From: Sandaracinus amylolyticus | Lineage (GTDB): Bacteria > Myxococcota_A > Polyangia > Polyangiales > Sandaracinaceae | Direction of reading: 5' to 3' | NCBI RefSeq assembly: GCF_021631985.1 | Contig: NZ_CP070225.1 | Location: 9,734,001-9,798,000, forward strand | Length of the DNA: 64,000 bases | In this document: positions 1 through 64,000 of the stretch, piece by piece | Layout of the letters: each line of letters begins with the position of its first letter | How positions within the stretch are numbered: position 1 is the stretch's first letter | The notes under the pieces: generated by a model | Told to the model about the DNA's origin: nothing | Databases searched by the model: none | What the model saw: only the letters and a program-made list of their open reading frames with translations | Made by a program: the position numbers and the translations under genes

Positions 1-108
1 GGGCCCGCGGGATGGATCGTCGCGCTCGGCAGCGCGGCCGCGACGCTGATCGCGAACGAGACCCTGAAGGCGACGTGGCGGCGCGACGAACGAGCGCACG
101 GAGAGTGA
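1..108 (+). CDS. C-terminal end of an unidentified protein (partial)
   Basis: Reading frame 1 is open from the first base to a TGA at 106-108 and encodes the last 35 residues of a protein that starts upstream of the window. The visible part holds a short hydrophobic stretch (IVALGSAAATLIA) followed by a charged tail rich in Arg and Glu, as in a small protein ending with a membrane-proximal helix. The gap to the next gene (metK-like, ATG at 116) is only 7 bases, so the two are probably co-transcribed. Too little is visible to name a family. Confidence 0.5.
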   Translation, partial: GPAGWIVALGSAAATLIANETLKATWRRDERAHGE

Positions 109-115
109 GGGCGAC

Positions 116-1315
116 ATGCAGTCGGGGTTCGTGTTCTCGTCGGAGTCGGTCAGCGAAGGGCATCCCGACAAGCTCTGCGATCGCATCAGCGACGCGGTCG
201 TCGGGCACTACCTGCGCCTCGATCCGCGGGCGCGTGTCGTCGCCGAGTGCGCGCTCTCGACCGGCATCGTGTTCGTGAGCGTGCGCGCGCGATCGCGAGC
301 GAGCTCGGTGGACGTCGTCGACGTGGTGCGCGCGACGATCCGCCGCATCGGGTACCGCGATCCCGCGCTCGACGCCGATCGCTGCGCGGTGATGACGAGC
401 ATCGCGGAGGCGCCTCCCGCCTGGCGCTCCGGAGAGCGCGTGCACCCGCCGCTCGGCGACGACGAGATCGACGAGCTCACCGCGCAGGACCAGGCGACGG
501 TGTTCGGCTACGCGTGCCGCCAGACGCCCGAGCTGATGCCGCTGCCGATCGTCCTCGCGCACGCGCTGGTGCGCCGCATGGACGACCTGCGCCACCGTGG
601 GGACCTGCCGGAGCTCGACGCCGACGCGAAGGTGCAGGTGAGCATCGAGTACGCGGCGGGACGCCCCCGGCGCGTCTACGCGATCACGCTGCTCGCGAGC
701 CAGCAGAGCAACGGCGACGGCCACTCGCGACGCCTCGAGCGCCACCTGCGCGAGCGCGTGATCGAGCCGGTGTTCGCCGATCGCGAGATCCGCCCCGACG
801 CGCGCACCCGCATCGCGGTGAACCCCGACGGACCGATCGTGCACGGCGGTCCCGCGCACCACGCCGGGCTCACCGGCCGCAAGACCGCGGTCGACACCTA
901 CGGCGAGTACGCGCGCCACAGCGGCGCCGCGCTCTCGGGCAAAGACCCGTCGCGCATCGATCGTTCGGGCGCCTACGCGGCGCGCCACGCCGCGAAGAAC
1001 GTCGTGGCCGCGGGGCTCGCGGAGCAGTGCGAGATCGCGCTCACGTACGGCATCGGGCTCGCCGATCCGGTGAGCGTGCAAATCGAGACCTGGGGCACCT
1101 CGACGATCCCCGAGGACGAGCTCGCGGCGCGCGTGGTGCGCGCGATCGATCTCCGAGTGGGCGCGATCCTGCAGCGGCTCGGGCTGCGTCGCCTCCCGCA
1201 TCGCGACGAGCACGGCTTCTACCCCGCGCTCGCGACGTACGGGCACTTCGGGCGCGAAGATCTGCGCGCCCCGTGGGAGGCGCTCGACGCCGTGGACGCG
1301 CTGCGCGCGTCGTGA
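116..1315 (+). CDS. metK: Divergent S-adenosylmethionine synthetase (MetK family)
   Basis: This 399-residue protein has full MetK length and fold signatures. MetK makes S-adenosylmethionine from methionine and ATP in the cytoplasm. Visible are GHPDK (residues 15-19, with the ATP-site His16 and Asp18), a FGYA segment near residue 131, and the core AGLTGRK followed by VDTYG near residues 250-260, then SGKDPSRIDRS. It departs from typical MetK: the usual GGPxGDxGLTGRK reads GGPAHHAGLTGRK, putting His249 where E. coli has the methionine-contacting Asp238, and the usual GGGAFSGKDPxK is SGAALSGKDPSR. The family assignment is firm, but the changed active-site residues suggest a second, specialised or altered copy. 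The gene next to it is not a usual metK neighbour such as ahcY. The ATG at 116 follows a weak purine-rich stretch. Confidence 0.88.
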   Translation: MQSGFVFSSESVSEGHPDKLCDRISDAVVGHYLRLDPRARVVAECALSTGIVFVSVRARSRASSVDVVDVVRATIRRIGYRDPALDADRCAVMTSIAEAPPAWRSGERVHPPLGDDEIDELTAQDQATVFGYACRQTPELMPLPIVLAHALVRRMDDLRHRGDLPELDADAKVQVSIEYAAGRPRRVYAITLLASQQSNGDGHSRRLERHLRERVIEPVFADREIRPDARTRIAVNPDGPIVHGGPAHHAGLTGRKTAVDTYGEYARHSGAALSGKDPSRIDRSGAYAARHAAKNVVAAGLAEQCEIALTYGIGLADPVSVQIETWGTSTIPEDELAARVVRAIDLRVGAILQRLGLRRLPHRDEHGFYPALATYGHFGREDLRAPWEALDAVDALRAS

Positions 1316-1317
1316 GG

Positions 1318-1791
1318 TCAGTCGGTGGTGTCGTCCTCGCGCTGCTCCACCATCGAGAACGCCTTCGTGAGCAGCGTGACGCCCGCGGGCAGGATCGACC
1401 CGCCCGCGATCTGCCAGAGCCCCGCGCCGAGCAGCGCGAAGAACGTGATCGAGTCGAGGCTCCAGCGTCCCTGCGTGCGCGCGTGCAGCTCCGCGTCGGT
1501 CGCGCGGATCCGCTCGCCGAGCTCGGCGAGCACGTCGCGATCGCCGCGCTCGCGCCAGGTCACGAGGCCGCTGCGCATCGCGTGCGACGCGATCTCGTCG
1601 AGGTCTCCGTCGTGCCGCACCAGCACGCCCGCGGTGCGCGGATCGGCGCGCACCTCGACCACGCCGGGCGCGGCGCGCAGCGCGCCTTCGAGCTCCGCGA
1701 AGAACGCGGCGTCACCGCGACGCTCGGGGATGCGCAGCCGCGCGCGACGTCGCGTGCGATGCACCGCGAAGGCGTCGGGAGGCGCCCTCAC
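1318..1791 (-). CDS. HMA-type domain protein with C-terminal hydrophobic segment
   Basis: The GTG start at 1791 overlaps the stop of the upstream gene in a GTGA arrangement, giving a 157-residue product. The middle (about residues 17-75) looks like a ferredoxin-fold heavy-metal-associated domain of the HMA_2 type (LEGALRAAPGVVEVRADPRT is a typical beta-alpha-beta stretch), but no CxxC metal site is visible. The end carries a hydrophobic region (about residues 115-145, FFALLGAGLWQIAGGSILPA) that is probably one or two membrane helices. Such HMA_2 proteins often sit beside DUF5132 proteins and P-type ATPases; here the coupled neighbour is DUF5132-like and no ATPase is visible. Function in metal handling is inferred only. 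Confidence 0.65.
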   Translation of the reverse strand: MRAPPDAFAVHRTRRRARLRIPERRGDAAFFAELEGALRAAPGVVEVRADPRTAGVLVRHDGDLDEIASHAMRSGLVTWRERGDRDVLAELGERIRATDAELHARTQGRWSLDSITFFALLGAGLWQIAGGSILPAGVTLLTKAFSMVEQREDDTTD

Positions 1792-2093
1792 GAGGGCTCC
1801 GCGCGGCGCCGCGCTCCGTCGCCGTCGGCGCGACGACGACGCGTCTCGCCCGGCTCCTCGCGCGCCTCGATCGCCATCCGCGCGTCCTCGCGCGCCTCGG
1901 CGATCAGATCCTCGAGCGCCTCGAGCGCGACCGCGCCGTGCACCCGCGCGAGCTCCGCGAGCAGGAAGCCCAGCTTGATCGTCTCGCGGACGAGCGGTCT
2001 CGCGATCGCGCCCACGACCGGCAGCACCAGCGGCGCCGCGAGCACCGCGCCGGCTCCTGCCGCGATGCCGATCCACACGTCCTTCTTGCTCAT
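1788..2093 (-). CDS. Small membrane protein, DUF5132-like
   Basis: The frame continues upstream, but the ATG at 2093 (MSKKDVWIGIAAGAG) gives the natural start, 101 residues. A Gly/Ala-rich hydrophobic N-terminal segment (about 7-32) is followed by an amphipathic helical region (about 33-75) and a highly charged Arg/Glu tail. This matches the pattern of DUF5132 proteins, which commonly pair with HMA-domain proteins and metal P-type ATPases. The stop overlaps the start of the downstream HMA-type gene by four bases, so the two are translationally coupled. No enzymatic motif is present. Confidence 0.6.
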   Translation of the reverse strand: MSKKDVWIGIAAGAGAVLAAPLVLPVVGAIARPLVRETIKLGFLLAELARVHGAVALEALEDLIAEAREDARMAIEAREEPGETRRRRADGDGARRRAEPS

Positions 2094-2147
2094 GCCCGCG
2101 AGCACATGGGCGCGAGCGTGGGCTCGCAGCAGCACCCCGATCGGGCG

Positions 2148-3062
2148 TCACTCGGTCGGGCTCGGCTCCTCGACCACCGAGAACCGGGTCGCGACGTAGA
2201 GCGTCACCACCGGTCCTTGCGTCTGCCTCGAGAGCGCGAACATCCCGCCTTCGATCGTCGCGCCGATCCACCAGTCGCGCTCGAACGGGTAGTCCGCCTC
2301 GATCGCGAACCCGGTGTAGTTCGTGCCGCTGCCGATCCCGCTCGGGCTCTCGTGATGGCTGCTCTCCGCGCCGTTGCCGATCGAGTGCCATCCGACGAAG
2401 CGCACGCGCAGCGAGAGCCCGAAGTCGAAGGAGCCACCGCCCTCGGCGCTCCACGTCACGACGTGATCGAAGTCGCCGGTGCGCGCGACGTAGCCGCCGC
2501 TCCCCGCGAGATAGAACCGGTCCCACCCGTAGCCGATCGAGAGCGCGAGCGGGAAGTCGAACACGCCGGTGCCCACCCGGAGCGCGCCGATCTGATCGTG
2601 CGGTGGATCGCGCCCGTAGACCGGCTGCACCTCGCCGCTCGGCGCGAACGGCAAGCGCACGCCGGCCTCGAGCGCGCTCGCGAAGCGTCCGACGCGCAGC
2701 CATCGCCAGCGCAGGCCGATCGTCGGATCGCCGATCACCGTGTGATCGCCGACGTGCCCGCGCCGCGTGTCTTCGAGCAAGAAGGTCTCGACGATCGGCC
2801 AGTGCACCCACGCCGCGAGCCCCGGCACGATCCCGATCTCGCCGTACGCGTTGGTGAAGACCTCGGTGTAGAAGCCGTAGTCGTAGGTGCTCCCGTCGCC
2901 CGCGACGTAGCCGAACCCGCAATTGCAGGTCCACTTGAGCCAGAGCTTCAGGTATCCGTGCCCTGGCTCCGGCGTCCACGGTCCGGCTGCGGCGCGCGAG
3001 GGCGCGATCATCACGCTCGCGATCACGACGAGCAGCGCGATCGCGGGTCGTTGCACGCGCAT
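2148..3062 (-). CDS. Outer-membrane beta-barrel protein with signal peptide
   Basis: The 304-residue product starts with a cleavable signal peptide (about 1-26; hydrophobic ALLVVIASVMI then RAAA-G). The mature part is rich in aromatic residues and in alternating polar/hydrophobic strands (TVIGDPTIGLRWRWL, FALEAGVRLPF-like segments, a final strand ending VTLYVATRFSV), as in transporter-like outer-membrane barrels such as the MetA-pathway-of-phenol-degradation family. The substrate is unknown. It is divergently transcribed from the TPR lipoprotein at 3124 with about 60 bases between them, so the two may share a control region. Confidence 0.65.
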   Translation of the reverse strand: MRVQRPAIALLVVIASVMIAPSRAAAGPWTPEPGHGYLKLWLKWTCNCGFGYVAGDGSTYDYGFYTEVFTNAYGEIGIVPGLAAWVHWPIVETFLLEDTRRGHVGDHTVIGDPTIGLRWRWLRVGRFASALEAGVRLPFAPSGEVQPVYGRDPPHDQIGALRVGTGVFDFPLALSIGYGWDRFYLAGSGGYVARTGDFDHVVTWSAEGGGSFDFGLSLRVRFVGWHSIGNGAESSHHESPSGIGSGTNYTGFAIEADYPFERDWWIGATIEGGMFALSRQTQGPVVTLYVATRFSVVEEPSPTE

Positions 3063-3123
3063 CGTTCGACTCTACTCGGGACGAGTGTCCGAGGCCCGCG
3101 ACGTCCGCTATGTTCGCGCGTCC

Positions 3124-4245
3124 GTGATCCGATTCGCTCGCACGTGCTCGCTCGCGCTCCTGCTCGCGTCGTCGTTCGCGGCGTGCGGCCCGCGCGGCGG
3201 TTATCCGATCGAGCGCACGATCGGCGGCGAGCGCCGGCTCGGCGTGTTCGTCGGGCCTCACTCGTACGAGCACTTCGTGCGCGGGGAGCTCGCGCGCGAG
3301 GGCGGCGATCTGCGCGCCGCGGCCGATCACTACGAGCTCGCGCGCGCCGGCGCGGTCGACGATCCGCTGGTGATCGCGCGGCTCGCCGAGGTGCGCGATC
3401 AGCTCGGCGAGCGTGAGGCCGCGGAGCGCGCGCTCGACGAGGGCGAGCGCCTCGATCCGCGCTCCGAGGCGATCTTCATGGCGCGCGGCGCGATCGCGGA
3501 GCGTCACGGAGAGCTCGCGGAGGCGGTCGACGCGTATGCGCGCGCGGTCGACACCGGCGAGGGCAGCGAGGAGCCGGTGATCGCGCTCTCGCGCGTGCTG
3601 CGCGAGAGCGGTGCGGGCGAGCGCGCGGACGCGGTGCTCGAGCGCTACCTCGCGGAGCACGAGGGCGGCGTCGGCGCGGCGCGGGCGCGCCTCTCGCTCG
3701 CGATGGCGCGCGGGGATGCGGCCACCGCGGGGCTCGCCGCGCTCGAGCTCGCGCGACGCTCGCCGCAGCACCGCGACGAGGTCTCGCGCGCCGCGGAGGA
3801 GGCGCTTGGAGCGGGCCATCCGATCCTCGCGTATCGACTGCTCGCGCTGATGCCCGAGGGCTCGGTGCCGCGCGCGCTGCGGCTGCGGGTCCTGATCGCG
3901 GCGGACGCGCGCTCCGAGATCGAGGCGCTGCTCGCGTCGTGGACCCCCGAGCGACCGGAGGAGATGCTCGAGGTCGCGCGCGCGTGGCTCGTGCTCGGCG
4001 AGCCCGAGAACGCAGCGGAGCTCGCGGAGACCGCGCTCGCGAGCGGCAGCGGCGCGGATGCGCGGGTGGTGCTCGCGCGCGCCCGCCTGGCCCAGGGTCG
4101 CCTCGGCGACGCCGCGACGATCGCCGCGGCAGTGCCCGCCGGCGCGTCGGTCTACGAGGAAGCGCGCGCGATCGTGGCCGACGCGATCACCCAGGGCGGC
4201 CTGCCCGCGCTCGCCGACGAGCTCCGAGCCGGAGCGCAGGACTGA
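3124..4245 (+). CDS. TPR-repeat lipoprotein
   Basis: The frame is open further upstream, but the GTG at 3124 begins a clear lipoprotein signal (RFARTCSLALLLASSF, lipobox FAAC with Cys21), so I choose it; 373 residues. From about residue 50 on, the protein is built of helical 34-residue-like repeats dominated by Ala, Leu and Glu (LAREGGDLRAAADHYELARA, REAAERALDEGERLDP), typical of tetratricopeptide repeats. Such proteins scaffold envelope complexes. No catalytic domain is present. The partner is unknown; the divergent neighbour is an outer-membrane barrel. Confidence 0.75.
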   Translation: MIRFARTCSLALLLASSFAACGPRGGYPIERTIGGERRLGVFVGPHSYEHFVRGELAREGGDLRAAADHYELARAGAVDDPLVIARLAEVRDQLGEREAAERALDEGERLDPRSEAIFMARGAIAERHGELAEAVDAYARAVDTGEGSEEPVIALSRVLRESGAGERADAVLERYLAEHEGGVGAARARLSLAMARGDAATAGLAALELARRSPQHRDEVSRAAEEALGAGHPILAYRLLALMPEGSVPRALRLRVLIAADARSEIEALLASWTPERPEEMLEVARAWLVLGEPENAAELAETALASGSGADARVVLARARLAQGRLGDAATIAAAVPAGASVYEEARAIVADAITQGGLPALADELRAGAQD

Positions 4246-4265
4246 GCGAAGTTCACCACGGAGGC

Positions 4266-5219
4266 TCAGGGCAGTGACTGCAGCACCTCGTACGCGACCG
4301 CGGCCGCGGTGCCCGCGACGGTCATCACTGCCGTCATCACTCGCGCTGCGCGCACGTCGCCCATGTCGCGACGCAGCGGCACGCCCGTCACTTCCGCGAG
4401 CAAGTGCGCGCTGTCGTGCAGGCGCTGCGCGTCCCAGTCCTTCTGCGGCTCGACGCGCATCACGTGCTCGCCCGCTTCGATGCGCAAGAAGCTCCGCCGC
4501 CACGACGTCGGCGCCGCGTACACGATGCGCGTGATCGACTCGTAGGGCAGCAGCACGCGCTCGCTCGCGAACGTCGTCGCGAGCGCGGGCCCATCCGCGT
4601 GCAGCACCAGCGCGCCCTTGCGCGTTCCCTCTGCGCTGCGCACCCGCACCATCGGCCGCGGCGGCGGCTGCAGCAGGTAGAAGAGCGCGTACGGACGCTC
4701 GAGCTCGGGACGCGCGGGCGCCGACGTGCGGAGCGAGTCGATCTGCTGTGCCCACTCGCGGTGCGGCCCGGGCCCGACGTCGATCTGCAGATAGAGCGCG
4801 AACGGCGGCCGCGGATCGGGCAGCGGCAGCGCGAGCTCGAGCCCGACCCACCCCGGCAGGCGCGCCTCGAACGCGCGCCGCACCGTCTCGAGCGGGATCT
4901 CGATGCCCGGCCGCGCCCGCGCCGCGAGCTGCGCGTTGCGATCGCGCGCTCGACTGAGCAGCCGCGCGATCGGGAACGCGTCGAGCACCGCGGGCTTCAC
5001 CCGCTCCCACAACGTCGCGAGCGCGCGCTGCAGCGGATCGCCCCGCCGCACCTCGCCCATCGCGCCCGGCACCACGATCAGCCGCTGCGACGTGAGCACC
5101 GCCGCGCCCTCGAGCCCGCCGAACGCGCCCGGTGAGGCCGCGATGCGCACCGGCGCCGCCTTGAACACCGGCTCGCCCGCCGCGAGGTCGAGGTCCGGCG
5201 TGCTCTCCACGTCGCACAC
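4266..5219 (-). CDS. Hypothetical protein with PH/GRAM-like segments
   Basis: The real start is one of two in-frame GTG codons (5219 or 5210), just upstream of the divergent FAD gene; the 317-residue version is given. Near residue 35 the stretch GAAVLTSQRLIVVPG resembles the strand pair of GRAM or bacterial PH domains (xLTxxRLxxxP). A second similar region lies near 225-275 (KGALVLHADGPALATTFAS, then VLLPYESITRIVYA). The C-terminus is hydrophobic (VMTAVMTVAGTAAAVAYEVL) and may be a membrane anchor. I do not recognise the full family, and the PH-like reading is from pattern only. Confidence 0.55.
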   Translation of the reverse strand: MCDVESTPDLDLAAGEPVFKAAPVRIAASPGAFGGLEGAAVLTSQRLIVVPGAMGEVRRGDPLQRALATLWERVKPAVLDAFPIARLLSRARDRNAQLAARARPGIEIPLETVRRAFEARLPGWVGLELALPLPDPRPPFALYLQIDVGPGPHREWAQQIDSLRTSAPARPELERPYALFYLLQPPPRPMVRVRSAEGTRKGALVLHADGPALATTFASERVLLPYESITRIVYAAPTSWRRSFLRIEAGEHVMRVEPQKDWDAQRLHDSAHLLAEVTGVPLRRDMGDVRAARVMTAVMTVAGTAAAVAYEVLQSLP

Positions 5220-5286
5220 GGTAGCGCTCGCAGCGGCGCGTCGCACTCGCGGGCCAACCTCGCCCCCCCGCACTACATTCCGCCGC

Positions 5287-6885
5287 GTGCGCCGCGCGCT
5301 TCCCGAGGAGATCGAGCTCGATCTCGGGCTCGACGAGCCCGACGATCCGATGTCGCTGCGCGCCCGCGCCGCGCGCATCCTTCGCGTCCCGCCCGACGCA
5401 CTGCCCCACGTCGCGCTGCGCAAGCGGTCGATCGACGCGCGCGGTGGGCGCGTCCGCTTCCACGTGGTGCTCGGCCTGCGCGAGGCCGGCGACACCATCG
5501 CGCTCGGCGATCCCCAGCCTCGCGACGTCCGCGGCGAGCCGCGGGTCGTGATCGTCGGCGATGGGCCCTGCGGGCTCTTCGCGGCCTACCAGCTCGCGCG
5601 CGAGGGCATCGCGTGCGTGGTCGTCGATCGCGGCAAGACGGTCCAGCCGCGCCGCCACGACCTCAAGGGCCTCCAGCGCCACGGCGTCGTCGATCCCGAC
5701 AGCAACTACTGCTTCGGCGAGGGCGGCGCCGGGACGTACTCCGACGGCAAGCTCTACACGCGCTCGCACAAGCGCGGCCCGGTGCGCGACGTGATGGAGA
5801 TCCTCGCGCTGCACGGCGCGCCCGAGGACATCCTCGTCGACGCGCGCCCCCACATCGGCTCGAACAAGCTGCCCAAGGTCGTCTCGGGGATCCGCGAGCG
5901 CCTCGAGCAGCACGGCGTGCGCTTCGAGTTCGGCGCGAAGGTCGTCGATCTGATCACGACCCCTCACGACAAGCATCGCCGCGTGATCGGCGTGCGCCTC
6001 GACGACGGTCGCGAGCTCGGCGCCGACGCGGTGGTGATGGCGACCGGACACTCCGCGCGCGACGTGTTCGAGCTGCTGCTCCGCGCGGGGGTGACCCTCG
6101 AGCCCAAGCCCTTCGCGCTCGGCGTGCGCATCGAGCACCCCCAGCCGCTGATCGATCGCATCCAGTACGGGCGCGACTTCCAGCACCCGAAGCTCCCCGC
6201 GGCCTCGTACAAGGTCGTGCAGCAGGTCGAGGAGCGCGGCGTCTTCTCGTTCTGCATGTGCCCGGGCGGATGGATCGTGCCCGCGTCGACCGAGCCCGAT
6301 GGGCTCGTCGTCAACGGCATGAGCCTCTCGCGGCGCGACTCGCCCTTCGCGAACTCGGGGCTCGTGGTCGCGTGCGAGGTGCACGACTGGGAGCGCGCCG
6401 GCTTCCACGGCCCGCTCGGCGGGGTCGAGCTCCAGCGCACGATCGAGCGCGCCGCGATGCAGGCCGGCAACGGCATGCTCAAGGCGCCCGCCACGCGCGC
6501 GACCGACTTCGTGCGCGGTCACGCGTCGAGCAGCGCGCCCACCTCGAGCTACCTGCCGGGGCTCGAGGCCACCAACGTCGCGGACGTGCTCGACGTCGCG
6601 GGCATCCCGTTCAGCAAGCGCCTGCGCGAGGCGCTCGGCGCGTTCGATCGCCGGATGCGCGGCTACGTCGGCGAGGACGCGGTGCTGGTCGGCGTCGAGT
6701 CGCGCACCAGCGCGCCGGTGCGCGTGCCGCGCGATCCCGAGACGCTCCTCTCGCCTTCGCTCGACGGGCTCTATCCGGCGGGCGAGGGCGCGGGCTACGC
6801 GGGCGGCATCGTGAGCGCCGCGCTCGACGGCATGCGGGTCGCGGTCGCGATCACCGAGCGCCTGCGCGTCGCGACCAGCGCCTGA
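5287..6885 (+). CDS. FAD-dependent dehydrogenase, COG2509-like
   Basis: A GTG at 5287 gives a 532-residue protein. An N-terminal domain of about 80 residues precedes a Rossmann FAD-binding motif (VVIVGDGPCGLFAAYQLA, near residue 92). The region with FGEGGAGTYSDGKLYTR, the ATGHSARDVFELL motif, and the C-terminal GLYPAGEGAGYAGGIVSAA loop are hallmarks of the uncharacterised FAD-dependent dehydrogenases of COG2509. These flavoproteins bind FAD and probably a pyridine nucleotide; substrates are unknown. The gene is divergent from the PH-like gene (gap under 70 bases), and its stop directly abuts the stop of the convergent lipoprotein gene. Confidence 0.85.
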   Translation: MRRALPEEIELDLGLDEPDDPMSLRARAARILRVPPDALPHVALRKRSIDARGGRVRFHVVLGLREAGDTIALGDPQPRDVRGEPRVVIVGDGPCGLFAAYQLAREGIACVVVDRGKTVQPRRHDLKGLQRHGVVDPDSNYCFGEGGAGTYSDGKLYTRSHKRGPVRDVMEILALHGAPEDILVDARPHIGSNKLPKVVSGIRERLEQHGVRFEFGAKVVDLITTPHDKHRRVIGVRLDDGRELGADAVVMATGHSARDVFELLLRAGVTLEPKPFALGVRIEHPQPLIDRIQYGRDFQHPKLPAASYKVVQQVEERGVFSFCMCPGGWIVPASTEPDGLVVNGMSLSRRDSPFANSGLVVACEVHDWERAGFHGPLGGVELQRTIERAAMQAGNGMLKAPATRATDFVRGHASSSAPTSSYLPGLEATNVADVLDVAGIPFSKRLREALGAFDRRMRGYVGEDAVLVGVESRTSAPVRVPRDPETLLSPSLDGLYPAGEGAGYAGGIVSAALDGMRVAVAITERLRVATSA

Positions 6886-7644
6886 TCAGCGCCGCGGGCC
6901 GCTCTGGCACGGCAGCGGATGACGGGCGAGCGCGACGTCGTCGAACAGCACGTCCCGCACGCCCGCGCTCGGCCCCACCGCGCCGAGCATCAAGCGGCGG
7001 AAGCCTCCGTCGGGAATCGTGTCGATCGACTCCGCGCTCGCCAGCGGCTGCATGCCCTCGGAGAGCCTCGCTGCGCCTCCGTCGTCGCGCAGATCGACCT
7101 CGAAGCGCAGGCACATCCACTCGTCGCGGCGGATCGTCCCCGGCGCCGCGCCGTTCCTCACCGCGGGGTGTGCCGTCGTCGCGGTGAGCCCGAGCGCATC
7201 CCCCGAGAGCAGATCGAGCGACACCTTCTGCGTGCCGTCGTCGTTCCCGTCGTCGAGCTGCACCGCCACCACGAACTCGTCGATCTCGGTGCGCGCTCCG
7301 ACCCGGAGCCACACGCGCCCGTGCAGCGAGCCCTCGATGACCGGCTCGAAGTACGTCTCGGCGACGGCGAGGCCCGGGCCGCCGCCCTCCGACGTGATCG
7401 CGAGCGCGCCGCCGCGCTCCGGATCGTCCACCACGCGCACGATGCCGTCGCTCTGCGGCTCGATGCGCACCGACCATCCGCCGAGCGGCCCCTCGAACCC
7501 GCCGCAAGCGATCTCGTCGGGCGCGCACGGGACCGAGGCGTCGCCGATGGCCGCGTCGAGTGGGTCGTACCCGACCCGACCGCACGCCGCGCACCCGAGG
7601 AGCGACGAAACCACCAAGAAACGGAAGCGGTAAGCGAGCACCAC
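6886..7644 (-). CDS. Lipoprotein with CGRVGYD N-terminal signature
   Basis: The start is taken at the GTG at 7644, which begins a lipoprotein signal (LAYRFRFLVVSSLLG, lipobox CAAC). The lipidated Cys is followed by GRVGYDPLDAA, the same start of the mature chain as in the unrelated lipoprotein at 58914-59738. The remaining ~230 residues are beta-rich (VWLRVGARTEIDEFVVAV, WMCLRFEVDLRDD) and end with paired cysteines. The pattern suggests a jelly-roll, LamG- or carbohydrate-binding-like module, but no family can be named with certainty. It probably sits on the cell surface or periplasmic face of the outer membrane. Confidence 0.65.
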   Translation of the reverse strand: MVLAYRFRFLVVSSLLGCAACGRVGYDPLDAAIGDASVPCAPDEIACGGFEGPLGGWSVRIEPQSDGIVRVVDDPERGGALAITSEGGGPGLAVAETYFEPVIEGSLHGRVWLRVGARTEIDEFVVAVQLDDGNDDGTQKVSLDLLSGDALGLTATTAHPAVRNGAAPGTIRRDEWMCLRFEVDLRDDGGAARLSEGMQPLASAESIDTIPDGGFRRLMLGAVGPSAGVRDVLFDDVALARHPLPCQSGPRR

Positions 7645-7735
7645 GCTCGCTTCTTTCTCAGATCCGACCGGCCTTCGCCTAGGCCTCCCCGGCAACAAAA
7701 TGCGCGGAACCGGTCCGAGCGGTAGCCTCTCGGGC

Positions 7736-8011
7736 GTGAGGCTCCACGTCACGTTCGGTGCGCGGGCGCTCGTCGGCGCGAACGACGGGCTCGACGCGCC
7801 CGCGTGCGCCGCACGCTACGCGGAGCTGCTCGGCGAGGCGCTCCGGCGCGACCATCCCGCCGCGAGCATCGAGGTGACCTGGAGCGACGATCGCGCGGGG
7901 ACGCACGTCGTGGTCGAAGGCGTGCCCGACGAGCGGCGCGCCCGGGCCCTCGAGCGCGACGTGCTGGACGTCGCCTGGGTCGTGAAGCAGATGCAGCCCT
8001 GGGGCGCCTGA
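7736..8011 (+). CDS. Small hypothetical protein
   Basis: The GTG at 7736 (RLHVTFGARALVGAN) is a likely start for a 91-residue protein; an in-frame ATG lies at 7700 but has no better context. The sequence suggests a small alpha/beta fold: two strands at the N-terminus, a helix (APACAARYAELLGEALRRDH), strands with alternating charge (ASIEVTWSD, THVVVEGV) and a C-terminal helix ending in VVKQMQPWGA. There is no signal peptide or membrane segment. It is followed after 53 bases by a small lipoprotein gene. Function unknown. Confidence 0.5.
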   Translation: MRLHVTFGARALVGANDGLDAPACAARYAELLGEALRRDHPAASIEVTWSDDRAGTHVVVEGVPDERRARALERDVLDVAWVVKQMQPWGA

Positions 8012-8064
8012 GCGCGCCCCCGTGGCCTCCATCTTGCGAACCTCCCTCGCGGAGGTGCGGAGCC

Positions 8065-8337
8065 ATGCGGAATCGAGCCCTGCTCGCGCTCGTGATCGGC
8101 GGACTGCTCGCGCTCGCGGGCTGCGGGCGAGGAGAGCGTGACGAAGTGCTCTCCGAGGAGCACCGCGAGGACCCGGGCGCGCTCACCCCGACCGAGCGTC
8201 AGGAGAACGTGCACGTCCCGAACGAGCTGGACGATCCCGAGATGACGCACACGGGGCAGGGCGAGGACACGCCCCCCGGCACGATCGATCCCGGCACCTA
8301 CCCGCCGGGATCGCCGAGCGCCCAGCCCCAGCGGTGA
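8065..8337 (+). CDS. Small lipoprotein
   Basis: The ATG at 8065 is preceded by a good ribosome-binding site (GGAGG at 8051-8055). The product is 90 residues. A signal peptide (NRALLALVIGGLLALAG) ends in the lipobox LAGC with Cys20. The mature part is acidic and Pro/Glu/Asp-rich with no secondary-structure-rich core, as in disordered surface lipoproteins. It is convergent with the REC-XRE gene three bases downstream. Function unknown. Confidence 0.65.
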   Translation: MRNRALLALVIGGLLALAGCGRGERDEVLSEEHREDPGALTPTERQENVHVPNELDDPEMTHTGQGEDTPPGTIDPGTYPPGSPSAQPQR

Positions 8338-8340
8338 GGC

Positions 8341-8964
8341 TCAGAAGTCGCCGAACAGATCGCCGATGCGCACGTCGAGCGCGACCGCGATCTTGTAGAG
8401 CGAGCTGATCGACGCGCTCGACTCGGCGCGCTCGATCTGGCTGAGCAGCGACACGCTGAGCGCGGTGCGCCGCGCCATCTGCTTCAGCGTCAGGTTCCGC
8501 TCCTTGCGCAGGTTGCGGATGGTCTCGCCGATGTGCCGGTGGAGGTTCTCCTCCGGCGTCCGGATGAGACCCTTCTTGCGCATCACGCGGTCGAGCACCG
8601 CGCGGAACTCTTCGGGATTGAAGGGCTTCCGCAGGTAGTCGACGGCGTCGAGCTTCATCGCCTGCACGGCGGAGTCGAGGCTCGGATAGCCGGTGAAGAT
8701 CACGACCGCGATGTCCGAGTCGACCTTGCGGATGCGCTTGAGGACGTCGAGCCCGTCCATCTTCGGCATCATCAAGTCGAGCACGACGAGGTGGTAACCG
8801 CCGACGCGGACCTCTTCCTCGACGTGTGTCGGATCGTTCTTCGCGGTGACCTGGAAACCATCCTTCGCGAGGAAGGTCTCCATGTAGTCGCAGATCTCCT
8901 TGTCGTCGTCGACGACCAGGACCTTGACCGCAGGAATCGGCTTGCTCACACCGCCCTCCGTCAT
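8341..8964 (-). CDS. Response regulator with XRE-type helix-turn-helix output
   Basis: The ATG at 8964 gives 207 residues. An N-terminal receiver domain (about 13-128) has the acidic pair Asp19/Asp20, phosphoacceptor Asp63 (VVLDLMMPKMDG), Thr91 and Lys113 (YLRKPF). After a short linker, an XRE/Cro-type helix-turn-helix follows (about 146-205; LTLKQMARRTALSVSLLSQI). It is therefore a phosphorylation-controlled DNA-binding regulator, but with an output domain different from the common OmpR, NarL or NtrC types. No kinase gene is adjacent, so it is probably an orphan regulator with a distant partner. The tRNA-Pro gene lies about 190 bases upstream on the same strand. Confidence 0.9.
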   Translation of the reverse strand: MTEGGVSKPIPAVKVLVVDDDKEICDYMETFLAKDGFQVTAKNDPTHVEEEVRVGGYHLVVLDLMMPKMDGLDVLKRIRKVDSDIAVVIFTGYPSLDSAVQAMKLDAVDYLRKPFNPEEFRAVLDRVMRKKGLIRTPEENLHRHIGETIRNLRKERNLTLKQMARRTALSVSLLSQIERAESSASISSLYKIAVALDVRIGDLFGDF

Positions 8965-9152
8965 CGTCGATGCTCGCGCGTCACGCGCCCGGTCGGAGAA
9001 GACAAGAAGCGGCCGCCCCCGCCGGCGACCGGCGAGGTGATGCGTTCGAGGCGGCAGGACCACTCCGCCCGCTCCGTGTACGATCCGCCGGAGGCGGACC
9101 CGCGGAGCGGCCGGGGGTCGAGAGGGGGGCGGAGCCCCCTCGGGGAAAAGAG

Positions 9153-9226
9153 TCGGGGCGAAAGGATTTGAACCTTCGACTCCACGGTCCCGAACCGTGT
9201 GCGCTACCAGGCTGCGCTACGCCCCG
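9153..9226 (-). tRNA. tRNA-Pro (anticodon CGG)
   Basis: Read on the minus strand, the acceptor arms CGGGGCG and CGCCCCG pair over seven bases. The D arm (GCGC/GCGC), anticodon stem (CACGG/CCGTG) with loop TTCGGGA, and T arm (GAAGG/CCTTT with loop TTCAAAT) are all present. The anticodon is CGG, reading the proline codon CCG. The discriminator base is A (9153) and CCA is not encoded (the genome continues CT). Confidence 0.95.
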
Positions 9227-9301
9227 GTTGAAAGAACGGCGGTTTACCTACTCGGCAAAGCTCGTGGTGTCAAGTGTGGCTGTACTCAGGGCTGAACAGA
9301 A

Positions 9302-10621
9302 TCAGAAATAGAGGGCTGATCCGAGGTGCAGCGAGATCTCGTGCACCTGGGTGTCGACCTCGATGATGGAAATTCCCTCGCCCATGTCCGCGGCCGTGTC
9401 GAAGCGGAGCCCGCCGATGCGGCCGACGCCCACCGCGTAGCGCAGCGCGAACGTGTTCACGAACACGATGTCCGCGGCGTTCTCGCCCTCGCCGAGGCGA
9501 TGCGGATTGCGGAGCTCGAGACCGTAGGTCCCGCCGAAGAAGTCGATCTGCGTCTGCCCGTAGTCGCCCACCGCGCGCGTCGCGTCGAGATCGGTGAAGA
9601 GCCCGGCGCCCATCGAGAGCGACGGGTCGATCTGCACGCGACCGCCGATGCGCACGCCGCCGACCCACTCGCGATTCACACCGATTGCGGGGCGGACCAG
9701 CGCGTGCTGCACGTCACCGTCGATGCCGATCCACCCGCCGTCCCAGCGATACGCGAGCCCGACGCGCAATCGCGCGGGCGTGACCATGTCGATGCGCGGC
9801 TCGAGCCCGCTGCCGGCGGTGATGTCGAGATCGAGCCCGTCGGGCCCGCCCATGAAGGTCGACGAGGTCACGTGGAAGGCGGATCCGAGGAGCAGTCCTG
9901 GAGAGCGCAGCGACGCGCCGAAGTGCACGCCCGGCACGAGCTCCCACTGGATGCCGGCGCCGACCTCGATGCTGACGCTCTGGACCGAGGTGAGGCTCCC
10001 GACACCGAACGCGAAGACGTCCTCGCCGTCCCGCTCGGCGCCGCCGAAGAACTGGGTCGTGAGCGCGAACTGGCGGTAGGTGCCGTAGAGCGTGACGCCG
10101 ATGCGCAGGTTGGGCGCGAGGGCCACGCCGAGCGTGATGCCGCCGTAGTACGTCGAGCTCGACTCCTGCTGCGTGAGCTGGAACCGCGCGAGGTAGTCGG
10201 GCGTGAGCTCCTCGAGGCCGACGCGATCGGTGTGGCCGGTGAGCTGCGGCACGAAGATGCCGAGGCCGAGCGAGGTGATGCAGTCGAGGCGGCGCACCAG
10301 CGTGACCGCGCTCGGGATGCCGAGGAACTCGTAGTAACCGCCGTTCGCCTGGGCGCCGGTCGCGGAGCGGAGCAGGCCGGGGGTGTCGGCGATGCGCAGC
10401 ATGGTCGCGCTGCCGCTCAGATCGAGGGTGTCGCGATCGACCGCCGCGATGCCCGCGGGGTTGTACCAGGTGGCCGATCCGTCGCTGACGACCGCGCTCA
10501 CCGCGCCGCCGGTCATCGCGGCCTCGTTGCCGAGGAGCACCGCGTCGTCGTTCCCGGCGCGGGCCCGCGATGGGGCGAGGACGGCGAGCAGGGCGAGCGC
10601 GGCGAGGGACGAGGAGCGCAT
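9302..10621 (-). CDS. Outer-membrane protein, FadL/OmpP1-like
   Basis: The ATG at 10621 gives 439 residues; the frame is open upstream but only this start begins a signal peptide (SSLAALALLAVLAPSRARA). The mature N-terminus has GNEAAMTGGAVSAVVSDGSA followed by TWYNPAG, the NPAG/NxxG motif characteristic of the FadL/TodX long-chain hydrocarbon transporters and their relatives. Alternating strands continue to an aromatic C-terminal residue (SALYF), as expected for outer-membrane barrels. The substrate cannot be inferred. It is divergent from the DUF481-like gene. Confidence 0.75.
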   Translation of the reverse strand: MRSSSLAALALLAVLAPSRARAGNDDAVLLGNEAAMTGGAVSAVVSDGSATWYNPAGIAAVDRDTLDLSGSATMLRIADTPGLLRSATGAQANGGYYEFLGIPSAVTLVRRLDCITSLGLGIFVPQLTGHTDRVGLEELTPDYLARFQLTQQESSSTYYGGITLGVALAPNLRIGVTLYGTYRQFALTTQFFGGAERDGEDVFAFGVGSLTSVQSVSIEVGAGIQWELVPGVHFGASLRSPGLLLGSAFHVTSSTFMGGPDGLDLDITAGSGLEPRIDMVTPARLRVGLAYRWDGGWIGIDGDVQHALVRPAIGVNREWVGGVRIGGRVQIDPSLSMGAGLFTDLDATRAVGDYGQTQIDFFGGTYGLELRNPHRLGEGENAADIVFVNTFALRYAVGVGRIGGLRFDTAADMGEGISIIEVDTQVHEISLHLGSALYF

Positions 10622-10736
10622 CGGGGCGGCATCCTCGGATGGGCCTCGCGCGCCCGCAAGCGACTGTTCCTTGCGTTTCGCGGTCTCTGCCTCTAGCCCT
10701 GGGCCGCCGGTGCGGACGTCATCGGCGGAGGATTCC

Positions 10737-11657
10737 ATGCAGTCGAGGACCGAGATCGTCATCGCCGCGCTCGCGCTCGCGGGCATCGCTTCGCTCGGCT
10801 GGGCCGAGCCCGCCCTCGCCCAGCAGCCAGCCTCGGCCGCGCAGCACACCGAGGCGGTCGCCGCGCCGCCCGCGGAGGACGCCGACGACGAGGTGTTCAC
10901 GATCCAGCTCGGCGGCACGCTGAACTTCGGCAACAGCCGCTCGCTGCAGCTCGCCGGCGCGACGAACTTCCTGATCCACCGCGACCAGCACCTGTTCACG
11001 CTCGATCTGCAGGCGACCCTCGGGATGGCCGCGATCCGCGACAACACCACGCGCGAGTGGTCGGACTTCGAGGACAACGCGCGCAACATCCTCGGGCGCC
11101 TGCGCTACGACTTCTTCCTCGATCCCGACGACGCGATCTTCGCGGCGGTCGCGGGTCGGCACGACACGTTCGCGGGCCTCGACTTCCGCTTCCAGGGCCA
11201 GCTCGGCTACATGCGGAACATCTTCCGCGAGGGGCCGGCGAACGAGCATCGCGCGTGGGGCGAGGTCGGCTTCGACGTGACGGTCGACGATCGTTATCCG
11301 AACCCGCTGCTGAACCCCGACGCGGATCCCACGACCTGCGGGATGGTGATCGACGGGATGCCGACGCCGCCGTGCTTCCTGCCGAACCTGCAGGACCAGT
11401 ACTCGGTCCGCGTGTTCCTCGGCTACGACAACCACATGAACGAGGCCTGGCAGTTCCGCACCGGGCTCGAGGCGCTCTTCGACGTGGTCGACGGCGAGAA
11501 CGTGCGCCTGACGTCGATCAGCGAGTTCCGCCTGCGCATCGACAACAACCTGCAGGCGGGCCTGCGCTTCACGCTGCTCTTCGACAACGTGCCGGTGCCG
11601 GGCACCGACTCGGTCGACACGACGACGGTGCTGACGCTCGTCTACACGCTGCTGTGA
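10737..11657 (+). CDS. DUF481-like outer-membrane protein
   Basis: The ATG at 10737 follows GGAGGA at 10727-10732 with good spacing. The 306-residue product has a signal peptide cut near residue 28 (EPALAQ-Q). The mature part begins with FTIQLGGTLNFGNSRSLQL and continues with strands such as HLFTLDLQATLGMA and LRYDFFLDPDDAIFAAVAGR, the pattern of the DUF481/YdiY 'salt-induced outer membrane protein' family. A Cys pair (TTCGM, PPCFL) sits in a predicted external loop. Its physiological role is unknown. Confidence 0.75.
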   Translation: MQSRTEIVIAALALAGIASLGWAEPALAQQPASAAQHTEAVAAPPAEDADDEVFTIQLGGTLNFGNSRSLQLAGATNFLIHRDQHLFTLDLQATLGMAAIRDNTTREWSDFEDNARNILGRLRYDFFLDPDDAIFAAVAGRHDTFAGLDFRFQGQLGYMRNIFREGPANEHRAWGEVGFDVTVDDRYPNPLLNPDADPTTCGMVIDGMPTPPCFLPNLQDQYSVRVFLGYDNHMNEAWQFRTGLEALFDVVDGENVRLTSISEFRLRIDNNLQAGLRFTLLFDNVPVPGTDSVDTTTVLTLVYTLL

Positions 11658-11661
11658 TCGA

Positions 11662-12366
11662 TCAGTCGCCCGCGGGCGCCGTGCCGTCGCAGTAGCCGGT
11701 GAGCGGGGCGCACACGCCCTGGATGCCGGCGCGTGGATCGGCGCCCTCGCAGCGGCGGCTCTGGCACTCGTCGGCGGCGTTGCACGCAGCGCCGTCGGCG
11801 AGGCGCGCCTCGCAGCTGCCGCGCGTGCAGTAGTAGCCCTCGGTGCAGCGATAGGTGCAGGGCTCGCCGGGGCCGGGGATCGGCTCGCAGTTGCCGTCGC
11901 CGATGCCGCCGGTCTCGCAGAAGCCGGTCTGGCACTCGTAGTCCTGGGTGCAGAGGCCGCCGACCGGCACGAGCGCGGTGAGCGCCTCGCCGCATGCGCC
12001 CGAGATCGCGGCGACGGCGAGCACGCCGCCGCGATACTCCGCGCACGTCAGCGCGCCGATCGAGTCGATGCACGAGCGCGCGGCGTCGGCGTCGTAGGCC
12101 GCGCGCTCGGCGCCGACCGACGCGGTGATGCCCTCGCCCGTGATGCGGCCGCGCAGCAGCGTGACGCACTCCTCGAAGGTCGCGGGCGCTCGCCCGAAGG
12201 GCGCGAACTCCTCGCGCAGCTCGGTCGCATCGCAGCAGTCGAACGCGCGCTCGCAGGCGATCGTGATCGCATCGGCCTCGAACTCCGCGGGGTCGACCTC
12301 GGATGGACCACACGCGGTGGCCAGGAGCGCGAACGCGAGGGACGCCGAAGACGAAGACTTGCGCAT
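11662..12366 (-). CDS. Cys-rich lipoprotein
   Basis: The 234-residue product starts with a lipoprotein signal (SSSSASLAFALLATACG; lipobox ATAC, Cys19). The N-terminal half contains a helical Cys-bearing region (IACERAFDCCDATE). The C-terminal half has a disulfide-rich stretch of repeated C-x(4-7)-C units (CTQDYECQTGFCETG, CRCTEGYYCTRGSCEA-like), similar to Dickkopf/EGF-like knottins found in many myxobacterial surface lipoproteins. It is convergent with the DUF481 gene (four-base gap). Surface location is inferred; function unknown. Confidence 0.7.
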   Translation of the reverse strand: MRKSSSSASLAFALLATACGPSEVDPAEFEADAITIACERAFDCCDATELREEFAPFGRAPATFEECVTLLRGRITGEGITASVGAERAAYDADAARSCIDSIGALTCAEYRGGVLAVAAISGACGEALTALVPVGGLCTQDYECQTGFCETGGIGDGNCEPIPGPGEPCTYRCTEGYYCTRGSCEARLADGAACNAADECQSRRCEGADPRAGIQGVCAPLTGYCDGTAPAGD

Positions 12367-12446
12367 CGTGTGCTCTCGAAGGTCCTGCTCCGGACGCTTC
12401 GGCCCGCGGCGCGGTGATCACAAGCGCTGGTACCCTCGCGCGTCCC

Positions 12447-14474
12447 GTGTCCCGAGCGACCTCGTCGTGTGCGCCGATCCTGCCCGCATCGATCGCGGGG
12501 CTCGCGCTCGCGCTCGCCACGATGCAGCCGCTGTCCAACGCCGACACGTTCGGGCACCTCGCGCAGGGTCGCGTGATCGCGGCGAACGGTGGGCCGCCGG
12601 CGCTCGATCCGTTCTCGTTCTGGCGCCCGACGCCGCAGCCCTGGGTGAACTACGAGTGGCTGAGCGACTGGCTCACCTGGCTCGTGCTCTCGGCGCTCGG
12701 TGCGGGCGGGGTGATCGCGATCGCGATGGGGATCGCCGGCGGGTCGGGTGCCGCGCTGGTGTGGCTCGCCGGGCGACGCGCGGGGCTGCGCGCGGCGTGG
12801 CTCGCGTCGTGGCTGACGATCCTCGCGATCCCCGCGGTGCGGTTCCGGCTGAGCGCGCGGCCGCACCTCGTCGCGTTGCCCTTCGCGGCGGCGTACCTCG
12901 CGATCTTCACGTCGGATCGTGCGTTCGCGGATCGCCGGCGCGCGGGGCGCAGCATCGCGCTCCTGATCGTGCTGCACGTGCTGTGGACCAACCTCCACGG
13001 CTCGCACCTGCTCGGCCTCGCGATCGCGGGAGCGAGCGCGATCGCGGCGTGGCCGGATCGACGGCGCGCGGCGATGCTCGCGGGGACGACGGGGCTCCTC
13101 GCGCTCGCGTCGTGCGTGTCGCCCTACGGGCCCGCGATGACGATCGACGCGCTCTCCCACGCGCTCGATCCCGCATACGCCGCGGTGGTCTCGGAGTGGC
13201 AGTCGATCGCGACGCTCGGCGTGGGCTGGACGACGGTGCACGTCGCGCTGCACGTGCTCGCGCTGATCGCGATCGCGCCCGCGGCGATCCGCGCCGGCGC
13301 CGCGACGCGGACCTGGCTCGCGGTGGCGCTGCTGCTCGTGGTCGCGGGGGTCCGCTCGGTGCGCTTCGTCGAGGAGATGCTGCTGCTCGGCGCGCCGCTC
13401 GTCGCGATCGGGATCGCGACGATGCTCGGAGCGCGCGCGGACGTGCGCCCCGCAGTGGTCGCAATGGGGACGATCGCGGCGCTCGCGATCGCGTCGCTCG
13501 GGGTCGCGCGCACGAGCCTCGCGCTGCAGCCGATCGGCGTGGGGCTCGATCTGCGTCAGGTGCCGGCCGAGGCGGGGGCGCACGTCGATCGTGAGCTCGG
13601 CGAGGCGCGCGTGCTCGCGTCGATGCCGAGCGCTTGGTACCTGCTCCACGCGGCGCCGCACGCGCGGGTGGCGATCGACGGGCGCGTGCCGTTCTACGGG
13701 CCCGCGCACGTGCAGGCGTCGACCGATGCGCTGGGCACCGAGGGCGCGCTCCTGCCCTACGTCGAGCGCTTCGGGGTCGACACGATCGTCGTGCACCACA
13801 CGTCGACGATCGAGACCGCGGCGGTGCGCACGCTGCCGCGCGATCCGCGCTTCGTGCGCACGTGGATCGACGCGTCGTACGCGGTCTACGTGCGTCGCGA
13901 CCTCGCTGCGGCGCGGGGGATCGATCCCGCCCGCCTCGATGCGCTGCCGGTCGGCTACGAGCCCGCCGCGATCCTCGGCGCGAGCGACGCCCAGGTCGCC
14001 GCGATCCGCGAAGATCTCGGGCACCTCGGAGAAGGGCCCGATGCGCGCGCGTTCGCGGCGTTCGTGCGCGCGATGCTCCGCGTGCGCCCGCTCGCGCGCG
14101 ATGCCGGATGGGCCGGCTACCGCGCGCCGATCGACGACGCGGAGCGAGCGAGCGTCGACCTCGCGCATCGCGAGCTCGCGCTCACGCGCGCGCGCATCGG
14201 ACGCGTGCCGGTCGTCGCCGCGCAGTCGGCGCTCGTCGCTGCGCTCGCGTGCCGGCTCGACGAGGCGCGCACGCTGCTCGACGAGGCACGGCGCGACGGC
14301 GAGGTGCGCGAGACGATCTTCGGCGGCGTCGAGCTCGCGCTGCGCGACGGCGATCGCGACGCGGTGCGCGCGTTCCTCGTCGAGGCCCGCGCGATGCCCG
14401 GCGCCGCGGGTGATCCGTGGATCGCGGCGATCGACCGCGCGCTCAGCGAGGGCGTGTCGTGCGCGGAGAGGTGA
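12447..14474 (+). CDS. Polytopic membrane protein, GT-C glycosyltransferase-like
   Basis: I take the GTG at 12447; 675 residues. The N-terminal part carries the pattern typical of GT-C/oligosaccharyltransferase-like proteins: an Asp-containing loop after the first helix (NADTFGHLAQGRVI), then a DPFSFW segment and paired hydrophobic helices (NYEWLSDWLTWLVLSALGAG). About ten membrane helices extend to residue ~370. A soluble C-terminal region of about 300 residues follows. Such enzymes transfer sugars from lipid-linked donors across a membrane, but acceptor and donor are unknown. The 3' end overlaps the convergent small gene by 32 bases. Confidence 0.65.
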   Translation: MSRATSSCAPILPASIAGLALALATMQPLSNADTFGHLAQGRVIAANGGPPALDPFSFWRPTPQPWVNYEWLSDWLTWLVLSALGAGGVIAIAMGIAGGSGAALVWLAGRRAGLRAAWLASWLTILAIPAVRFRLSARPHLVALPFAAAYLAIFTSDRAFADRRRAGRSIALLIVLHVLWTNLHGSHLLGLAIAGASAIAAWPDRRRAAMLAGTTGLLALASCVSPYGPAMTIDALSHALDPAYAAVVSEWQSIATLGVGWTTVHVALHVLALIAIAPAAIRAGAATRTWLAVALLLVVAGVRSVRFVEEMLLLGAPLVAIGIATMLGARADVRPAVVAMGTIAALAIASLGVARTSLALQPIGVGLDLRQVPAEAGAHVDRELGEARVLASMPSAWYLLHAAPHARVAIDGRVPFYGPAHVQASTDALGTEGALLPYVERFGVDTIVVHHTSTIETAAVRTLPRDPRFVRTWIDASYAVYVRRDLAAARGIDPARLDALPVGYEPAAILGASDAQVAAIREDLGHLGEGPDARAFAAFVRAMLRVRPLARDAGWAGYRAPIDDAERASVDLAHRELALTRARIGRVPVVAAQSALVAALACRLDEARTLLDEARRDGEVRETIFGGVELALRDGDRDAVRAFLVEARAMPGAAGDPWIAAIDRALSEGVSCAER

Positions 14475-14829
14475 TGCGCCCGCGGGGCGTGTGGAGGCGC
14501 GGCACGCGCGGGCGCGGCGTGGTCGATCGCGCGACCGCGCCGAGCCGGCGGGGCGACATGACGCGCGGCGTGCGCCCGCTCGCACGATCGAGCGCGCCCT
14601 CGAGGTAGACGTGCGAGAGGCCGCCGACCCAGTAGTCGACGGCATCGAGCGAGGGCTGCGTCGTCTCCCGATCGGTCGCGATCGTCGCGCCGTCCTCGAG
14701 CGGCACGAACACCAGCCACGCGTCCCACAGGTCGTCGTCCGGGCGCGGTCCTGCGCACGCGAACGCGAGGTACGGCGCGCGGTCGTGCGCGCGGACGATC
14801 GCGTCGAATCGATGGACGAAGCGAACCAC
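14443..14829 (-). CDS. Hypothetical protein divergent from the gas-vesicle locus
   Basis: The GTG at 14829 is preceded on the minus strand by AGGAGG with a five-base spacer, which fixes the start; 128 residues. The first ~85 residues form a compact alpha/beta sequence (DAIVRAHDRAPYLAFACAG, DLWDAWLVFVPLEDG, AVDYWVGGLSHVYLEGAL). The last ~40 residues are basic, Arg/Pro/Thr-rich and probably disordered; they overlap the 3' end of the GT-C gene. I do not recognise the family. It is divergent from gvpJ with about 170 bases between, so a link to the gas-vesicle locus is possible but unproven. Confidence 0.6.
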   Translation of the reverse strand: MVRFVHRFDAIVRAHDRAPYLAFACAGPRPDDDLWDAWLVFVPLEDGATIATDRETTQPSLDAVDYWVGGLSHVYLEGALDRASGRTPRVMSPRRLGAVARSTTPRPRVPRLHTPRGRITSPRTTRPR

Positions 14830-14860
14830 GATGGCCTCCTGATCTCGGGTCCACCTGCTC

Positions 14861-14919
14861 CTACGCAACGGATGTGCCCTCCGTGAACTCGTGACCCAGA
14901 GCACCGGGTCGCTGCGTAG
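14861..14919. promoter_or_regulatory. Inverted repeat upstream of the gas-vesicle locus
   Basis: CTACGCA at 14861-14867 is repeated in inverse orientation as TGCGTAG at 14913-14919, within the 170-base divergent region between the 14829 gene and gvpJ. The arms are 45 bases apart. This could be a split operator for the gas-vesicle operon, but a 7-bp repeat is weak evidence by itself. Confidence 0.25.
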
Positions 14920-14997
14920 AAACGCCACGGATCGTGAGGGGACGCGAGCAGCCCCTTGTGAGGCGCTCGTGCGGGGACGAGGTGCGGACGCTCCCTC

Positions 14998-15426
14998 ATG
15001 GCGACGGACCTCACGACACGGTCACGCTCGACGGGCCTCGTCGACGTGCTCGATCGCGTGCTCGACAAAGGCCTGGTGATCGCCGGCGACGTGCGCGTGT
15101 CGCTCGCCGAGGTCGAGCTGCTGACGATCCGGATCCGGCTGATCGTGTGCTCGCTCGACAAGGCCGAGGCGATCGGGCTGGACTGGTGGAAGCACGATCA
15201 GCACCTCGCGCCAGGGCGCGCATCGGCGCTCGCCGAGGAGAACGCTGCGCTGCGCCGCGAGCTACGCGCGCTCGAGGAGCGCGTGGCCGCGCTGGGTCTT
15301 CCGCCCGCCGCTGCGTCGCGTCCGGTGCGAGCGCGCGTCGGTGCGGAGCGCACGGCGCAGGCGGCACGCAAGAAGACTTCGCGGCGATCGGACCGCGAAC
15401 CGGCCAAAACCGCGAAGAAGGGGTGA
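14998..15426 (+). CDS. gvpJ: Gas vesicle protein GvpJ
   Basis: The 142-residue product has the GvpA-superfamily core (residues ~13-60): [20 protein letters not shown] then LAEVELLTIRIRLIVCSLDK. The GD before the second strand, and the IGLDWWKHD segment after the core, are the features that separate GvpJ from the main shell protein GvpA; cyanobacterial GvpJ has the same WW motif. After it comes a predicted coiled coil (ALAEENAALRRELRALEERV) and a basic Lys/Arg/Ala-rich tail (KKTSRRSDREPAKTAKKG). GvpJ is a minor, essential assembly/nucleation component. First gene of the locus; gvpA follows after nine bases. Confidence 0.9.
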   Translation: MATDLTTRSRSTGLVDVLDRVLDKGLVIAGDVRVSLAEVELLTIRIRLIVCSLDKAEAIGLDWWKHDQHLAPGRASALAEENAALRRELRALEERVAALGLPPAAASRPVRARVGAERTAQAARKKTSRRSDREPAKTAKKG

Positions 15427-15435
15427 GGGGCACAC

Positions 15436-15780
15436 ATGGCCGTCGAGCGGACTCCGGGAGGAACCAGCCTGATCGACGTGCTCGATCGCGTGCTCGACAA
15501 GGGCATCGTGATCGACGCGTGGGTGCGCGTGTCGTTGGTCGGGATCGACCTCATCACGGTCGAGGCGCGTGTGGTCGTCGCGTCGATCGACACCTACCTC
15601 AAGTACTCCGAGGCGGTCGGGCAGACGACGTCGCTCTCGCGCCCAGCGCCGATCGTCGAGACCGTCTCCGTCTCGAGCAGCCGCGAGGAGCTCCTCGCCG
15701 AGAACGCGACGCTGCGCGCCGAGCTCGCAGCCCAGACGCTTCCGTCCACCAACCGTCGCAGGGCACGCGTCGCGCGCTGA
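15436..15780 (+). CDS. gvpA: Gas vesicle major structural protein GvpA with extended C-terminus
   Basis: Residues 12-62 are a near-canonical Gvp[21 protein letters not shown], then [18 protein letters not shown], then [10 protein letters not shown]. GvpA monomers form the ribbed, hydrophobic gas-filled shell. GvpA is usually about 70 residues; this one is 114. The extra C-terminal ~50 residues hold a Ser/Pro linker and a short leucine-rich heptad stretch ([17 protein letters not shown], Leu86/Leu93) followed by a basic end. That segment resembles the coiled-coil region of the adjacent GvpJ. A purine-rich RBS (GAGGGG) precedes the ATG. The stop is directly followed by the histidine kinase start. 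Confidence 0.95.
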
Positions 15781-17958
15781 GTGAGCATGTCGTCCGAGGG
15801 AGCGACGCGACGTCGAGCGACGCAGCGATCGAGGGACTCACGATCGCCGCGCTCGGGTGTGCGCGAGATCCGGGGGAGGGCGACGAGCGAGCAGCGCCTC
15901 GCGCTCGTCCAGTCGGTGCTCGGCGCGCAGGACGCGAGCGCGTGCGCCAGCGAGGTGCTCGCGTGGCTGGGGGTGGTCGCGGGGGTGTCGCGCGGGTGCG
16001 TCGGGCTGGTCGATCTCGAGGCGCTGCAGTGCGTGACGATCGCGTCGGCGGGGCTCGATCCGCGGGAGGTGAGCCCGGCGATCCCGCTCGATCGCGCCGA
16101 CGAGCCGATCGCGTCGGTGCTCGTGCAGCGCGACCCCGTGCTCTTCCGCGCGGGCGACACCGCGCTGCTCGGGGGCGCCGCGTTCCACGCGCTCGTGCTG
16201 CGCGCGCGTGCGAGCGACGACGAGATCGCGCTCGGGCTGATGCTCGTGTCGTGCGCGGGCGGCGATGCGCTGTGCGACGACGTGGTGTGGGCCGCGGGGA
16301 TCCTCGGTGACTGGCTCGCGCAGCCGAGGCGACGACCCGACTCGCGCCACGTGCGCGAGCGACAGCTGATGCTCGCGGTGCTCAACGCGGTGCCCGATCC
16401 CGTGCTGCTCACCGATCCCGACGGGCGCCTGCTCGTCGCGAACGCGCGCGCCGAGCGCCTCTTCGCGTCGCGCGACGAGGAGAGCGAAGGACGGCGCCGC
16501 GCGATCGCGCTCAACAACATGCTCTTCAGCGCCGCGCTCGCGAGCATGGTGTTCTCGGGGCCCGAGCAGCCGGCGCCGAGCGAGCTGCTGCTGGTCGATC
16601 CGACCGAAGGGAGCGACCTGCTCTTCGAGCTGATGTCGCACGTCGTGAAGGACGCCGCCGAGGGCACGTGCGTGGTCTCGGTGCTGCGCAACGTGACGGA
16701 CCTCGGGCGCGCCGCGATGGAGCTCGAGCTCGCGTACAAGAAGCTCCGCGCGTCGGAGGCCGACGTGCGCGCGCAGCGGCATCGCCTCGAGCTGATCATC
16801 GACTCGGTCGCCGACCCGATCGTCGTGACCGATCCGCAGGGCGAGATCCTCCTGATGAACGAGCCGGCGGAGCGCGTGTTCACCGTGCCCGACGACGCAC
16901 CGGGCGAGGCGCTACGCGCGGTGCGCGGCAACGAGGCGCACTTCTCGTCGTTCGTCTCGAACCTGCTCTTCAGCGGGCACGAGGAGCAGCGCTATCGCGG
17001 CGAGCTCGGGCTGGTGTCGCCGCTCACCGCCGAGCCGCTGCCGGTCGAGGCGATCGCGGGCAAGGTGCTGAGCCAGCAGGGCGAGCTCAACGCGGTGGTC
17101 ACGATCTTCCACGATCGCCGGGAGGCGCTCGAGAAGGCGCGGCTCTACGAGCAGCTCGAGAAGGCCGCGAGCGAGCTCGAGCAGCGCGTGCAGGAGGCGA
17201 CCGCCGAGCTGGTGCGTCAGAACGAGCTCCTGCGCCGTCAGGCGGTCGAGCTCGAGCGCGCTTCGGCGGCGAAGTCGCAGTTCCTCGCGAACATGTCGCA
17301 CGAGCTGCGCACACCGCTGAACGCGATCCTCGGCTACACGTCGATGTTGCTCCAGGGCGTCAGCGGAGAGCTCACGCCGCCGCAGAAGCAGAAGGCCCAG
17401 CGCATCGAGGACAACGGCAAGAACCTGCTCGCGATCGTGAACGAGGTGCTCGACATCTCGCGCATCGAGGCGGGGCGCATGCCGCTGCACGTCTCGAGCT
17501 TCGAGATCGCCGAGGTGGTGCGCGAGGTCGTCGCGGAGCTCGAGCCGATCATCGCGCGCTCGCAGCTCGACGTCGGCGTCGAGCTGCCGGAGGTGCTCGC
17601 GGAGGTGCGCAGCGATCGCCAGAAGGTGAAGCAGATCGTGCTGAACCTCCTCGGCAACGCGCTGAAGTTCACGCGCGAGGGCGCGGTGCGCATCCGCGCG
17701 CGCAGCACGCGCGGCGCGGTGTCGGTGACGGTCGCGGACACCGGCATCGGCATCGCGCCGGAAGACCAGGAGCGCATCTTCGAGGAGTTCCAGCAGGGCG
17801 ACAGCTCGCCGACGCGTCGCTACGGCGGCACCGGGCTCGGTCTCGCGATCTGCCGGCGTCTCGCGCGGATGCTCGGCGGAGACATCTCGGTCGTCAGCGT
17901 GCTGGGCGAGGGATCGACGTTCGAGCTGAGCCTGCCGACACGGATGAAGAAGCGATGA
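15781..17958 (+). CDS. Sensor histidine kinase 1 of the gas-vesicle locus (GAF-PAS-PAS-HisKA-HATPase)
   Basis: The GTG at 15781 abuts the gvpA stop (an ATG lies at 15787); 725 residues. There is no membrane segment, so it is cytoplasmic. A GAF-like region (~40-190) is followed by two PAS domains (about 200-300, [20 protein letters not shown]; and about 340-450, [20 protein letters not shown]), a coiled-coil linker, a HisKA domain with phospho-accepting His507 ([14 protein letters not shown]) and a HATPase with N box ([11 protein letters not shown]), G1 (VADTGIGI) and G2 (GGTGLGLAI). It overlaps response regulator 1 by four bases (ATGA), so they form a pair. Kinase genes inside a gvp operon are unusual and suggest direct control of vesicle assembly. 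Confidence 0.93.
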
Positions 17959-18404
17959 CGGCGAAGAAGACCACCGGCGCGAAGAAGCCGGGCGCGCAGC
18001 GCGCGACCGGCGAGCACGGCCACGGCGAGCAGCCCCTCGTGCTGATCGCCGACGACTTCGGCGACGCGCGCGAGATGTACCGCGAGTACCTCGTGTTCTC
18101 GGGGTTCCGCGCGGCCGAGGCGCGCGACGGCAAGGAGGCGATCGAGCGCGCGCACGAGCTCGCGCCGAGCGTGATCCTGATGGACCTCGCGATACCGTCG
18201 ATGGATGGCTGGGAAGCGACGCGACGCCTCAAGGCGGACGCGCGCACCAAGAAGATCCCGGTGATCGCGATCACCGGGCACGCGCTGAGCGGTGACGCCG
18301 AGCGGGCGCGCGCCGCGGGCTGCGACGGCGTGCTCAGCAAGCCGTGCCTGCCCGAGCGCGTGGTGGAAGAAGTCCGGCGCGTGCTCGCGCGCCGGCGCGC
18401 GTGA
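17955..18404 (+). CDS. Single-domain response regulator 1 of the gas-vesicle locus
   Basis: This 149-residue protein starts inside the kinase stop (ATGA). A Lys/Ala/Gly-rich basic N-terminal tail ([15 protein letters not shown], ~25 residues) precedes a complete receiver domain: acidic pair in LIADDFGD, phosphoacceptor Asp77 ([13 protein letters not shown]), Thr in IAITGHA, and Lys in LSKPC. No DNA-binding or enzymatic output follows. The output must therefore be protein-protein, for instance with a Gvp protein or another kinase as in a phosphorelay. It is co-transcribed with gvpF/L, which starts 32 bases downstream. Confidence 0.93.
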
Positions 18405-18436
18405 TCGAGCGACCCGAGGGGAGACGGAGCACGACC

Positions 18437-19426
18437 ATGGCGAAGCAGAAGCCCCGAGCCGCAGCGACGAAGACCGCGCCCAAGACCAGCGCGCGCAGCG
18501 CTGCGACCGAGAGCGGTGTGAAGCCGATGCGCACGAAGGCCTCGAAGAAGCCCGCGGCGGCGACCGCGAAGCCCGCGGCGACGACGAGTGATCGGACGCG
18601 CGCGCGCAAGGCGGTGCCCGAAGCGCTCGCTGCGGTCACGCCTGCGCCGATCGCGCCGTCGCACGAGAGCGCGGTCCGGGGCAAGTACGTCTACTGCATC
18701 ATCCGCACGGATCGCCCGGTGAGCTTCGGCGCGATCGGGATCGGTCAGGAGCCCGCGGAGGTCTACACCGTCGCGCATCGCGATCTCGCCGCGGTGGTCT
18801 CCGACACGGCGCTCGTGGTGCACGATCCGACGCGCGAGAACGTGCTCGCGCACCAGGGCGTCGCCGAGACCGTGATGCGCGGCTACACGGTGATCCCGAT
18901 GTCGTTCGGCACCGTCTTCAAGACGCGCGAGGACATCGTCGAGCTCCTGCGCTCGGCCGAGGGCGCGTTCCGCGACGTGCTCGAGAAGATGCAGGATCGC
19001 TTCGAATTCGGCCTGAAAGTGCTATGGGATCGCGATCAGATCGTGCGCGAGATCGAGCGCGAGGACGAGAACGTGCGGCGCCTCAAGGACGAGATCTCGG
19101 CGCAGAAGGGATCGACGTACTTCGCGCGCATGCAGTACGGGCGGCTCGTCGACGCGACGCTGCAGTCGCGCACCGAGCAGTACGTGGCCGAGGTGTTCCA
19201 CGCGCTGCGCGACGTCGCGGTCGCGTCGCGCACCAACAAGCCGATCGGCGACAAGATGATCCTGAACGCGGCGTTCCTCGTGTCGCGCGATCAGGAGCAG
19301 GCGTTCGACGCGCGCGTGAAGGAGATCGGCCAGCGCTACGACGGGCGGCTGACCTTCAAGTACACGGGGCCGTGGCCGCCCTACAACTTCGTCAACATCC
19401 GGCTGAAGCTGGAGCGCGCGCAGTGA
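18437..19426 (+). CDS. gvpL: GvpL/GvpF family protein with basic N-terminal extension
   Basis: The ATG at 18437 gives 329 residues. Residues 1-75 are Lys/Ala/Thr/Pro-rich (e.g. ASKKPAAATAKPAATT), like a histone-H1 tail, and have no counterpart in usual GvpF/L proteins (about 210-280 residues). The GvpL/F domain starts at KYVYCIIRT (~82) and has the conserved HRDLAAVVSD, VIPMSFGTVF and C-terminal GPWPPYNFVNI motifs. GvpF and GvpL are minor assembly proteins that contact GvpA before shell growth. The gene ends in a GTGA overlap with gvpG. The symbol gvpL rather than gvpF is a choice, since the families intergrade. Confidence 0.9.
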   Translation: MAKQKPRAAATKTAPKTSARSAATESGVKPMRTKASKKPAAATAKPAATTSDRTRARKAVPEALAAVTPAPIAPSHESAVRGKYVYCIIRTDRPVSFGAIGIGQEPAEVYTVAHRDLAAVVSDTALVVHDPTRENVLAHQGVAETVMRGYTVIPMSFGTVFKTREDIVELLRSAEGAFRDVLEKMQDRFEFGLKVLWDRDQIVREIEREDENVRRLKDEISAQKGSTYFARMQYGRLVDATLQSRTEQYVAEVFHALRDVAVASRTNKPIGDKMILNAAFLVSRDQEQAFDARVKEIGQRYDGRLTFKYTGPWPPYNFVNIRLKLERAQ

Positions 19427-19728
19427 TCGTCCTCGATCGACTGCTGATCGGCGGGATCCGCTTCGTGCTCGACAAGGTCGTGGCGGCCGTCGATCGCGAG
19501 CTGAACGACGACACCCAGCTGCGCGAGCGCCTGCTCGAGGCGCAGATGCGCGCCGAGCTCGGCGAGATCGACGAGGAGGAGCTCGCGGCGATCGAGCGCG
19601 AGGTGATGGCGCGGCTGCGCGCGATCCAGGAGGCCCGCGGGGACGCCGCGATGACGATGGATCCGCGCACGATGCGGGTGACCGGCGTCGAGGCGAGCGT
19701 GGTCGAAGACGACGACGACGAGCGCTGA
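19423..19728 (+). CDS. gvpG: Gas vesicle protein GvpG
   Basis: The GTG at 19423 overlaps the preceding stop by four bases; 101 residues. The sequence follows the GvpG pattern: an N-terminal hydrophobic helix (DRLLIGGIRFVLDKVVAAVD), then a charged helical region (LRERLLEAQMRAELGEIDEE, LAAIEREVMARLRAIQEA). GvpG is a small accessory protein needed for gas-vesicle assembly, often coded next to gvpF. An Asp/Glu-rich C-terminus (VVEDDDDER) ends the protein. The Get3-like ATPase starts 13 bases downstream. Confidence 0.88.
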   Translation: MIVLDRLLIGGIRFVLDKVVAAVDRELNDDTQLRERLLEAQMRAELGEIDEEELAAIEREVMARLRAIQEARGDAAMTMDPRTMRVTGVEASVVEDDDDER

Positions 19729-19741
19729 GCGCGAGACCGCG

Positions 19742-21691
19742 ATGCAGTACCGGTTCTTCGCGGGCAAGGGTGGCGTCGGGAAGACGAGCTGTGCGGCCGC
19801 GACCGCGCTGCGCGAGGCGGAGCGCGGCGCCGACGTGCTGCTCGTGTCGACCGATCCCGCGCACTCGCTCGGTGATGCGCTCGGTCGCACGCTCGGGCCC
19901 GAGGCGCGCGACGTGCCGGTGCGTGGTCGCGGGAGGCTGCGCGCGCTCGAGCTGGATGCCGATGCCGCGCTCGATCGCTGGATCGCGGCGCGCGAGCCCC
20001 GGCTGCGCGAGATCGCGTCGCGCGGCACGTACCTGTCGCGGGAGGAGATCGATCGCTTCTTCCGGCTCTCGCTGCCGGGCGTCGACGAGCTCGTCGGGCT
20101 GGTGGAGCTCGAGCGATTGCGCCGGGAGCTCGAGCCCGAGCGGGTGATCGTCGACACCGCGCCGACCGGCCACGCGCTGCGCCTGCTCGACACGCCGGCG
20201 CTGCTCTCGCAGCTCGCGCGCGTGCTCGACGACATGCAGGAGAAGCATCGTCAGGTCTCGAGCGCGCTCGCGGTGGGTCGCTATCGCGAGGACGCCGAGG
20301 ACGCGCTGATCGCCGAGATCGAGGGCGAAGCGCGCGAGGCGCGGGAGCGGCTGCGCGACCGCGCGCGCGCGTCGGTGCGTTGGGTCGCGCTGCCCGAGGC
20401 GCTCTCGATCGAAGAGACCCGCGACGGGCTCGAGGCGCTCGCGTCGATGGGCGTGTGCGTCGACGAGATCGTCGTGAACCGCGTCACGCCGGTGCCGCGG
20501 GCGCGCTGCGTGCGGTGCGAGGCCAGGGTCGCGAGCGAGCGCGCCGCGATCGGCGCGCTGCTCGAGCGTGCGAGCGCTCCGGTGCGGCAGGTGCCGCGCC
20601 TCGACGGCGAGCCGCGGGGCATCGAGGGGCTGCGTGCGCTCGGTGACGCGCTCGCGCGTGAGGATCGCGGGCGCGCGCTGATCGCGAGCAAGGCGCCGCG
20701 CGCGGCGCGGACGTCGTCGCGTGCGCGCCCGGCCCGTGCGCTCGGGTTCGTGACCGATGCCTCGCTGCGCCTCGCGCTCTTCGGGGGCAAGGGCGGCGTC
20801 GGCAAGACCACGTCGGCGGCCGCGGCGGCGATCGCGATCGCGGAGCAGCACCCCGAGCGGCGCGTGCTGCTGCTCTCGACCGACCCCGCGCACTCGCTCG
20901 GCGACGCGCTCGAGCTCCGGCTCGACGACGATCCGCGACCGGTGCCCGGCGTCGAGGGGCGGCTCGACGCGCGCGAGATCGACGCGTCCGCGGAGCTCGC
21001 GCGGCGCAGGCAGGAGCACGCGCGCGCGGTCGATGCATTGTTCGACGCGCTGCGCGGCGGCTCGCGCCTCGATCCGGTGCTCGATCGCGCGATCGTGCAC
21101 GACCTGGTCGAGCTCGCGCCTCCGGGCATCGACGAGCTCTTCTCGGTGGTCGCGATCCTCGATGCGATCGACGGCGGGTACGATCTGGTGATCGTCGACA
21201 CCGCGCCCTGGGGCCACACCGAGCGATTGCTCGCATTGCCGGCGACGGTTCGCGAGTGGGTGAAGGCGCTGCTCGCGGTGCTCCTCGAGTACCGCGAGGT
21301 GATCGGCCTCGGTGAGCTCGCCCAGGATCTCGTGGGGTTCTCTCGCGCGCTGGCGCGCCTGGTCGAGACCTGGCGCGACCCGGCGCGCACCGCGTTCGTG
21401 CCGGTCACGCGGCCCGCCGCGCTGCCGCGCCTCGAGACCGAGCGATTGCTCGCATCTCTCGGGTCGCGCGGGATGCGCGTGCCCTCGCTGATCGTGCTCG
21501 GTGACGACGATCGCGACGGTGCGCCGCGATGCAGCGCGTGCACGCGCGCGCTCGCCGACGAAGAGGACGAGCGCAGCGCGCTCGCGGAGCGCGCCGGGGA
21601 CGCGAAGCTGGTGCGAGCACCGCTCCTCGCGGTCCCGCCGCGCGGTGTGCGTGCCCTGCGCGCGTGGGCGCACGAATGGGAGGTGGCGTGA
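19742..21691 (+). CDS. Tandem ArsA/Get3-like ATPase in the gas-vesicle locus
   Basis: The 649-residue protein is two homologous ATPase halves. Half 1 has a deviant Walker A with signature lysine (AGKGGVGKTS, Lys9/Lys14), the switch segment STDPAHSLGDAL, and DTAPTGHALRLL. Half 2 repeats this (GGKGGVGKTT, Lys350/Lys355; STDPAHSLGDAL; DTAPWGHTERLL). Each half has a CxxC (Cys256/Cys259 in RCVRCEAR; Cys597/Cys600 in RCSACTR), at the place of the zinc-binding CxxC of Get3, and half 1 ends with the Get3-like EPRGIEGLRAL. ArsA pumps arsenite together with ArsB; Get3 shuttles hydrophobic membrane proteins. No arsB, arsR or arsD is nearby, so an assembly or chaperone role for Gvp proteins is the better inference. 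The stop overlaps the next gvp start (TGATG). Confidence 0.88.
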   Translation: MQYRFFAGKGGVGKTSCAAATALREAERGADVLLVSTDPAHSLGDALGRTLGPEARDVPVRGRGRLRALELDADAALDRWIAAREPRLREIASRGTYLSREEIDRFFRLSLPGVDELVGLVELERLRRELEPERVIVDTAPTGHALRLLDTPALLSQLARVLDDMQEKHRQVSSALAVGRYREDAEDALIAEIEGEAREARERLRDRARASVRWVALPEALSIEETRDGLEALASMGVCVDEIVVNRVTPVPRARCVRCEARVASERAAIGALLERASAPVRQVPRLDGEPRGIEGLRALGDALAREDRGRALIASKAPRAARTSSRARPARALGFVTDASLRLALFGGKGGVGKTTSAAAAAIAIAEQHPERRVLLLSTDPAHSLGDALELRLDDDPRPVPGVEGRLDAREIDASAELARRRQEHARAVDALFDALRGGSRLDPVLDRAIVHDLVELAPPGIDELFSVVAILDAIDGGYDLVIVDTAPWGHTERLLALPATVREWVKALLAVLLEYREVIGLGELAQDLVGFSRALARLVETWRDPARTAFVPVTRPAALPRLETERLLASLGSRGMRVPSLIVLGDDDRDGAPRCSACTRALADEEDERSALAERAGDAKLVRAPLLAVPPRGVRALRAWAHEWEVA

Positions 21692-22461
21692 TGAAGGGCC
21701 GCGCGATCTACGCGTACTGCATCGTCGCGGGCGTGTCGCCCGATCGCCTGGAGCGCGCTCCGCGCGGCGTGCCCGATGCGTCGCCGCCGCGCCTCGTGTC
21801 GATCTCGGAGGGCATCGATCTCGTGATCGCCGACGTCGACGCGAGCGCGTGGTCGGAGGACGTGATCACGGCGGGCCTGCGCGACATCGACTGGGTCTCG
21901 GAGCGGGCGCTCCGCCACGAGGAGATGGTCTCGCACTTCCTCGGCGCCGACGCGGTCGTGCCGATGAAGGCGTTCACGATCTTCCGCTCCGAGGCGCGCG
22001 CCCGCGATCACGTGCGCGAGCGCGAAGCGAGCGTGCGCGCCGCGATCGATCGGGTGAGCGGCTGCGTGGAGTGGAGCGTGCGCATGCGCTTCGACGAGCG
22101 CGCCGCGCGCATCGCGCGCGAGCGAGAGGGCGCCGCGCAGAAGCCGGCGAGCGGCGCTGCGTTCCTGGCGCGCAAGAAGCAGATCGCCGACTCGACCCGC
22201 GGCGCGCGTGTCGAGGCCGCCGAGGTCGCGAGCGCGATCGTCGAGCGCCTCGCCGCGCCGGCGCGCACGCATCGCCGCATCCCGCCGCCCGAGGGCACGC
22301 CCACGCAGCTCGTCGCCGAGGCGACGCTTCTCGTGCCGCACGATGCGCAGCCCGAGATCGAGCGCATCGCCGAGGGCGCACGCGCCGAGCTCGCACGGCA
22401 CGGCGTCGATCTCGAGCTCAGCGGCCCGTGGGCGCCCTACCACTTCGCAGGAGGCGCGTGA
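21691..22461 (+). CDS. gvpF: GvpF/GvpL family protein (second copy)
   Basis: The 256-residue product starts at the ATG overlapping the ATPase stop (TGATG), with GGAGGTGG upstream. It begins IYAYCIVAG, the usual GvpF/L first strand, and carries the internal VVPMKAFTIF motif (equivalent to VIPMSFGTVF in the first copy). A helical middle includes a SVRAAIDRVSGCVEWSVRM stretch. The C-terminal motif is SGPWAPYHFAGG. It is shorter than the first copy and lacks its basic tail. It overlaps the gvpS/M-like gene by one base. Confidence 0.88.
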   Translation: MKGRAIYAYCIVAGVSPDRLERAPRGVPDASPPRLVSISEGIDLVIADVDASAWSEDVITAGLRDIDWVSERALRHEEMVSHFLGADAVVPMKAFTIFRSEARARDHVREREASVRAAIDRVSGCVEWSVRMRFDERAARIAREREGAAQKPASGAAFLARKKQIADSTRGARVEAAEVASAIVERLAAPARTHRRIPPPEGTPTQLVAEATLLVPHDAQPEIERIAEGARAELARHGVDLELSGPWAPYHFAGGA

Positions 22462-22697
22462 TGACCGATCGCATCGACGACCTGGTGCGCGCCCACTCCG
22501 ATCGCGACGATGTCGAGCGCCTGCTGCCGCCCGACACGACGCTGCTCGATCTCGTCGACAACCTGCTCGACAAGGGCCTGCTGGTGCACGGCGAGCTCGT
22601 GATCGGCCTCGCCGGCGTGGACCTCGTGTACGTCGGGCTCAGCGCGGTGATCTGCGCCGCGGATCGCCTCTTGCCCGACTCGCGGAGGCGGCGATGA
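22461..22697 (+). CDS. Small GvpA-superfamily protein, GvpS/GvpM-like
   Basis: The ATG at 22461 overlaps the preceding stop (TGATG) and has an upstream GGAGG. The 78-residue product has a compact GvpA-like core in residues ~27-70: LLDLVDNLLDKGLLVHGELV, then GLAGVDLVYVGLSAVICAAD. The HGEL in place of DAWV, and LVYVGL, resemble GvpS/GvpM/GvpJ minor proteins rather than GvpA. The N-terminus (~25 residues) is acidic and has no counterpart in GvpA. It is a candidate minor or nucleating subunit; assignment among S, M and J is not certain. Confidence 0.82.
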   Translation: MTDRIDDLVRAHSDRDDVERLLPPDTTLLDLVDNLLDKGLLVHGELVIGLAGVDLVYVGLSAVICAADRLLPDSRRRR

Positions 22698-23362
22698 GCG
22701 TGTGGTGGGCGCTCGCCGTCGTCGATCGGGCGCCCGATGGGCTCGCGCAGATCGACGGAGCGCGGCTCGAGGCGTTCGCGCTCGACGAGCACGCAGCGTT
22801 GATCGCGGCCGAGCTGCCCGCGATGCCGGTCGCGGGGCTCGACGCGCTGCGCCGTCACGACGCCGCGGTGCGTGCGCTCGCCGAGCACGTGCGCGCGGTG
22901 CTCCCGGTTCGCTTCGGTGCCCACGCGTCGGATCCCGCTCGCCTCGTCGAGCGACTGCGGGGCCGCGAGGACGCGCTGCACGAAGGGCTCGAGCGCGTGC
23001 ACGACGCGGTGCAGGTCACGGTGCGCGCGATGCGTGGGCCGCCGCTGGTGTTCGCGCCGATCGACGATCGCGACGCGTCGCTGGGCCCGGGCGCGCGCTT
23101 CCTGCGACAGCGCGCCCGCGTGCCGCGCCCGCCGCGCTGGGACGTGCTGACGGCCTCGCTCCGCGCCCACGTTCGCGCCGAGCGGCTCGACGAGGGTGAT
23201 CCGCGCTTCGACGCGTGGCGCGTGTACCACCTCGTGCCGCGCGCCGCCGAGCCCGCGTACCGCGCCGAGCTCGCGCGCGTCGTCGCCGAGGTGCCCGACT
23301 GGGAGCTCGTCGCCGGCGTGTCCTCGCCGCCCTATGCGTTCGCCGCGGAGGTGCTCTCGTGA
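22694..23362 (+). CDS. GvpF/GvpL family protein (third, divergent copy)
   Basis: The ATG at 22694 overlaps the preceding stop by four bases (ATGA); 222 residues. The order of elements matches GvpF/L: an N-terminal strand (VWWALAVVDR), a central VLPVRFGAH motif (equivalent to VIPMSFGTVF), a helical region and a C-terminal VSSPPYAFAAEVL motif that parallels GPWPPYNF. It is the most divergent of the three copies, but position, motif order and operon context support the call. It overlaps gvpK by four bases (GTGA). Confidence 0.78.
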   Translation: MSVWWALAVVDRAPDGLAQIDGARLEAFALDEHAALIAAELPAMPVAGLDALRRHDAAVRALAEHVRAVLPVRFGAHASDPARLVERLRGREDALHEGLERVHDAVQVTVRAMRGPPLVFAPIDDRDASLGPGARFLRQRARVPRPPRWDVLTASLRAHVRAERLDEGDPRFDAWRVYHLVPRAAEPAYRAELARVVAEVPDWELVAGVSSPPYAFAAEVLS

Positions 23363-23700
23363 GCCGCATGCGCGCCGTCGAGATCGCCGAGGCGGAGATC
23401 GCGAAGCTGGGGCAGCGCCTCGAGAAGGACGCCGAGCGCGCGCGCTGGAACGCGAACCCCGAGGACGCGCAGCGCGCGCTGGTGAAGCTCGTGCTGACGC
23501 TCGTCGAATTCCTCCGCCGCCTCATGGAGCGCCAGGCGATCCGCCGGATGGAGGACGGCACGCTCGACGACGACGAGGTCGAGCGCATCGGGCTCGCGCT
23601 GATGCGCCTCGAAGAGACGATCGTGCAGCTCTGCGAGCAGTTCGGGATCGATCCCGACGAGCTCGGGCTCGATCTCGGTCCGCTCGGGAAGCTCTTCTGA
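23359..23700 (+). CDS. gvpK: Gas vesicle protein GvpK
   Basis: The GTG at 23359 overlaps the preceding stop; 113 residues. The sequence fits GvpK: WNANPEDAQRALVKLVLTLV, FLRRLMERQAIRRMEDGTL, VERIGLALMRLEETI and a C-terminal GIDPDELGLDLGPLGKLF. GvpK is a conserved accessory protein required for vesicle formation in several systems. The histidine kinase 2 start follows after two bases, so it is co-transcribed with the second two-component pair. Confidence 0.92.
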   Translation: MSRMRAVEIAEAEIAKLGQRLEKDAERARWNANPEDAQRALVKLVLTLVEFLRRLMERQAIRRMEDGTLDDDEVERIGLALMRLEETIVQLCEQFGIDPDELGLDLGPLGKLF

Positions 23701-23702
23701 CG

Positions 23703-25493
23703 ATGGCGGGCCAGCGCAGGATCTCGGGCTGGCTCACCACTGCACGACGCGACTGGCGCGCCGCGCAGCTCGGGCTCTCGTGGCTCGCGATCTTCGTCGT
23801 CGTCGCGCTCATGGTGCTCGTGCCCTACGTGCTCTACCTGCGCGGGCGCACGATCCGGAATCGCCTCGCGTTCGAGGTGAGCGCGATGGAGCTCGCGGTG
23901 GAGCGCGCCGCGCGCGCGATGGCCGATCGCGAGCGCGCGCTGCGGGCGTTCCTCTATCGCCCCGACGCACGCCGCCGCGAAGAGCACGAGTCCGCCGCGA
24001 TCGCGCTGCGCGCGGCGCTCGAGAGCGCGGAGGTGATCGCCGCGACCGACGAGGAGGCGTGGCGCCGCGAGGTCGCGCGGATGCGCGCGCTCGAGATCGC
24101 GTGGGAGGCCGCGTCGCGCGAGCTCGTGGAGCGCGCTGCGCGCGGCGAGCGCGATCTGCTCGACGACCCCGACGTCGCGCGCCCCGGCCCGGTCTACGCG
24201 GAATTCCAGGCGGTCGCGGCCGCGCTCCTGGGCTCGCTCGACGCCGAGAAACGAGAGCTCGTGAGCACGATGCGCGGTGCCGACGACGCGCGCCTCGCGA
24301 TGCCCTTCGCGCTCGCGCTGCTCGGCGTGCCGATCCTGTTCTACGTCGGCCGCCTCTCGCTCGACGTGATCGGTCTGCTCGCGATGACGCGCGCGGAGCA
24401 GCAGCGCCTGGCGCGCATCCTCGAGCACATGGTCGATCCGGTGCTCGTCACCGATCGCCGCGGCACCATCACGCTCGCGAACCCGTCGGCGCGATCGCTC
24501 CTCGGCGTGCACGACGGAGCACCGGTGCGCGCCCTCGCCGCGCGCATGCGCGACGCCGAGCGCGGCCACGCGATCCTCACCGCGATCGCGCGCGCCGAGC
24601 CCTTCGCTGCGGCCGAGGTCGTGATCGACGGAGGCGCCGAGGAGCGCTGCGTCAGCGTGAGCAGCGCACCGATCGCGGTGGGCGACGACGTCGTCGGCGC
24701 GGTGACCGTGCTGCGCGATCTCAGCGATCGGGTGCGCTACGAGCAGGAGCGCCTGAAGACCGAGCGCTTCCACGCGCTCGGCGCGATGGCGGAGCGGCTC
24801 GCGCACGACTTCGGCAACTACCTCGAGGCGGCGTCGGGCGCGGCGGCGATGCTCGAGCGTCCGAGCGCGGCCGATCCCGACAAGCGCTCGCGCTGGGTGC
24901 GTCTCATCCGCACCACGATCGACGAAGGGCGCAACGTGCTCGCGGGCCTGCGCACGCTGAGCTTCATCTCGTATCGCAGCCCGCGCTTCTCGCCGGTGGA
25001 GCTGCACGGCGTGGTGTCGCGCGCGCTCGACGTGGCGCGGCTCGCGCGACCGGACGCCGGCGCGATCGAGCTCGCGGCCGACGTGCCGCGTGGCCTCTCC
25101 GTGCCCGCGAGCGAGAGCGATCTGGTGCGCGCGCTCGTGAACGTGCTGGTGAACGCGATCGACGCGACGTCGGTCGGCGGTCGTGTCGACGTGACGGCGC
25201 GCGTCGAGGACGCGTGCGTGCGGCTCGCGATCCGCGACACCGGCGTCGGCATCCCGCTCGAGGATCACGAGCGCATCTTCGACATGTACTTCACGACCAA
25301 GGGCGCGCGCGGATCGGGCATGGGCCTCGCGCTCGCGCGCGAGGTCGTCCACCTGCACCGCGGCGACATCCTCCTCGAGAGCGCTCCGGGCGCGGGCTCG
25401 ACGTTCACCGTCGTGCTCCCGCTCGCGCACGACGAGGCGGGCACGTCGTCGCGCCCACGTGAGGGCGCGGCCCTCGAGGAGGCACGATCGTGA
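23703..25493 (+). CDS. Sensor histidine kinase 2 of the gas-vesicle locus (membrane, PAS, variant H-box)
   Basis: The 596-residue protein has an N-terminal membrane helix (~24-46, LSWLAIFVVVALMVLVPYVL), a periplasmic helical domain of ~150 residues and a second helix (~200-220, FALALLGVPILFYVG). A PAS domain (HMVDPVLVTDRRGTITLANP) follows. The histidine region reads RLAHDFGNYLEAAS with His368, unlike the usual HELRTPL or HEIRNPL. The HATPase has the N box (NVLVNAIDAT), G1 (IRDTGVGI) and G2 (GSGMGLALAREV). The stop overlaps response regulator 2 (GTGA). The periplasmic domain suggests that it senses an external or envelope signal. Confidence 0.9.
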   Translation: MAGQRRISGWLTTARRDWRAAQLGLSWLAIFVVVALMVLVPYVLYLRGRTIRNRLAFEVSAMELAVERAARAMADRERALRAFLYRPDARRREEHESAAIALRAALESAEVIAATDEEAWRREVARMRALEIAWEAASRELVERAARGERDLLDDPDVARPGPVYAEFQAVAAALLGSLDAEKRELVSTMRGADDARLAMPFALALLGVPILFYVGRLSLDVIGLLAMTRAEQQRLARILEHMVDPVLVTDRRGTITLANPSARSLLGVHDGAPVRALAARMRDAERGHAILTAIARAEPFAAAEVVIDGGAEERCVSVSSAPIAVGDDVVGAVTVLRDLSDRVRYEQERLKTERFHALGAMAERLAHDFGNYLEAASGAAAMLERPSAADPDKRSRWVRLIRTTIDEGRNVLAGLRTLSFISYRSPRFSPVELHGVVSRALDVARLARPDAGAIELAADVPRGLSVPASESDLVRALVNVLVNAIDATSVGGRVDVTARVEDACVRLAIRDTGVGIPLEDHERIFDMYFTTKGARGSGMGLALAREVVHLHRGDILLESAPGAGSTFTVVLPLAHDEAGTSSRPREGAALEEARS

Positions 25494-25870
25494 GCGAGCA
25501 GCCGTCCGTCCTCGTCGTCGACGACAACCGCTTCATCCAGGAGAGCCTGCCCGCGCTCCTCGAGGAAGAGGGCTATCGCGTGACCGTCGCGATCAACGGC
25601 GAGGACGGCTTCCGGCGGGTGTGCACGCAGGCGATCGATCTCGTGATCACCGACGTCGCGATGCCCGACGTCGACGGTGTCGAGCTCATCCGGCTGATGC
25701 GGCTCGATCCGTTCTTCCAGCGCGTGCCGATCGTCGCGATGACCGCGTACGGCGGCCGCCGCATGCAGGAGGCGAAGGACGCGGGCGCCGACGTGTGCTT
25801 CGAGAAGCCGATCGATCACCCGCTGCTGCTCGACACGGTCGCGCGGCTCACGCGCGCGGCGTCGCGCTGA
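25490..25870 (+). CDS. Single-domain response regulator 2 of the gas-vesicle locus
   Basis: The 126-residue protein starts at a GTG within the kinase stop. It is a receiver domain alone: acidic pair in VLVVDDNRF, phosphoacceptor Asp55 (VITDVAMPDVDGV), Thr in IVAMTAYG and Lys in FEKPID. There is no output domain, as in response regulator 1. The last 23 bases overlap the convergent hydrolase gene. It closes the gas-vesicle locus. Confidence 0.92.
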   Translation: MSEQPSVLVVDDNRFIQESLPALLEEEGYRVTVAINGEDGFRRVCTQAIDLVITDVAMPDVDGVELIRLMRLDPFFQRVPIVAMTAYGGRRMQEAKDAGADVCFEKPIDHPLLLDTVARLTRAASR

Positions 25871-26714
25871 CCTGCCTCGCCATGTCGAGGATCACCCGCG
25901 CGACGAGCGCGGGATCGTCGAAGTGCGGGCAGTGCCCGACCGCATCGGGCTCCTCGATGCGCGCGTGACGCGGCAGGTGCTCGCGGAAGTACGCGAGGTC
26001 GCTCGCGGGCAGCAGCCGCTCCGAGCAGCCCCACACCAGCGTCACCGGCATCGCGAGCGCGGCGAGCTCTTCGGGGGTCGCCGCTTGATCGGGCCTCGCG
26101 CCCGCGAGCAGGCCCTGCACCACCGGGCTCCCCATGCGCGCGCGGATGCCGCTCGCGAAGAGCGACGTGAGCGGCGGCGTGCGGTGGTAGACGCGCGCGA
26201 CGAACGCGTGCGCGTCCGCGGTCGTCGGCATGTGGAACGCGCGGCGCACGTCGGCGAGCTCGTCGTCGTTCATGCGCGCGCCGGCGGGTGAGAGGAGCAC
26301 GAGGCCGTGGACCTTCTCCGGTCGATCGCGCGCGTAGCGCAGCACGATCGCGCCGCCGAGCGAGTTGCCGCAGAGGATCACCGGCTCGTCGATCACGCGA
26401 TCGAGCACGTCGCGCATCACGTCGAGCAACGTGTCCGGCGTGAGCGCGCCGCGGGGCGGACCGCTGAAGCCGTGACCCGGCAGCTCGGGCGCGACGACGC
26501 GGCGCACGTGGGGGAGCAGCCGCGCGAGCACCGGCCCGAAGGGCGCGCCCGCCGAGCCGATCCCGTGCACCACGACGACCGGCGGCAGCGTCCCCGCGCC
26601 GCGCCCTTCGTACACGTTCACGCGCCCGACGGGCGTGTCGATCACGCGGCCGCGGATGCCACGCGCGCGGAGCGCGGCGCGCGCGAGACGCTCGGCGATC
26701 GGAAGGAAGACCAT
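25848..26714 (-). CDS. Alpha/beta-fold hydrolase
   Basis: The 288-residue product has the alpha/beta hydrolase plan: VVVVHGIGSAGAPFGPV (oxyanion region near 47-62), the nucleophile elbow GNSLGG with Ser118, and a C-terminal GHCPHF with His261 as the likely catalytic base. The ELPGHGFSGPP loop (77-87) is typical of esterases, epoxide or C-C bond hydrolases. A hydrophobic cap region sits in the middle. Substrate unknown. It converges on response regulator 2 with a 23-base overlap. Confidence 0.85.
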   Translation of the reverse strand: MVFLPIAERLARAALRARGIRGRVIDTPVGRVNVYEGRGAGTLPPVVVVHGIGSAGAPFGPVLARLLPHVRRVVAPELPGHGFSGPPRGALTPDTLLDVMRDVLDRVIDEPVILCGNSLGGAIVLRYARDRPEKVHGLVLLSPAGARMNDDELADVRRAFHMPTTADAHAFVARVYHRTPPLTSLFASGIRARMGSPVVQGLLAGARPDQAATPEELAALAMPVTLVWGCSERLLPASDLAYFREHLPRHARIEEPDAVGHCPHFDDPALVARVILDMARQVSATPRA

Positions 26715-26735
26715 GCGCCGGAGCGTACTCGACGT

Positions 26736-27059
26736 TCAGTTCGTCATGTCCCGACAGACGCCGCCCGTGCACGCGTAGCGATCGTGCAGGCAGTCGAGGT
26801 CGGTCTCGCAGTCGACGGTCGCGCACGACGGGGAGTCGGTGCAGGTGACGACGCTCGTGGGATCGGCGTCGCAGGTCGCGGTGTAGCTGATGTCGAAGCG
26901 GTCGACGGTGCACGAGCGGCCGGCGCTGTCGGTGTACGAGCGAACGTCGGTCCCGTCGGCCACGTCGCAGCCGGCGCTCGCGGTCGCGAGGACGAGGGTG
27001 GCGAGGAGCCCATGAGCACCTCCTCGGATCGAGTGGAAAGGCGACCGGCCTCTGTCCAC
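26736..27059 (-). CDS. Small Cys-rich lipoprotein with uncertain start
   Basis: The coding frame is clear: lipoprotein signal (GLLATLVLATASAGC) then a Cys-rich mature part (TCDADPTSVVTCTDSPSC, CETDLDCLHDRYACTGG, ending CRDMTN). In-frame starts are a GTG at 27059, used here (107 residues), or a TTG at 27167. Oddly, the best ribosome-binding site (GAGGAGG) is followed by an ATG at 27013 that is out of frame with the lipoprotein by one base. Either the GTG is used or a base change has shifted the start. Function unknown. Confidence 0.6.
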   Translation of the reverse strand: MDRGRSPFHSIRGGAHGLLATLVLATASAGCDVADGTDVRSYTDSAGRSCTVDRFDISYTATCDADPTSVVTCTDSPSCATVDCETDLDCLHDRYACTGGVCRDMTN

Positions 27060-27101
27060 GAGCTGTTCCAGCGGAATTGTCTGCGACAAGTGCAGCGCGA
27101 A

Positions 27102-27116
27102 CCGACCGAGGTTGGG
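27102..27116 (-). repeat. Dispersed 15-bp motif, copy 1
   Basis: CCGACCGAGGTTGGG, the exact reverse complement of the copy at 27182-27196, so the two form a perfect 15-bp inverted pair 65 bases apart. Confidence 0.6.
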
Positions 27117-27181
27117 TGCGGGAGCCAACACCCGTAGGCGGTCGAGGCCACGGTCGGAGGCGCGCAATCACGGACGTTCGG

Positions 27182-27196
27182 CCCAACCTCGGTCGG
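27182..27196 (+). repeat. Dispersed 15-bp motif, copy 2
   Basis: CCCAACCTCGGTCGG, inverted partner of copy 1 and same-strand relative of copy 3, which differs by one base. Confidence 0.6.
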
Positions 27197-27214
27197 CTTC
27201 CGGAGCCCCCGAAA

Positions 27215-27229
27215 CCCAACGTCGGTCGG
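27215..27229 (+). repeat. Dispersed 15-bp motif, copy 3
   Basis: CCCAACGTCGGTCGG, 14/15 identical to copy 2 and lying 18 bases after it. Confidence 0.55.
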
Positions 27230-27403
27230 CAAAACCTGTGAGAAAACCACGTCCTCGACGCGCGATGGCTCGCGCCGCGATCACCGGCGACCCGATCCGC
27301 CACCGCTCCGCACTTCGTTTCCGCGACGTTTCGCGGTTCTGCGCGGATGTACGCAGTGGTACGTGCTCTGCTACGCGGCGCGGCCCGGAGGGTTCTTTCG
27401 CTC

Positions 27404-28663
27404 ATGACTCGCTCGTTCGTTCGCGCGCAACTCGCGCTTTCGCTCGCCGGCCTCGCGCTCGCGGGCTGCATGATGGACTCGGCCGCCAAGGTCCCCGCCG
27501 ACGGCGCGGAGCCCGCGCTCGACGTCGCGTCGCTCGGTGCCGCCGACTCGGCCCGCTCGATCCCGGCCGCGCCCTGGTGCCAGCTGGTCGAGGGCGAGCT
27601 CACGCAGGCGCGCCCCACCGCGCTCTTCACCTTCGAGGGTGGCTGTGACGACACCTTCATCGACCTCGCGAACCGCGACGGTCGCGATCTCTTCGTCGCG
27701 CTCTACGAGGAGCGCGATGGCCGCTGGGCGCTCGTCGCGCGCAACGACGACTGCAGCGCGGACACGTTCAACGCGTGCCTCTCGACCTCGACGCGCGCGG
27801 GCGTGCGCTACCTCGTGATGGCCACCTCGTACTCGTACGCGGTCCGCAACCGCCCCGCGGCGATGTCGTTCCACCTCACGGTCTCGTGCAACGGCGCGGA
27901 CGGCGAGTGCGTGGTGCCCGGCGAGGAGCCGACGGCGCAGGCGTGCGGCAGCCGCGGCCTGCCCGAGTGCCCCGAGGGCTTCTTCTGCGCGTTCGAGGCG
28001 GGCTCGATGTGCGGCGCCGACGATCGCGGTGGCGTCTGCGCGCGCCGTCCCGACGCGTGCATCGCGCTCTACGATCCCGTCTGCGGCTGCGACGGCCACA
28101 CCTACGGCAACGCGTGCAACGCGGCGTCGGCGGGCGTCAGCGTGGCGCACGACGGCGAGTGCCCCGCGCCGGGCGGCGAGGGCGAGCCCTGCGGCGCGCG
28201 CCTCGGCGACACCTGCGACGAGGGCTTCTACTGCGCGTTCGCGCCCGAGGCGATCTGCGGTCGCGCCGACGCGACCGGCACCTGCGCGCCGCGTCCCGAC
28301 GCGTGCATCGCGCTCTACGATCCCGTCTGCGGCTGCGACGGACGCACCTACGGCAACGCGTGCAACGCGGCGTCGAACGGCGTGAGCGTCGATCACGACG
28401 GTGAGTGCGCGCGCGCGGGCCAGGGCGAGGGCGAGACCTGCGGCGGCATCGCGGCGCTCGAGTGCGCCTCGGGCCTCGCGTGCGACTACTCGGCGAGCGG
28501 CTGCAACATCGCGGACGTCGCGGGCGTGTGCGTCGTCGACGAGCCGCGCGCGTGCACGCGCGAGTACCGCCCGGTCTGCGGCTGCGACGGCAACACGTAC
28601 TCGAACGACTGCGTGCGCCGCGCGGCGTACGTCGGCCTCGCGCACACCGGCGCCTGCCGCTGA
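27404..28663 (+). CDS. Lipoprotein with three Kazal-type protease-inhibitor domains
   Basis: The ATG at 27404 begins a lipoprotein signal ([18 protein letters not shown]); GGAGGG lies upstream. The 419-residue protein has a beta-rich region after the signal (~30-170; [20 protein letters not shown]), similar to pre-peptidase C-terminal modules. Three Kazal domains follow, starting near Cys219, Cys301 and Cys384; each has PVCGCDG(H/R/N)TYxNxC, the hallmark of the fold. Between them are Cys-rich spacers ([16 protein letters not shown]). Kazal domains block serine proteases. A surface anti-protease role, for example during predation or self-protection, is inference. A 12-bp hairpin lies just after the stop. 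Confidence 0.9.
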
Positions 28664-28674
28664 GCTGAGCTTGC

Positions 28675-28700
28675 GGAAGGGGTCATGGATGACCCCTTCC
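28675..28700 (+). terminator. Perfect 12-bp hairpin after the Kazal gene
   Basis: GGAAGGGGTCAT and ATGACCCCTTCC pair perfectly around a GG loop, 11 bases after the Kazal lipoprotein stop. The position fits a transcription terminator, although no T-run follows. Confidence 0.5.
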
Positions 28701-28895
28701 CCCGCCCGGCGGAGCCGGATCGGGGCCCCCATCCCTGAACGCTGCGCGCGGGGCCCCAACCCCGCTTGCTCCGCACGGCGGCTCTCGTCTCGAAGACATG
28801 CGACGTGCGCCCGCTCGACCTCGTGTCGGGCGGGCGCTTCGTCGTTCCGTCGCCTGGACCTTGCGGCACGAGCTCGCCGCTCCAGAGTCGCGCGC

Positions 28896-29558
28896 ATGAC
28901 CATCGAGCTCTATCGGTTCCCCTACAGCTGCTACGCGAGGAAGGTCCAAGCCGCGCTCGAGCTCGCGCGCGTGCCGTTCACCATCGTCGACGTGCCCTAC
29001 CTCGATCGCGACGTGATGACGAAGGTCGCGCCGGGCTATCCGATGGTCCCGGTGCTGCGCCACGGCAGCGACGTGATCACAGGCTCGCGCGAGATCCTCG
29101 AGGCGCTCGTGCAGCGCGAGCCCGCGGTCGCGGCGCTGGTGCCCGACGGGCGCGAGGCCGTGGTGTGGGCCTATCACGACTTCGTCGACTCGACGCTCGA
29201 GATCCCGATGTTCCAGGCCGCGACGCCGGGGATCCGCGCGCGCTTCGCGACCCACAACGAGCGGCTCTTCTTCACGTTCATCAAGGAGCGCCGCTGGGGC
29301 GCGGGGTGCGTGGACCGCTGGGCGCGCGAGCAGAGCGCGCTGCTCGAGAGCGCGCGCACGATGCTCGCACCGACGCGCGCGTCGCTGCGCCGTCATCCGT
29401 TCGTCGCGGGCGAGACGCCGACCCTCGCCGACACCGCGCTCTACGGCCACCTCGCGATGCTCGCATACGCCGATCGCGCGCTCGTCGCCTCGCTCGGCGA
29501 GGAGATCGTCGCGTTCACCGCGCGTCTGCAGGCGCTCGGAGTCGCGCCCCCGGCGTGA
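28896..29558 (+). CDS. Glutathione S-transferase-like protein
   Basis: The 220-residue product has the GST plan. The N-terminal thioredoxin-like domain starts MTIELYRFPYSCYARKVQ, with Ser11/Cys12 in the active-site turn, then VPYLDRDVMTKVAPGYPMVP with the cis-Pro MVPVL motif and GSREILEAL in the SNAIL-like position. A helical C-terminal domain includes a PTLADTALYGHL motif (GxTxxxAD-like). GSTs conjugate or reduce glutathione with electrophiles; substrate unknown. The gene lies alone between the Kazal gene and the convergent lipoprotein. Confidence 0.85.
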   Translation: MTIELYRFPYSCYARKVQAALELARVPFTIVDVPYLDRDVMTKVAPGYPMVPVLRHGSDVITGSREILEALVQREPAVAALVPDGREAVVWAYHDFVDSTLEIPMFQAATPGIRARFATHNERLFFTFIKERRWGAGCVDRWAREQSALLESARTMLAPTRASLRRHPFVAGETPTLADTALYGHLAMLAYADRALVASLGEEIVAFTARLQALGVAPPA

Positions 29559-30521
29559 TCAGCGGCGCGTGCCGTGGAGCACGACCGGACAGAGCGTCTC
29601 ACGCAGCGCCACGACCGCATCGCCGCCGGTGGTGCGGTCGTAGCAGGTGGCTTGCGACACCGAATAGCTGGTCACACCCGCCGCGATCGGATCCGACGCG
29701 AGCGCGACGTCGTGGATGCGCGGCGTCGCGTTGCCGCCGCCGGGCATCACTGCGGTGATCGCGAAGAGCCCTTCGCCTCGCACCAGCTCGTGGGAGAAGC
29801 CGAGCTCCGACGAGCCGCCCTGGGTCCGATCGAGCACCACGATCACGCCACCACTCGCGAGGAACGCGCGCAGGTGCGGGTGCCACGCCTCGGCGATCGT
29901 CTGCATGCGCGCGCGCTCCGCCGACTGCGCGTACACGAGCAGCACGTCGACGTCGTCGAGCGCATTCTCGAGCTCGAGCCACGACGTGAGCTCCGTGAAC
30001 GTCACGTCGCGACCGGTGGCGTTCATCACACCCTCGCGGATCCGCGGGCGCAGCATCGCCACCGCGTCCCAGCCGGTGTGCTCGTCGTAGTCGAGCACGC
30101 GGATCGTGCCGCTCCCGGGCGCGAGCGCGACCGAGTTGCTCAGCAGGCGATCGCCCTGGGTGAACGCCTGGAGCAGGTCGTGACCGATCAGCACGAGGTG
30201 ACCGGTGCCGCGTGTGCCCGCGTCGTCGGCCACGGTGGCGTCGGGCGTCTCGCTCTGCGCGTCGGGCTCGTCGCCCTGCGCATCGGGCGGGTGGCTCTGC
30301 GCATCGGGCTCGTCGGTCGATGCGTCGAGGCCGGCATCCACGCCGTCGTTGCCGCACATGCACGCGCCGAACGCGCCGTCGGTGCAGACCTGCGCGCCCG
30401 CGCGTCCATCGGTGCACGCGCACGCGACGCTGAGCCCATCGGTGCACTCGCTCGACTCCGCGCAGGCCCACGCCAAGCACGCGAGCACGCACGCTGCGAA
30501 CACGTTCCTCGTCACGCGCAT
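29559..30521 (-). CDS. Lipoprotein with Pro-Asp-Ala repeats
   Basis: The 320-residue product has a lipoprotein signal (NVFAACVLACLAWAC; several Cys, the likely lipidated one followed by AESSECTDGL). A short Cys-rich segment (CTDGRAGAQVCTDGAFGAC) leads into a low-complexity linker with repeated PDAQ units (about residues 65-105). The main domain (~110-320) has alternating strand/helix segments (GHLVLIGHDLLQAF, VDVLLVYAQS, GGVIVVLDRTQGG) like a Rossmann or glutamine-amidotransferase-like fold, with no catalytic triad I can point to. It converges on the GST gene without a gap. Confidence 0.6.
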   Translation of the reverse strand: MRVTRNVFAACVLACLAWACAESSECTDGLSVACACTDGRAGAQVCTDGAFGACMCGNDGVDAGLDASTDEPDAQSHPPDAQGDEPDAQSETPDATVADDAGTRGTGHLVLIGHDLLQAFTQGDRLLSNSVALAPGSGTIRVLDYDEHTGWDAVAMLRPRIREGVMNATGRDVTFTELTSWLELENALDDVDVLLVYAQSAERARMQTIAEAWHPHLRAFLASGGVIVVLDRTQGGSSELGFSHELVRGEGLFAITAVMPGGGNATPRIHDVALASDPIAAGVTSYSVSQATCYDRTTGGDAVVALRETLCPVVLHGTRR

Positions 30522-30556
30522 GGCGTGATGCTCGGAGGAGCGCGTGAGCGCGTCAA

Positions 30557-30570
30557 ACCCCCGAAGGGGT
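30557..30570 (-). terminator. Intrinsic terminator-like hairpin after the aminoacylase gene
   Basis: On the minus strand the sequence reads ACCCC-TTCG-GGGGT followed by TTG: a five-bp stem with a stable TTCG tetraloop and a short T stretch, 12 bases after the amidohydrolase stop. It is the best Rho-independent-type signal in the window, though the stem is short. Confidence 0.55.
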
Positions 30571-30581
30571 GATGCGCGCGC

Positions 30582-32309
30582 TCATCCCGCGCGGAGGAGC
30601 GAGCCGCTCCGCTCGCGGCCGAGCGTCTCGAGCGGAGCGCCGTCGCGCACCACCTCGCGCCCTCCGACCACGACGCTGCGCACCGCGCGATCGTTGCGGC
30701 GCACCAGGCGCGAGAGCCCGTCGAAGCCCGGCATCTCGACCTCGACGATGCGATCGACCTCGCTCGTGAGGCCCTCGGGATCGATCACCACGAGATCGGC
30801 GCGCGCCTTCTCCGCGATGTGTCCCGCGTCGATGCCGAGCCAGCTCGCGAGCTCGCCGGTGAGCCGATGGATCGCGCGCTCGATCGGCATCACCCGCTCG
30901 TCCTTCGCCATGCGCAGGAGGCGCAGCGGGAAGTTGTAGTGCGCCATGTTGCGGAGGTGCGCGCCCGCGTCGCTGAAGCCGATCAGCACGGCAGGGTGGG
31001 CGACGATCCAGCGCAGCCACTCCGGTCGATCGTTGCCGATCACCGTGTACCAGCGCAGCGCGCGTCCGTGCTCCGCGACGAGATCGAGCAGCGCGTCGAT
31101 CGGGTCCACACCACGCTCGCGCGCGACCTGCGCGATGCTCTTGCCGACGAGCGCGCGGTCGCCCGGGCACTCCTGGATCTCGGTGTCGTCGAGATCGCGG
31201 TGATAGGCGCGACCGAGCAGCCAGCTGCCCCACTCGCGCCGGAACCGACGTCGGAACGCGGGCTCGCGCAGCAGCCGCGCGCGCGCTTCGTCGTCGCGCT
31301 CGTGGAGCGCCGCGGTGCCCGCGCCGATCTCCTCGAAGATCGGCGCCTCCATCCCGTCGACCCAGAGGTCGAACACGTTGGGCAGCGACTGGAAGCGCAG
31401 ATCGGCGCCGAGGAAGCGATTGACCAGCGAGGCCATGAAGCCCGCGGCGCGGAACGGAAGGCGAGCGGCCTTCGCGTCCATCATCGTGATCAGCAACGTC
31501 TTGAGCCCGGGGCGCGTCACGCCGAGCGACTCGAGGAAGAAGAGCAGCACGTTCACCTTCGTGCTGACGTTGGGTACGCCCTGGAGGATGCGACCGCGCG
31601 CGCGGAGCTGACGCGCGAGGCGGCGGTACTCGCTCCACGTCGCGAACACCGAGGGAGTGGGGCGCGATCGCAGATCGCCGTCGCCGTCCATCTTGTCCCA
31701 GGTGAGCGTGTTGATGCTGAGCCCCAGATAGCCGGCGTCGAGCGCTTCGCCGAGCAGCGCTTCCATGCGCGCGAGCTCGGGCTCGGTGGGGCGCGCGCCC
31801 TTCGTGAGCGAGCGCGGCAGGCCCATCGCGGCCGCGCGGATCGCGCTGTGTCCGAGCAGCGCCGCGACGTTGGGGCCGAGCGGGAGCGACGCGAGGTGAT
31901 CGAAGTACGCGGCGGGGCCGTCCCACGTCTTCACCCTCTCGAGCATCGGCTTCACGGTCGCGCGCGGGATGCCCTCGACGCGGCAGAACATGTCGGCGAG
32001 ATCGACGGGATCGCCCACCGCCATCGAGAGCCCGCACGAGCCCATCACGACGGTGGTCACGCCGTGACGCACCGACTCGGGCAGCCCGGGCAACAGCTCG
32101 ACCTCCGCGTCGTAGTGCGTGTGCACGTCGACGAAGCCCGGGCTGATCCATGCACCGGATGCATCGATGACGCGCGCATCATGCACGCGCTGCATGGGTG
32201 GCAGGATCGCCGCGATGTGCCCGTCCTCGACGACGACGTCGGCAGGACGGCCGGGGGCGCCGGTTCCGTCGAAGAGGGTGCCGTTCTGGACGTGGAGACG
32301 CTCGGCCAT
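30582..32309 (-). CDS. N-acyl-D-amino-acid deacylase-like amidohydrolase
   Basis: The ATG at 32309 gives 575 residues (the frame is open upstream). The protein follows the D-aminoacylase/dihydroorotase-like amidohydrolase plan: a strand-rich N-terminus (LHVQNGTLFDGTGAPGRPAD), the metal motif SPGFVDVHTHYDAE (His-x-His near residue 63), MGSCGLSMAVGD, and a C-terminal IGFSDAGAHLRNMA (catalytic Asp-containing loop) and ARADLVVIDPE. These zinc enzymes hydrolyse N-acyl-D-amino acids. The next gene upstream on the same strand is an MBL-fold hydrolase, so the pair may act on acylated amino acids or lactones. Confidence 0.88.
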   Translation of the reverse strand: MAERLHVQNGTLFDGTGAPGRPADVVVEDGHIAAILPPMQRVHDARVIDASGAWISPGFVDVHTHYDAEVELLPGLPESVRHGVTTVVMGSCGLSMAVGDPVDLADMFCRVEGIPRATVKPMLERVKTWDGPAAYFDHLASLPLGPNVAALLGHSAIRAAAMGLPRSLTKGARPTEPELARMEALLGEALDAGYLGLSINTLTWDKMDGDGDLRSRPTPSVFATWSEYRRLARQLRARGRILQGVPNVSTKVNVLLFFLESLGVTRPGLKTLLITMMDAKAARLPFRAAGFMASLVNRFLGADLRFQSLPNVFDLWVDGMEAPIFEEIGAGTAALHERDDEARARLLREPAFRRRFRREWGSWLLGRAYHRDLDDTEIQECPGDRALVGKSIAQVARERGVDPIDALLDLVAEHGRALRWYTVIGNDRPEWLRWIVAHPAVLIGFSDAGAHLRNMAHYNFPLRLLRMAKDERVMPIERAIHRLTGELASWLGIDAGHIAEKARADLVVIDPEGLTSEVDRIVEVEMPGFDGLSRLVRRNDRAVRSVVVGGREVVRDGAPLETLGRERSGSLLRAG

Positions 32310-32361
32310 CCCGGGCAGGATACTCGTACCTCCGCCCGGAGCTTCGTTCCGGGGCGCAGTG

Positions 32362-33261
32362 CTAGCGCGCGATCTCCACGCCACGCGGCGCGTGCGGAGG
32401 AGGGCGCATCGCATGGCGCGGCACGGCGGCGGAGCGGCCCGAGAGCCGCTCGAACTCGCGCACGTCGTGCGAGCAGGTGATCTCGACGCCCTCGTCGCGC
32501 GCCACGAGGTCGCGCAGGCGTCGCTGGTTCGCGAGGCGCGCCCGTCGATCCTTCTCCATCATCCACTGGTACGCGCGCAGGCCGGGCGGACAGCGCGGGC
32601 GCTTGGGATCCATCTCGGCGTGGAAGAAGTACGCGTCGCCGGCCTGCATCAGCCAGCCCTCGCCGCGTCGCACCGCGACGCCGGCGTGGCCGAGCGTGTG
32701 GCCGATCAGCGGCACCATCACGACGTCGTCGGGCACACCGTCGAGGGCGAGCACGCGCTCGAAGCCGTGCCATCGCTCGCCCGCGCTCGCGCGGTAGGTG
32801 CGCCACGAGCCCGAGGTGCTCCACTGCTGCGGTCGATAACGTTGGCGATCGAGCCACGTGCGCTGCGCCATCGCGCTCTCGCGCTCGCTCTCGAGCAGGT
32901 GCACCGTCGCCCACGGGAAGTCGTCGAGGCCGCCCGCGTGATCGAAGTCGAGGTGCGTCATCACGATGTGCCGCACGTCGCGAGGCTCGAAGCCGAGCCG
33001 CTCGACCTGGCGGATCGCGGTGAGCTCGTCGCGGAAGTCGGGCGCGAGCAGCGCGAGGAAGAGCTTGGACAGGCGGCTCTCGGGATCGGCGACGTCGCGC
33101 AGGCCGAAGCCGGTGTCGACGAGCACGAGCTCGCGTCCTGCTTCGATCAGCAGGCAGTGACACACGAAGCGCCCGCGGCGCACGATCGACTCGGTGCGGC
33201 CATCGAAGATCCAGCCGCCGAGCGGACAGCTCGAGACGCAGTTCAGGTGATGGATGCGCAC
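32362..33261 (-). CDS. Metallo-beta-lactamase-fold hydrolase, lactonase-like
   Basis: I take the GTG at 33261 (RIHHLNCVSSCPLGGWIFDG); 299 residues. The zinc motif is THLDFDHAGG (His103, Asp105, Asp107, His108), the HxDxDH variant of the usual HxHxDH that is common in lactonase-like MBL proteins. LIGHTLGHAG and MQAGDAYFF supply further ligands, and CSHDVREFERL is near the end. Overall order resembles the N-acyl-homoserine lactonase branch. Lactonase activity is only a possibility. It is upstream of the amidohydrolase with about 50 bases between. Confidence 0.8.
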   Translation of the reverse strand: MRIHHLNCVSSCPLGGWIFDGRTESIVRRGRFVCHCLLIEAGRELVLVDTGFGLRDVADPESRLSKLFLALLAPDFRDELTAIRQVERLGFEPRDVRHIVMTHLDFDHAGGLDDFPWATVHLLESERESAMAQRTWLDRQRYRPQQWSTSGSWRTYRASAGERWHGFERVLALDGVPDDVVMVPLIGHTLGHAGVAVRRGEGWLMQAGDAYFFHAEMDPKRPRCPPGLRAYQWMMEKDRRARLANQRRLRDLVARDEGVEITCSHDVREFERLSGRSAAVPRHAMRPPPHAPRGVEIAR

Positions 33262-33376
33262 GGTGCCGCATGGCAGCACGCCGCATACCCGTGCAGGTCG
33301 CGCGCGACGCCTTCGATCACGCGTCGCTGCGAGCGAGGCGCTCGATCCCGTCGCGCGTCACCCGCGTGGCGGGCCG

Positions 33377-34381
33377 CTACTTGTACTCGATGAGCCCGCT
33401 TCGCCGGCCGCGTGCTCGGCCGAGGTGGTACTTGAGCGCGCCCTGCAGCTCTGCGAAGCGGCCGACCGAGACCGACACTGCGTAGGCGGCCGAGTCGGCG
33501 CGCGATCGACCTCGCGCCCGGGTCGATTTGTAGATGCGCGACGCGCTCACCGGGTACGCGGCGAGCAGCGCGAGGCTCGCGCCGAGCGTGGGCACCGCCG
33601 CGCCGACGGCGATGCCGGGCACGACCGCACCCCAGAAGAAGATGCGACGCGTCTCCTGCACCCAGTGTCGCTGCTCGGACGCGCCGTGGAGCGCGGCCCC
33701 TTCGGCGAACGCGTGCCCGGCGCGCACCGTCCGCTTCCACCACTGCGAGACGTGGGTCATCGCCGCGTCGTGCAGCGTCATCTCGGCGTCGAGGCGCTCG
33801 ATGCGATGTCCCGCGCGGCGCAGCCGCACGCAGAGCTCGGGCTCCTCACCGGCGATCAGCGATCCGTCGAAGCCGCCGACCTCGACGAACGCGTCGATGC
33901 GCATCATCGCGTCGCCGCCGCACGCCGATGCCTCACCGACCGGCGTGTCCCACTCGACGTCGATGATGCGGTTCCAGACGCTCGCGTCCTTGAAGCGCTC
34001 GCGACGGCGGCCGCACACGACGGCGAGCGATCGATCCTGCTCGAGGCGCGCGCGCGCGGTCTCGAGCCAGCCCTCGACCACCTCGCAGTCGCCGTCGACG
34101 AACTGCACGTAGCGGAGCTCGGGCGCGATCTCGCGCAGGCGCGCGAAGCCCTCGTTGCGGGCGCGCGCCGCGGTGAAGGGGATCGAGAGGTCGAGCTCGA
34201 CCACGTCGGCGCCGAGCTCCCTCGCGCGCGCCGCGCTCCCGTCGGTCGACGCGGAGTCGACGTAGACGACGTGCGCCACGCGCCCCGCGAGCGAGCGCAG
34301 GCAGCGCACCAGACGATCTCCCTCGTTGCGACCGATCGCGACGCACCCGACGTCGCTCGCCCTGGCATCGTGTGGAGGCAC
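33377..34381 (-). CDS. Glycosyltransferase family 2 protein
   Basis: A GTG at 34381 gives 334 residues. GT2 features: N-terminal strand and nucleotide-binding start (GCVAIGRNEGDRLVRCLRSL), YVDSASTDGSAARA (the first Asp of the GT-A fold), FVDGDCEVVEGW (DxD-like metal site), then GGFDGSLIAGEEPELCVRLR with the acceptor-base ED-like motif. A hydrophobic C-terminal region (FFWGAVVPGIAVGAA, LLAAYPVSASRIY) suggests membrane attachment. It probably transfers a nucleotide-sugar unit to a lipid or polysaccharide. Confidence 0.85.
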   Translation of the reverse strand: MPPHDARASDVGCVAIGRNEGDRLVRCLRSLAGRVAHVVYVDSASTDGSAARARELGADVVELDLSIPFTAARARNEGFARLREIAPELRYVQFVDGDCEVVEGWLETARARLEQDRSLAVVCGRRRERFKDASVWNRIIDVEWDTPVGEASACGGDAMMRIDAFVEVGGFDGSLIAGEEPELCVRLRRAGHRIERLDAEMTLHDAAMTHVSQWWKRTVRAGHAFAEGAALHGASEQRHWVQETRRIFFWGAVVPGIAVGAAVPTLGASLALLAAYPVSASRIYKSTRARGRSRADSAAYAVSVSVGRFAELQGALKYHLGRARGRRSGLIEYK

Positions 34382-34425
34382 GGCGCGAGGATGCCGCAGG
34401 CGCGGAGGGCGCGCCAAGCGCGAGC

Positions 34426-37400
34426 TCAGCGCGTGCGACGCGGCGCCATCTCGGAGATCACGCGGGCGACGGTGGCGGGATCGGTGGGCTTCGCGAGGTG
34501 CGTCTGGAAGCCCGCCTCGCGCGCGCGCCACGCGTCCTCGGGGCGCGCGAACGCGGTCATCGCGATCGCGGGGACGCTGCCTCCGCCGAGCGTCGGTCGC
34601 GCTCGCACCGCGCGCAGGAAGCCGTAGCCGTCGAGCACCGGCATCGCGACGTCGCTGACGATCACGTCGGGCACCGCGCGATCGAGCGCACGGAGGCCCT
34701 CGGCTCCGTCGCGCGCGTCGACGACCTCGGCGCCCGCGGCGGAGAGCGCGACGCGCAGCGCCTCGCGCGTGTCGTCGTCGTCCTCGACGAGCAGGACCTG
34801 CACTCCGTCGAGGCGGATCACGCCGGGCGCGATGCGCTCGGGCATCACGCCGTGCTCGCTCTCCGCGACGTCGGGCCTCGCGGGCAGCCGAACGACGAAG
34901 CGCGTGCCGCGATCACGACCTTCGCTCGCGACCGAGACGCTGCCCCCGTGCGCCTCGACGAGGTGCCGCACGATCGCGAGCCCGAGGCCGACGCCTCCCT
35001 TGCCGCGCCCCGGTGTCGGTCGCGCCTGTCGGAACCGTTCGAACACGTGGGGCAGGAACGTGGGCTCGATGCCGATGCCGTCGTCCTCGACGACGAGCTC
35101 GAGCGCATCGCCGTGGCGGCGCAGCACGACCCGCACGTACCCCTCGTCGCGGGAGAACTTCACCGCGTTCGAGACCAGGTTGCCCACGACCTGCTGCAAG
35201 CGCGATCCGTCGGCGCGCACGCGCGGGCAGGGAGCGTCGGCGACGAGCTCGATGCGCACCTGCCGGGCGTCGGCGACCGGGCGCAGCGCCTCGATCGCGG
35301 CGCGCGCGACGAGCTCGGGATCGACGTCCTCGCGCTCGAGCCGCAGCGTGCCCCCGACGATGCGCGCGACGTCGAGCAGATCGTCGACGAGCTTCGCCTG
35401 CGCGCGCGCGTTGCGATCGATCGTGTCGAGCGCGCGCGTGACGAGCGTGGCGTCGTCGGTGCGCACCCGCGCGATCGCGGCCCAGCCGAGGATCGCGTTG
35501 AGCGGCGTGCGCAGCTCGTGCGAGACGGTCGCCACGAGCTCGTCGCGCATGCGCGTGGCGTCCTGCGCGGCGCGGAAGAGCCGCGCGTTCTCGATGAGCA
35601 GCGCGGCGCGGTGCGCGATCTCCTCGAGCAGCGCGACGTCGAGCCATCTGCCCTCGCGCTCGCTCGTCACCGCGATCGTGCCGAGCACACGCCCGCGTAC
35701 CTCGAGGGGCGCGGCGATCACCTCGTGCGCGTGGGCCGCGTCGACGTATCGGCGACCCGCGTCGGTGAGGACCTGCGACGCGCCGCCGTCGAGCCGTATC
35801 CGGACCGACCTGCCGCTCCGCACGGCCTCGCCGTTGAGCGAGCCCTCGACCGGCGTCGGCTGCTGCGCGAACACGGCTTGCGCGAGCGACTCGCGCGCTG
35901 GATCGAGGTGGTGCAGCGCGACCGTCTCGAGCCACTCGCCGTCGGGCGAGAGCAGGTTGATCGTGGCGAGATCGCCGAGCTTCTGCGCGGCGATGCGCGC
36001 GATCGCGGCGTGCGCGAGCTCGGGATCGAGGCTCACCTCCGCGAACACCCGCGAGATGTCGGCGAGCGCGCCGAGGCGCTGGGCGTCGCGGGCTCGCTCG
36101 GCGGCCGACTCGCGCGCTTCGGTGTAGAGGCGCGCGTTCTCGAGCGAGATCGCGGCGCGCGCTGCGAGGCGCATCGCGAGCGCGCGGTGTCGCGGCCCGT
36201 GACGCCGCCCCGAGCGCGCCATGCCGACGTGGAGCACCGCGAGCGTGCGGCCGTGCGCTGCGATCGGCACCGCGAGCGAGGTGCGCGCGCCGATCGCGCG
36301 CAGGATCGCGAGCTCGTCCGCGTCGTGCGCGATGCGCTCGAGCAGCGCGTCGTCGATCTCGATGATCGGGGGCACTTCGCCGGGGTGCTCGATGGCGCGC
36401 GCGATCGGCGCGAGCGGATACGCCGACCAGTCGCGCAGCGCGTGCAGCCGCGCCTCCTGCGCCTCGTCGTCCGCGGCCTCCGCGACCTGTCGATGTCGCC
36501 CGTCGCGCTCGACCACGCCGAGCACGCACACGTCGCCGAGCATCGGTACCGCGAGCCGCGCGATCCGCCGCAGCGTCTCGTCGACGTCGAGCGACGCGCC
36601 CAGGATGTGCGCGGCCTCGGCCATGAACGCGTCGTTGGCGCGCGCCTCTTCGAGCGCGGCCTGCACGTGCGCGCGATCGAGCGCGGTCTCGGCGAGCCTC
36701 GCGATCTCCTGCGCGAGACGGAGGTCCTCGGGCGCGTGCACGCGACCCGAGCCCGGCGTGCGCGTGAGCTCGAGCGCGCCGTGCGCGCCTCCGCCGAGCG
36801 CGAGCGGCACGACGATCACGTCGGAGGTGCAGATCGTCTCGCCGCGCTCGATCACGCGCGCGATCTCCGCGGCGACGGGGCGCTCGTCGCGTCGATGCAC
36901 CGCGGCGTGATCGGCGACCGCGGGCACCACCGCCTCGACGAGGCACGCGAGCGTTGCGTCGGGCCCGAGGGGCTCGGCGAGCGCGCGACCCACGCTCGCG
37001 AGGAGGTCGCGCCTGCGTGCGGCGAGCACGCGCTCGGTCACGTCGAGCGAGAACGCGATGACGCCCTCGATCGCTCCCTGCTCGTCGCGCAGCGGCTGGT
37101 AGGTCGAGTCGAACACGCGCTCGCGACCGTGCAGCACGTAGTGGGTCGCGGGCGTGCGCACGACCTCACCCTCGCGGTACACGCGGTCGTGGAGCGCGAG
37201 CACCGGCGCGCCCATGCCGGCCTCCGCGACCAGGTCGCGCATCGGACGTCCCAGCACGGCGCGCGCGCCGAGCGCCTCGAGCGCCGGTGGGCTCAGCGCC
37301 TCGAGCACGTGGTCCGGGCCCAGCGCGAGCGAGACGAACGCGGGCAGCTGCGTGAACGCGTGCTGGATGCGCGCCCGCGCGCGCTCGACGCCCTCGGCGG

Positions 37401-37785
37401 CGCGCTTGCGATCCGTGATGTCGGTCACCGTCACCACGAAGCCGAGCACGCGCCCGTCGTCGCCGCGCCGTGGCTCGTACCCGACCTCGATCCAGCGCGG
37501 GCCCTTGCCTGCGTACGCGATCTCGGTGTCGAAGCGCTGGGTCTCACCCGCCAGGGCCGCGGCGATGTGGTCTCGCAGGCGCGCATACGCGCGCTCTCCG
37601 AGCACTTCGCGCACGCTGCGCCCGATCACCTCGTCGGCGCTGCGCCCGTGCCACGCGACGTACGCGCGGTTCGCGAAGCGGAACCGCTCGTGCGCATCGA
37701 CGTACGCGATGCGCGTCGGCACGAGCTCGAGGATCTCCGCCAGCGCGGCCCCGAGATCGCTCGGCGGGTCACCGGGTCCGTTCAA
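34426..37785 (-). CDS. Large hybrid histidine kinase (PAS-PAS-GAF x3-HisKA-HATPase-REC)
   Basis: The most plausible start is a TTG at 37785 preceded by AGGAG with six-base spacing; 1,119 residues. Two PAS domains (~18-130, ELVPTRIAYVDAHERFRFAN; ~145-260) are followed by three GAF regions (~275-380, ~400-560, ~590-740), a HisKA domain with His756 ([15 protein letters not shown]), a HATPase with N box (NLVSNAVKFS), G1 (VEDDGIGI) and G2 (GGVGLGLAIV), and a C-terminal receiver (VLLVEDDDDTREAL; VSDVAMPVLDGYG). No membrane helix is seen, so it is cytoplasmic. A hybrid kinase of this kind feeds a phosphorelay; its partner is not adjacent. Confidence 0.93.
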   Translation of the reverse strand: MNGPGDPPSDLGAALAEILELVPTRIAYVDAHERFRFANRAYVAWHGRSADEVIGRSVREVLGERAYARLRDHIAAALAGETQRFDTEIAYAGKGPRWIEVGYEPRRGDDGRVLGFVVTVTDITDRKRAAEGVERARARIQHAFTQLPAFVSLALGPDHVLEALSPPALEALGARAVLGRPMRDLVAEAGMGAPVLALHDRVYREGEVVRTPATHYVLHGRERVFDSTYQPLRDEQGAIEGVIAFSLDVTERVLAARRRDLLASVGRALAEPLGPDATLACLVEAVVPAVADHAAVHRRDERPVAAEIARVIERGETICTSDVIVVPLALGGGAHGALELTRTPGSGRVHAPEDLRLAQEIARLAETALDRAHVQAALEEARANDAFMAEAAHILGASLDVDETLRRIARLAVPMLGDVCVLGVVERDGRHRQVAEAADDEAQEARLHALRDWSAYPLAPIARAIEHPGEVPPIIEIDDALLERIAHDADELAILRAIGARTSLAVPIAAHGRTLAVLHVGMARSGRRHGPRHRALAMRLAARAAISLENARLYTEARESAAERARDAQRLGALADISRVFAEVSLDPELAHAAIARIAAQKLGDLATINLLSPDGEWLETVALHHLDPARESLAQAVFAQQPTPVEGSLNGEAVRSGRSVRIRLDGGASQVLTDAGRRYVDAAHAHEVIAAPLEVRGRVLGTIAVTSEREGRWLDVALLEEIAHRAALLIENARLFRAAQDATRMRDELVATVSHELRTPLNAILGWAAIARVRTDDATLVTRALDTIDRNARAQAKLVDDLLDVARIVGGTLRLEREDVDPELVARAAIEALRPVADARQVRIELVADAPCPRVRADGSRLQQVVGNLVSNAVKFSRDEGYVRVVLRRHGDALELVVEDDGIGIEPTFLPHVFERFRQARPTPGRGKGGVGLGLAIVRHLVEAHGGSVSVASEGRDRGTRFVVRLPARPDVAESEHGVMPERIAPGVIRLDGVQVLLVEDDDDTREALRVALSAAGAEVVDARDGAEGLRALDRAVPDVIVSDVAMPVLDGYGFLRAVRARPTLGGGSVPAIAMTAFARPEDAWRAREAGFQTHLAKPTDPATVARVISEMAPRRTR

Positions 37786-37846
37786 TGGCTGCTCCTGGCC
37801 CCGCGGACGTAGGCGCGGTCGGCGCCTCCACAACGAGAGGAGACGA

Positions 37847-38605
37847 TCACTTCCGGCGCGTCAGGAACGCCTGCACGGCCTCGACGTTCTCGGCGCTGCC
37901 GTACCGCGTCGCGAGCACGCGGTTCTCTTCGTCGATTGCGTGCTGCATGTCGCCCTGCTCGCCCTTCTCGACGAGGCGCCGGCACTCGAGGATCGCGCCC
38001 GGCGGGAGCGCCGCGATGTCGTTCGCGATCGCCATCACCTCGGCGGTGAACGAGTCGCGCGGGAACACGCGGGTGACGAGGCCCCAGTGCTCCGCGGTGC
38101 GCGCGTCGATCGGCTTGGCGCGCAGGAGCAGCTCGCGGGTGCGCTGGTGGCCGATGAGGCGCGGCAGCGCGAACGAGCCCGCGTACTCGACGACGAGCCC
38201 GAGCCGCACGAAGGGCACCAGGAACGTGGCGTGCTCGGCGGCGTACACGAGATCGAAGTGCGGGAGCATCGTGACGCCCATGCCGACGGTCGGGCCCTGC
38301 ACCGCGGCGATGACCGGCTTGGTGCACGCGCGCAGCGGCTCGTAGAGGCGCGCGACCTTGCTGATGTCGCCCTCGAGCCCGCCGGTGCCCGCCTGCAGGA
38401 AGAGGTTCACGTCGGCGCCCGCCGAGAACATGTCGCCCGCGCCGGTGACCACGACGACGCGCACGCCGTCGTCGGCGCTCGCGCGCTCGAGCGCGCTCCA
38501 GAGCGCCTCGGTCAGCGCGATGTCGAACGCGTTCTTCTTCTCGGGGCGGCTCAGCGTCAGCACGCGCACCGCACCGTGATCTTCGACCCGCAGCACGTCC
38601 GTCAT
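37847..38605 (-). CDS. Enoyl-CoA hydratase/isomerase family protein
   Basis: The 252-residue product is a crotonase-fold protein: LTLSRPEKKNAFD near the start, the oxyanion-hole segment FSAGADVNLF (60-69), and VRLGLVVEYAGSFALPR with Glu140 at the second catalytic position. At the first catalytic site, however, the usual GxGxEL motif reads VGMGVTMLPHFD, so the first Glu is missing. That residue pattern suits an isomerase or another crotonase reaction more than classical hydration. Next to the hybrid kinase gene (gap ~60) but unrelated in function. Confidence 0.88.
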   Translation of the reverse strand: MTDVLRVEDHGAVRVLTLSRPEKKNAFDIALTEALWSALERASADDGVRVVVVTGAGDMFSAGADVNLFLQAGTGGLEGDISKVARLYEPLRACTKPVIAAVQGPTVGMGVTMLPHFDLVYAAEHATFLVPFVRLGLVVEYAGSFALPRLIGHQRTRELLLRAKPIDARTAEHWGLVTRVFPRDSFTAEVMAIANDIAALPPGAILECRRLVEKGEQGDMQHAIDEENRVLATRYGSAENVEAVQAFLTRRK

Positions 38606-38673
38606 GGCGCTCGCGACGGTACTTCACGGCGCGAGGCGGCGAAAGAAGGAGAGCAGGCGACGGACTCGTAGCG

Positions 38674-40314
38674 TCACCCGCTCAGCGGTCGGAAGCGCAG
38701 CGGGTGCTCGACGTTCTTCACCTTCGCCTCGCGCCACGCCTCGAAGCGCGCGGCGTCGCCGACGACGCTCACCAGCGAGTCCATGCACAGGATCTCGCCG
38801 CCCTTGGCCTGGCCCTGGAGGCGCGCGGTGTTGTTCATCCCCGCGCTGAAGCCGGTGTAGTCCTCGTCGGGGCCGAACACGCCGACGAAGAGCGGGCACC
38901 AGTGCAGGCCCGTCGCCACGTCGAGGGGCTCGGCGCCCGCGAGCTCCGGGAGATCTTCGTGCGTCGTGAGCGAGCGCGTGAAGTCGCGGATGCGCGTCGC
39001 AGCATCGATCGCCGCGAGGCACAGCTCCTCCCGCGAGCGATCGAAGAAGGGCGGGCCCCAGATCCCGATGATGCAGTCGCCGACCATCTTGTCGAACACG
39101 CCGCCGGTCTCCCACACGATCTCCACGACGCGCTCGCTCCACGTGTCGACGAGCCGACCGATCGCCTGGGGGCGCACCAGCACCTGCTCGCAGACCCGCG
39201 TGAAGCCGCTGATGTCGCAGAACATCACGGCGCACTCGCGCTCGCGCGGCGTGAGGTACTTCTCGCGGTAGCTCTCCTCGCGCAGCAGGCGATCGCACGC
39301 CTCGCGCGGGAACGCGACGCTCAGCGTCTTCCACTCGCGGTTGAAGTCGACGATGCGCTGGCGCAGCGAGTCCGCGAAGCGATCGAGCAGATCGCGATCG
39401 AAGGTGTTGAACTCGCCGCGCTTGCTCGCGACGACCAGGCGACCGACGACGCGCGCCGATCGCACGCCGTTGATCAGCACCTCTTCGCGATAGCGGCGGA
39501 TGCCGAAGCGCTCGCGCACCTCGGCGTCGTCGCCCGCCATCATGCGGAACGCGCGCGAGCGGAGGAACGCATCGACCTCGGGATCGGTGCGCGCCATCGA
39601 GTCGTGCGCGAGCACTCCGTTCTGCACGATCTTGTAGTGGAGCGTGCGGCCCGACGCGTCGTCCTCGTGGCGGAACACGAGCAGCATGTCCTCGAAGGGC
39701 ACGTTCGCCTGGAGGATCGCGAGCGCGGCGCGGAGGCCGTCGTCGAGCACCGGATCGGCGAGCGCGTCGCTCATCGCATCGATCGCGATCGCCTTCTTCC
39801 GCGCCAGCGCGATCGACGCGAGCGTGTTGTCGATCTCCTCGCAGAACACGTGCAGGAGGCCGCGCACCCGCTCGCTCTGCGCGTCGTCGAGCGCGCTCGG
39901 GATCAGCACCGCGGCGGTGCCGAACGGATCGCCCGCGACGTCGATGCGCTGCGCGATCACCGTGCTCGCGCCGACGCGCTCGACGATCGATCCGGCATCG
40001 GCGCGCGCGGCGAGCGCGTCGAGCGGAATCGGCAGCGTCGCCTCGTCGCCGGTCGCGTGCACGAAGTCGTGGAGCGAGAGCGTCTCGTCGTAGGTGCGGA
40101 TCCACGCGACCCGCGCATCGACCGCGTCGCAGAGGACCGGCATGAGCAGGCGCATCGCGTGATCGAGCGGGAGCCGATCGCGCACCGCGATCTCCGCCAG
40201 CCGATCCACTGCATCGTTCAGGCGCCAGCGCTCCTCGAGCAGCGCGACCCGCGCCTCGAGCTCTGCGATCCGCGCCCCGGCATCCAGGTTCGTCGTCCCC
40301 GCCATCGCGTCCAT
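38674..40314 (-). CDS. Class III adenylate/guanylate cyclase with GAF-like N-terminus
   Basis: The 546-residue protein starts with a coiled coil and a sensory region that includes GAF-like segments (about 40-190 and 200-340). A class III cyclase catalytic domain (~365-540) follows: AVMFCDISGFTRVCE (first metal Asp), VFDKMVGDCIIGIWG (second metal Asp, with the preceding Lys at the purine-selecting position) and GMNNTARLQGQAKGG (transition-state Asn and Arg). The set of residues suggests an active enzyme that makes cAMP or cGMP. No membrane helix is visible, so it is likely a soluble sensor cyclase. Confidence 0.9.
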   Translation of the reverse strand: MDAMAGTTNLDAGARIAELEARVALLEERWRLNDAVDRLAEIAVRDRLPLDHAMRLLMPVLCDAVDARVAWIRTYDETLSLHDFVHATGDEATLPIPLDALAARADAGSIVERVGASTVIAQRIDVAGDPFGTAAVLIPSALDDAQSERVRGLLHVFCEEIDNTLASIALARKKAIAIDAMSDALADPVLDDGLRAALAILQANVPFEDMLLVFRHEDDASGRTLHYKIVQNGVLAHDSMARTDPEVDAFLRSRAFRMMAGDDAEVRERFGIRRYREEVLINGVRSARVVGRLVVASKRGEFNTFDRDLLDRFADSLRQRIVDFNREWKTLSVAFPREACDRLLREESYREKYLTPRERECAVMFCDISGFTRVCEQVLVRPQAIGRLVDTWSERVVEIVWETGGVFDKMVGDCIIGIWGPPFFDRSREELCLAAIDAATRIRDFTRSLTTHEDLPELAGAEPLDVATGLHWCPLFVGVFGPDEDYTGFSAGMNNTARLQGQAKGGEILCMDSLVSVVGDAARFEAWREAKVKNVEHPLRFRPLSG

Positions 40315-40430
40315 TGTCGCCCCGCGCGGCGCACGAAAGAAGCGCGATCGTGGCGATGCGCCACGACGACGGACGCCACGGGTTTCCGCCGCGATTCTCC
40401 GCGCCCATGCGCTCTCGAAGAGGAGAGAAC

Positions 40431-41078
40431 ATGCGCCGCATCGCCTCCAAGCCGATCTCGCTCGCGTTGGTGCTCGGGCTCGCCGGGTGCGGCGCGACGA
40501 CCGAGCTCACGCCCGCCGGCAAGGCCGATCGCGTGCTCGGCGCGCCCGACGTCGCGTACACCGAGGCCGCAGGGGTGCGGTGGCTGGTGCAGGGCGATGC
40601 GTGGACCGGGCGCGATCAGATCGCGCGCGTGCTCACGCCGGTGCGGGTGCGCATCGAGAACCCCGGGCCGCGACCGATCCTGATCCGTCACGGGCACTTC
40701 GCGCTCACCGACGACTCGATGCGCCGCTATCGAACGGTCGCGGCCTATCGCGCGCCCGACGCGATGCCGCAGCCGATCCCGGTCGTGCGCGAGATCGACG
40801 CGTCGGGCTTCGATCCCTCGCCCACGTACGACGCGTTCTACACGGCGCCCGACAGCGAGGCCGCGACGCTCTGGCAGGACGTGCAGCTGCCGGTCGAGGA
40901 GATGCGGCGCCGCGAGCTGCCCGAGGGTCTGCTGCACGCCGGTGGGTTCGTCGACGGGTTCCTCTTCTTCCAGCACGTGCCCGCCGACGCGGGGCGCATC
41001 CTCTTCCGCGCCGACGTGACGAGCCACGACGGGATCCGGCTCGGCACCGCGCTCGTCCCGCTCGCGGCGCACGAGTAG
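40431..41078 (+). CDS. Lipoprotein of unknown function
   Basis: The ATG at 40431 has AGGAGA six bases upstream. The 215-residue product has a lipoprotein signal (ISLALVLGLAGC, Cys20). The mature part (~20-215) is mixed alpha/beta with strand-rich segments (VRVRIENPGPRPILIRHGHF, FLFFQHVPADAGRILFRADV), as in periplasmic Ig-like domains. It is followed after a few bases by the MFS transporter gene and is probably co-transcribed with it. Function unknown. Confidence 0.65.
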   Translation: MRRIASKPISLALVLGLAGCGATTELTPAGKADRVLGAPDVAYTEAAGVRWLVQGDAWTGRDQIARVLTPVRVRIENPGPRPILIRHGHFALTDDSMRRYRTVAAYRAPDAMPQPIPVVREIDASGFDPSPTYDAFYTAPDSEAATLWQDVQLPVEEMRRRELPEGLLHAGGFVDGFLFFQHVPADAGRILFRADVTSHDGIRLGTALVPLAAHE

Positions 41079-41099
41079 TCGGTGCGCCATGATCGCGCC

Positions 41100-42278
41100 G
41101 TGACCTCACGTGCGCGCCTGCCCGCCGCGGTCATCGCGCTCGGGCTCACCAGCCTCTTCACCGACGTCGCGTCGGACATGATCGTGCCGCTGCTGCCCGC
41201 GTTCATCGCGACGCTCGGCGCGAGCACCGCGATGCTCGGGTTGATCGAGGGCGCGGCAGAGGCGACCGCGAGCTTCCTCAAGCTCGGCTCGGGCTGGGTC
41301 GCGGATCGATCGCCGCGCAAGAAGCCGCTGGTCGTGCTGGGCTACGCGATCGCGACCTTCGCGCGGCCGCTGATCGCGTTCGCCGGGATCCCCGTGCACG
41401 TGCTGGCGATCCGCGTCGTCGATCGGGTCGGCAAGGGCGTGCGCACCGCGCCGCGCGACGCGATGATCGCGGCCGCCGCGCCGCCCGGCGAGGCAGGGCG
41501 TGCGTTCGGGTTCCATCGCGCGATGGATCACGCAGGCGCGGTGATCGGACCGCTCGTCGCGACCGGGCTGATCGCGCTCGGGCTCACGGTGCGCGGGGTG
41601 TTCGCGGCCGCGCTGATCCCCGGCGTGATCGCGCTGATCTGCGTGCTCAGCGTGCGCGAGCCCGCGCCCGAGGCGATGCCGGTCGCGAAGGGCGAGGCGC
41701 CCACGATGGTCGGGCCCGCAGTGCCGCGATCGTTGCGCAGCTATCTCGGGATCCTCGCGCTCTTCGCGCTCGGCAATTCGTCGGACGCGTTCCTCCTGCT
41801 GCGCGCGCAGGACCTCGGGGTGCCGATCGCGATGATCCCCGTGCTCTGGGCGGTGCTCCACGTCTCGAAGGTCGTGAGCACGTGGGTCGGCGGCGACCTC
41901 GCGGATCGCGTGCCGCGCCCGCGCCTCGTCGCGATCGGATGGATCGTCTACGCGCTCACGTACCTCGCGCTCGGCCTCGCGACCGAGGCGTGGCAGGCGT
42001 GGGTGATCTTCGTCGTGTACGGCGCGTACCACGGGCTCACCGAGCCCGCCGAGAAGGCGATGGTGAAGGACCTCGCGCCCGCGAGCGCGCGCGGCCGCGC
42101 GTTCGGGCTCTATCACTTCGTGATCGGCGTGACCGCGGTGCCCGCGGGCGTGCTCACCGGGTGGATCTGGGACGCGTTCGGGCCGCTCTACGCGCTCGGG
42201 CTCGGCGCGCTGATCGCGGGGATCTCGGGCGCGCTGCTGATCGCGTGGGACGCGCGGGGTGGGCTCGTCAGAACGTGA
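41100..42278 (+). CDS. Major facilitator superfamily transporter
   Basis: Start is either GTG at 41082 or, as used here, GTG at 41100 (TSRARLPAAVIALGL); 392 residues. About twelve hydrophobic helices are visible. The loop between helices 2 and 3 has the GSGWVADRSPRKKPL motif (MFS motif A, GxxxDRxGRRxxL-like), and the equivalent in the second half is WVGGDLADRVPRPRLV. FGFHRAMDHAGAVIGPLVA resembles motif C of drug:proton antiporters. Substrate unknown; efflux is most likely. The 3' end overlaps the convergent gene by 11 bases. Confidence 0.85.
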   Translation: MTSRARLPAAVIALGLTSLFTDVASDMIVPLLPAFIATLGASTAMLGLIEGAAEATASFLKLGSGWVADRSPRKKPLVVLGYAIATFARPLIAFAGIPVHVLAIRVVDRVGKGVRTAPRDAMIAAAAPPGEAGRAFGFHRAMDHAGAVIGPLVATGLIALGLTVRGVFAAALIPGVIALICVLSVREPAPEAMPVAKGEAPTMVGPAVPRSLRSYLGILALFALGNSSDAFLLLRAQDLGVPIAMIPVLWAVLHVSKVVSTWVGGDLADRVPRPRLVAIGWIVYALTYLALGLATEAWQAWVIFVVYGAYHGLTEPAEKAMVKDLAPASARGRAFGLYHFVIGVTAVPAGVLTGWIWDAFGPLYALGLGALIAGISGALLIAWDARGGLVRT

Positions 42279-42792
42279 GCCCGAGCGCGACGCTGCCCGC
42301 ACCGACGTCGAGCGCGAGCCGCATCGGCACGCGATGCGGTCCGACGACGCGCAGCTCCTCGTGCACGAAGGGCGAGAGCGTGAGCAGCACGATGCCCGCG
42401 ACCTGCGCGATCGACGCGACGAAGCCGCCGAACGAGTGCCCGAAGTAACGCGGCGTCGCGAACCACGACCCGGTCGACGGGCACGTGGGCGAGAGCGCGC
42501 CCGCGATGCCACCGCCCACCGGCACGAACCAGCTCCCGACGTTCGTCCTCGCGCACTCCTCGCGCGTCGCGAGATCGATCCCGAGCGCGACCGACGCGCC
42601 GTAGCCGAGCACCGAGAGCGCGACGCCGATGCCCACGAGGCGCAGGTCGGGGACGGTCTGCCACTCCGGGTTCACCGACTCGGTCGGGGGCGCCGGCGAC
42701 GACCACCACGCGCGAGGATCCTGCGCGTGGGCGCGCGCCGAGCTCGCGAGCACGAGCGCCGCGACGACGATCGAGAGCACGAGGCGCGTCAT
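42268..42792 (-). CDS. Hypothetical envelope protein
   Basis: The ATG at 42792 overlaps the upstream lipoprotein stop (ATGA); 174 residues. The N-terminus is a signal peptide (LVLSIVVAALVLASSARAHAQ). Two hydrophobic segments (LRLVGIGVALSVLGYGASVAL, FVASIAQVAGIVLLTLSPF) suggest membrane helices. A short Cys-bearing stretch lies between them. It forms a two-gene operon with the preceding lipoprotein. I do not recognise the family. Confidence 0.55.
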   Translation of the reverse strand: MTRLVLSIVVAALVLASSARAHAQDPRAWWSSPAPPTESVNPEWQTVPDLRLVGIGVALSVLGYGASVALGIDLATREECARTNVGSWFVPVGGGIAGALSPTCPSTGSWFATPRYFGHSFGGFVASIAQVAGIVLLTLSPFVHEELRVVGPHRVPMRLALDVGAGSVALGLTF

Positions 42793-43205
42793 CGGCGCGT
42801 CCCTTCGAGCTGCCCGCGCAGGCGCGCCGCGGTCTCGGCGTAGACCCGCGCGAGGCCGCGATCGAGGATCACGTGCGCGTTCGGGCCGCGCGGCTCGACG
42901 CAGCGCGAGCCCGGGCGCGTGGCGACGATGCGCAGGAGCAACCAGCCCTCCCGCGACGCGCGCGCCTCGAGGATCGGTCGGTCGTGCCCATCGGCGCGGC
43001 AGTGCCGCATCTGCGCGCGGACCACGCCCTCCCAGGGATCGACGACGGCGTCGTAGCCCGATGCGCGCAGCGCGATCGCGACCCGATCGAGCAGCGATGG
43101 ATCGGCCGGCTGATAGGGCCCGAGCGTGTACGTGGTCGGCGCGCGGACCGACGCGCACGCAGGCAGCGCGAGCGCGAGGACGAAGAAGGCGACGAAGCGA
43201 AGCAT
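42789..43205 (-). CDS. Small lipoprotein upstream of the envelope gene
   Basis: I take the ATG at 43205; 138 residues. A lipoprotein signal (FVAFFVLALALPAC, lipobox LPAC) precedes a ~115-residue domain with strand/helix elements (VAIALRASGYDAVVDPWEG, GWLLLRIVATRPGSRC). The stop overlaps the downstream gene by four bases, so the two are translationally coupled. Function unknown. Confidence 0.6.
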   Translation of the reverse strand: MLRFVAFFVLALALPACASVRAPTTYTLGPYQPADPSLLDRVAIALRASGYDAVVDPWEGVVRAQMRHCRADGHDRPILEARASREGWLLLRIVATRPGSRCVEPRGPNAHVILDRGLARVYAETAARLRGQLEGTRR

Positions 43206-43310
43206 CGCCGCGGCCGATCCGCACGCGGTGTGCCTCGCGCGGAGCGCGACGAAATCAGCGAGTCGCGGGTACCGGCGTGCAGCGCGATGCACACGCGCGG
43301 CGAGCGCGCT

Positions 43311-43853
43311 TCACGGGCGCTGATCGCGCGAGCCGGTCACGAAGAGCGTCGCGTCGACCTGCGTGCTGGGCGCGTGCGCGCCGATCCACACGTCGTACTG
43401 CCCGGGGCGCGGCGCGAACACGTCGACCATCGCGTTCGTCGTGCGGCCGGGGATCGCGTCGTCGTTGCAGAGGAAGCGACCGCTCGGATCGGCGATCACG
43501 AGCGTCACGTCGGTCGCCGCGCGCACGAAGAAGCGGAGCAGCGGTGCCGATCCCGAGAAGCGCACGATCGCGTCGGGCTCGGCGGCGACGTAGCCGCGGC
43601 ACCCCGCGCCGAGCCGGAGGTCCGCGACGTGGATGGCGCCGCCGGGGCGAGTCGCCGTCGAGAAGGGATCGGGCGTGAACGCTGCGCGCAGCGGATGCAC
43701 GCCGGATCGGGCGCGACCGCCGCCGACGGTCAGTCGGGTGGTGGGGGCCTGCGCGTGTGCGTCGCTGGTCGGCCCCTGCACGCATGTCGCGACCACCAGC
43801 GCACATGTCAGCGCTGCGCTCGCGACCGCCATCCCGACCCGCGTCTGCCCCAC
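43311..43853 (-). CDS. Secreted beta-rich protein
   Basis: The start is a GTG at 43853 or an ATG at 43832; the longer version (180 residues) includes a better n-region. The signal peptide (MAVASAALTCALVVATC ... AHAQ) is followed by a beta-rich domain (SGSAPLLRFFVRAATDVTLV, GQYDVWIGAHAP, VDATLFVTG) similar to pre-peptidase C-terminal modules; a Cys pair is present (GCRGYV, FLCNDD). Envelope or extracellular location is likely. It converges on nothing closely and is separated from the DUF167 gene by a short divergent region. Confidence 0.6.
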   Translation of the reverse strand: MGQTRVGMAVASAALTCALVVATCVQGPTSDAHAQAPTTRLTVGGGRARSGVHPLRAAFTPDPFSTATRPGGAIHVADLRLGAGCRGYVAAEPDAIVRFSGSAPLLRFFVRAATDVTLVIADPSGRFLCNDDAIPGRTTNAMVDVFAPRPGQYDVWIGAHAPSTQVDATLFVTGSRDQRP

Positions 43854-43931
43854 GACGGGAATACTTACGCACGAAGGGTCCACGCGAAAGCCGCGGCGAT
43901 CGACTTCGAGTGCTAGGACGCCCCCAGCGAC

Positions 43932-44216
43932 ATGCTGTCGATCGAAGAGGGACCGGGTCTGGTGCGCTTCGACGTGCGCGTGGCGCCGCGCTCGAGCCGC
44001 GACGCGATCCTCGGGGTGCACGACGGCGCGATGAAGGTCGCGCTGACCGCGCCGCCGGTCGAGGGCGAGGCGAATGCGGCGCTCGTCGCGCTGCTCGCGA
44101 AGAAGCTCGGTGTCGCGAAGCGGGACGTGGTGCTGGTGCGCGGGGAGACGTCGCGCGCGAAGCGCGTCGAGGTGCGCGGCGTGGGCGCCGACGCGGTGCG
44201 CGCGCTCGTGCGGTGA
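43932..44216 (+). CDS. DUF167 (YggU-like) protein
   Basis: The 94-residue product matches DUF167: FDVRVAPRSSRDAILGVHDG, LTAPPVEGEANAALVALLAK (the PPVDGKAN-like motif) and a C-terminal VVLVRGETSRAKRVEV. This family is small, cytoplasmic, widely conserved and of unknown function. It is divergent from the secreted protein gene, about 80 bases apart. Confidence 0.85.
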   Translation: MLSIEEGPGLVRFDVRVAPRSSRDAILGVHDGAMKVALTAPPVEGEANAALVALLAKKLGVAKRDVVLVRGETSRAKRVEVRGVGADAVRALVR

Positions 44217-44275
44217 CGAGCTGTCATCCAGAGCTGCTCGCGGGTCGAGCAGCGCCGGACAAGTTGTCATTCCGG

Positions 44276-44290
44276 CCGACCGGGGTTGGG
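44276..44290 (-). repeat. Dispersed 15-bp motif, copy 4
   Basis: CCGACCGGGGTTGGG, 14/15 identical to copy 1 (27102-27116), in the gap between the DUF167 gene and the next gene. Confidence 0.5.
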
Positions 44291-44339
44291 TGAATTCGCG
44301 TGATTTGCGCGGTTTTTGCGCTTGGCACGCCTGCTGCTG

Positions 44340-44798
44340 ATGACGGCTCCCATGCAGTGGGGCCGATTCGCAGTGTGGGGTGTGATCGCGACGGTGGCGG
44401 TCGGTGGTGTCGCGCTCGCCGCGGACGCGCTCGTCGAGAGCGACGAGGAGCAGATCGCGGAGATCGCGGACGCGCTGACCGGCCCCCGCATCGAGCGTCG
44501 CGTCGACGCCGTGCTCGCCCACGTCGACTCCGCGCGTGCGCCGGTGACGGTGCGCGCCGACGGCTGGGGCAACGAGTTCGGCGAGGACGACGAGGATCCC
44601 GCCGACGCGATCCGCGACGCGCTCTCGCCGCTGACCGAGGGTGACCTCGAGCTCGTCCAGCGCTCGGTCGACGTCGAAGGTGATCGCGCGCGCGTCGCGC
44701 TGCGGGTGCGCACCGGTGAAGGCGCGATCGTCGACGCCCAGCTCGCGCTGCGTCGCGACGGACAGTCGTGGCTGATCGACTCCGTTCGTCGCCTCTGA
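44340..44798 (+). CDS. Membrane-anchored hypothetical protein
   Basis: Start candidates are ATG 44340 or ATG 44352; 152 residues from the first. One N-terminal hydrophobic helix (~8-30, FAVWGVIATVAVGGVALAA) anchors an acidic domain with helix (DEEQIAEIADALTGPRIERR) and strands near the end (ARVALRVRTGEGAIVDAQLA, SWLIDSVRRL). The latter half resembles a small NTF2-like or LolA-like sheet but no family is certain. The neighbour downstream is a lipoprotein gene after ~120 bases. Confidence 0.55.
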   Translation: MTAPMQWGRFAVWGVIATVAVGGVALAADALVESDEEQIAEIADALTGPRIERRVDAVLAHVDSARAPVTVRADGWGNEFGEDDEDPADAIRDALSPLTEGDLELVQRSVDVEGDRARVALRVRTGEGAIVDAQLALRRDGQSWLIDSVRRL

Positions 44799-44816
44799 TC
44801 CCGCGACCAACAAAGA

Positions 44817-44868
44817 CTTCCATCCGTTCCCATCCCGTTCGCGTTCCCATCCCATCCCATCCCTCCCG
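44817..44868. repeat. Low-complexity CCCATCC tract
   Basis: A pyrimidine-rich run between two genes, made of imperfect repeats of CCCATCC/TTCCCATCC with a short interruption. A slippage-prone simple repeat; no further function is visible. Confidence 0.4.
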
Positions 44869-44918
44869 AAGATCACGGCGTGCGCGTCGCAGCGACGTGC
44901 GCGGTACAGTGCGCGCCG

Positions 44919-45644
44919 ATGCGCCGCGCCGCCGTGATCGCCCTTTTCGTGCTCGCTCTCGCCGGTTGCGACGAGGGGCCGCGCGGCACGAGCGGGGGCT
45001 CGTCGAGCGAGGACACGAGCGGTGGTGAGCGGCTCGCGCGAGCGCGGCGCGAGATGGGGCTGAGCGAGGTCGCCGAGGAGGACGAGGACCACGGCGAGCT
45101 GCCCTTCGCGCTCGGCCCCGAGCATCTCCCCGAGCTGCCACGCGACGTCGACGCGGAGTCGGCCCCGCTCGCGCCGGGCCTCGCACGTGCGATCGATGCG
45201 CTGATGCTCGCGCGCCCCGAGCCCGAGGCGGATCTCGATCGGCCGGGGTACCAGACCTTCGTCGAGGAGGACTACGCGCGCTGGGTCGCAGCGCGCGCCG
45301 ACGCGCTCCGCGTCGCACGCACGGCGCTCGCGCCCGCCGAGCAGGGTGAGGTCGGCGAGTACGTCGTCGCATCGGCGGTGATCGGGCTCATGCTCGCGCG
45401 GTTCGCCGACGCGATCGCGACGATGCCGGTGCCGCGGGCGATCGATGCGGTGCCCGCCGATCGACTGCGCTTCCGCGATGCGTTCCTGCGCGCCGCCGCG
45501 CCGCTCTGGGATCGAGCGGTCGACGCGTTCGGGGCGTGTGCGAGCGCGAGCGCGCGCGCCGACGATGCCACGTTGTCGCGATGGCAGCGCTTCTGCGACG
45601 AGCGCCTCGAGGACGCGCAGGAGGCGCCGCGCCCGGTCGAGTGA
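44919..45644 (+). CDS. Lipoprotein of unknown function
   Basis: The ATG at 44919 begins a lipoprotein signal (RAAVIALFVLALAGC, Cys17); 241 residues. After an acidic Ser/Gly/Glu-rich linker, the rest is predicted helical (VEEDYARWVAARADALRVAR, VVASAVIGLMLARFADAIAT, FRDAFLRAAAPLWDRAVDAF), ending with a Cys pair (FGACASAS, RFCDER). Helical lipoproteins of this kind often bind other envelope proteins. Function unknown. Confidence 0.6.
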   Translation: MRRAAVIALFVLALAGCDEGPRGTSGGSSSEDTSGGERLARARREMGLSEVAEEDEDHGELPFALGPEHLPELPRDVDAESAPLAPGLARAIDALMLARPEPEADLDRPGYQTFVEEDYARWVAARADALRVARTALAPAEQGEVGEYVVASAVIGLMLARFADAIATMPVPRAIDAVPADRLRFRDAFLRAAAPLWDRAVDAFGACASASARADDATLSRWQRFCDERLEDAQEAPRPVE

Positions 45645-45699
45645 ACGAGTGTTCAAGAATCGGCTCGCCCACTCCGAGCGAGCACTCCAGCTGAGCTGA

Positions 45700-48513
45700 T
45701 CACTCGTGCGTGACGACCGGGACGTCGGCGGAGATCAGGTACGCGCCGCCCCGGGTGATCAGCAGCTCGCGGAGGCCGGCCTTGCGCAGGCCGTTGATCG
45801 CGACGCGCAGGCGGATCGCGGCGGCGCGATCGAGGATGCGCTCGCCGGGCCAGCCCGCTTCGATCAGGCGCGAGGGCGCGACCGGAGCGTCGGGGGTCTC
45901 GACGCGGGCGCGCGCGAGCGCCGCGAGGATCGCGGGCAGCGCGCGACGGTGTTCGAGCTCGACGCGCTCGCCGCCGGGAGTGCGGAACCATCGGCCCGCG
46001 GCGCCCACCTCGAGCACGGCGCCGCGCTCGGCGCGGGCGATCGCGGACGCGAGACGTCGCGCTGCGGCGCGCGCCTCGACCGGGACGTCGTCGCGTCCCT
46101 GGAGCTGCGCGACGCGGCTCCGCGCCACCGCGATCGCGCGGCGCTGGGTGCTCGTGAACTCGCCGGTGTCGGTGCCGCGTCGTGCGATCGCGAGATCGAG
46201 GAAGCCGCGCTGCACCGCGAGCGCGACGCGCGGTCGGGGATCGCTCACGCCCGCGAGGCGGGCCTCGGCCTGCGCGAACTTCGCGTCGCTCTCGTCGATG
46301 CGATCGCGCTCCGCTTCGAGCGCGGCGAGCCAGCCCGAGAACACGAGGCCGATCCCGGGGTGGCCCCCGAAGAACGACTCGGCGCGCGCGAGATCGGCGT
46401 GTGCGGCCTCGAGCTCGCCTTGCTCGAGACGGATCGCACCGCGGTATCCGATCGCGAGCGCCTCCATCGGCCGCTGACCGGTGCCGCGCGCGAGCACGAG
46501 CGCGCCTTCGATCGTCACGCGTGCGGCGTCGATCGCGCCCTCCGCGAGCGATGCGAGCGCGCGCTGCACCGCGACCGCGACCTCGGCTGCGGGATCGCCG
46601 GCCTCGCGCGCGGTGCGCTCCGCATCGGCGAGCAGTGCGCGCGCGCCGGGGAGATCGCCCTCTTCGATCGCGAGCTCGCCGAGGTACGAGAGCGTGAACG
46701 CTTCCCAGCGACGATGCCCGGCGCGCCGGTGTGACTCGAGCGCTTCGGTCCAGCGACGTCGTGCTTCGTCGCGTCGACCGAGCCCGTGGTACGCGGCAGC
46801 GACGCGATCGAGGGTGACGCCGATGGACAGGCGATCGCCGTGGGTCTCCTGGATCGCGAGCGCCTCTTCGAAGAGCGGCAGTGCCTCGGCGGTGCGACCG
46901 GTGTTGAGCGACATGCCGCCGAGGAGGCGCAGGCTCGTCGCCTCGAGCGCGGCGTCGCCGGTCGCGCGTGCGATCGAGAGCGCGTCGCGGGCGTAGAGCG
47001 CGCAGGCTTCGGTCTCGGCCATGCGCCACATCACCGCGGCTTGGGTGGCGCGCGCGAGGCCCTCCAGGCGACGGCGTCCCGCGGCGCGCAGTCGCTCGTG
47101 GGCGATCGCGAGATCGTTCGCGGCCTGTCGCTGGGTGGCGTGGGCGAGCGCGCGGAGGCGGCCGCGTCCGAGCAGGAGCTCGTCGTGTCGAGGATCACCC
47201 TCGGGCACGTGCACGATCACGCGCTCGAGGCGATCGAGCACGAAGCGCGCGCCGCCGACGAGCTCCGCGAGCGAGACGAGCGCGAGGGTGACGTCGACCG
47301 CGGCGCCCACGTCGTCCTCGGCGCGATCGGCGATGCGCACCAGCTCGTCGCGCTCGCGGCGGAGCCAGCGCGCGGCATCGAGGCCGCCTTGGCCGTAGAG
47401 CGCGGCGGCGGCGCGGCGGGCGCCCGCCGCGAAGAACGCGCGGTGCCGCGACTCGGCGCGGGGTGCGAGCCCGAGCTCGTCGAGCTTCTCGCGTGCATAG
47501 GCGCGCACCAGCGCGGGCACGCGGAAGCGCTGCGAGCCGTCGGCGCGCGACCGCCACGCGCGCACGAGCGACCACTCGACGAGCTGCGAGAGCGCGCCGA
47601 GCACGGTGCCGGTGCGGATCTCGCCGAGATCGACGATCGCCTCCGCGGTCTCGCGAGAGAACGCGCCCTCGAGCACGGAGAGCTGCGCGAGCGCGGACTG
47701 CTCGGCGGGGCGGAGGAGCGACCACGACTCGTCGAGCGCACCGCGCACCGTCGCGGAGCGGGCCGGCACGTCGCGTCGGACGTCGGCGAGCACGTCGAGG
47801 CGTCGCGCGAGGCCGCGCGAGAGATCGTCGATGCCGAAGGTGCGGGCACGCGCGGCGCAGAGCTCGATCGCGAGGGGAAGGCCCTCGAGCTGTCGCACGA
47901 TCGCGTCGACCTCCGCGAAGGCGTGCGCGTCGTCGGTGAGCTCGGCGCGCTCGCGGCGCGCGATGGTGAGGAAGAGGCGCGCGGCGTCGCTCGGCTCGCC
48001 TTCGCGGCGCGGCTCGGTCGAGAGCGGCTGGAGCTCGTGCACGCGCTCCATCTCGACGCGCATGCGGGCGCGGCTCGCGACGAGGAAGCGCGCTTCGGGC
48101 GCGGCCTGGAGCATGCGCGGGAGCGACTCGGCGGCGGGCTCGATGACGTGCTCGAGGCCGTCGACGAGCACGAGACACGGACCGTGATGGGCGAGCGCGC
48201 GCGCGATCGCTTCGATGTCGTCGTCGCGATCGCCGGTGGGCTCGTCGATGTCGAGGCCGACGCGGAACGCCTGCGCGAGATCGCACTCGATGCGCGCGCG
48301 CTCGGCGTCGACGCGCACCACGCGCTCGGGCCACGCGGCCGCGATCTCGCGCGCGAGGCGCGTCTTGCCGACACCGGGCGGACCCACGATCGACACGACG
48401 CGGCTCTGCGCGAGCGCAGAACGCACCGCGCGGACGTCCGCGTCGCGCCCGATGAGCGGCTCGGACGCGGGCGGGATCGTCGGAATCTGGCGGGTGGGCT
48501 CCCCCTCGCGCAC
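45700..48513 (-). CDS. STAND-type AAA ATPase with TPRs and C-terminal winged helix
   Basis: A GTG at 48513 gives 937 residues. An NB-ARC/AAA domain (~15-310) has Walker A GPPGVGKT (Lys50) and Walker B-like LVLVDGLEHV. A long TPR array (~430-800) follows (e.g. ALPLFEEALAIQETHGDRLS, ARRRWTEALESHRRAG). The last ~90 residues (HRRALPAILAALARARVETP; LRVAINGLRKAGLRELLITR) look like an OmpR-type winged helix. It is thus a signal-integrating transcription regulator, with the DNA-binding domain at the C-terminus rather than at the N-terminus as in SARP/AfsR. The ligand is unknown. Confidence 0.8.
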   Translation of the reverse strand: MREGEPTRQIPTIPPASEPLIGRDADVRAVRSALAQSRVVSIVGPPGVGKTRLAREIAAAWPERVVRVDAERARIECDLAQAFRVGLDIDEPTGDRDDDIEAIARALAHHGPCLVLVDGLEHVIEPAAESLPRMLQAAPEARFLVASRARMRVEMERVHELQPLSTEPRREGEPSDAARLFLTIARRERAELTDDAHAFAEVDAIVRQLEGLPLAIELCAARARTFGIDDLSRGLARRLDVLADVRRDVPARSATVRGALDESWSLLRPAEQSALAQLSVLEGAFSRETAEAIVDLGEIRTGTVLGALSQLVEWSLVRAWRSRADGSQRFRVPALVRAYAREKLDELGLAPRAESRHRAFFAAGARRAAAALYGQGGLDAARWLRRERDELVRIADRAEDDVGAAVDVTLALVSLAELVGGARFVLDRLERVIVHVPEGDPRHDELLLGRGRLRALAHATQRQAANDLAIAHERLRAAGRRRLEGLARATQAAVMWRMAETEACALYARDALSIARATGDAALEATSLRLLGGMSLNTGRTAEALPLFEEALAIQETHGDRLSIGVTLDRVAAAYHGLGRRDEARRRWTEALESHRRAGHRRWEAFTLSYLGELAIEEGDLPGARALLADAERTAREAGDPAAEVAVAVQRALASLAEGAIDAARVTIEGALVLARGTGQRPMEALAIGYRGAIRLEQGELEAAHADLARAESFFGGHPGIGLVFSGWLAALEAERDRIDESDAKFAQAEARLAGVSDPRPRVALAVQRGFLDLAIARRGTDTGEFTSTQRRAIAVARSRVAQLQGRDDVPVEARAAARRLASAIARAERGAVLEVGAAGRWFRTPGGERVELEHRRALPAILAALARARVETPDAPVAPSRLIEAGWPGERILDRAAAIRLRVAINGLRKAGLRELLITRGGAYLISADVPVVTHE

Positions 48514-48522
48514 GGGGACACT

Positions 48523-49278
48523 CTATCGCAGGCGAGCACCCGTCCGGCGAATCACGATGCGGGTGCCGGGCGCATCGGCGATCACGAGCCGGAGGGGGCG
48601 AGGCGCGCTGCGATAATCGGCGGTGCGGCCGCGCAGATCGAAACGGCGCTCGGCGTCGTCGGGCATCCATGTGAGACCGAGCACATCGATGGTGTCGCCC
48701 TCGTGGATCTCCACGGCGCGGGCGCGTGCAGCGTCGCCGGCGCGGACGATCGCGTCGCGGCACGCCGAGGAGACGAACGGCGAGATGGTGTCGAGGTGCT
48801 CGTCGAGCGTGCGAGGGATCGGGGGCGCGATGATCAGCGGGGCGCGCGCGAAGGCGATGATGATGGGCTCGCCGTCGTGGGTCTCGATGGCGAACTGGGT
48901 TCCGTCGACGACGCGGAACGTCGGGGTCCAGAGGTCGCGGAGGACGATGGTGTCGCCGGGCTCGCGGGGGGTGAGACAGGTGACGCGGCCCGATGCGAGG
49001 CGGGTGACGCCGATGGGATCGTCGTGGCCGTCGAGGATGGGGGTGGTGGGGTCGAGGAGGGAGAGGGTGTCGCGGCCGGTGTCGTCGAAGGGTGGGCGGA
49101 GGGTGATTCGCCGAACGTCGGTCGCCCGGAAGAACGCGAAAACGCGGGAAATCCGCGAGCGCTCGGCGAGGTAGGGCGCGGCTTCGACGCGGCCGAGCGT
49201 CTCGAAGGAGTCGGCGCCGAAGCGGCGCTCGACGAGAACGCGATCGTCCGGGGTGAAGAGGTACGCCGAGCGCGGCAT
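48523..49278 (-). CDS. Hypothetical protein
   Basis: The ATG at 49278 (PRSAYLFTPDDRVLVERRFG) gives 251 residues. The predicted fold is mixed: strands VLVERRFGADSFETLG, a charged FRATDVRRITLRPP region, and a C-terminal beta part (IDVLGLTWMPDDAERRFDLR, PLRLVIADAPGTRIVIRRTG). There is no signal peptide or membrane helix. One relative of the dispersed 15-bp motif lies inside it (49111-49125). It is divergent from the AlaX-type gene by about 30 bases and lies 10 bases downstream of the STAND regulator's start region. Family not recognised. Confidence 0.55.
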   Translation of the reverse strand: MPRSAYLFTPDDRVLVERRFGADSFETLGRVEAAPYLAERSRISRVFAFFRATDVRRITLRPPFDDTGRDTLSLLDPTTPILDGHDDPIGVTRLASGRVTCLTPREPGDTIVLRDLWTPTFRVVDGTQFAIETHDGEPIIIAFARAPLIIAPPIPRTLDEHLDTISPFVSSACRDAIVRAGDAARARAVEIHEGDTIDVLGLTWMPDDAERRFDLRGRTADYRSAPRPLRLVIADAPGTRIVIRRTGARLR

Positions 49279-49310
49279 CGCGAGCGGGGCGCATGCTACC
49301 ACCGGGTGCG

Positions 49311-50489
49311 ATGGGGACCGTCCGACTGGAACAGGAAGATCCGCTTCTCGTGGAGTTCGATGCGACCGTGGTTGACCACGCGCGTCACGGATCGCGGGCG
49401 TCGGTGGTGCTCGATCGCAGCGCCTTCTATCCCGAGTCGGGCGGGCAGATGGCGGATCGCGGCATGCTCGCCGGCGCGCGCGTGGTCGACGTGCAGATCG
49501 ACGACGAGGGGCGCGTGCACCACGTGCTCGAGGGTGCGCTCCCGGAGATCGGTGCGAGCGTGCACGGCGCGATCGACGCTGCGCGGCGCCGCGTGCACAT
49601 GGCGCTGCACACCGCCCAGCACCTGCTGTCGCGCGCGCTCGTCGAGGTCGCGGCGGCCGAGACCGTGAGCTCGAGGCTGGGCGAGTCGGTGTGCACGATC
49701 GACGTGGATCGCGACGGGATCGCGGAGGCACGGATCGCGGAGGCCGAGAGCTTCGTGCATCGCGTCGTCGATGAGGATCGCGCGGTGCGCGCGTGGTTTC
49801 CGACGAGCGAGGAACTCGCGGCGCTGCCGCTGCGTCGCGCGCCGAAGGCCGAGCACGCGAGGGTGCGCGTGGTGGACGTGGCCGGCGTCGACGTGTCGCC
49901 GTGCGGCGGGACGCACGTGCTGCGCACGGCGCAGATCGGTGTGATGCGGGTGATCGGGAGCGAGCGCTACAAGGGCGGCACGCGGATCTCGTTCTCGGCG
50001 GGGGCGCGGGCACGCGGGGAGTTGCTCGCGGAGAGCGCCGTGCTGCGGGAGCTCGCGCGCGGGCTGCAGACGGCCCCGCTCGAGGTGCGTGGCGGTGTCG
50101 AGCGCGTGCGGGAGTCGCTCGAGGGCGCGCGGCAGGAGCTCGGTCGGATGCGCGCCGTGCTCGCGAGGAGCATCGCGAGCGGAGTGCGTTTCGAGGACGG
50201 CCTGGGGCGGGTGTGGATCGAAGAGGGGGGAATCGAGTTGGTGCGTCAGGTGGCGGCAGAGCTGACGCGTGACGGGGATCGTGTGGTGATGGTGGCGGGG
50301 CCGGTCGAGGGCGGCGTGCACGTGGTGGTCGCGCGGGGGCCGGCGTCGAACGTGGATGCGCGAACGCTGCTGGGGGAAATCGCGAAGGCGACGGGGGGAC
50401 GCGGGGGAGGGCGCGCGGAGCGCGCGGAAGGGCGGATGCCGGAGACGGGTGACGTGAGGCGAGTGGTCGAGGCCGTGGGGCAGGGCTGA
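49311..50489 (+). CDS. Alanyl-tRNA editing protein, AlaX type, with DHHA1-like domain
   Basis: The ATG at 49311 gives 392 residues. It matches the editing half of alanyl-tRNA synthetase: FYPESGGQMADRG (34-46), zinc-binding HTAQHLLS (His-x3-His), and SPCGGTHVL (Cys-x3-His), then RISFSAGARARGELL. The C-terminal ~150 residues, with the helical REXLEGARQELGRMRAVLA segment and a DHHA1-like end (VVARGPASNVDARTLLGEIA), extend beyond the short AlaX type. It removes misloaded Ser or Gly from tRNA-Ala in trans. The aminoacylation domain is absent. Confidence 0.88.
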   Translation: MGTVRLEQEDPLLVEFDATVVDHARHGSRASVVLDRSAFYPESGGQMADRGMLAGARVVDVQIDDEGRVHHVLEGALPEIGASVHGAIDAARRRVHMALHTAQHLLSRALVEVAAAETVSSRLGESVCTIDVDRDGIAEARIAEAESFVHRVVDEDRAVRAWFPTSEELAALPLRRAPKAEHARVRVVDVAGVDVSPCGGTHVLRTAQIGVMRVIGSERYKGGTRISFSAGARARGELLAESAVLRELARGLQTAPLEVRGGVERVRESLEGARQELGRMRAVLARSIASGVRFEDGLGRVWIEEGGIELVRQVAAELTRDGDRVVMVAGPVEGGVHVVVARGPASNVDARTLLGEIAKATGGRGGGRAERAEGRMPETGDVRRVVEAVGQG

Positions 50490-50538
50490 CCGACGTTCGT
50501 TCGGCGCAAGGTGCGCGGCTCGTCGCCCAGGGAGCCAA

Positions 50539-50553
50539 CCGACCGACGTCGAG
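50539..50553 (-). repeat. Dispersed 15-bp motif, copy 5
   Basis: CCGACCGACGTCGAG, 13/15 identical (reverse complement) to copy 3, lying about 200 bases past the 3' end of the RAYT-like gene. Confidence 0.45.
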
Positions 50554-50740
50554 TGAGGCCCATCAGCGTCGAGTGGAACGGAAACGCTCGTCGCCGGACG
50601 TCGAATCGATGCTCCGCGGACGCAACTTCGTCGCGACAGCGCTCGCGAGCTCGTTCTCGAGCTTCGCTTGCGTCGCGCGCGGATACACCTCCGCCGCCGC
50701 GCGTGCAGTCACGAGCGAGCGCCAACGTTTCCGCAGGCTC

Positions 50741-51667
50741 TCAAGCCGCGGCGCGCATCGGCTCGACTGGCGCGCCGTGCGTCTGGCGCATCAACCAGGT
50801 GCCCGCTGGGAACGCCACGTCGCGTCGCCCTCTGCGCCACGAATCGAAGGCATGTCGATACGCCAATCGGAATGCGCGCAGCCGCACTGCAGCAGCGATC
50901 AACGCGTCTCGATCTCCGCGTCCGACCGCGAATGCTGGCGCGAGAGAGCGCAGCGGCTCGTGCGATCGTGCGCGCCTGAACGGCGACAACCTCGCGCAGC
51001 GGTCGGCCCCGAGAAACGTCCCACCGCGTTCGCTGACCTCTGCACGGGCCGCGGATTCGAGTGCCGCGACTTCGTGCGCAATCAGCTCACGGAACTCGGC
51101 GTCGCTCATTCCGAGCTCGCCCGCGGCGCGCGGCATCTCGAGTCGCAACATCACAGTCGGAGGCCACCTGTCGTCGTCGGGAGCGAAGTACTCGGCTGGG
51201 CGTTCGATGCGCCACTCCGCACTCCCGATATCGTGAGAACGCGTCGTGACGCCGGGCCAGTCTCTCGCGCGCCGCACGAGCGCTGCCGCGACGGGATTGG
51301 CGATCGCATACGCAATCTTCTCTGCGACTGCGGCTGGAGTGCGTAGCTCGACGACGCTGGTCGCTTCGTGATCCCACACGGCGCCGTCCCACTTGCGCAG
51401 GACTTTCGTCGCGAGCGCCATGTGACGGTGCAGATAGTGAAGGAACTCGGGCAGTCGACCCTCGGGATCCGACACCACCAGATGCTCGTGCGTGCTCATC
51501 AGCACGGCGGTGTGGACCAGCACTCCCACGCGCGTCGCTGCGATTGCGAGCGTGTAGAGGAAGATCCGATTCATGCGCGGGTCGGGCGCGAAGAGGTGAT
51601 AGCGACGAAGAGTGCGGCGCGTGATGAGGTACACGCCGCCGGGCTCGATGAGGCGCGGCTGGGTCAC
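50741..51667 (-). CDS. REP-associated (RAYT) / IS200-like transposase
   Basis: The GTG at 51667 (TQPRLIEPGGVYLITRRTLR) is the likely start; 308 residues. The frame is open further up to an ATG at 51781, but that stretch is a palindrome. The IS200-like features are IEPGGVYLITRRTLRRYHLF near the start and the metal-binding HUH-type motif LMSTHEHLVV. The later part (AYAIANPVAAALVRRARDWP) is typical of single-copy REP-associated transposases. The catalytic Tyr is not obvious at its expected place in the helix after the HUH motif, so activity is doubtful. No terminal repeats of a full insertion sequence were seen. Confidence 0.75.
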   Translation of the reverse strand: MTQPRLIEPGGVYLITRRTLRRYHLFAPDPRMNRIFLYTLAIAATRVGVLVHTAVLMSTHEHLVVSDPEGRLPEFLHYLHRHMALATKVLRKWDGAVWDHEATSVVELRTPAAVAEKIAYAIANPVAAALVRRARDWPGVTTRSHDIGSAEWRIERPAEYFAPDDDRWPPTVMLRLEMPRAAGELGMSDAEFRELIAHEVAALESAARAEVSERGGTFLGADRCARLSPFRRARSHEPLRSLAPAFAVGRGDRDALIAAAVRLRAFRLAYRHAFDSWRRGRRDVAFPAGTWLMRQTHGAPVEPMRAAA

Positions 51668-51725
51668 GCACGCGTCGCCGAGCACGTCGCGTACCGGCCC
51701 TTGCGCAGGCAAATCGCCGAGAAAA

Positions 51726-51740
51726 CTCAACGTGGGTCGG
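51726..51740 (+). repeat. Dispersed 15-bp motif, copy 6
   Basis: CTCAACGTGGGTCGG, 13/15 identical to copy 3, lying upstream of the RAYT-like gene and touching the hairpin at 51740. Confidence 0.45.
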
Positions 51741-51779
51741 CGGGGTGGCGGCGGAGTGGCGGCGGAGCCGCCACCCCGC
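51740..51779 (-). terminator. 13-bp palindrome between amine oxidase and RAYT-like genes
   Basis: GCGGGGTGGCGGC (51740-51752) pairs perfectly with GCCGCCACCCCGC (51767-51779). Within it GTGGCGGCGGA is repeated twice in tandem. It lies just past the amine-oxidase stop and ahead of the RAYT-like gene, so it could be a terminator or a REP-type palindrome. Confidence 0.45.
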
Positions 51780-51785
51780 ATCGGG

Positions 51786-53159
51786 TCACCGCGTCCTGCG
51801 ATACCCCGGGCACTGCCGCGCCTTCGCGCTCTTCTTCTCCTGCGTCGGGAACATCACGCTCTGGATCTGCTGGTAATCCTCCAGCGCATCCGCCTGCGTG
51901 AACGGGAACGTCCCTCCGAGATCCGGCCTCGTCCCCACCACCATTCCACTCGTGATCACAGCATCCGCGCTCGCCCACACCGTCGAAGTCCCGCAATGCC
52001 AGGTGTTCTTGTTCCCCTGGATCGTATGGAACTCCGACCGCGCGCCCGTCTGCCTCAGCGTCGCGAGCTCGTGCTCCCACTGCTCGTATGCGAACACCTT
52101 CGAAGGATCGGGCCGCCGCGCCGTCGAATCGTGATTGTACCCAGTGATGATCGTCGGTCCCGCGCTCGCCGGCAGTCCCAATCCGACACCGACGTTGAGG
52201 CTGAACACACCCTGGAGGTCCGGCTTCACCTCGTCGCCGTCGTACCAGTACTGCGAGCACAGATCCTGCGGCAGGTGCTGGCTCAGCACGCTCGTGTCGC
52301 TGTGCAGATAGACATCCGCCTTCTGGAAATCGAACGATCCCAGAATGGCCTTCTCCTCCGGAGTCGCATCCGCGAGCAGCTGCAGAGTCAGATTCGCCTG
52401 CGTCGCGAAGATGACCTCGTCGTATTGCTCCTCACCGCCGCTCCCGTCGGTGATCAGCACGCGATTCCCGCTCCGACGCACCTTCTGCACGGGGCGCTCG
52501 AGCAGCCACCGCGCGGGCGTGTCGTTCGCCATCGCGTCGACGTACTGCCGCGTTCCCTTCGGGAACAGCCGCCACGTCGTGCCATTGAAGAACGACAGCT
52601 GCTTGTCCGAGAACAATCCGAGGATGTTGACGATCGGCGCCTGCAGCAATCCCGCCCTCGTCACCACCAGCAGCGTCAGCACCGGAGACAGTGCCTTCGC
52701 CGCGAATTCCTCATTGTATCCGAGCTTGTTCAGCCAGTACTCGACCGACCGGAGTTGCTCTTCGATAGGCAGATGATCGATCCGCGCCGCGTCCACCTCG
52801 AACCGCGAGCACTGCTCTCGGAGCCGCTGCCACAGCGCAGTGTCCGGACCGCCGGTCCACCACTTCTCGTCCTTGAAGCTCGCGCCGATCGTCCAGCCCG
52901 CCGCGCGTGTCTCGATCTTGTACTTGTCGATGATCGCGTAGAGCACCGGATACGTCCACGGGTCGGTCAACAGCACGCCCACGTCGATCGGCCGGACCAC
53001 GCCGTCCGCGCCTTTCACGTCGACCGTGTGTGCGTGTCCGCCGAGTGTCGATGTCGCTTCGTACACCGTCACATCGGCCGCGCGTCCCAACACGTAGGCC
53101 GCGCCGAGACCCGCGCCGCCACCGCCCACGATCGCGATCTTCTTCTTCTTGTCGGCCAT
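51786..53159 (-). CDS. FAD-dependent amine oxidase-like protein
   Basis: The 457-residue product begins ADKKKKIAIVGGGGAGLGAA, a Rossmann FAD-binding GxGxxG, followed by VTVYEATSTLGGHAHTVDV (the GGR-like amine-oxidase motif) and a C-terminal region (CGTSTVWASADAVITSGMVV) that would close the FAD site. Such enzymes oxidise amines or desaturate substrates; this one resembles the NAD/FAD-binding proteins near cyclopropane fatty-acid synthases, but the substrate is unknown. Its base composition is lower in G+C than its neighbours in the lines I counted, which fits transfer. A GAACGTTC operator-like repeat lies upstream. Confidence 0.85.
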   Translation of the reverse strand: MADKKKKIAIVGGGGAGLGAAYVLGRAADVTVYEATSTLGGHAHTVDVKGADGVVRPIDVGVLLTDPWTYPVLYAIIDKYKIETRAAGWTIGASFKDEKWWTGGPDTALWQRLREQCSRFEVDAARIDHLPIEEQLRSVEYWLNKLGYNEEFAAKALSPVLTLLVVTRAGLLQAPIVNILGLFSDKQLSFFNGTTWRLFPKGTRQYVDAMANDTPARWLLERPVQKVRRSGNRVLITDGSGGEEQYDEVIFATQANLTLQLLADATPEEKAILGSFDFQKADVYLHSDTSVLSQHLPQDLCSQYWYDGDEVKPDLQGVFSLNVGVGLGLPASAGPTIITGYNHDSTARRPDPSKVFAYEQWEHELATLRQTGARSEFHTIQGNKNTWHCGTSTVWASADAVITSGMVVGTRPDLGGTFPFTQADALEDYQQIQSVMFPTQEKKSAKARQCPGYRRTR

Positions 53160-53210
53160 GCGCCCCTCCGTCAGGTCGACTACCAGAGCGCTCGCGACGC
53201 CCGCAACGCT

Positions 53211-53239
53211 GAACGTTCGCTCTCCAGACGCGAACGTTC
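53211..53239. promoter_or_regulatory. Candidate operator: inverted GAACGTTCGC pair
   Basis: GAACGTTCGC (53211-53220) and its reverse complement GCGAACGTTC (53230-53239) flank nine bases. Each arm contains the 8-bp palindrome GAACGTTC, about two helical turns apart. It lies between the divergent amine-oxidase and kinase genes. Confidence 0.5.
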
Positions 53240-57130
<3,891 letters not shown>

Positions 57131-57574
57131 TCAGCGCTCGTCGCGTGACCTGAAGCGCATGTAGCAGACGTGTCCGGTCGCGACGTGCCGGTGGGCCTCG
57201 TCGAACACGTCGACGTGCACCGGGACGAGCGCGCGGCCGAGCTTCACGACCTCGGCGTCGACGTGGATGCCGGTGGTGCATCGCGCCAGGAAGCGGAGGC
57301 TCACGTCGGTCGTCGCGAGCGCGGCATCGGCACCGACCCGGGTGAGGATCGCGAACGCCGCTGCGCTGTCCGCCACCGTCGTCACGATGCCTCCGTGCAG
57401 CGAGTCGAAGATCCCGTCGTGACCGCGCGAGCGCGGCGCGAAGAGCGAGCAGCGCCCATCTGCGAGCTCGATGCGCTCGAGGCCGAGCGTCGCCGTGCTC
57501 GGGATCGACGCGATGCGCGCGAGGATCGCGTCTCGCGCGGCAGCGTCGATCGCGCTCGCTCCCTCACGCCGCAT
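57131..57574 (-). CDS. PaaI-like hotdog thioesterase
   Basis: The 147-residue product has the PaaI hotdog pattern: SLHGGIVTTVADSAAAFAIL (HGG with the catalytic Asp/Gly region) followed by strands TTDVSLRFLARCTTGIHVDA and VPVHVDVFDEAHRHVATGHV. These enzymes hydrolyse acyl-CoA or aryl-CoA thioesters. The start overlaps the end of the cupin gene by 11 bases, so the two share an operon. Its exact substrate cannot be told. Confidence 0.82.
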   Translation of the reverse strand: MRREGASAIDAAARDAILARIASIPSTATLGLERIELADGRCSLFAPRSRGHDGIFDSLHGGIVTTVADSAAAFAILTRVGADAALATTDVSLRFLARCTTGIHVDAEVVKLGRALVPVHVDVFDEAHRHVATGHVCYMRFRSRDER

Positions 57575-57899
57575 CGCGGGTGAGCTCCAGGCCGCCGGGC
57601 AGGACCAGGAGGAACGTGCACTCCTCCTTCGCGTGTCCGTCGTGGACCTCGCCGGGCGGCGTGTAGAGATAGTCGCCGGCCGAGAGGAGCTTCCCGCCGG
57701 CGCGGAGCGTGCCCGAGAGGATGAACGTCTCCTCGCCGCCGGGGTGGTGGTGGCGCGGCGCGTGGGCGCCCGCGTCCATGCGCACCAGCAGCGTGACGCC
57801 GGGTCCGGTCTCGTGACGGCGCAGGACGCAGATGTGGATGCCCGGAGCGAAGGGCTCGAACGATCGGTCGTGGTGGGAGCGATGGCGCGTCGTGGTCAT
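57564..57899 (-). CDS. Cupin (ChrR-like) protein
   Basis: The 111-residue product carries a cupin metal-binding motif, HAPRHHHPGGEETFILSG (cupin motif 1; His-x-His...Glu), and a second strand motif (GDYLYTPPGEVHDGHA; cupin motif 2). ChrR-type cupins occur in anti-sigma factors and small stress proteins; this one has only the cupin domain. It overlaps the thioesterase start and is divergent from lysR, with two LysR-like boxes between them. Confidence 0.82.
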   Translation of the reverse strand: MTTTRHRSHHDRSFEPFAPGIHICVLRRHETGPGVTLLVRMDAGAHAPRHHHPGGEETFILSGTLRAGGKLLSAGDYLYTPPGEVHDGHAKEECTFLLVLPGGLELTRDAA

Positions 57900-57925
57900 G
57901 GGCCCACCATGCGCCGTCGCTGCTC

Positions 57926-57940
57926 ATGTGTGAAACTCAT
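57926..57940. promoter_or_regulatory. LysR-type box 1
   Basis: ATGTGTGAAACTCAT fits ATGnGnGnnnCTCAT, the same pattern as the box at 57956-57970, 30 bases apart. It lies in the 72-base gap between the cupin and lysR genes and contains a T-N11-A core, the LysR-regulator signature. Confidence 0.5.
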
Positions 57941-57955
57941 CTTCTGCATCAGCTC

Positions 57956-57970
57956 ATGAGGCGAGCTCAT
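57956..57970. promoter_or_regulatory. LysR-type box 2
   Basis: ATGAGGCGAGCTCAT, with perfect ATGAG/CTCAT arms around five bases and a T-N11-A core, ends one base before the lysR start. The position suits autoregulation. Confidence 0.55.
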
Positions 57971-57971
57971 C

Positions 57972-58901
57972 ATGTCGATGATCGAGACCCGTCACCTGCG
58001 CCTGGTCCGCGCGATCGCCGAGGAAGGTGGCCCCACCCGCGCCGCGGCGCGCTTGCACCTCACCCAGTCCGCCGTGAGCCATCAGCTCGCCGAGCTCGAA
58101 GATCGACTCGGCGTGGTGCTCTTCGCCCGGGTCCGGCGGCAGCTCAAGCTCACGCCGGCCGGCGAGCGGCTCGTCGAGGCGGCGCGCTCGATGTTGTCCG
58201 ACCTGTCCCGGCTCGAGCGCGACCTGGTGCGCGCCGGGGCGCGCGAGCGCGTGGTCGTGCGCGTCTCGGTCGAGACGTTCACCGCGTACCACTGGCTGCC
58301 GCGCGTGCTCACCGCGCTCCGGAAGGATCATCCCCACATCGACGTGCGCATCGTGCTCGCGGCGACGCGGGAGCCGGTCGCCGCGCTCCTCCGCGGCGAC
58401 ATCGAGCTCGCGCTCGCGAGCTCGCCGGTGCGCGACCGCGCGCTCGCGGTCGAGCCCCTCTTCGACGACGAGTGGACGGTGATCGTCGCCCCGACGCACC
58501 CGCTCGCGACCCGCCCCTACGTCAGCGCGACCGAGCTCGGGCGCGAGAAGCTCTTCACGCACGACGCTCCGCGCAGCGACGTCGACCGGATGCGCGAGCT
58601 CATCGCGGCCGAGCGCGCGGCGATGCCCGAGACCGAGTCCGTCCCGCTCACCGACGCGCTCGTGGAGCTGGTGAAGGAAGGGCTCGGTGTCGGCCTCGTC
58701 TCGCGATGGGCGGTGGGGCCGGCGCTCGAGCGTGGCGAGGTCGTGGCGCGGCGATTCACCCGCAGCGGCCTCCACGAGCGATGGGCCGCGATCTACCGTC
58801 GCGACGCGGCGAGCCGCCTTCCGCTCGCACAACTGGCCGAGCTGCTCCGGGCACGACCGCCGATCGCGCCGGGCCGGCGCGCCAGGCGCACGAAGCGATG
58901 A
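57972..58901 (+). CDS. LysR-family transcriptional regulator
   Basis: The 309-residue product has the LysR N-terminal winged helix (~5-65; ARLHLTQSAVSHQLAELEDR with the typical QSAVSHQL recognition helix) and a two-lobe effector-binding domain (from ~95: VVRVSVETFTAYHWLPRVLT, DIELALASSPVRDRAL). LysR proteins bind T-N11-A operators and often control a divergent gene. The divergent cupin-thioesterase operon is the probable target, supported by the two boxes in the gap. Effector unknown. Confidence 0.9.
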   Translation: MSMIETRHLRLVRAIAEEGGPTRAAARLHLTQSAVSHQLAELEDRLGVVLFARVRRQLKLTPAGERLVEAARSMLSDLSRLERDLVRAGARERVVVRVSVETFTAYHWLPRVLTALRKDHPHIDVRIVLAATREPVAALLRGDIELALASSPVRDRALAVEPLFDDEWTVIVAPTHPLATRPYVSATELGREKLFTHDAPRSDVDRMRELIAAERAAMPETESVPLTDALVELVKEGLGVGLVSRWAVGPALERGEVVARRFTRSGLHERWAAIYRRDAASRLPLAQLAELLRARPPIAPGRRARRTKR

Positions 58902-58913
58902 CGAGTCGTTGGG

Positions 58914-59738
58914 TCAGCGCAGCACCGGCGTGCACAACGCCCGCGCGTCGCAGTAGGGCTCGCCGCAACCACCGGGCTCGCTGATCACGCGCGAGAAGAA
59001 CTGACCGAGGCGGCCCCCGCACTCGCCTTCACGCGGGCCGCCGGGCGGCGAGACGTCGATCGAGAGCGCCACGCCCAAGCGCGCGCCGGGCACGAGCGCC
59101 CACGACGCGAGCCCGAGATCCTCGGCGACGATCAGCGCCTCGAGCGCGTAGCCCGAAGGCCGCTCGACCATCAGGAAGCGCGGTGAGGTCCAGTCTCCGA
59201 TCAGATCGATGACCCAGCGCTGCGCGTACGGGCCTCGGGTCGCGAGCGGCGCGGCGACGACGAATTGCGCGGTGCCCGGGCGATCGTAGTCGGGCGGCGC
59301 GGTCAGCGCTCCGTCGTCGTCGACGAAGACCTCGATCGCGTCGCCGCAGTGCGCGCGATCGGGCGGGCTCGCCGCGTGGCGCTCTCCATCGTCGACCTCG
59401 ACGTAGGCGTAGAGCCCGTCGGGATGCCACGCGATCGCCGCGCGCGCGGTGATGCCGTCGGGCAGCGGCTCGAGGCCGTTCCATCCGCGGGGCTCGATCA
59501 CCGAGAGCGCCAAGCAGGGCTCGAGCGCTCCGTCGATCGACGGAGGCGCATCGAGCCGCGGGAGCTCGGTGCACGGATCGAGCGCACGAGCGCACGACGC
59601 GTCGGGCTCGCTCGACGTGCCGGCGTCCTGCACGACGGCAGCGTCGAGGCGACCCTGCGAGTCGTACCCGACGCGACCGCAGGCAGTGGGTGTCGTCGCG
59701 AGCGCCGCGAGCAGCACCGCTCGATGGAAGCGCCGCAA
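58914..59738 (-). CDS. CBM9-like lipoprotein with CGRVGYD signature
   Basis: The 274-residue product starts with a lipoprotein signal (FHRAVLLAALATTPTAC) and the mature start CGRVGYDSQG, identical in its first seven residues to the lipoprotein at 6886-7644. After an Asp/Ser/Pro linker, a carbohydrate-binding CBM9-like domain follows: PPSIDGALEPCLAL, GLYAYVEVDDGE and CGDAIEVFVDDDGALT, which are the hallmarks of that fold. It probably binds sugars or a surface polymer. It is convergent with the lysR gene. Confidence 0.8.
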   Translation of the reverse strand: MRRFHRAVLLAALATTPTACGRVGYDSQGRLDAAVVQDAGTSSEPDASCARALDPCTELPRLDAPPSIDGALEPCLALSVIEPRGWNGLEPLPDGITARAAIAWHPDGLYAYVEVDDGERHAASPPDRAHCGDAIEVFVDDDGALTAPPDYDRPGTAQFVVAAPLATRGPYAQRWVIDLIGDWTSPRFLMVERPSGYALEALIVAEDLGLASWALVPGARLGVALSIDVSPPGGPREGECGGRLGQFFSRVISEPGGCGEPYCDARALCTPVLR

Positions 59739-59868
59739 GGCCCGCGATCTTATCCGAGAAGGGCCGCCCGCGACGCCAGGAGCGCGTTAAACACGCGTGA
59801 AACGCGCGGATCGAACTTCGCGCAACCAGCTCGCGCGGTCGGCTCCACCAACGGGATGGAGAACGACG

Positions 59869-62073
59869 ATGCGGCACCTCCGACTCCTGGCGCTCGCGCT
59901 CGCGCTGTCCTCGAGCGCCTGCTCGAACGGGCTCATCATGGGATCCGATCCCGACGGCGACCCGCCGGGAGATCCACCTCCGCCGGGCGACTGCGAGGAC
60001 GATCCCGCGGCGCCGACGCTGCCCCGTGCGTTCGCGCTCTCGTGCGCGGGCTGCCACGGCAGCGAGGGCGCGGGCACTCCGGGAACGCCGAATCTCTTCG
60101 AGTACGAAGGCGACGCGGCGAGCTTCGTCGGTGTGGTGCGCGAGGGCGTCGGCACCATGCCCGCGTTCGCCGAAGCGGAAGTGTCCACGCCCGATCTCGA
60201 GCGCATGCACGCGTACTTCGAGGCGGGCCCCTCGAACCGACCGACCTGCGGCGGTCCCGACGTGCCGGTCCCGATGGGCTGCGACGACGACGCGCTCGCG
60301 GTGCGGAGGCTCTTCGACGCGCCCGCGCCCGGCACGCCGATCTCGGAGCGTCGCGCCGACGGAGTGATCGTCACGCACGGTGCGGGCCGCGTGCGCGGTC
60401 GTCACGAGCTCGAGGGCACGTACAGCGAGTTCGGCGGGCGCTACTTCGAGAACCGCAGCTACGGCTTCGAGATCGAAGATCACGTCGCGGCGGGCGAAGA
60501 CCTGGTGCGCATCACCTATCGCCCCGAGGCGCAGCCGACCACGTTCGGGCCGACGACCAATTTCCGCTACTGGAAGGTCTACGGCGACGGCAACGTGTTC
60601 CATCGCAACACCGATCTCGTCGAGGTCGCGCCGATGACCTATCAGCGCGACGTCGTCGGCAACGGCCGCGAGAGCCGACCCATGCAGGTGGGTGACGTGC
60701 TCGAGTTCGAGTTCGGCGTGTTCATCGCGGGCAATCAGCCCGGCGATCCCGGCGCGATCGAGGGCCGCACCGCGTACTACACCGACACGTTTCGCTACGT
60801 GGTCGGCGAGGGTCGCCTCACCTCCGAGAACGACGACGGCAGCGGTGTGCTCGGTCCGGTCGCCGACGCGCGGCTCGGCGGCGACACGACGATCCCGTGG
60901 ATCTACGCGGAGCCCGAGCTCTACTTCTCGCAGATGGCGCTCAACATGCAGCCCGACCACGTGCAGCCGTGGCTCGAGGGGCGCCGCCTGTTCCACACCG
61001 ACTTCGAGACCGGTGCGCACTCCGAGGGTGACAATCCGCTGCTCGAGTCGTCGGCGGGCATGCTCGGACCGCTGTTCAACGTCCACCGCTGCTCGGAGTG
61101 CCACGAGCGCAACGGCCGCAGCGCGCCTCCCGAGATCGGCGTTCCGCTCGATCGCGTCGCGATCAAGCTCTACGGAGACGGTCCGCTCGGCAATCAGCTC
61201 CAGCCGAGCGAGGGCGCGGTCACGATCGCGAGCTACGAAGAGCACGACGTCACGTTCGCCGACGGCACCGTCGTCACGCTGCAGCGTCCGGTGTTCGCGT
61301 TCCCCTCCGACGGCATGCGGGCGTCGGTGCGCGTCGCGAGACAGCTGGTCGGCATGGGCCTGCTCGAGGCGATCGACGAGACGACGATCGTGTCGCGCGC
61401 CGACCCGACCGACTGCAACGGAGACGGCATCAGCGGCCGCGTGCAGATCGTCAGTGATCCCCGCACCGGCGAGATGCACGTCGGTCGCATCGGGTGGAGG
61501 GCCGAGAAGATCAGCGTCGAGCACCAGGTCGCCGACGCGCTCGAGGCGGACCTCGGCGTGACCAGCGAGTACTTCCCGGAGTCGAGCGGTCACTTCGAGC
61601 TCCCCGCCGAAGACCTCGCGCGGATGACGACGTACATGCGGCTGCTCGGTCTGCCCGGACAGCGCGATGCCGGCACCCCGCAGGTGCAGCAGGGCGCAGC
61701 GCTGTTCCGCGATCTCGGGTGCGTCGGCTGTCACGCTCCGACGGCGCGCACCGGCTCGACGCATCCGCTCGTCGAGCTGCGCGATCAGGATATCCGCCCA
61801 TACTCCGATCTGCTGCTCCACGATCTCGGCGAGGGCCTCGCCGATGCGAGCGGCGGTGAGCAGGGACGCGAGTGGCGCACTCCGCCGCTCTGGGGGATCG
61901 GTCTGGTCGAGACCGTCAGCGGGCACACGCGCCTGCTCCACGACGGCCGCGCTCGCAGCTACCTCGAGGCGATTCTCTGGCACAGCGGCGAGGCCGAGGC
62001 GGTGAAGCAGCGAGTGTTGATGCTCGACGCCACGCAGCGCGACGCGCTGGTCGCCTTCCTCCGGTCGCTCTGA
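59869..62073 (+). CDS. Tri-haem lipoprotein of the di-haem oxidoreductase (DUF1111) type
   Basis: The ATG at 59869 gives 734 residues. A lipoprotein signal ends at Cys18 (LSSSAC). Three haem-binding CxxCH motifs are present: CAGCH (59-63), CSECH (408-412) and CVGCH (618-622). The last two, with the peroxidase-like DFETGAHSEGD and HTRLLHDGRARSYLEAILWH segments, match the di-haem oxidoreductase/putative peroxidase family. The first haem belongs to an extra N-terminal cytochrome c domain, and residues ~130-320 form a separate beta-rich insert. Function in periplasmic electron transfer is likely. Confidence 0.88.
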   Translation: MRHLRLLALALALSSSACSNGLIMGSDPDGDPPGDPPPPGDCEDDPAAPTLPRAFALSCAGCHGSEGAGTPGTPNLFEYEGDAASFVGVVREGVGTMPAFAEAEVSTPDLERMHAYFEAGPSNRPTCGGPDVPVPMGCDDDALAVRRLFDAPAPGTPISERRADGVIVTHGAGRVRGRHELEGTYSEFGGRYFENRSYGFEIEDHVAAGEDLVRITYRPEAQPTTFGPTTNFRYWKVYGDGNVFHRNTDLVEVAPMTYQRDVVGNGRESRPMQVGDVLEFEFGVFIAGNQPGDPGAIEGRTAYYTDTFRYVVGEGRLTSENDDGSGVLGPVADARLGGDTTIPWIYAEPELYFSQMALNMQPDHVQPWLEGRRLFHTDFETGAHSEGDNPLLESSAGMLGPLFNVHRCSECHERNGRSAPPEIGVPLDRVAIKLYGDGPLGNQLQPSEGAVTIASYEEHDVTFADGTVVTLQRPVFAFPSDGMRASVRVARQLVGMGLLEAIDETTIVSRADPTDCNGDGISGRVQIVSDPRTGEMHVGRIGWRAEKISVEHQVADALEADLGVTSEYFPESSGHFELPAEDLARMTTYMRLLGLPGQRDAGTPQVQQGAALFRDLGCVGCHAPTARTGSTHPLVELRDQDIRPYSDLLLHDLGEGLADASGGEQGREWRTPPLWGIGLVETVSGHTRLLHDGRARSYLEAILWHSGEAEAVKQRVLMLDATQRDALVAFLRSL

Positions 62074-62094
62074 GCTCGACTCGGCTTCGTCGGT

Positions 62095-63051
62095 CTAGAG
62101 ATCGACGAAGCCGATCACTCTCAGTCCACCGCGCCCGCCGCCGCGAATCGAGTCCACCTGTTGGATGATCGTCGAGCCGCCGCCGAACAGCTCGATCTGC
62201 AGCTCGCGAATCGGCTCCCATCCCCAGACGCCGTCCACCGAGATCGGGAACACGTCTCCGCCGGGCCAGATCGACGAGATGCTCACGTCGGCGCGCGCTC
62301 CCCACCGCATCTGGAGCGCCGCCGATCCGAGGAAGAGCTGCGCTGCGAGCCCGCCGGTCAGTCCTTCTTGATTGCCGAGCCAGGTCGCGATCCACGCCTG
62401 TCCGAGCCGGATTCCGAGCCCGCCCGACACCACCAGCGCGGCATCACCGGCGAACGGATCACTGCGCAGCTCGAATGCCGCGCTCGCTCGCCATCCACCG
62501 CCTCCGGTGCGCGGAAACCACAGCGCGTCATCGGCCGGTCCCATCAAGAGCGCAGTGCGCATCGAGAGGTCCAATTGCGCCGGAGTCGCGCCCTCGGCAG
62601 TGGGCGTCATCCACGCGATCGAGGCCTCTCCGCGCCACTCGCCGCACGGCGAGTGCATCACCACGCCGACGTCGATCGCCGGCGCGCGCAGGATGTCGGC
62701 GTTCGGCCCGAACGACGCGCCCGCCGCGATACCCGCCGAGAGCGCGACGAGCGGCGTGATCGGCAATGCCCCGCGCACCTGCGCGCGCAGCGCGCCGATC
62801 GGACCGACGCCGACACGTCCCTCGAGCTCGAGCGAGATGTTGCGCGCGGGATCGCCGAGCCCTGCGAAATACCCCGCGGGCACCGGGCTCCCCGGCCGCG
62901 CACCGGTCGCGACGCAGGTGCGCCCCACGCCGCGCGACGCCTCGGTCGTCCCGCGATCGACGGCCAGCGCGTCGTCGTCGTCGTTCTCGATCTGCGCGCG
63001 CGCCGGGATCGACACCAGCGAGAGCGCGATTGCGATCATCCAGACACGCAT
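62095..63051 (-). CDS. Outer-membrane beta-barrel protein
   Basis: The ATG at 63051 overlaps the upstream gene stop (ATGA); 318 residues. A signal peptide (WMIAIALSLVSIPARAQ) is followed by an acidic DDDDALAVDRG region and strand-rich sequence (ISLELEGRVGVGPIGALRAQ, FELRSDPFAGDAALVVSGGL, LQMRWGARADVSIS), ending in a final strand (GGLRVIGFVDL). It is a probable outer-membrane barrel, co-transcribed with the lipoprotein that runs off the window. It converges on the tri-haem gene with about 20 bases between. Confidence 0.6.
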   Translation of the reverse strand: MRVWMIAIALSLVSIPARAQIENDDDDALAVDRGTTEASRGVGRTCVATGARPGSPVPAGYFAGLGDPARNISLELEGRVGVGPIGALRAQVRGALPITPLVALSAGIAAGASFGPNADILRAPAIDVGVVMHSPCGEWRGEASIAWMTPTAEGATPAQLDLSMRTALLMGPADDALWFPRTGGGGWRASAAFELRSDPFAGDAALVVSGGLGIRLGQAWIATWLGNQEGLTGGLAAQLFLGSAALQMRWGARADVSISSIWPGGDVFPISVDGVWGWEPIRELQIELFGGGSTIIQQVDSIRGGGRGGLRVIGFVDL

Positions 63052-64000
63052 CACGGCGTCCCTCCGCGGCGCGCGGGATCGGTGCGCTCCCAGACCCGGA
63101 GAATCCCTTCGGCCGAGAGCAGCAGTGAGTCGACCACCGCCGTGCGCTGCGCCTCGGGCAGATCGTCGCTCTCCGCGATCGTCGCGATCACGTCGGCGAG
63201 CTGCCCGTACGAAGCGAGACCGCGCTCGTCGAGGCGCACCGTGCGCGGGCCTCCGTCGATCGTGAGCGGTCCGATCGAAGGCGTGCTGCACCCGTGCGCG
63301 CCGTACTCGAAGGTGCTCGGCGAGCGGCGTGTGATCGGGAACTGCGGCGCGAGCCCGTTCATGTCGGTGCCGAACCCGATCGCGCCGCGGCGCCCGTCGA
63401 AGATGCGATCCATCAGCCCCGCGTAGTCCTCGGCCCACGCGACCACCGGATCCTGCACGACCTCGATGCGCGCCTCGTCGATCGAGAACGACACGCGCGC
63501 ATCCGGGTCGTGGGTGACCAGCGCGAGATCGAGCCCGCAGAGCGCACTCGGCGCGACGTCGGCGGGCAGCGTGACGAAGCGATCGAAGCGATTCCCGCCG
63601 CTCCACGTGCCGCGGAAGCTCATCGTGACCCACTCGCCCTCGCACCCGCTCGTCGGGAACGACGGCGCTGCCGGACACGTGCCGTCGCTCGCGCGCAGTC
63701 GCGGTCGCGCGCACAGCTCGCTGCCATAACGATCGAGCGCCGCGCCGAGCAGCGTGTTCGAGCCTCCCGGGCTCGCGATCACGCCGATGCGCACCAGCTT
63801 GCGCCCGTCGTCGAAGCTCGGCGCGTCGTCGCCGCTGCGGAACAGATCGAGCCCACCGCGCGAGCTGCCGAGCTGGGCGAGCGCACCACCGTTGTCGCGC
63901 GCCGCGACCACCCAGGTCGCTCCGTCGATCGTGATCGTCGCGCTGGTCGGCGACCACGCGCTGCCATCGGGCAGGCCACCGCACGATGCCCCGACGAGCC
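63051..64000 (-). CDS. Lipoprotein with M19-peptidase-like C-terminal segment (partial at window edge)
   Basis: The frame is open to the end of the window and reads into LVGASCGGLPDGSAW, a lipobox (GASC), so the signal peptide starts beyond 64000. The N-terminal part (ATWVVAARDNGGALAQLGSS) and a Cys-bearing middle are unplaced. The last ~130 residues (IFDGRRGAIGFGTDMNGLAP, LDERGLASYGQLADVI, ending ILRVWERTDP) resemble the C-terminal end of M19-type membrane dipeptidase-like proteins of myxobacteria, but the catalytic metal-binding region is not visible. The stop overlaps the outer-membrane barrel start. Confidence 0.5.
   Translation of the reverse strand, partial: LVGASCGGLPDGSAWSPTSATITIDGATWVVAARDNGGALAQLGSSRGGLDLFRSGDDAPSFDDGRKLVRIGVIASPGGSNTLLGAALDRYGSELCARPRLRASDGTCPAAPSFPTSGCEGEWVTMSFRGTWSGGNRFDRFVTLPADVAPSALCGLDLALVTHDPDARVSFSIDEARIEVVQDPVVAWAEDYAGLMDRIFDGRRGAIGFGTDMNGLAPQFPITRRSPSTFEYGAHGCSTPSIGPLTIDGGPRTVRLDERGLASYGQLADVIATIAESDDLPEAQRTAVVDSLLLSAEGILRVWERTDPARRGGTP

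Follow-up and report, generated by a model that had tools for sequence, protein, structure and literature searches.

The window analysed here is a 64,000-nucleotide stretch of the Sandaracinus amylolyticus genome (contig NZ_CP070225.1, positions 9,734,001 to 9,798,000), carried by an assembly of 11 Mb (G000) that comprises a 10,754,065-base contig and a second contig. Thirteen forward-strand genes, identified from open reading frames with Pfam and NCBIfam, lie between 14998 and 25870, where they overlap or are closely spaced in the following order:

14998..15426, + strand, gvpA1: GvpA-family protein (GvpA/J-like) with a basic C-terminal tail (PF00741, 60.9 bits)
15436..15780, + strand, gvpA2: structural GvpA (NCBIfam PRK09371.1, 117.9 bits; cut-off 100)
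15781..17958, + strand, HK1: histidine kinase, GAF-like, PAS, PAS, HisKA and HATPase_c (Pfam; model pLDDT 89)
17955..18404, + strand, RR1: receiver-only regulator of 149 aa with D77, T107 and K129 (PF00072, 85.4 bits)
18437..19426, + strand, gvpF1: GvpF/GvpL family, Lys/Ala-rich N-terminal tail (PF06386, 262 bits)
19423..19728, + strand, gvpG (PF05120, 55 bits)
19742..21691, + strand, two-domain ArsA/GET3-type ATPase (PF02374, 343.7 bits, two stretches)
21691..22461, + strand, gvpF2: GvpF/GvpL family (PF06386, 137.8 bits)
22461..22697, + strand, gvpA3: GvpA family, GvpM/S-like (PF00741, 47.9 bits; best NCBIfam model GvpM, below its cut-off)
22694..23362, + strand, gvpF3: GvpF/GvpL family (PF06386, 64.9 bits)
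23359..23700, + strand, gvpK (PF05121, 116 bits)
23703..25493, + strand, HK2: membrane segment, predicted four-helix periplasmic region, membrane segment, PAS, divergent HisKA (His368) and HATPase_c
25490..25870, + strand, RR2: receiver-only regulator of 126 aa with D55, T85 and K106 (PF00072, 88.8 bits)

The classical gas-vesicle set of gvpA, gvpF/L, gvpG and gvpK is present in full by Pfam match, and all 13 genes recur in identical order in a sister genome of 10,327,335 bases (G001); the block shared by the two genomes begins near 14344. Two bases separate the gvpK stop from the HK2 start, RR2 overlaps HK2, and a convergent hydrolase gene (25848-26714, reverse strand) lies directly downstream. 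Judged by gene spacing, 14998-25870 is likely a single predicted transcription unit; a sigma-70 scan returned 0 sites. Taken together, the thirteen genes resemble a single gas-vesicle operon that lacks gvpN and has a putative two-component switch of its own. Over 14998-15780, the DNA of gvpA1 is identical in the two genomes (dS 0) and that of gvpA2 nearly so (dS 0.011), the eleven other genes ranging in dS from 0.11 to 0.44; recent exchange or strong codon constraint could account for this near-identity. Basic residues outnumber acidic ones in the tails of gvpA1 (15283-15423), RR1 (17955-18035) and the Lys/Ala-rich gvpF1 (18437-18670), and several RR1 relatives also have basic C-terminal tails. 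Elsewhere in the window, the reverse strand encodes a hybrid histidine kinase that combines PAS and GAF domains with a receiver (34426-37833), and a protein carrying the catalytic domain of a guanylate cyclase (38674-40314).

We collected related loci with the window's gvpF1 as query; 180 stretches matched a pattern, 143 were confirmed, and the best 80 of these 143 were compared. Choosing by gvpF1 does not select for kinases, but it does select for this lineage. All but one of the 80 loci are labelled as MAGs. Many are incomplete, gvpA2 being out of view in 24, and genes were called by phmmer with the window proteins against stop-to-stop frames instead of from a full annotation. The phylum labels are Acidobacteriota (38), Gemmatimonadota (17), Myxococcota (11), Rokuibacteriota (8), Planctomycetota (3), Pseudomonadota (1) and Chloroflexota (1), with one locus unplaced. 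Two gene orders can be distinguished among these best 80 of 143: type A, the order of the window, in 44 loci (34 typed by gvpA2 upstream of gvpF1 and ten by an upstream HK1 or RR1), and type B, with gvpA2 after gvpF1, in 22, leaving 14 untypable. Complete type B loci carry gvpA1, gvpA2 and a kinase after gvpK. In the gvpF1 tree, one starred clade of 34 rows takes in every one of the 22 type B loci and none of type A; resolution is poor overall, with stars on 22 of 78 inner branches, the tree does not place the window firmly, and L078 sits on a very long branch with 18% of its columns filled. A search of plasmids with gvpF1 returned only relatives below 60% identity, the best-ranked (38.5%) from Octadecabacter.

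Across the related loci, HK1-RR1 is kept between gvpA2 and gvpF1. The gene immediately after gvpA2 encodes a histidine kinase in 54 of the 55 loci, among the best 80 of 143, that have at least 1 kb in view; the exception is L102, and L096, which ends 658 bases past gvpA2, was not counted. RR1 stands directly before gvpF1 in 33 of the 34 loci of the same set with gvpA2 upstream of gvpF1, the receiver of the remaining locus (L078) lying upstream of gvpA1 instead. This is the fair count; a looser one, 42 of 44, is partly circular because ten loci were typed as A by an upstream HK1 or RR1. Under a stricter test, which asked for an HK1 match above 450 bits whose start falls between the frames of gvpA2 and gvpF1, 32 of the 34 qualified; in the other two, L061 and L070, the HK1 open frame starts before the gvpA2 frame. 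Type B loci behave differently with respect to the receiver: 11 of the 12 with a full-length HK1 relative (>450 bits) have no receiver in view, which means that a locus can do without RR1. In L097 (8438-10642), L100, L103, L104, L107, L109 and L110, which come from Blastocatellia-type Acidobacteriota and one Chloroflexi, the box of the kinase after gvpA2 is HEVNNPL or HEINNPL, and a second kinase follows; in L097, the one tested, the first kinase has two PAS domains, and the second carries receivers. Rokubacterial loci L048, L055, L061, L066 and L070 have an extra kinase between gvpF1 and gvpG, and in L072, also rokubacterial, a hybrid kinase with DUF4118 follows gvpF1 and gvpG was not seen.

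HK1 has no clear membrane helix, only one weak hydrophobic window. A model of residues 25-453 built from 46 sequences (pLDDT 89) contains two PAS domains and a GAF-like domain, the latter assigned from the order of helices and strands without a family match, and PAS and phytochrome-type sensors make up most of its best structural matches. Between G000 and G001, which provide one genome pair only, HK1 is 98.8% identical with a dN/dS of 0.066. Comparison of the loci makes HK1 the conserved, notable kinase, not HK2, which the earlier note had singled out.

The slot that HK1-RR1 occupies, between gvpA and gvpF, is the one that gvpN mostly has in GvpN-bearing Myxococcota. GvpK occurs in 14 of 377 Myxococcota genomes, and GvpN exceeds its cut-off in 12 of these, G000 and G001 being the two that have no match above the TIGR02640 cut-off. 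Nine of the 12 GvpN-bearing genomes could be ordered, after setting aside L034 and L036 (gvpN on another contig) and L025 (which starts at gvpN), and in eight of the nine, all except L030, gvpN lies between gvpA and gvpF. These clusters share gvpA, F and K genes with the window operon, and some have ArsA or kinases nearby; they differ in having gvpN in this position, and their gvpF1 is 25-31% identical to that of the window (seven loci compared). Kinase or receiver genes are found near gvp in the GvpN-bearing Myxococcota loci L027, L029, L030, L031 and L035. A phmmer search with one GvpN query found no match in the best 80 of 143 related loci, and no GvpN exceeded the family cut-off in any of 30 genomes, of unstated completeness, that represent 30 of the 80 loci. 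Weak AAA-type matches below cut-off are present in G000, G001, all 30 related genomes and 12 of 14 control genomes.

A functional replacement is possible, in which HK1, alone or together with RR1, assumed the role of GvpN through ATP- or phosphorylation-driven shell growth. It would fit the shared slot, the GvpN matches staying below cut-off in the relatives tested, and the retention of the kinase where receiver and ArsA are not in view. However, a histidine kinase is not expected to have GvpN-like AAA+ activity, ArsA is a more obvious ATPase, and the shared slot may merely reflect loss and insertion. Moreover, the available text of PMC4982088 records a gvp cluster in Streptomyces coelicolor that, like the window operon, lacks gvpN. 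We consider such a takeover very improbable. The broader scenario, that in a widespread environmental lineage GvpN was replaced in its slot by a kinase controlling or powering shell growth via phosphorylation, and that Sandaracinus-type bacteria then added an envelope-sensing pair, is a long shot.

Both regulators are single receivers, as the earlier note had it: in RR1 as in RR2, only Response_reg exceeds the Pfam cut-off. The note was likewise correct that the locus encodes no DNA-binding domain, since Pfam finds none in the 13 proteins of 14998-25870, nor an NtrC-like sigma-54 activator. Its further step, from the missing DNA-binding genes to direct action on Gvp proteins, is not supported, because the regulator could be encoded anywhere in the genome, in which the RR1 query finds 146 receiver matches, itself included (best other 51% identical). 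RR1 was aligned with 45 relatives from 43 loci (46 rows with the window); D77 is kept in 45 rows (the odd one out is a gapped fragment), T107 likewise in 45 (Ser in the other), and K129 in all 46, and the relatives have at most 30 residues C-terminal to the receiver. These phosphorylation residues and short tails in 45 relatives make a non-DNA output plausible for pair 1, and the bare receivers are not a local loss.

HK2 extends from an ATG at 23703 to a stop at 25491-25493 (596 aa). Two features described in the earlier note are found here: the HDFGNYL box at His368 (HDFGN begins at residue 368), and a putative periplasmic region of ~150 residues between hydrophobic segments that peak at residues 28-46 and 198-216. 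PAS and HATPase_c exceed their Pfam cut-offs (HATPase_c 92.4 bits), whereas HisKA, at 14.1 bits, stays well below its cut-off of 26.9. The weak HisKA score, together with a glycine at H+3 that is seen in none of 18 related kinases, could be taken to indicate a degenerate kinase, catalytically dead owing to its odd histidine box. We rejected this reading as extremely improbable. His368, the candidate phosphoacceptor in the DHp domain, is accompanied by D+1 and N+4; the ATP-binding N, G1, F and G2 boxes are complete (NVLVNAIDAT at 480, DTGVGI at 512, FTTKG at 530, GSGMGLALA at 537); RR2 keeps its D, T and K; and, when HK2 is divided into six segments, DHp shows the strongest constraint between G000 and G001 (98.6% identical, dN/dS 0.077). 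Nor is the box as special, relative to the "usual" ones, as had been claimed. HDFNN occurs in 4 of the 18 related kinases counted (19 rows were compared, and one without residues in the box was left out), two of the four, L009 and L011, sharing the same box. HDF-x-N is an ordinary histidine-box type, and the odd part of the HK2 box is the glycine at H+3.

HK2 aligns with Sporulation kinase B across DHp and CA (94 bits), and its best NCBIfam model, AtoS, is far below its cut-off. It has the same PAS-DHp-CA order as the PAS-containing kinases KinB (3d36) and ZraS (9jfj), with H, D+1 and N+4 and complete ATP-binding boxes; it differs from them in the HDFGNY motif with its H+3 glycine, its place in a gvp operon and its receiver-only partner. 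Over its full length, HK2 is 86.6% identical between G000 and G001 (dN/dS 0.30). The N-terminal, periplasmic and PAS segments are the least alike (80-83% identical), and the periplasmic part has the highest dN/dS of the six segments (0.41). A conserved DHp domain combined with divergent input segments is what one would expect of a working kinase whose input is changing, as far as one genome pair can display it.

The sensor of HK2 was modelled from its single sequence with AlphaFold2 (residues 1-236, pLDDT 71) and consists mainly of four helices. The closest Foldseek match is the periplasmic sensor of Adeh_2942 (4k0d; E 0.016, probability 1.00), and no match reached E 0.001 or better. Like Adeh_2942 and R. 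palustris HK9 (3va9), which are among the top three hits, HK2 is predicted to have four helices between membrane segments; unlike them, it belongs to no sequence family above cut-off, CHASE3 scoring 12.6 bits against a Pfam cut-off of 28, and the likeness is that of a pLDDT 71 model. Among 356 Myxococcota genomes, the sensor is clearly present only in G000 and G001, and two further genomes match it at E 4.4e-4 and 6.8e-4. HK2 is best described as a fairly ordinary membrane sensor kinase, found so far only in this genus.

The position of HK2-RR2 is similarly restricted. Among the best 80 of 143, 23 type A loci show gvpK and at least 2 kb of sequence past it; only L048 has a kinase there, a GAF-rich hybrid unlike HK2. 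As far as searched, HK2-RR2 in the gvp locus is thus genus-specific. RR2 relatives across 57 genomes are at most 42% identical, RR2 itself excepted. A relay between the two pairs, which the earlier note had considered, found no support: no Hpt exceeds the cut-off in the operon, and the histories of the pairs differ, HK2-RR2 being confined at this locus to the genus and HK1-RR1 being widespread. RR1 and RR2 are 29% identical and also differ in their helix-1 regions; helix 1 of a receiver sets its choice of kinase.

We favour, with a probability of roughly 45%, a model in which HK1-RR1 is a phospho-switch controlling vesicle assembly through protein contact, with HK2-RR2 as a second input at the genus level. 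We infer phosphotransfer within each pair and contact between receiver and Gvp proteins. HK1 would sense an intracellular cue and then phosphorylate RR1, and RR1~P would contact the assembly machinery encoded alongside rather than DNA, a GvpF/L protein being our first guess for its target. Distances among HK1, RR1, gvpF1, gvpF2 and gvpK have rank correlations of 0.39-0.81, the highest being HK1-gvpF2 over all loci (0.81) and gvpK-gvpF2 within type A (0.78); since the top correlation shifts with the set of loci, no target is singled out. HK2-RR2, appended after gvpK, would bring in a signal from the envelope or from outside the cell, and it probably works independently, via RR2. Against RR1 as a universal output of the switch stand the type B loci without a receiver in view. 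The possibility of a regulator elsewhere in a genome with 146 RR1 matches, RR1 included, and sigma-54 activators near a minority of loci also weigh against the model.

These last observations belong to an alternative in which control is transcriptional and acts at a distance, RR1 and RR2 serving as phosphate shuttles or sinks for a remote DNA-binding regulator, perhaps NtrC-like. BLAST clustering of flanking genes in the best 80 of 143 loci found no family in more than 10 of the 80. The commonest was a sigma-54 activator located 1.8-6.1 kb from gvp in 10 of the 80 loci, eight of the ten carrying a receiver (NtrC-like) and two (L068 and L071) not; its presence near gvp keeps the transcriptional alternative alive. 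Precedent exists in Serratia sp. ATCC 39006, where, according to the available text of PMC4982088, regulators (GvrA, GvrB and GvrC) are also encoded in the gas-vesicle locus, the sigma-54 NtrC-like GvrA controlling gvpA1 from a second operon and GvrB and GvrC also being needed; unlike that locus, the window operon has a kinase and a bare receiver between structural genes and no gvpN. However, the sigma-54 genes are non-adjacent and, by eye, mostly lineage-specific (three Labilithrix-type, four Rokubacteria), and bare receivers are retained in the operon. The nearby DNA-binding receiver gene of the window (receiver-HTH_3, 8341-8985, reverse strand) was rejected as part of the system, as it was not found in the 40 kb searched around the G001 operon. 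The nearest neighbours of locus subgroups are a CBS protein, a HAD hydrolase, DUF456 and metabolic genes. On balance, we regard distant transcriptional control as unlikely, yet deserving of serious consideration.

Receiver-only regulators frequently act on unrelated protein targets, and the pairs could be co-expressed with gvp and act elsewhere, on motility or the cell cycle, coupling buoyancy to another behaviour. The genus-specific HK2 pair would suit this idea. Nevertheless, a kinase adjoins gvpA2 in two gene orders, including L105, L111 and L114, where neither receiver nor ArsA is in view. This speaks for a function within gas-vesicle biology, and we consider an outside target improbable.

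The two-domain ArsA protein linked to gvp is no novelty: Castillo and Saier in 2010 described an ArsA-like protein of ~640 aa in gvp clusters, and the available text lists L/F, J, K and M genes, and no N, for an acidobacterial cluster that has it (PMC2963123). The main text of that paper never uses the terms "histidine kinase", "sensor kinase" or "response regulator" (0 occurrences). We found no description of a gas-vesicle operon variant with a built-in kinase/receiver pair in the open-licence literature searched. In its available text, a 2022 review counts gvpN among the genes conserved in all gvp clusters and has it enlarging bicones into cylinders (PMC9501494). The kinase-bearing lineage in which GvpN was not found, which spans seven phyla as labelled, would make only tiny vesicles or build them differently, and HK1-RR1 would offer a way to control, by signalling, how a structure employed in ultrasound imaging is assembled.
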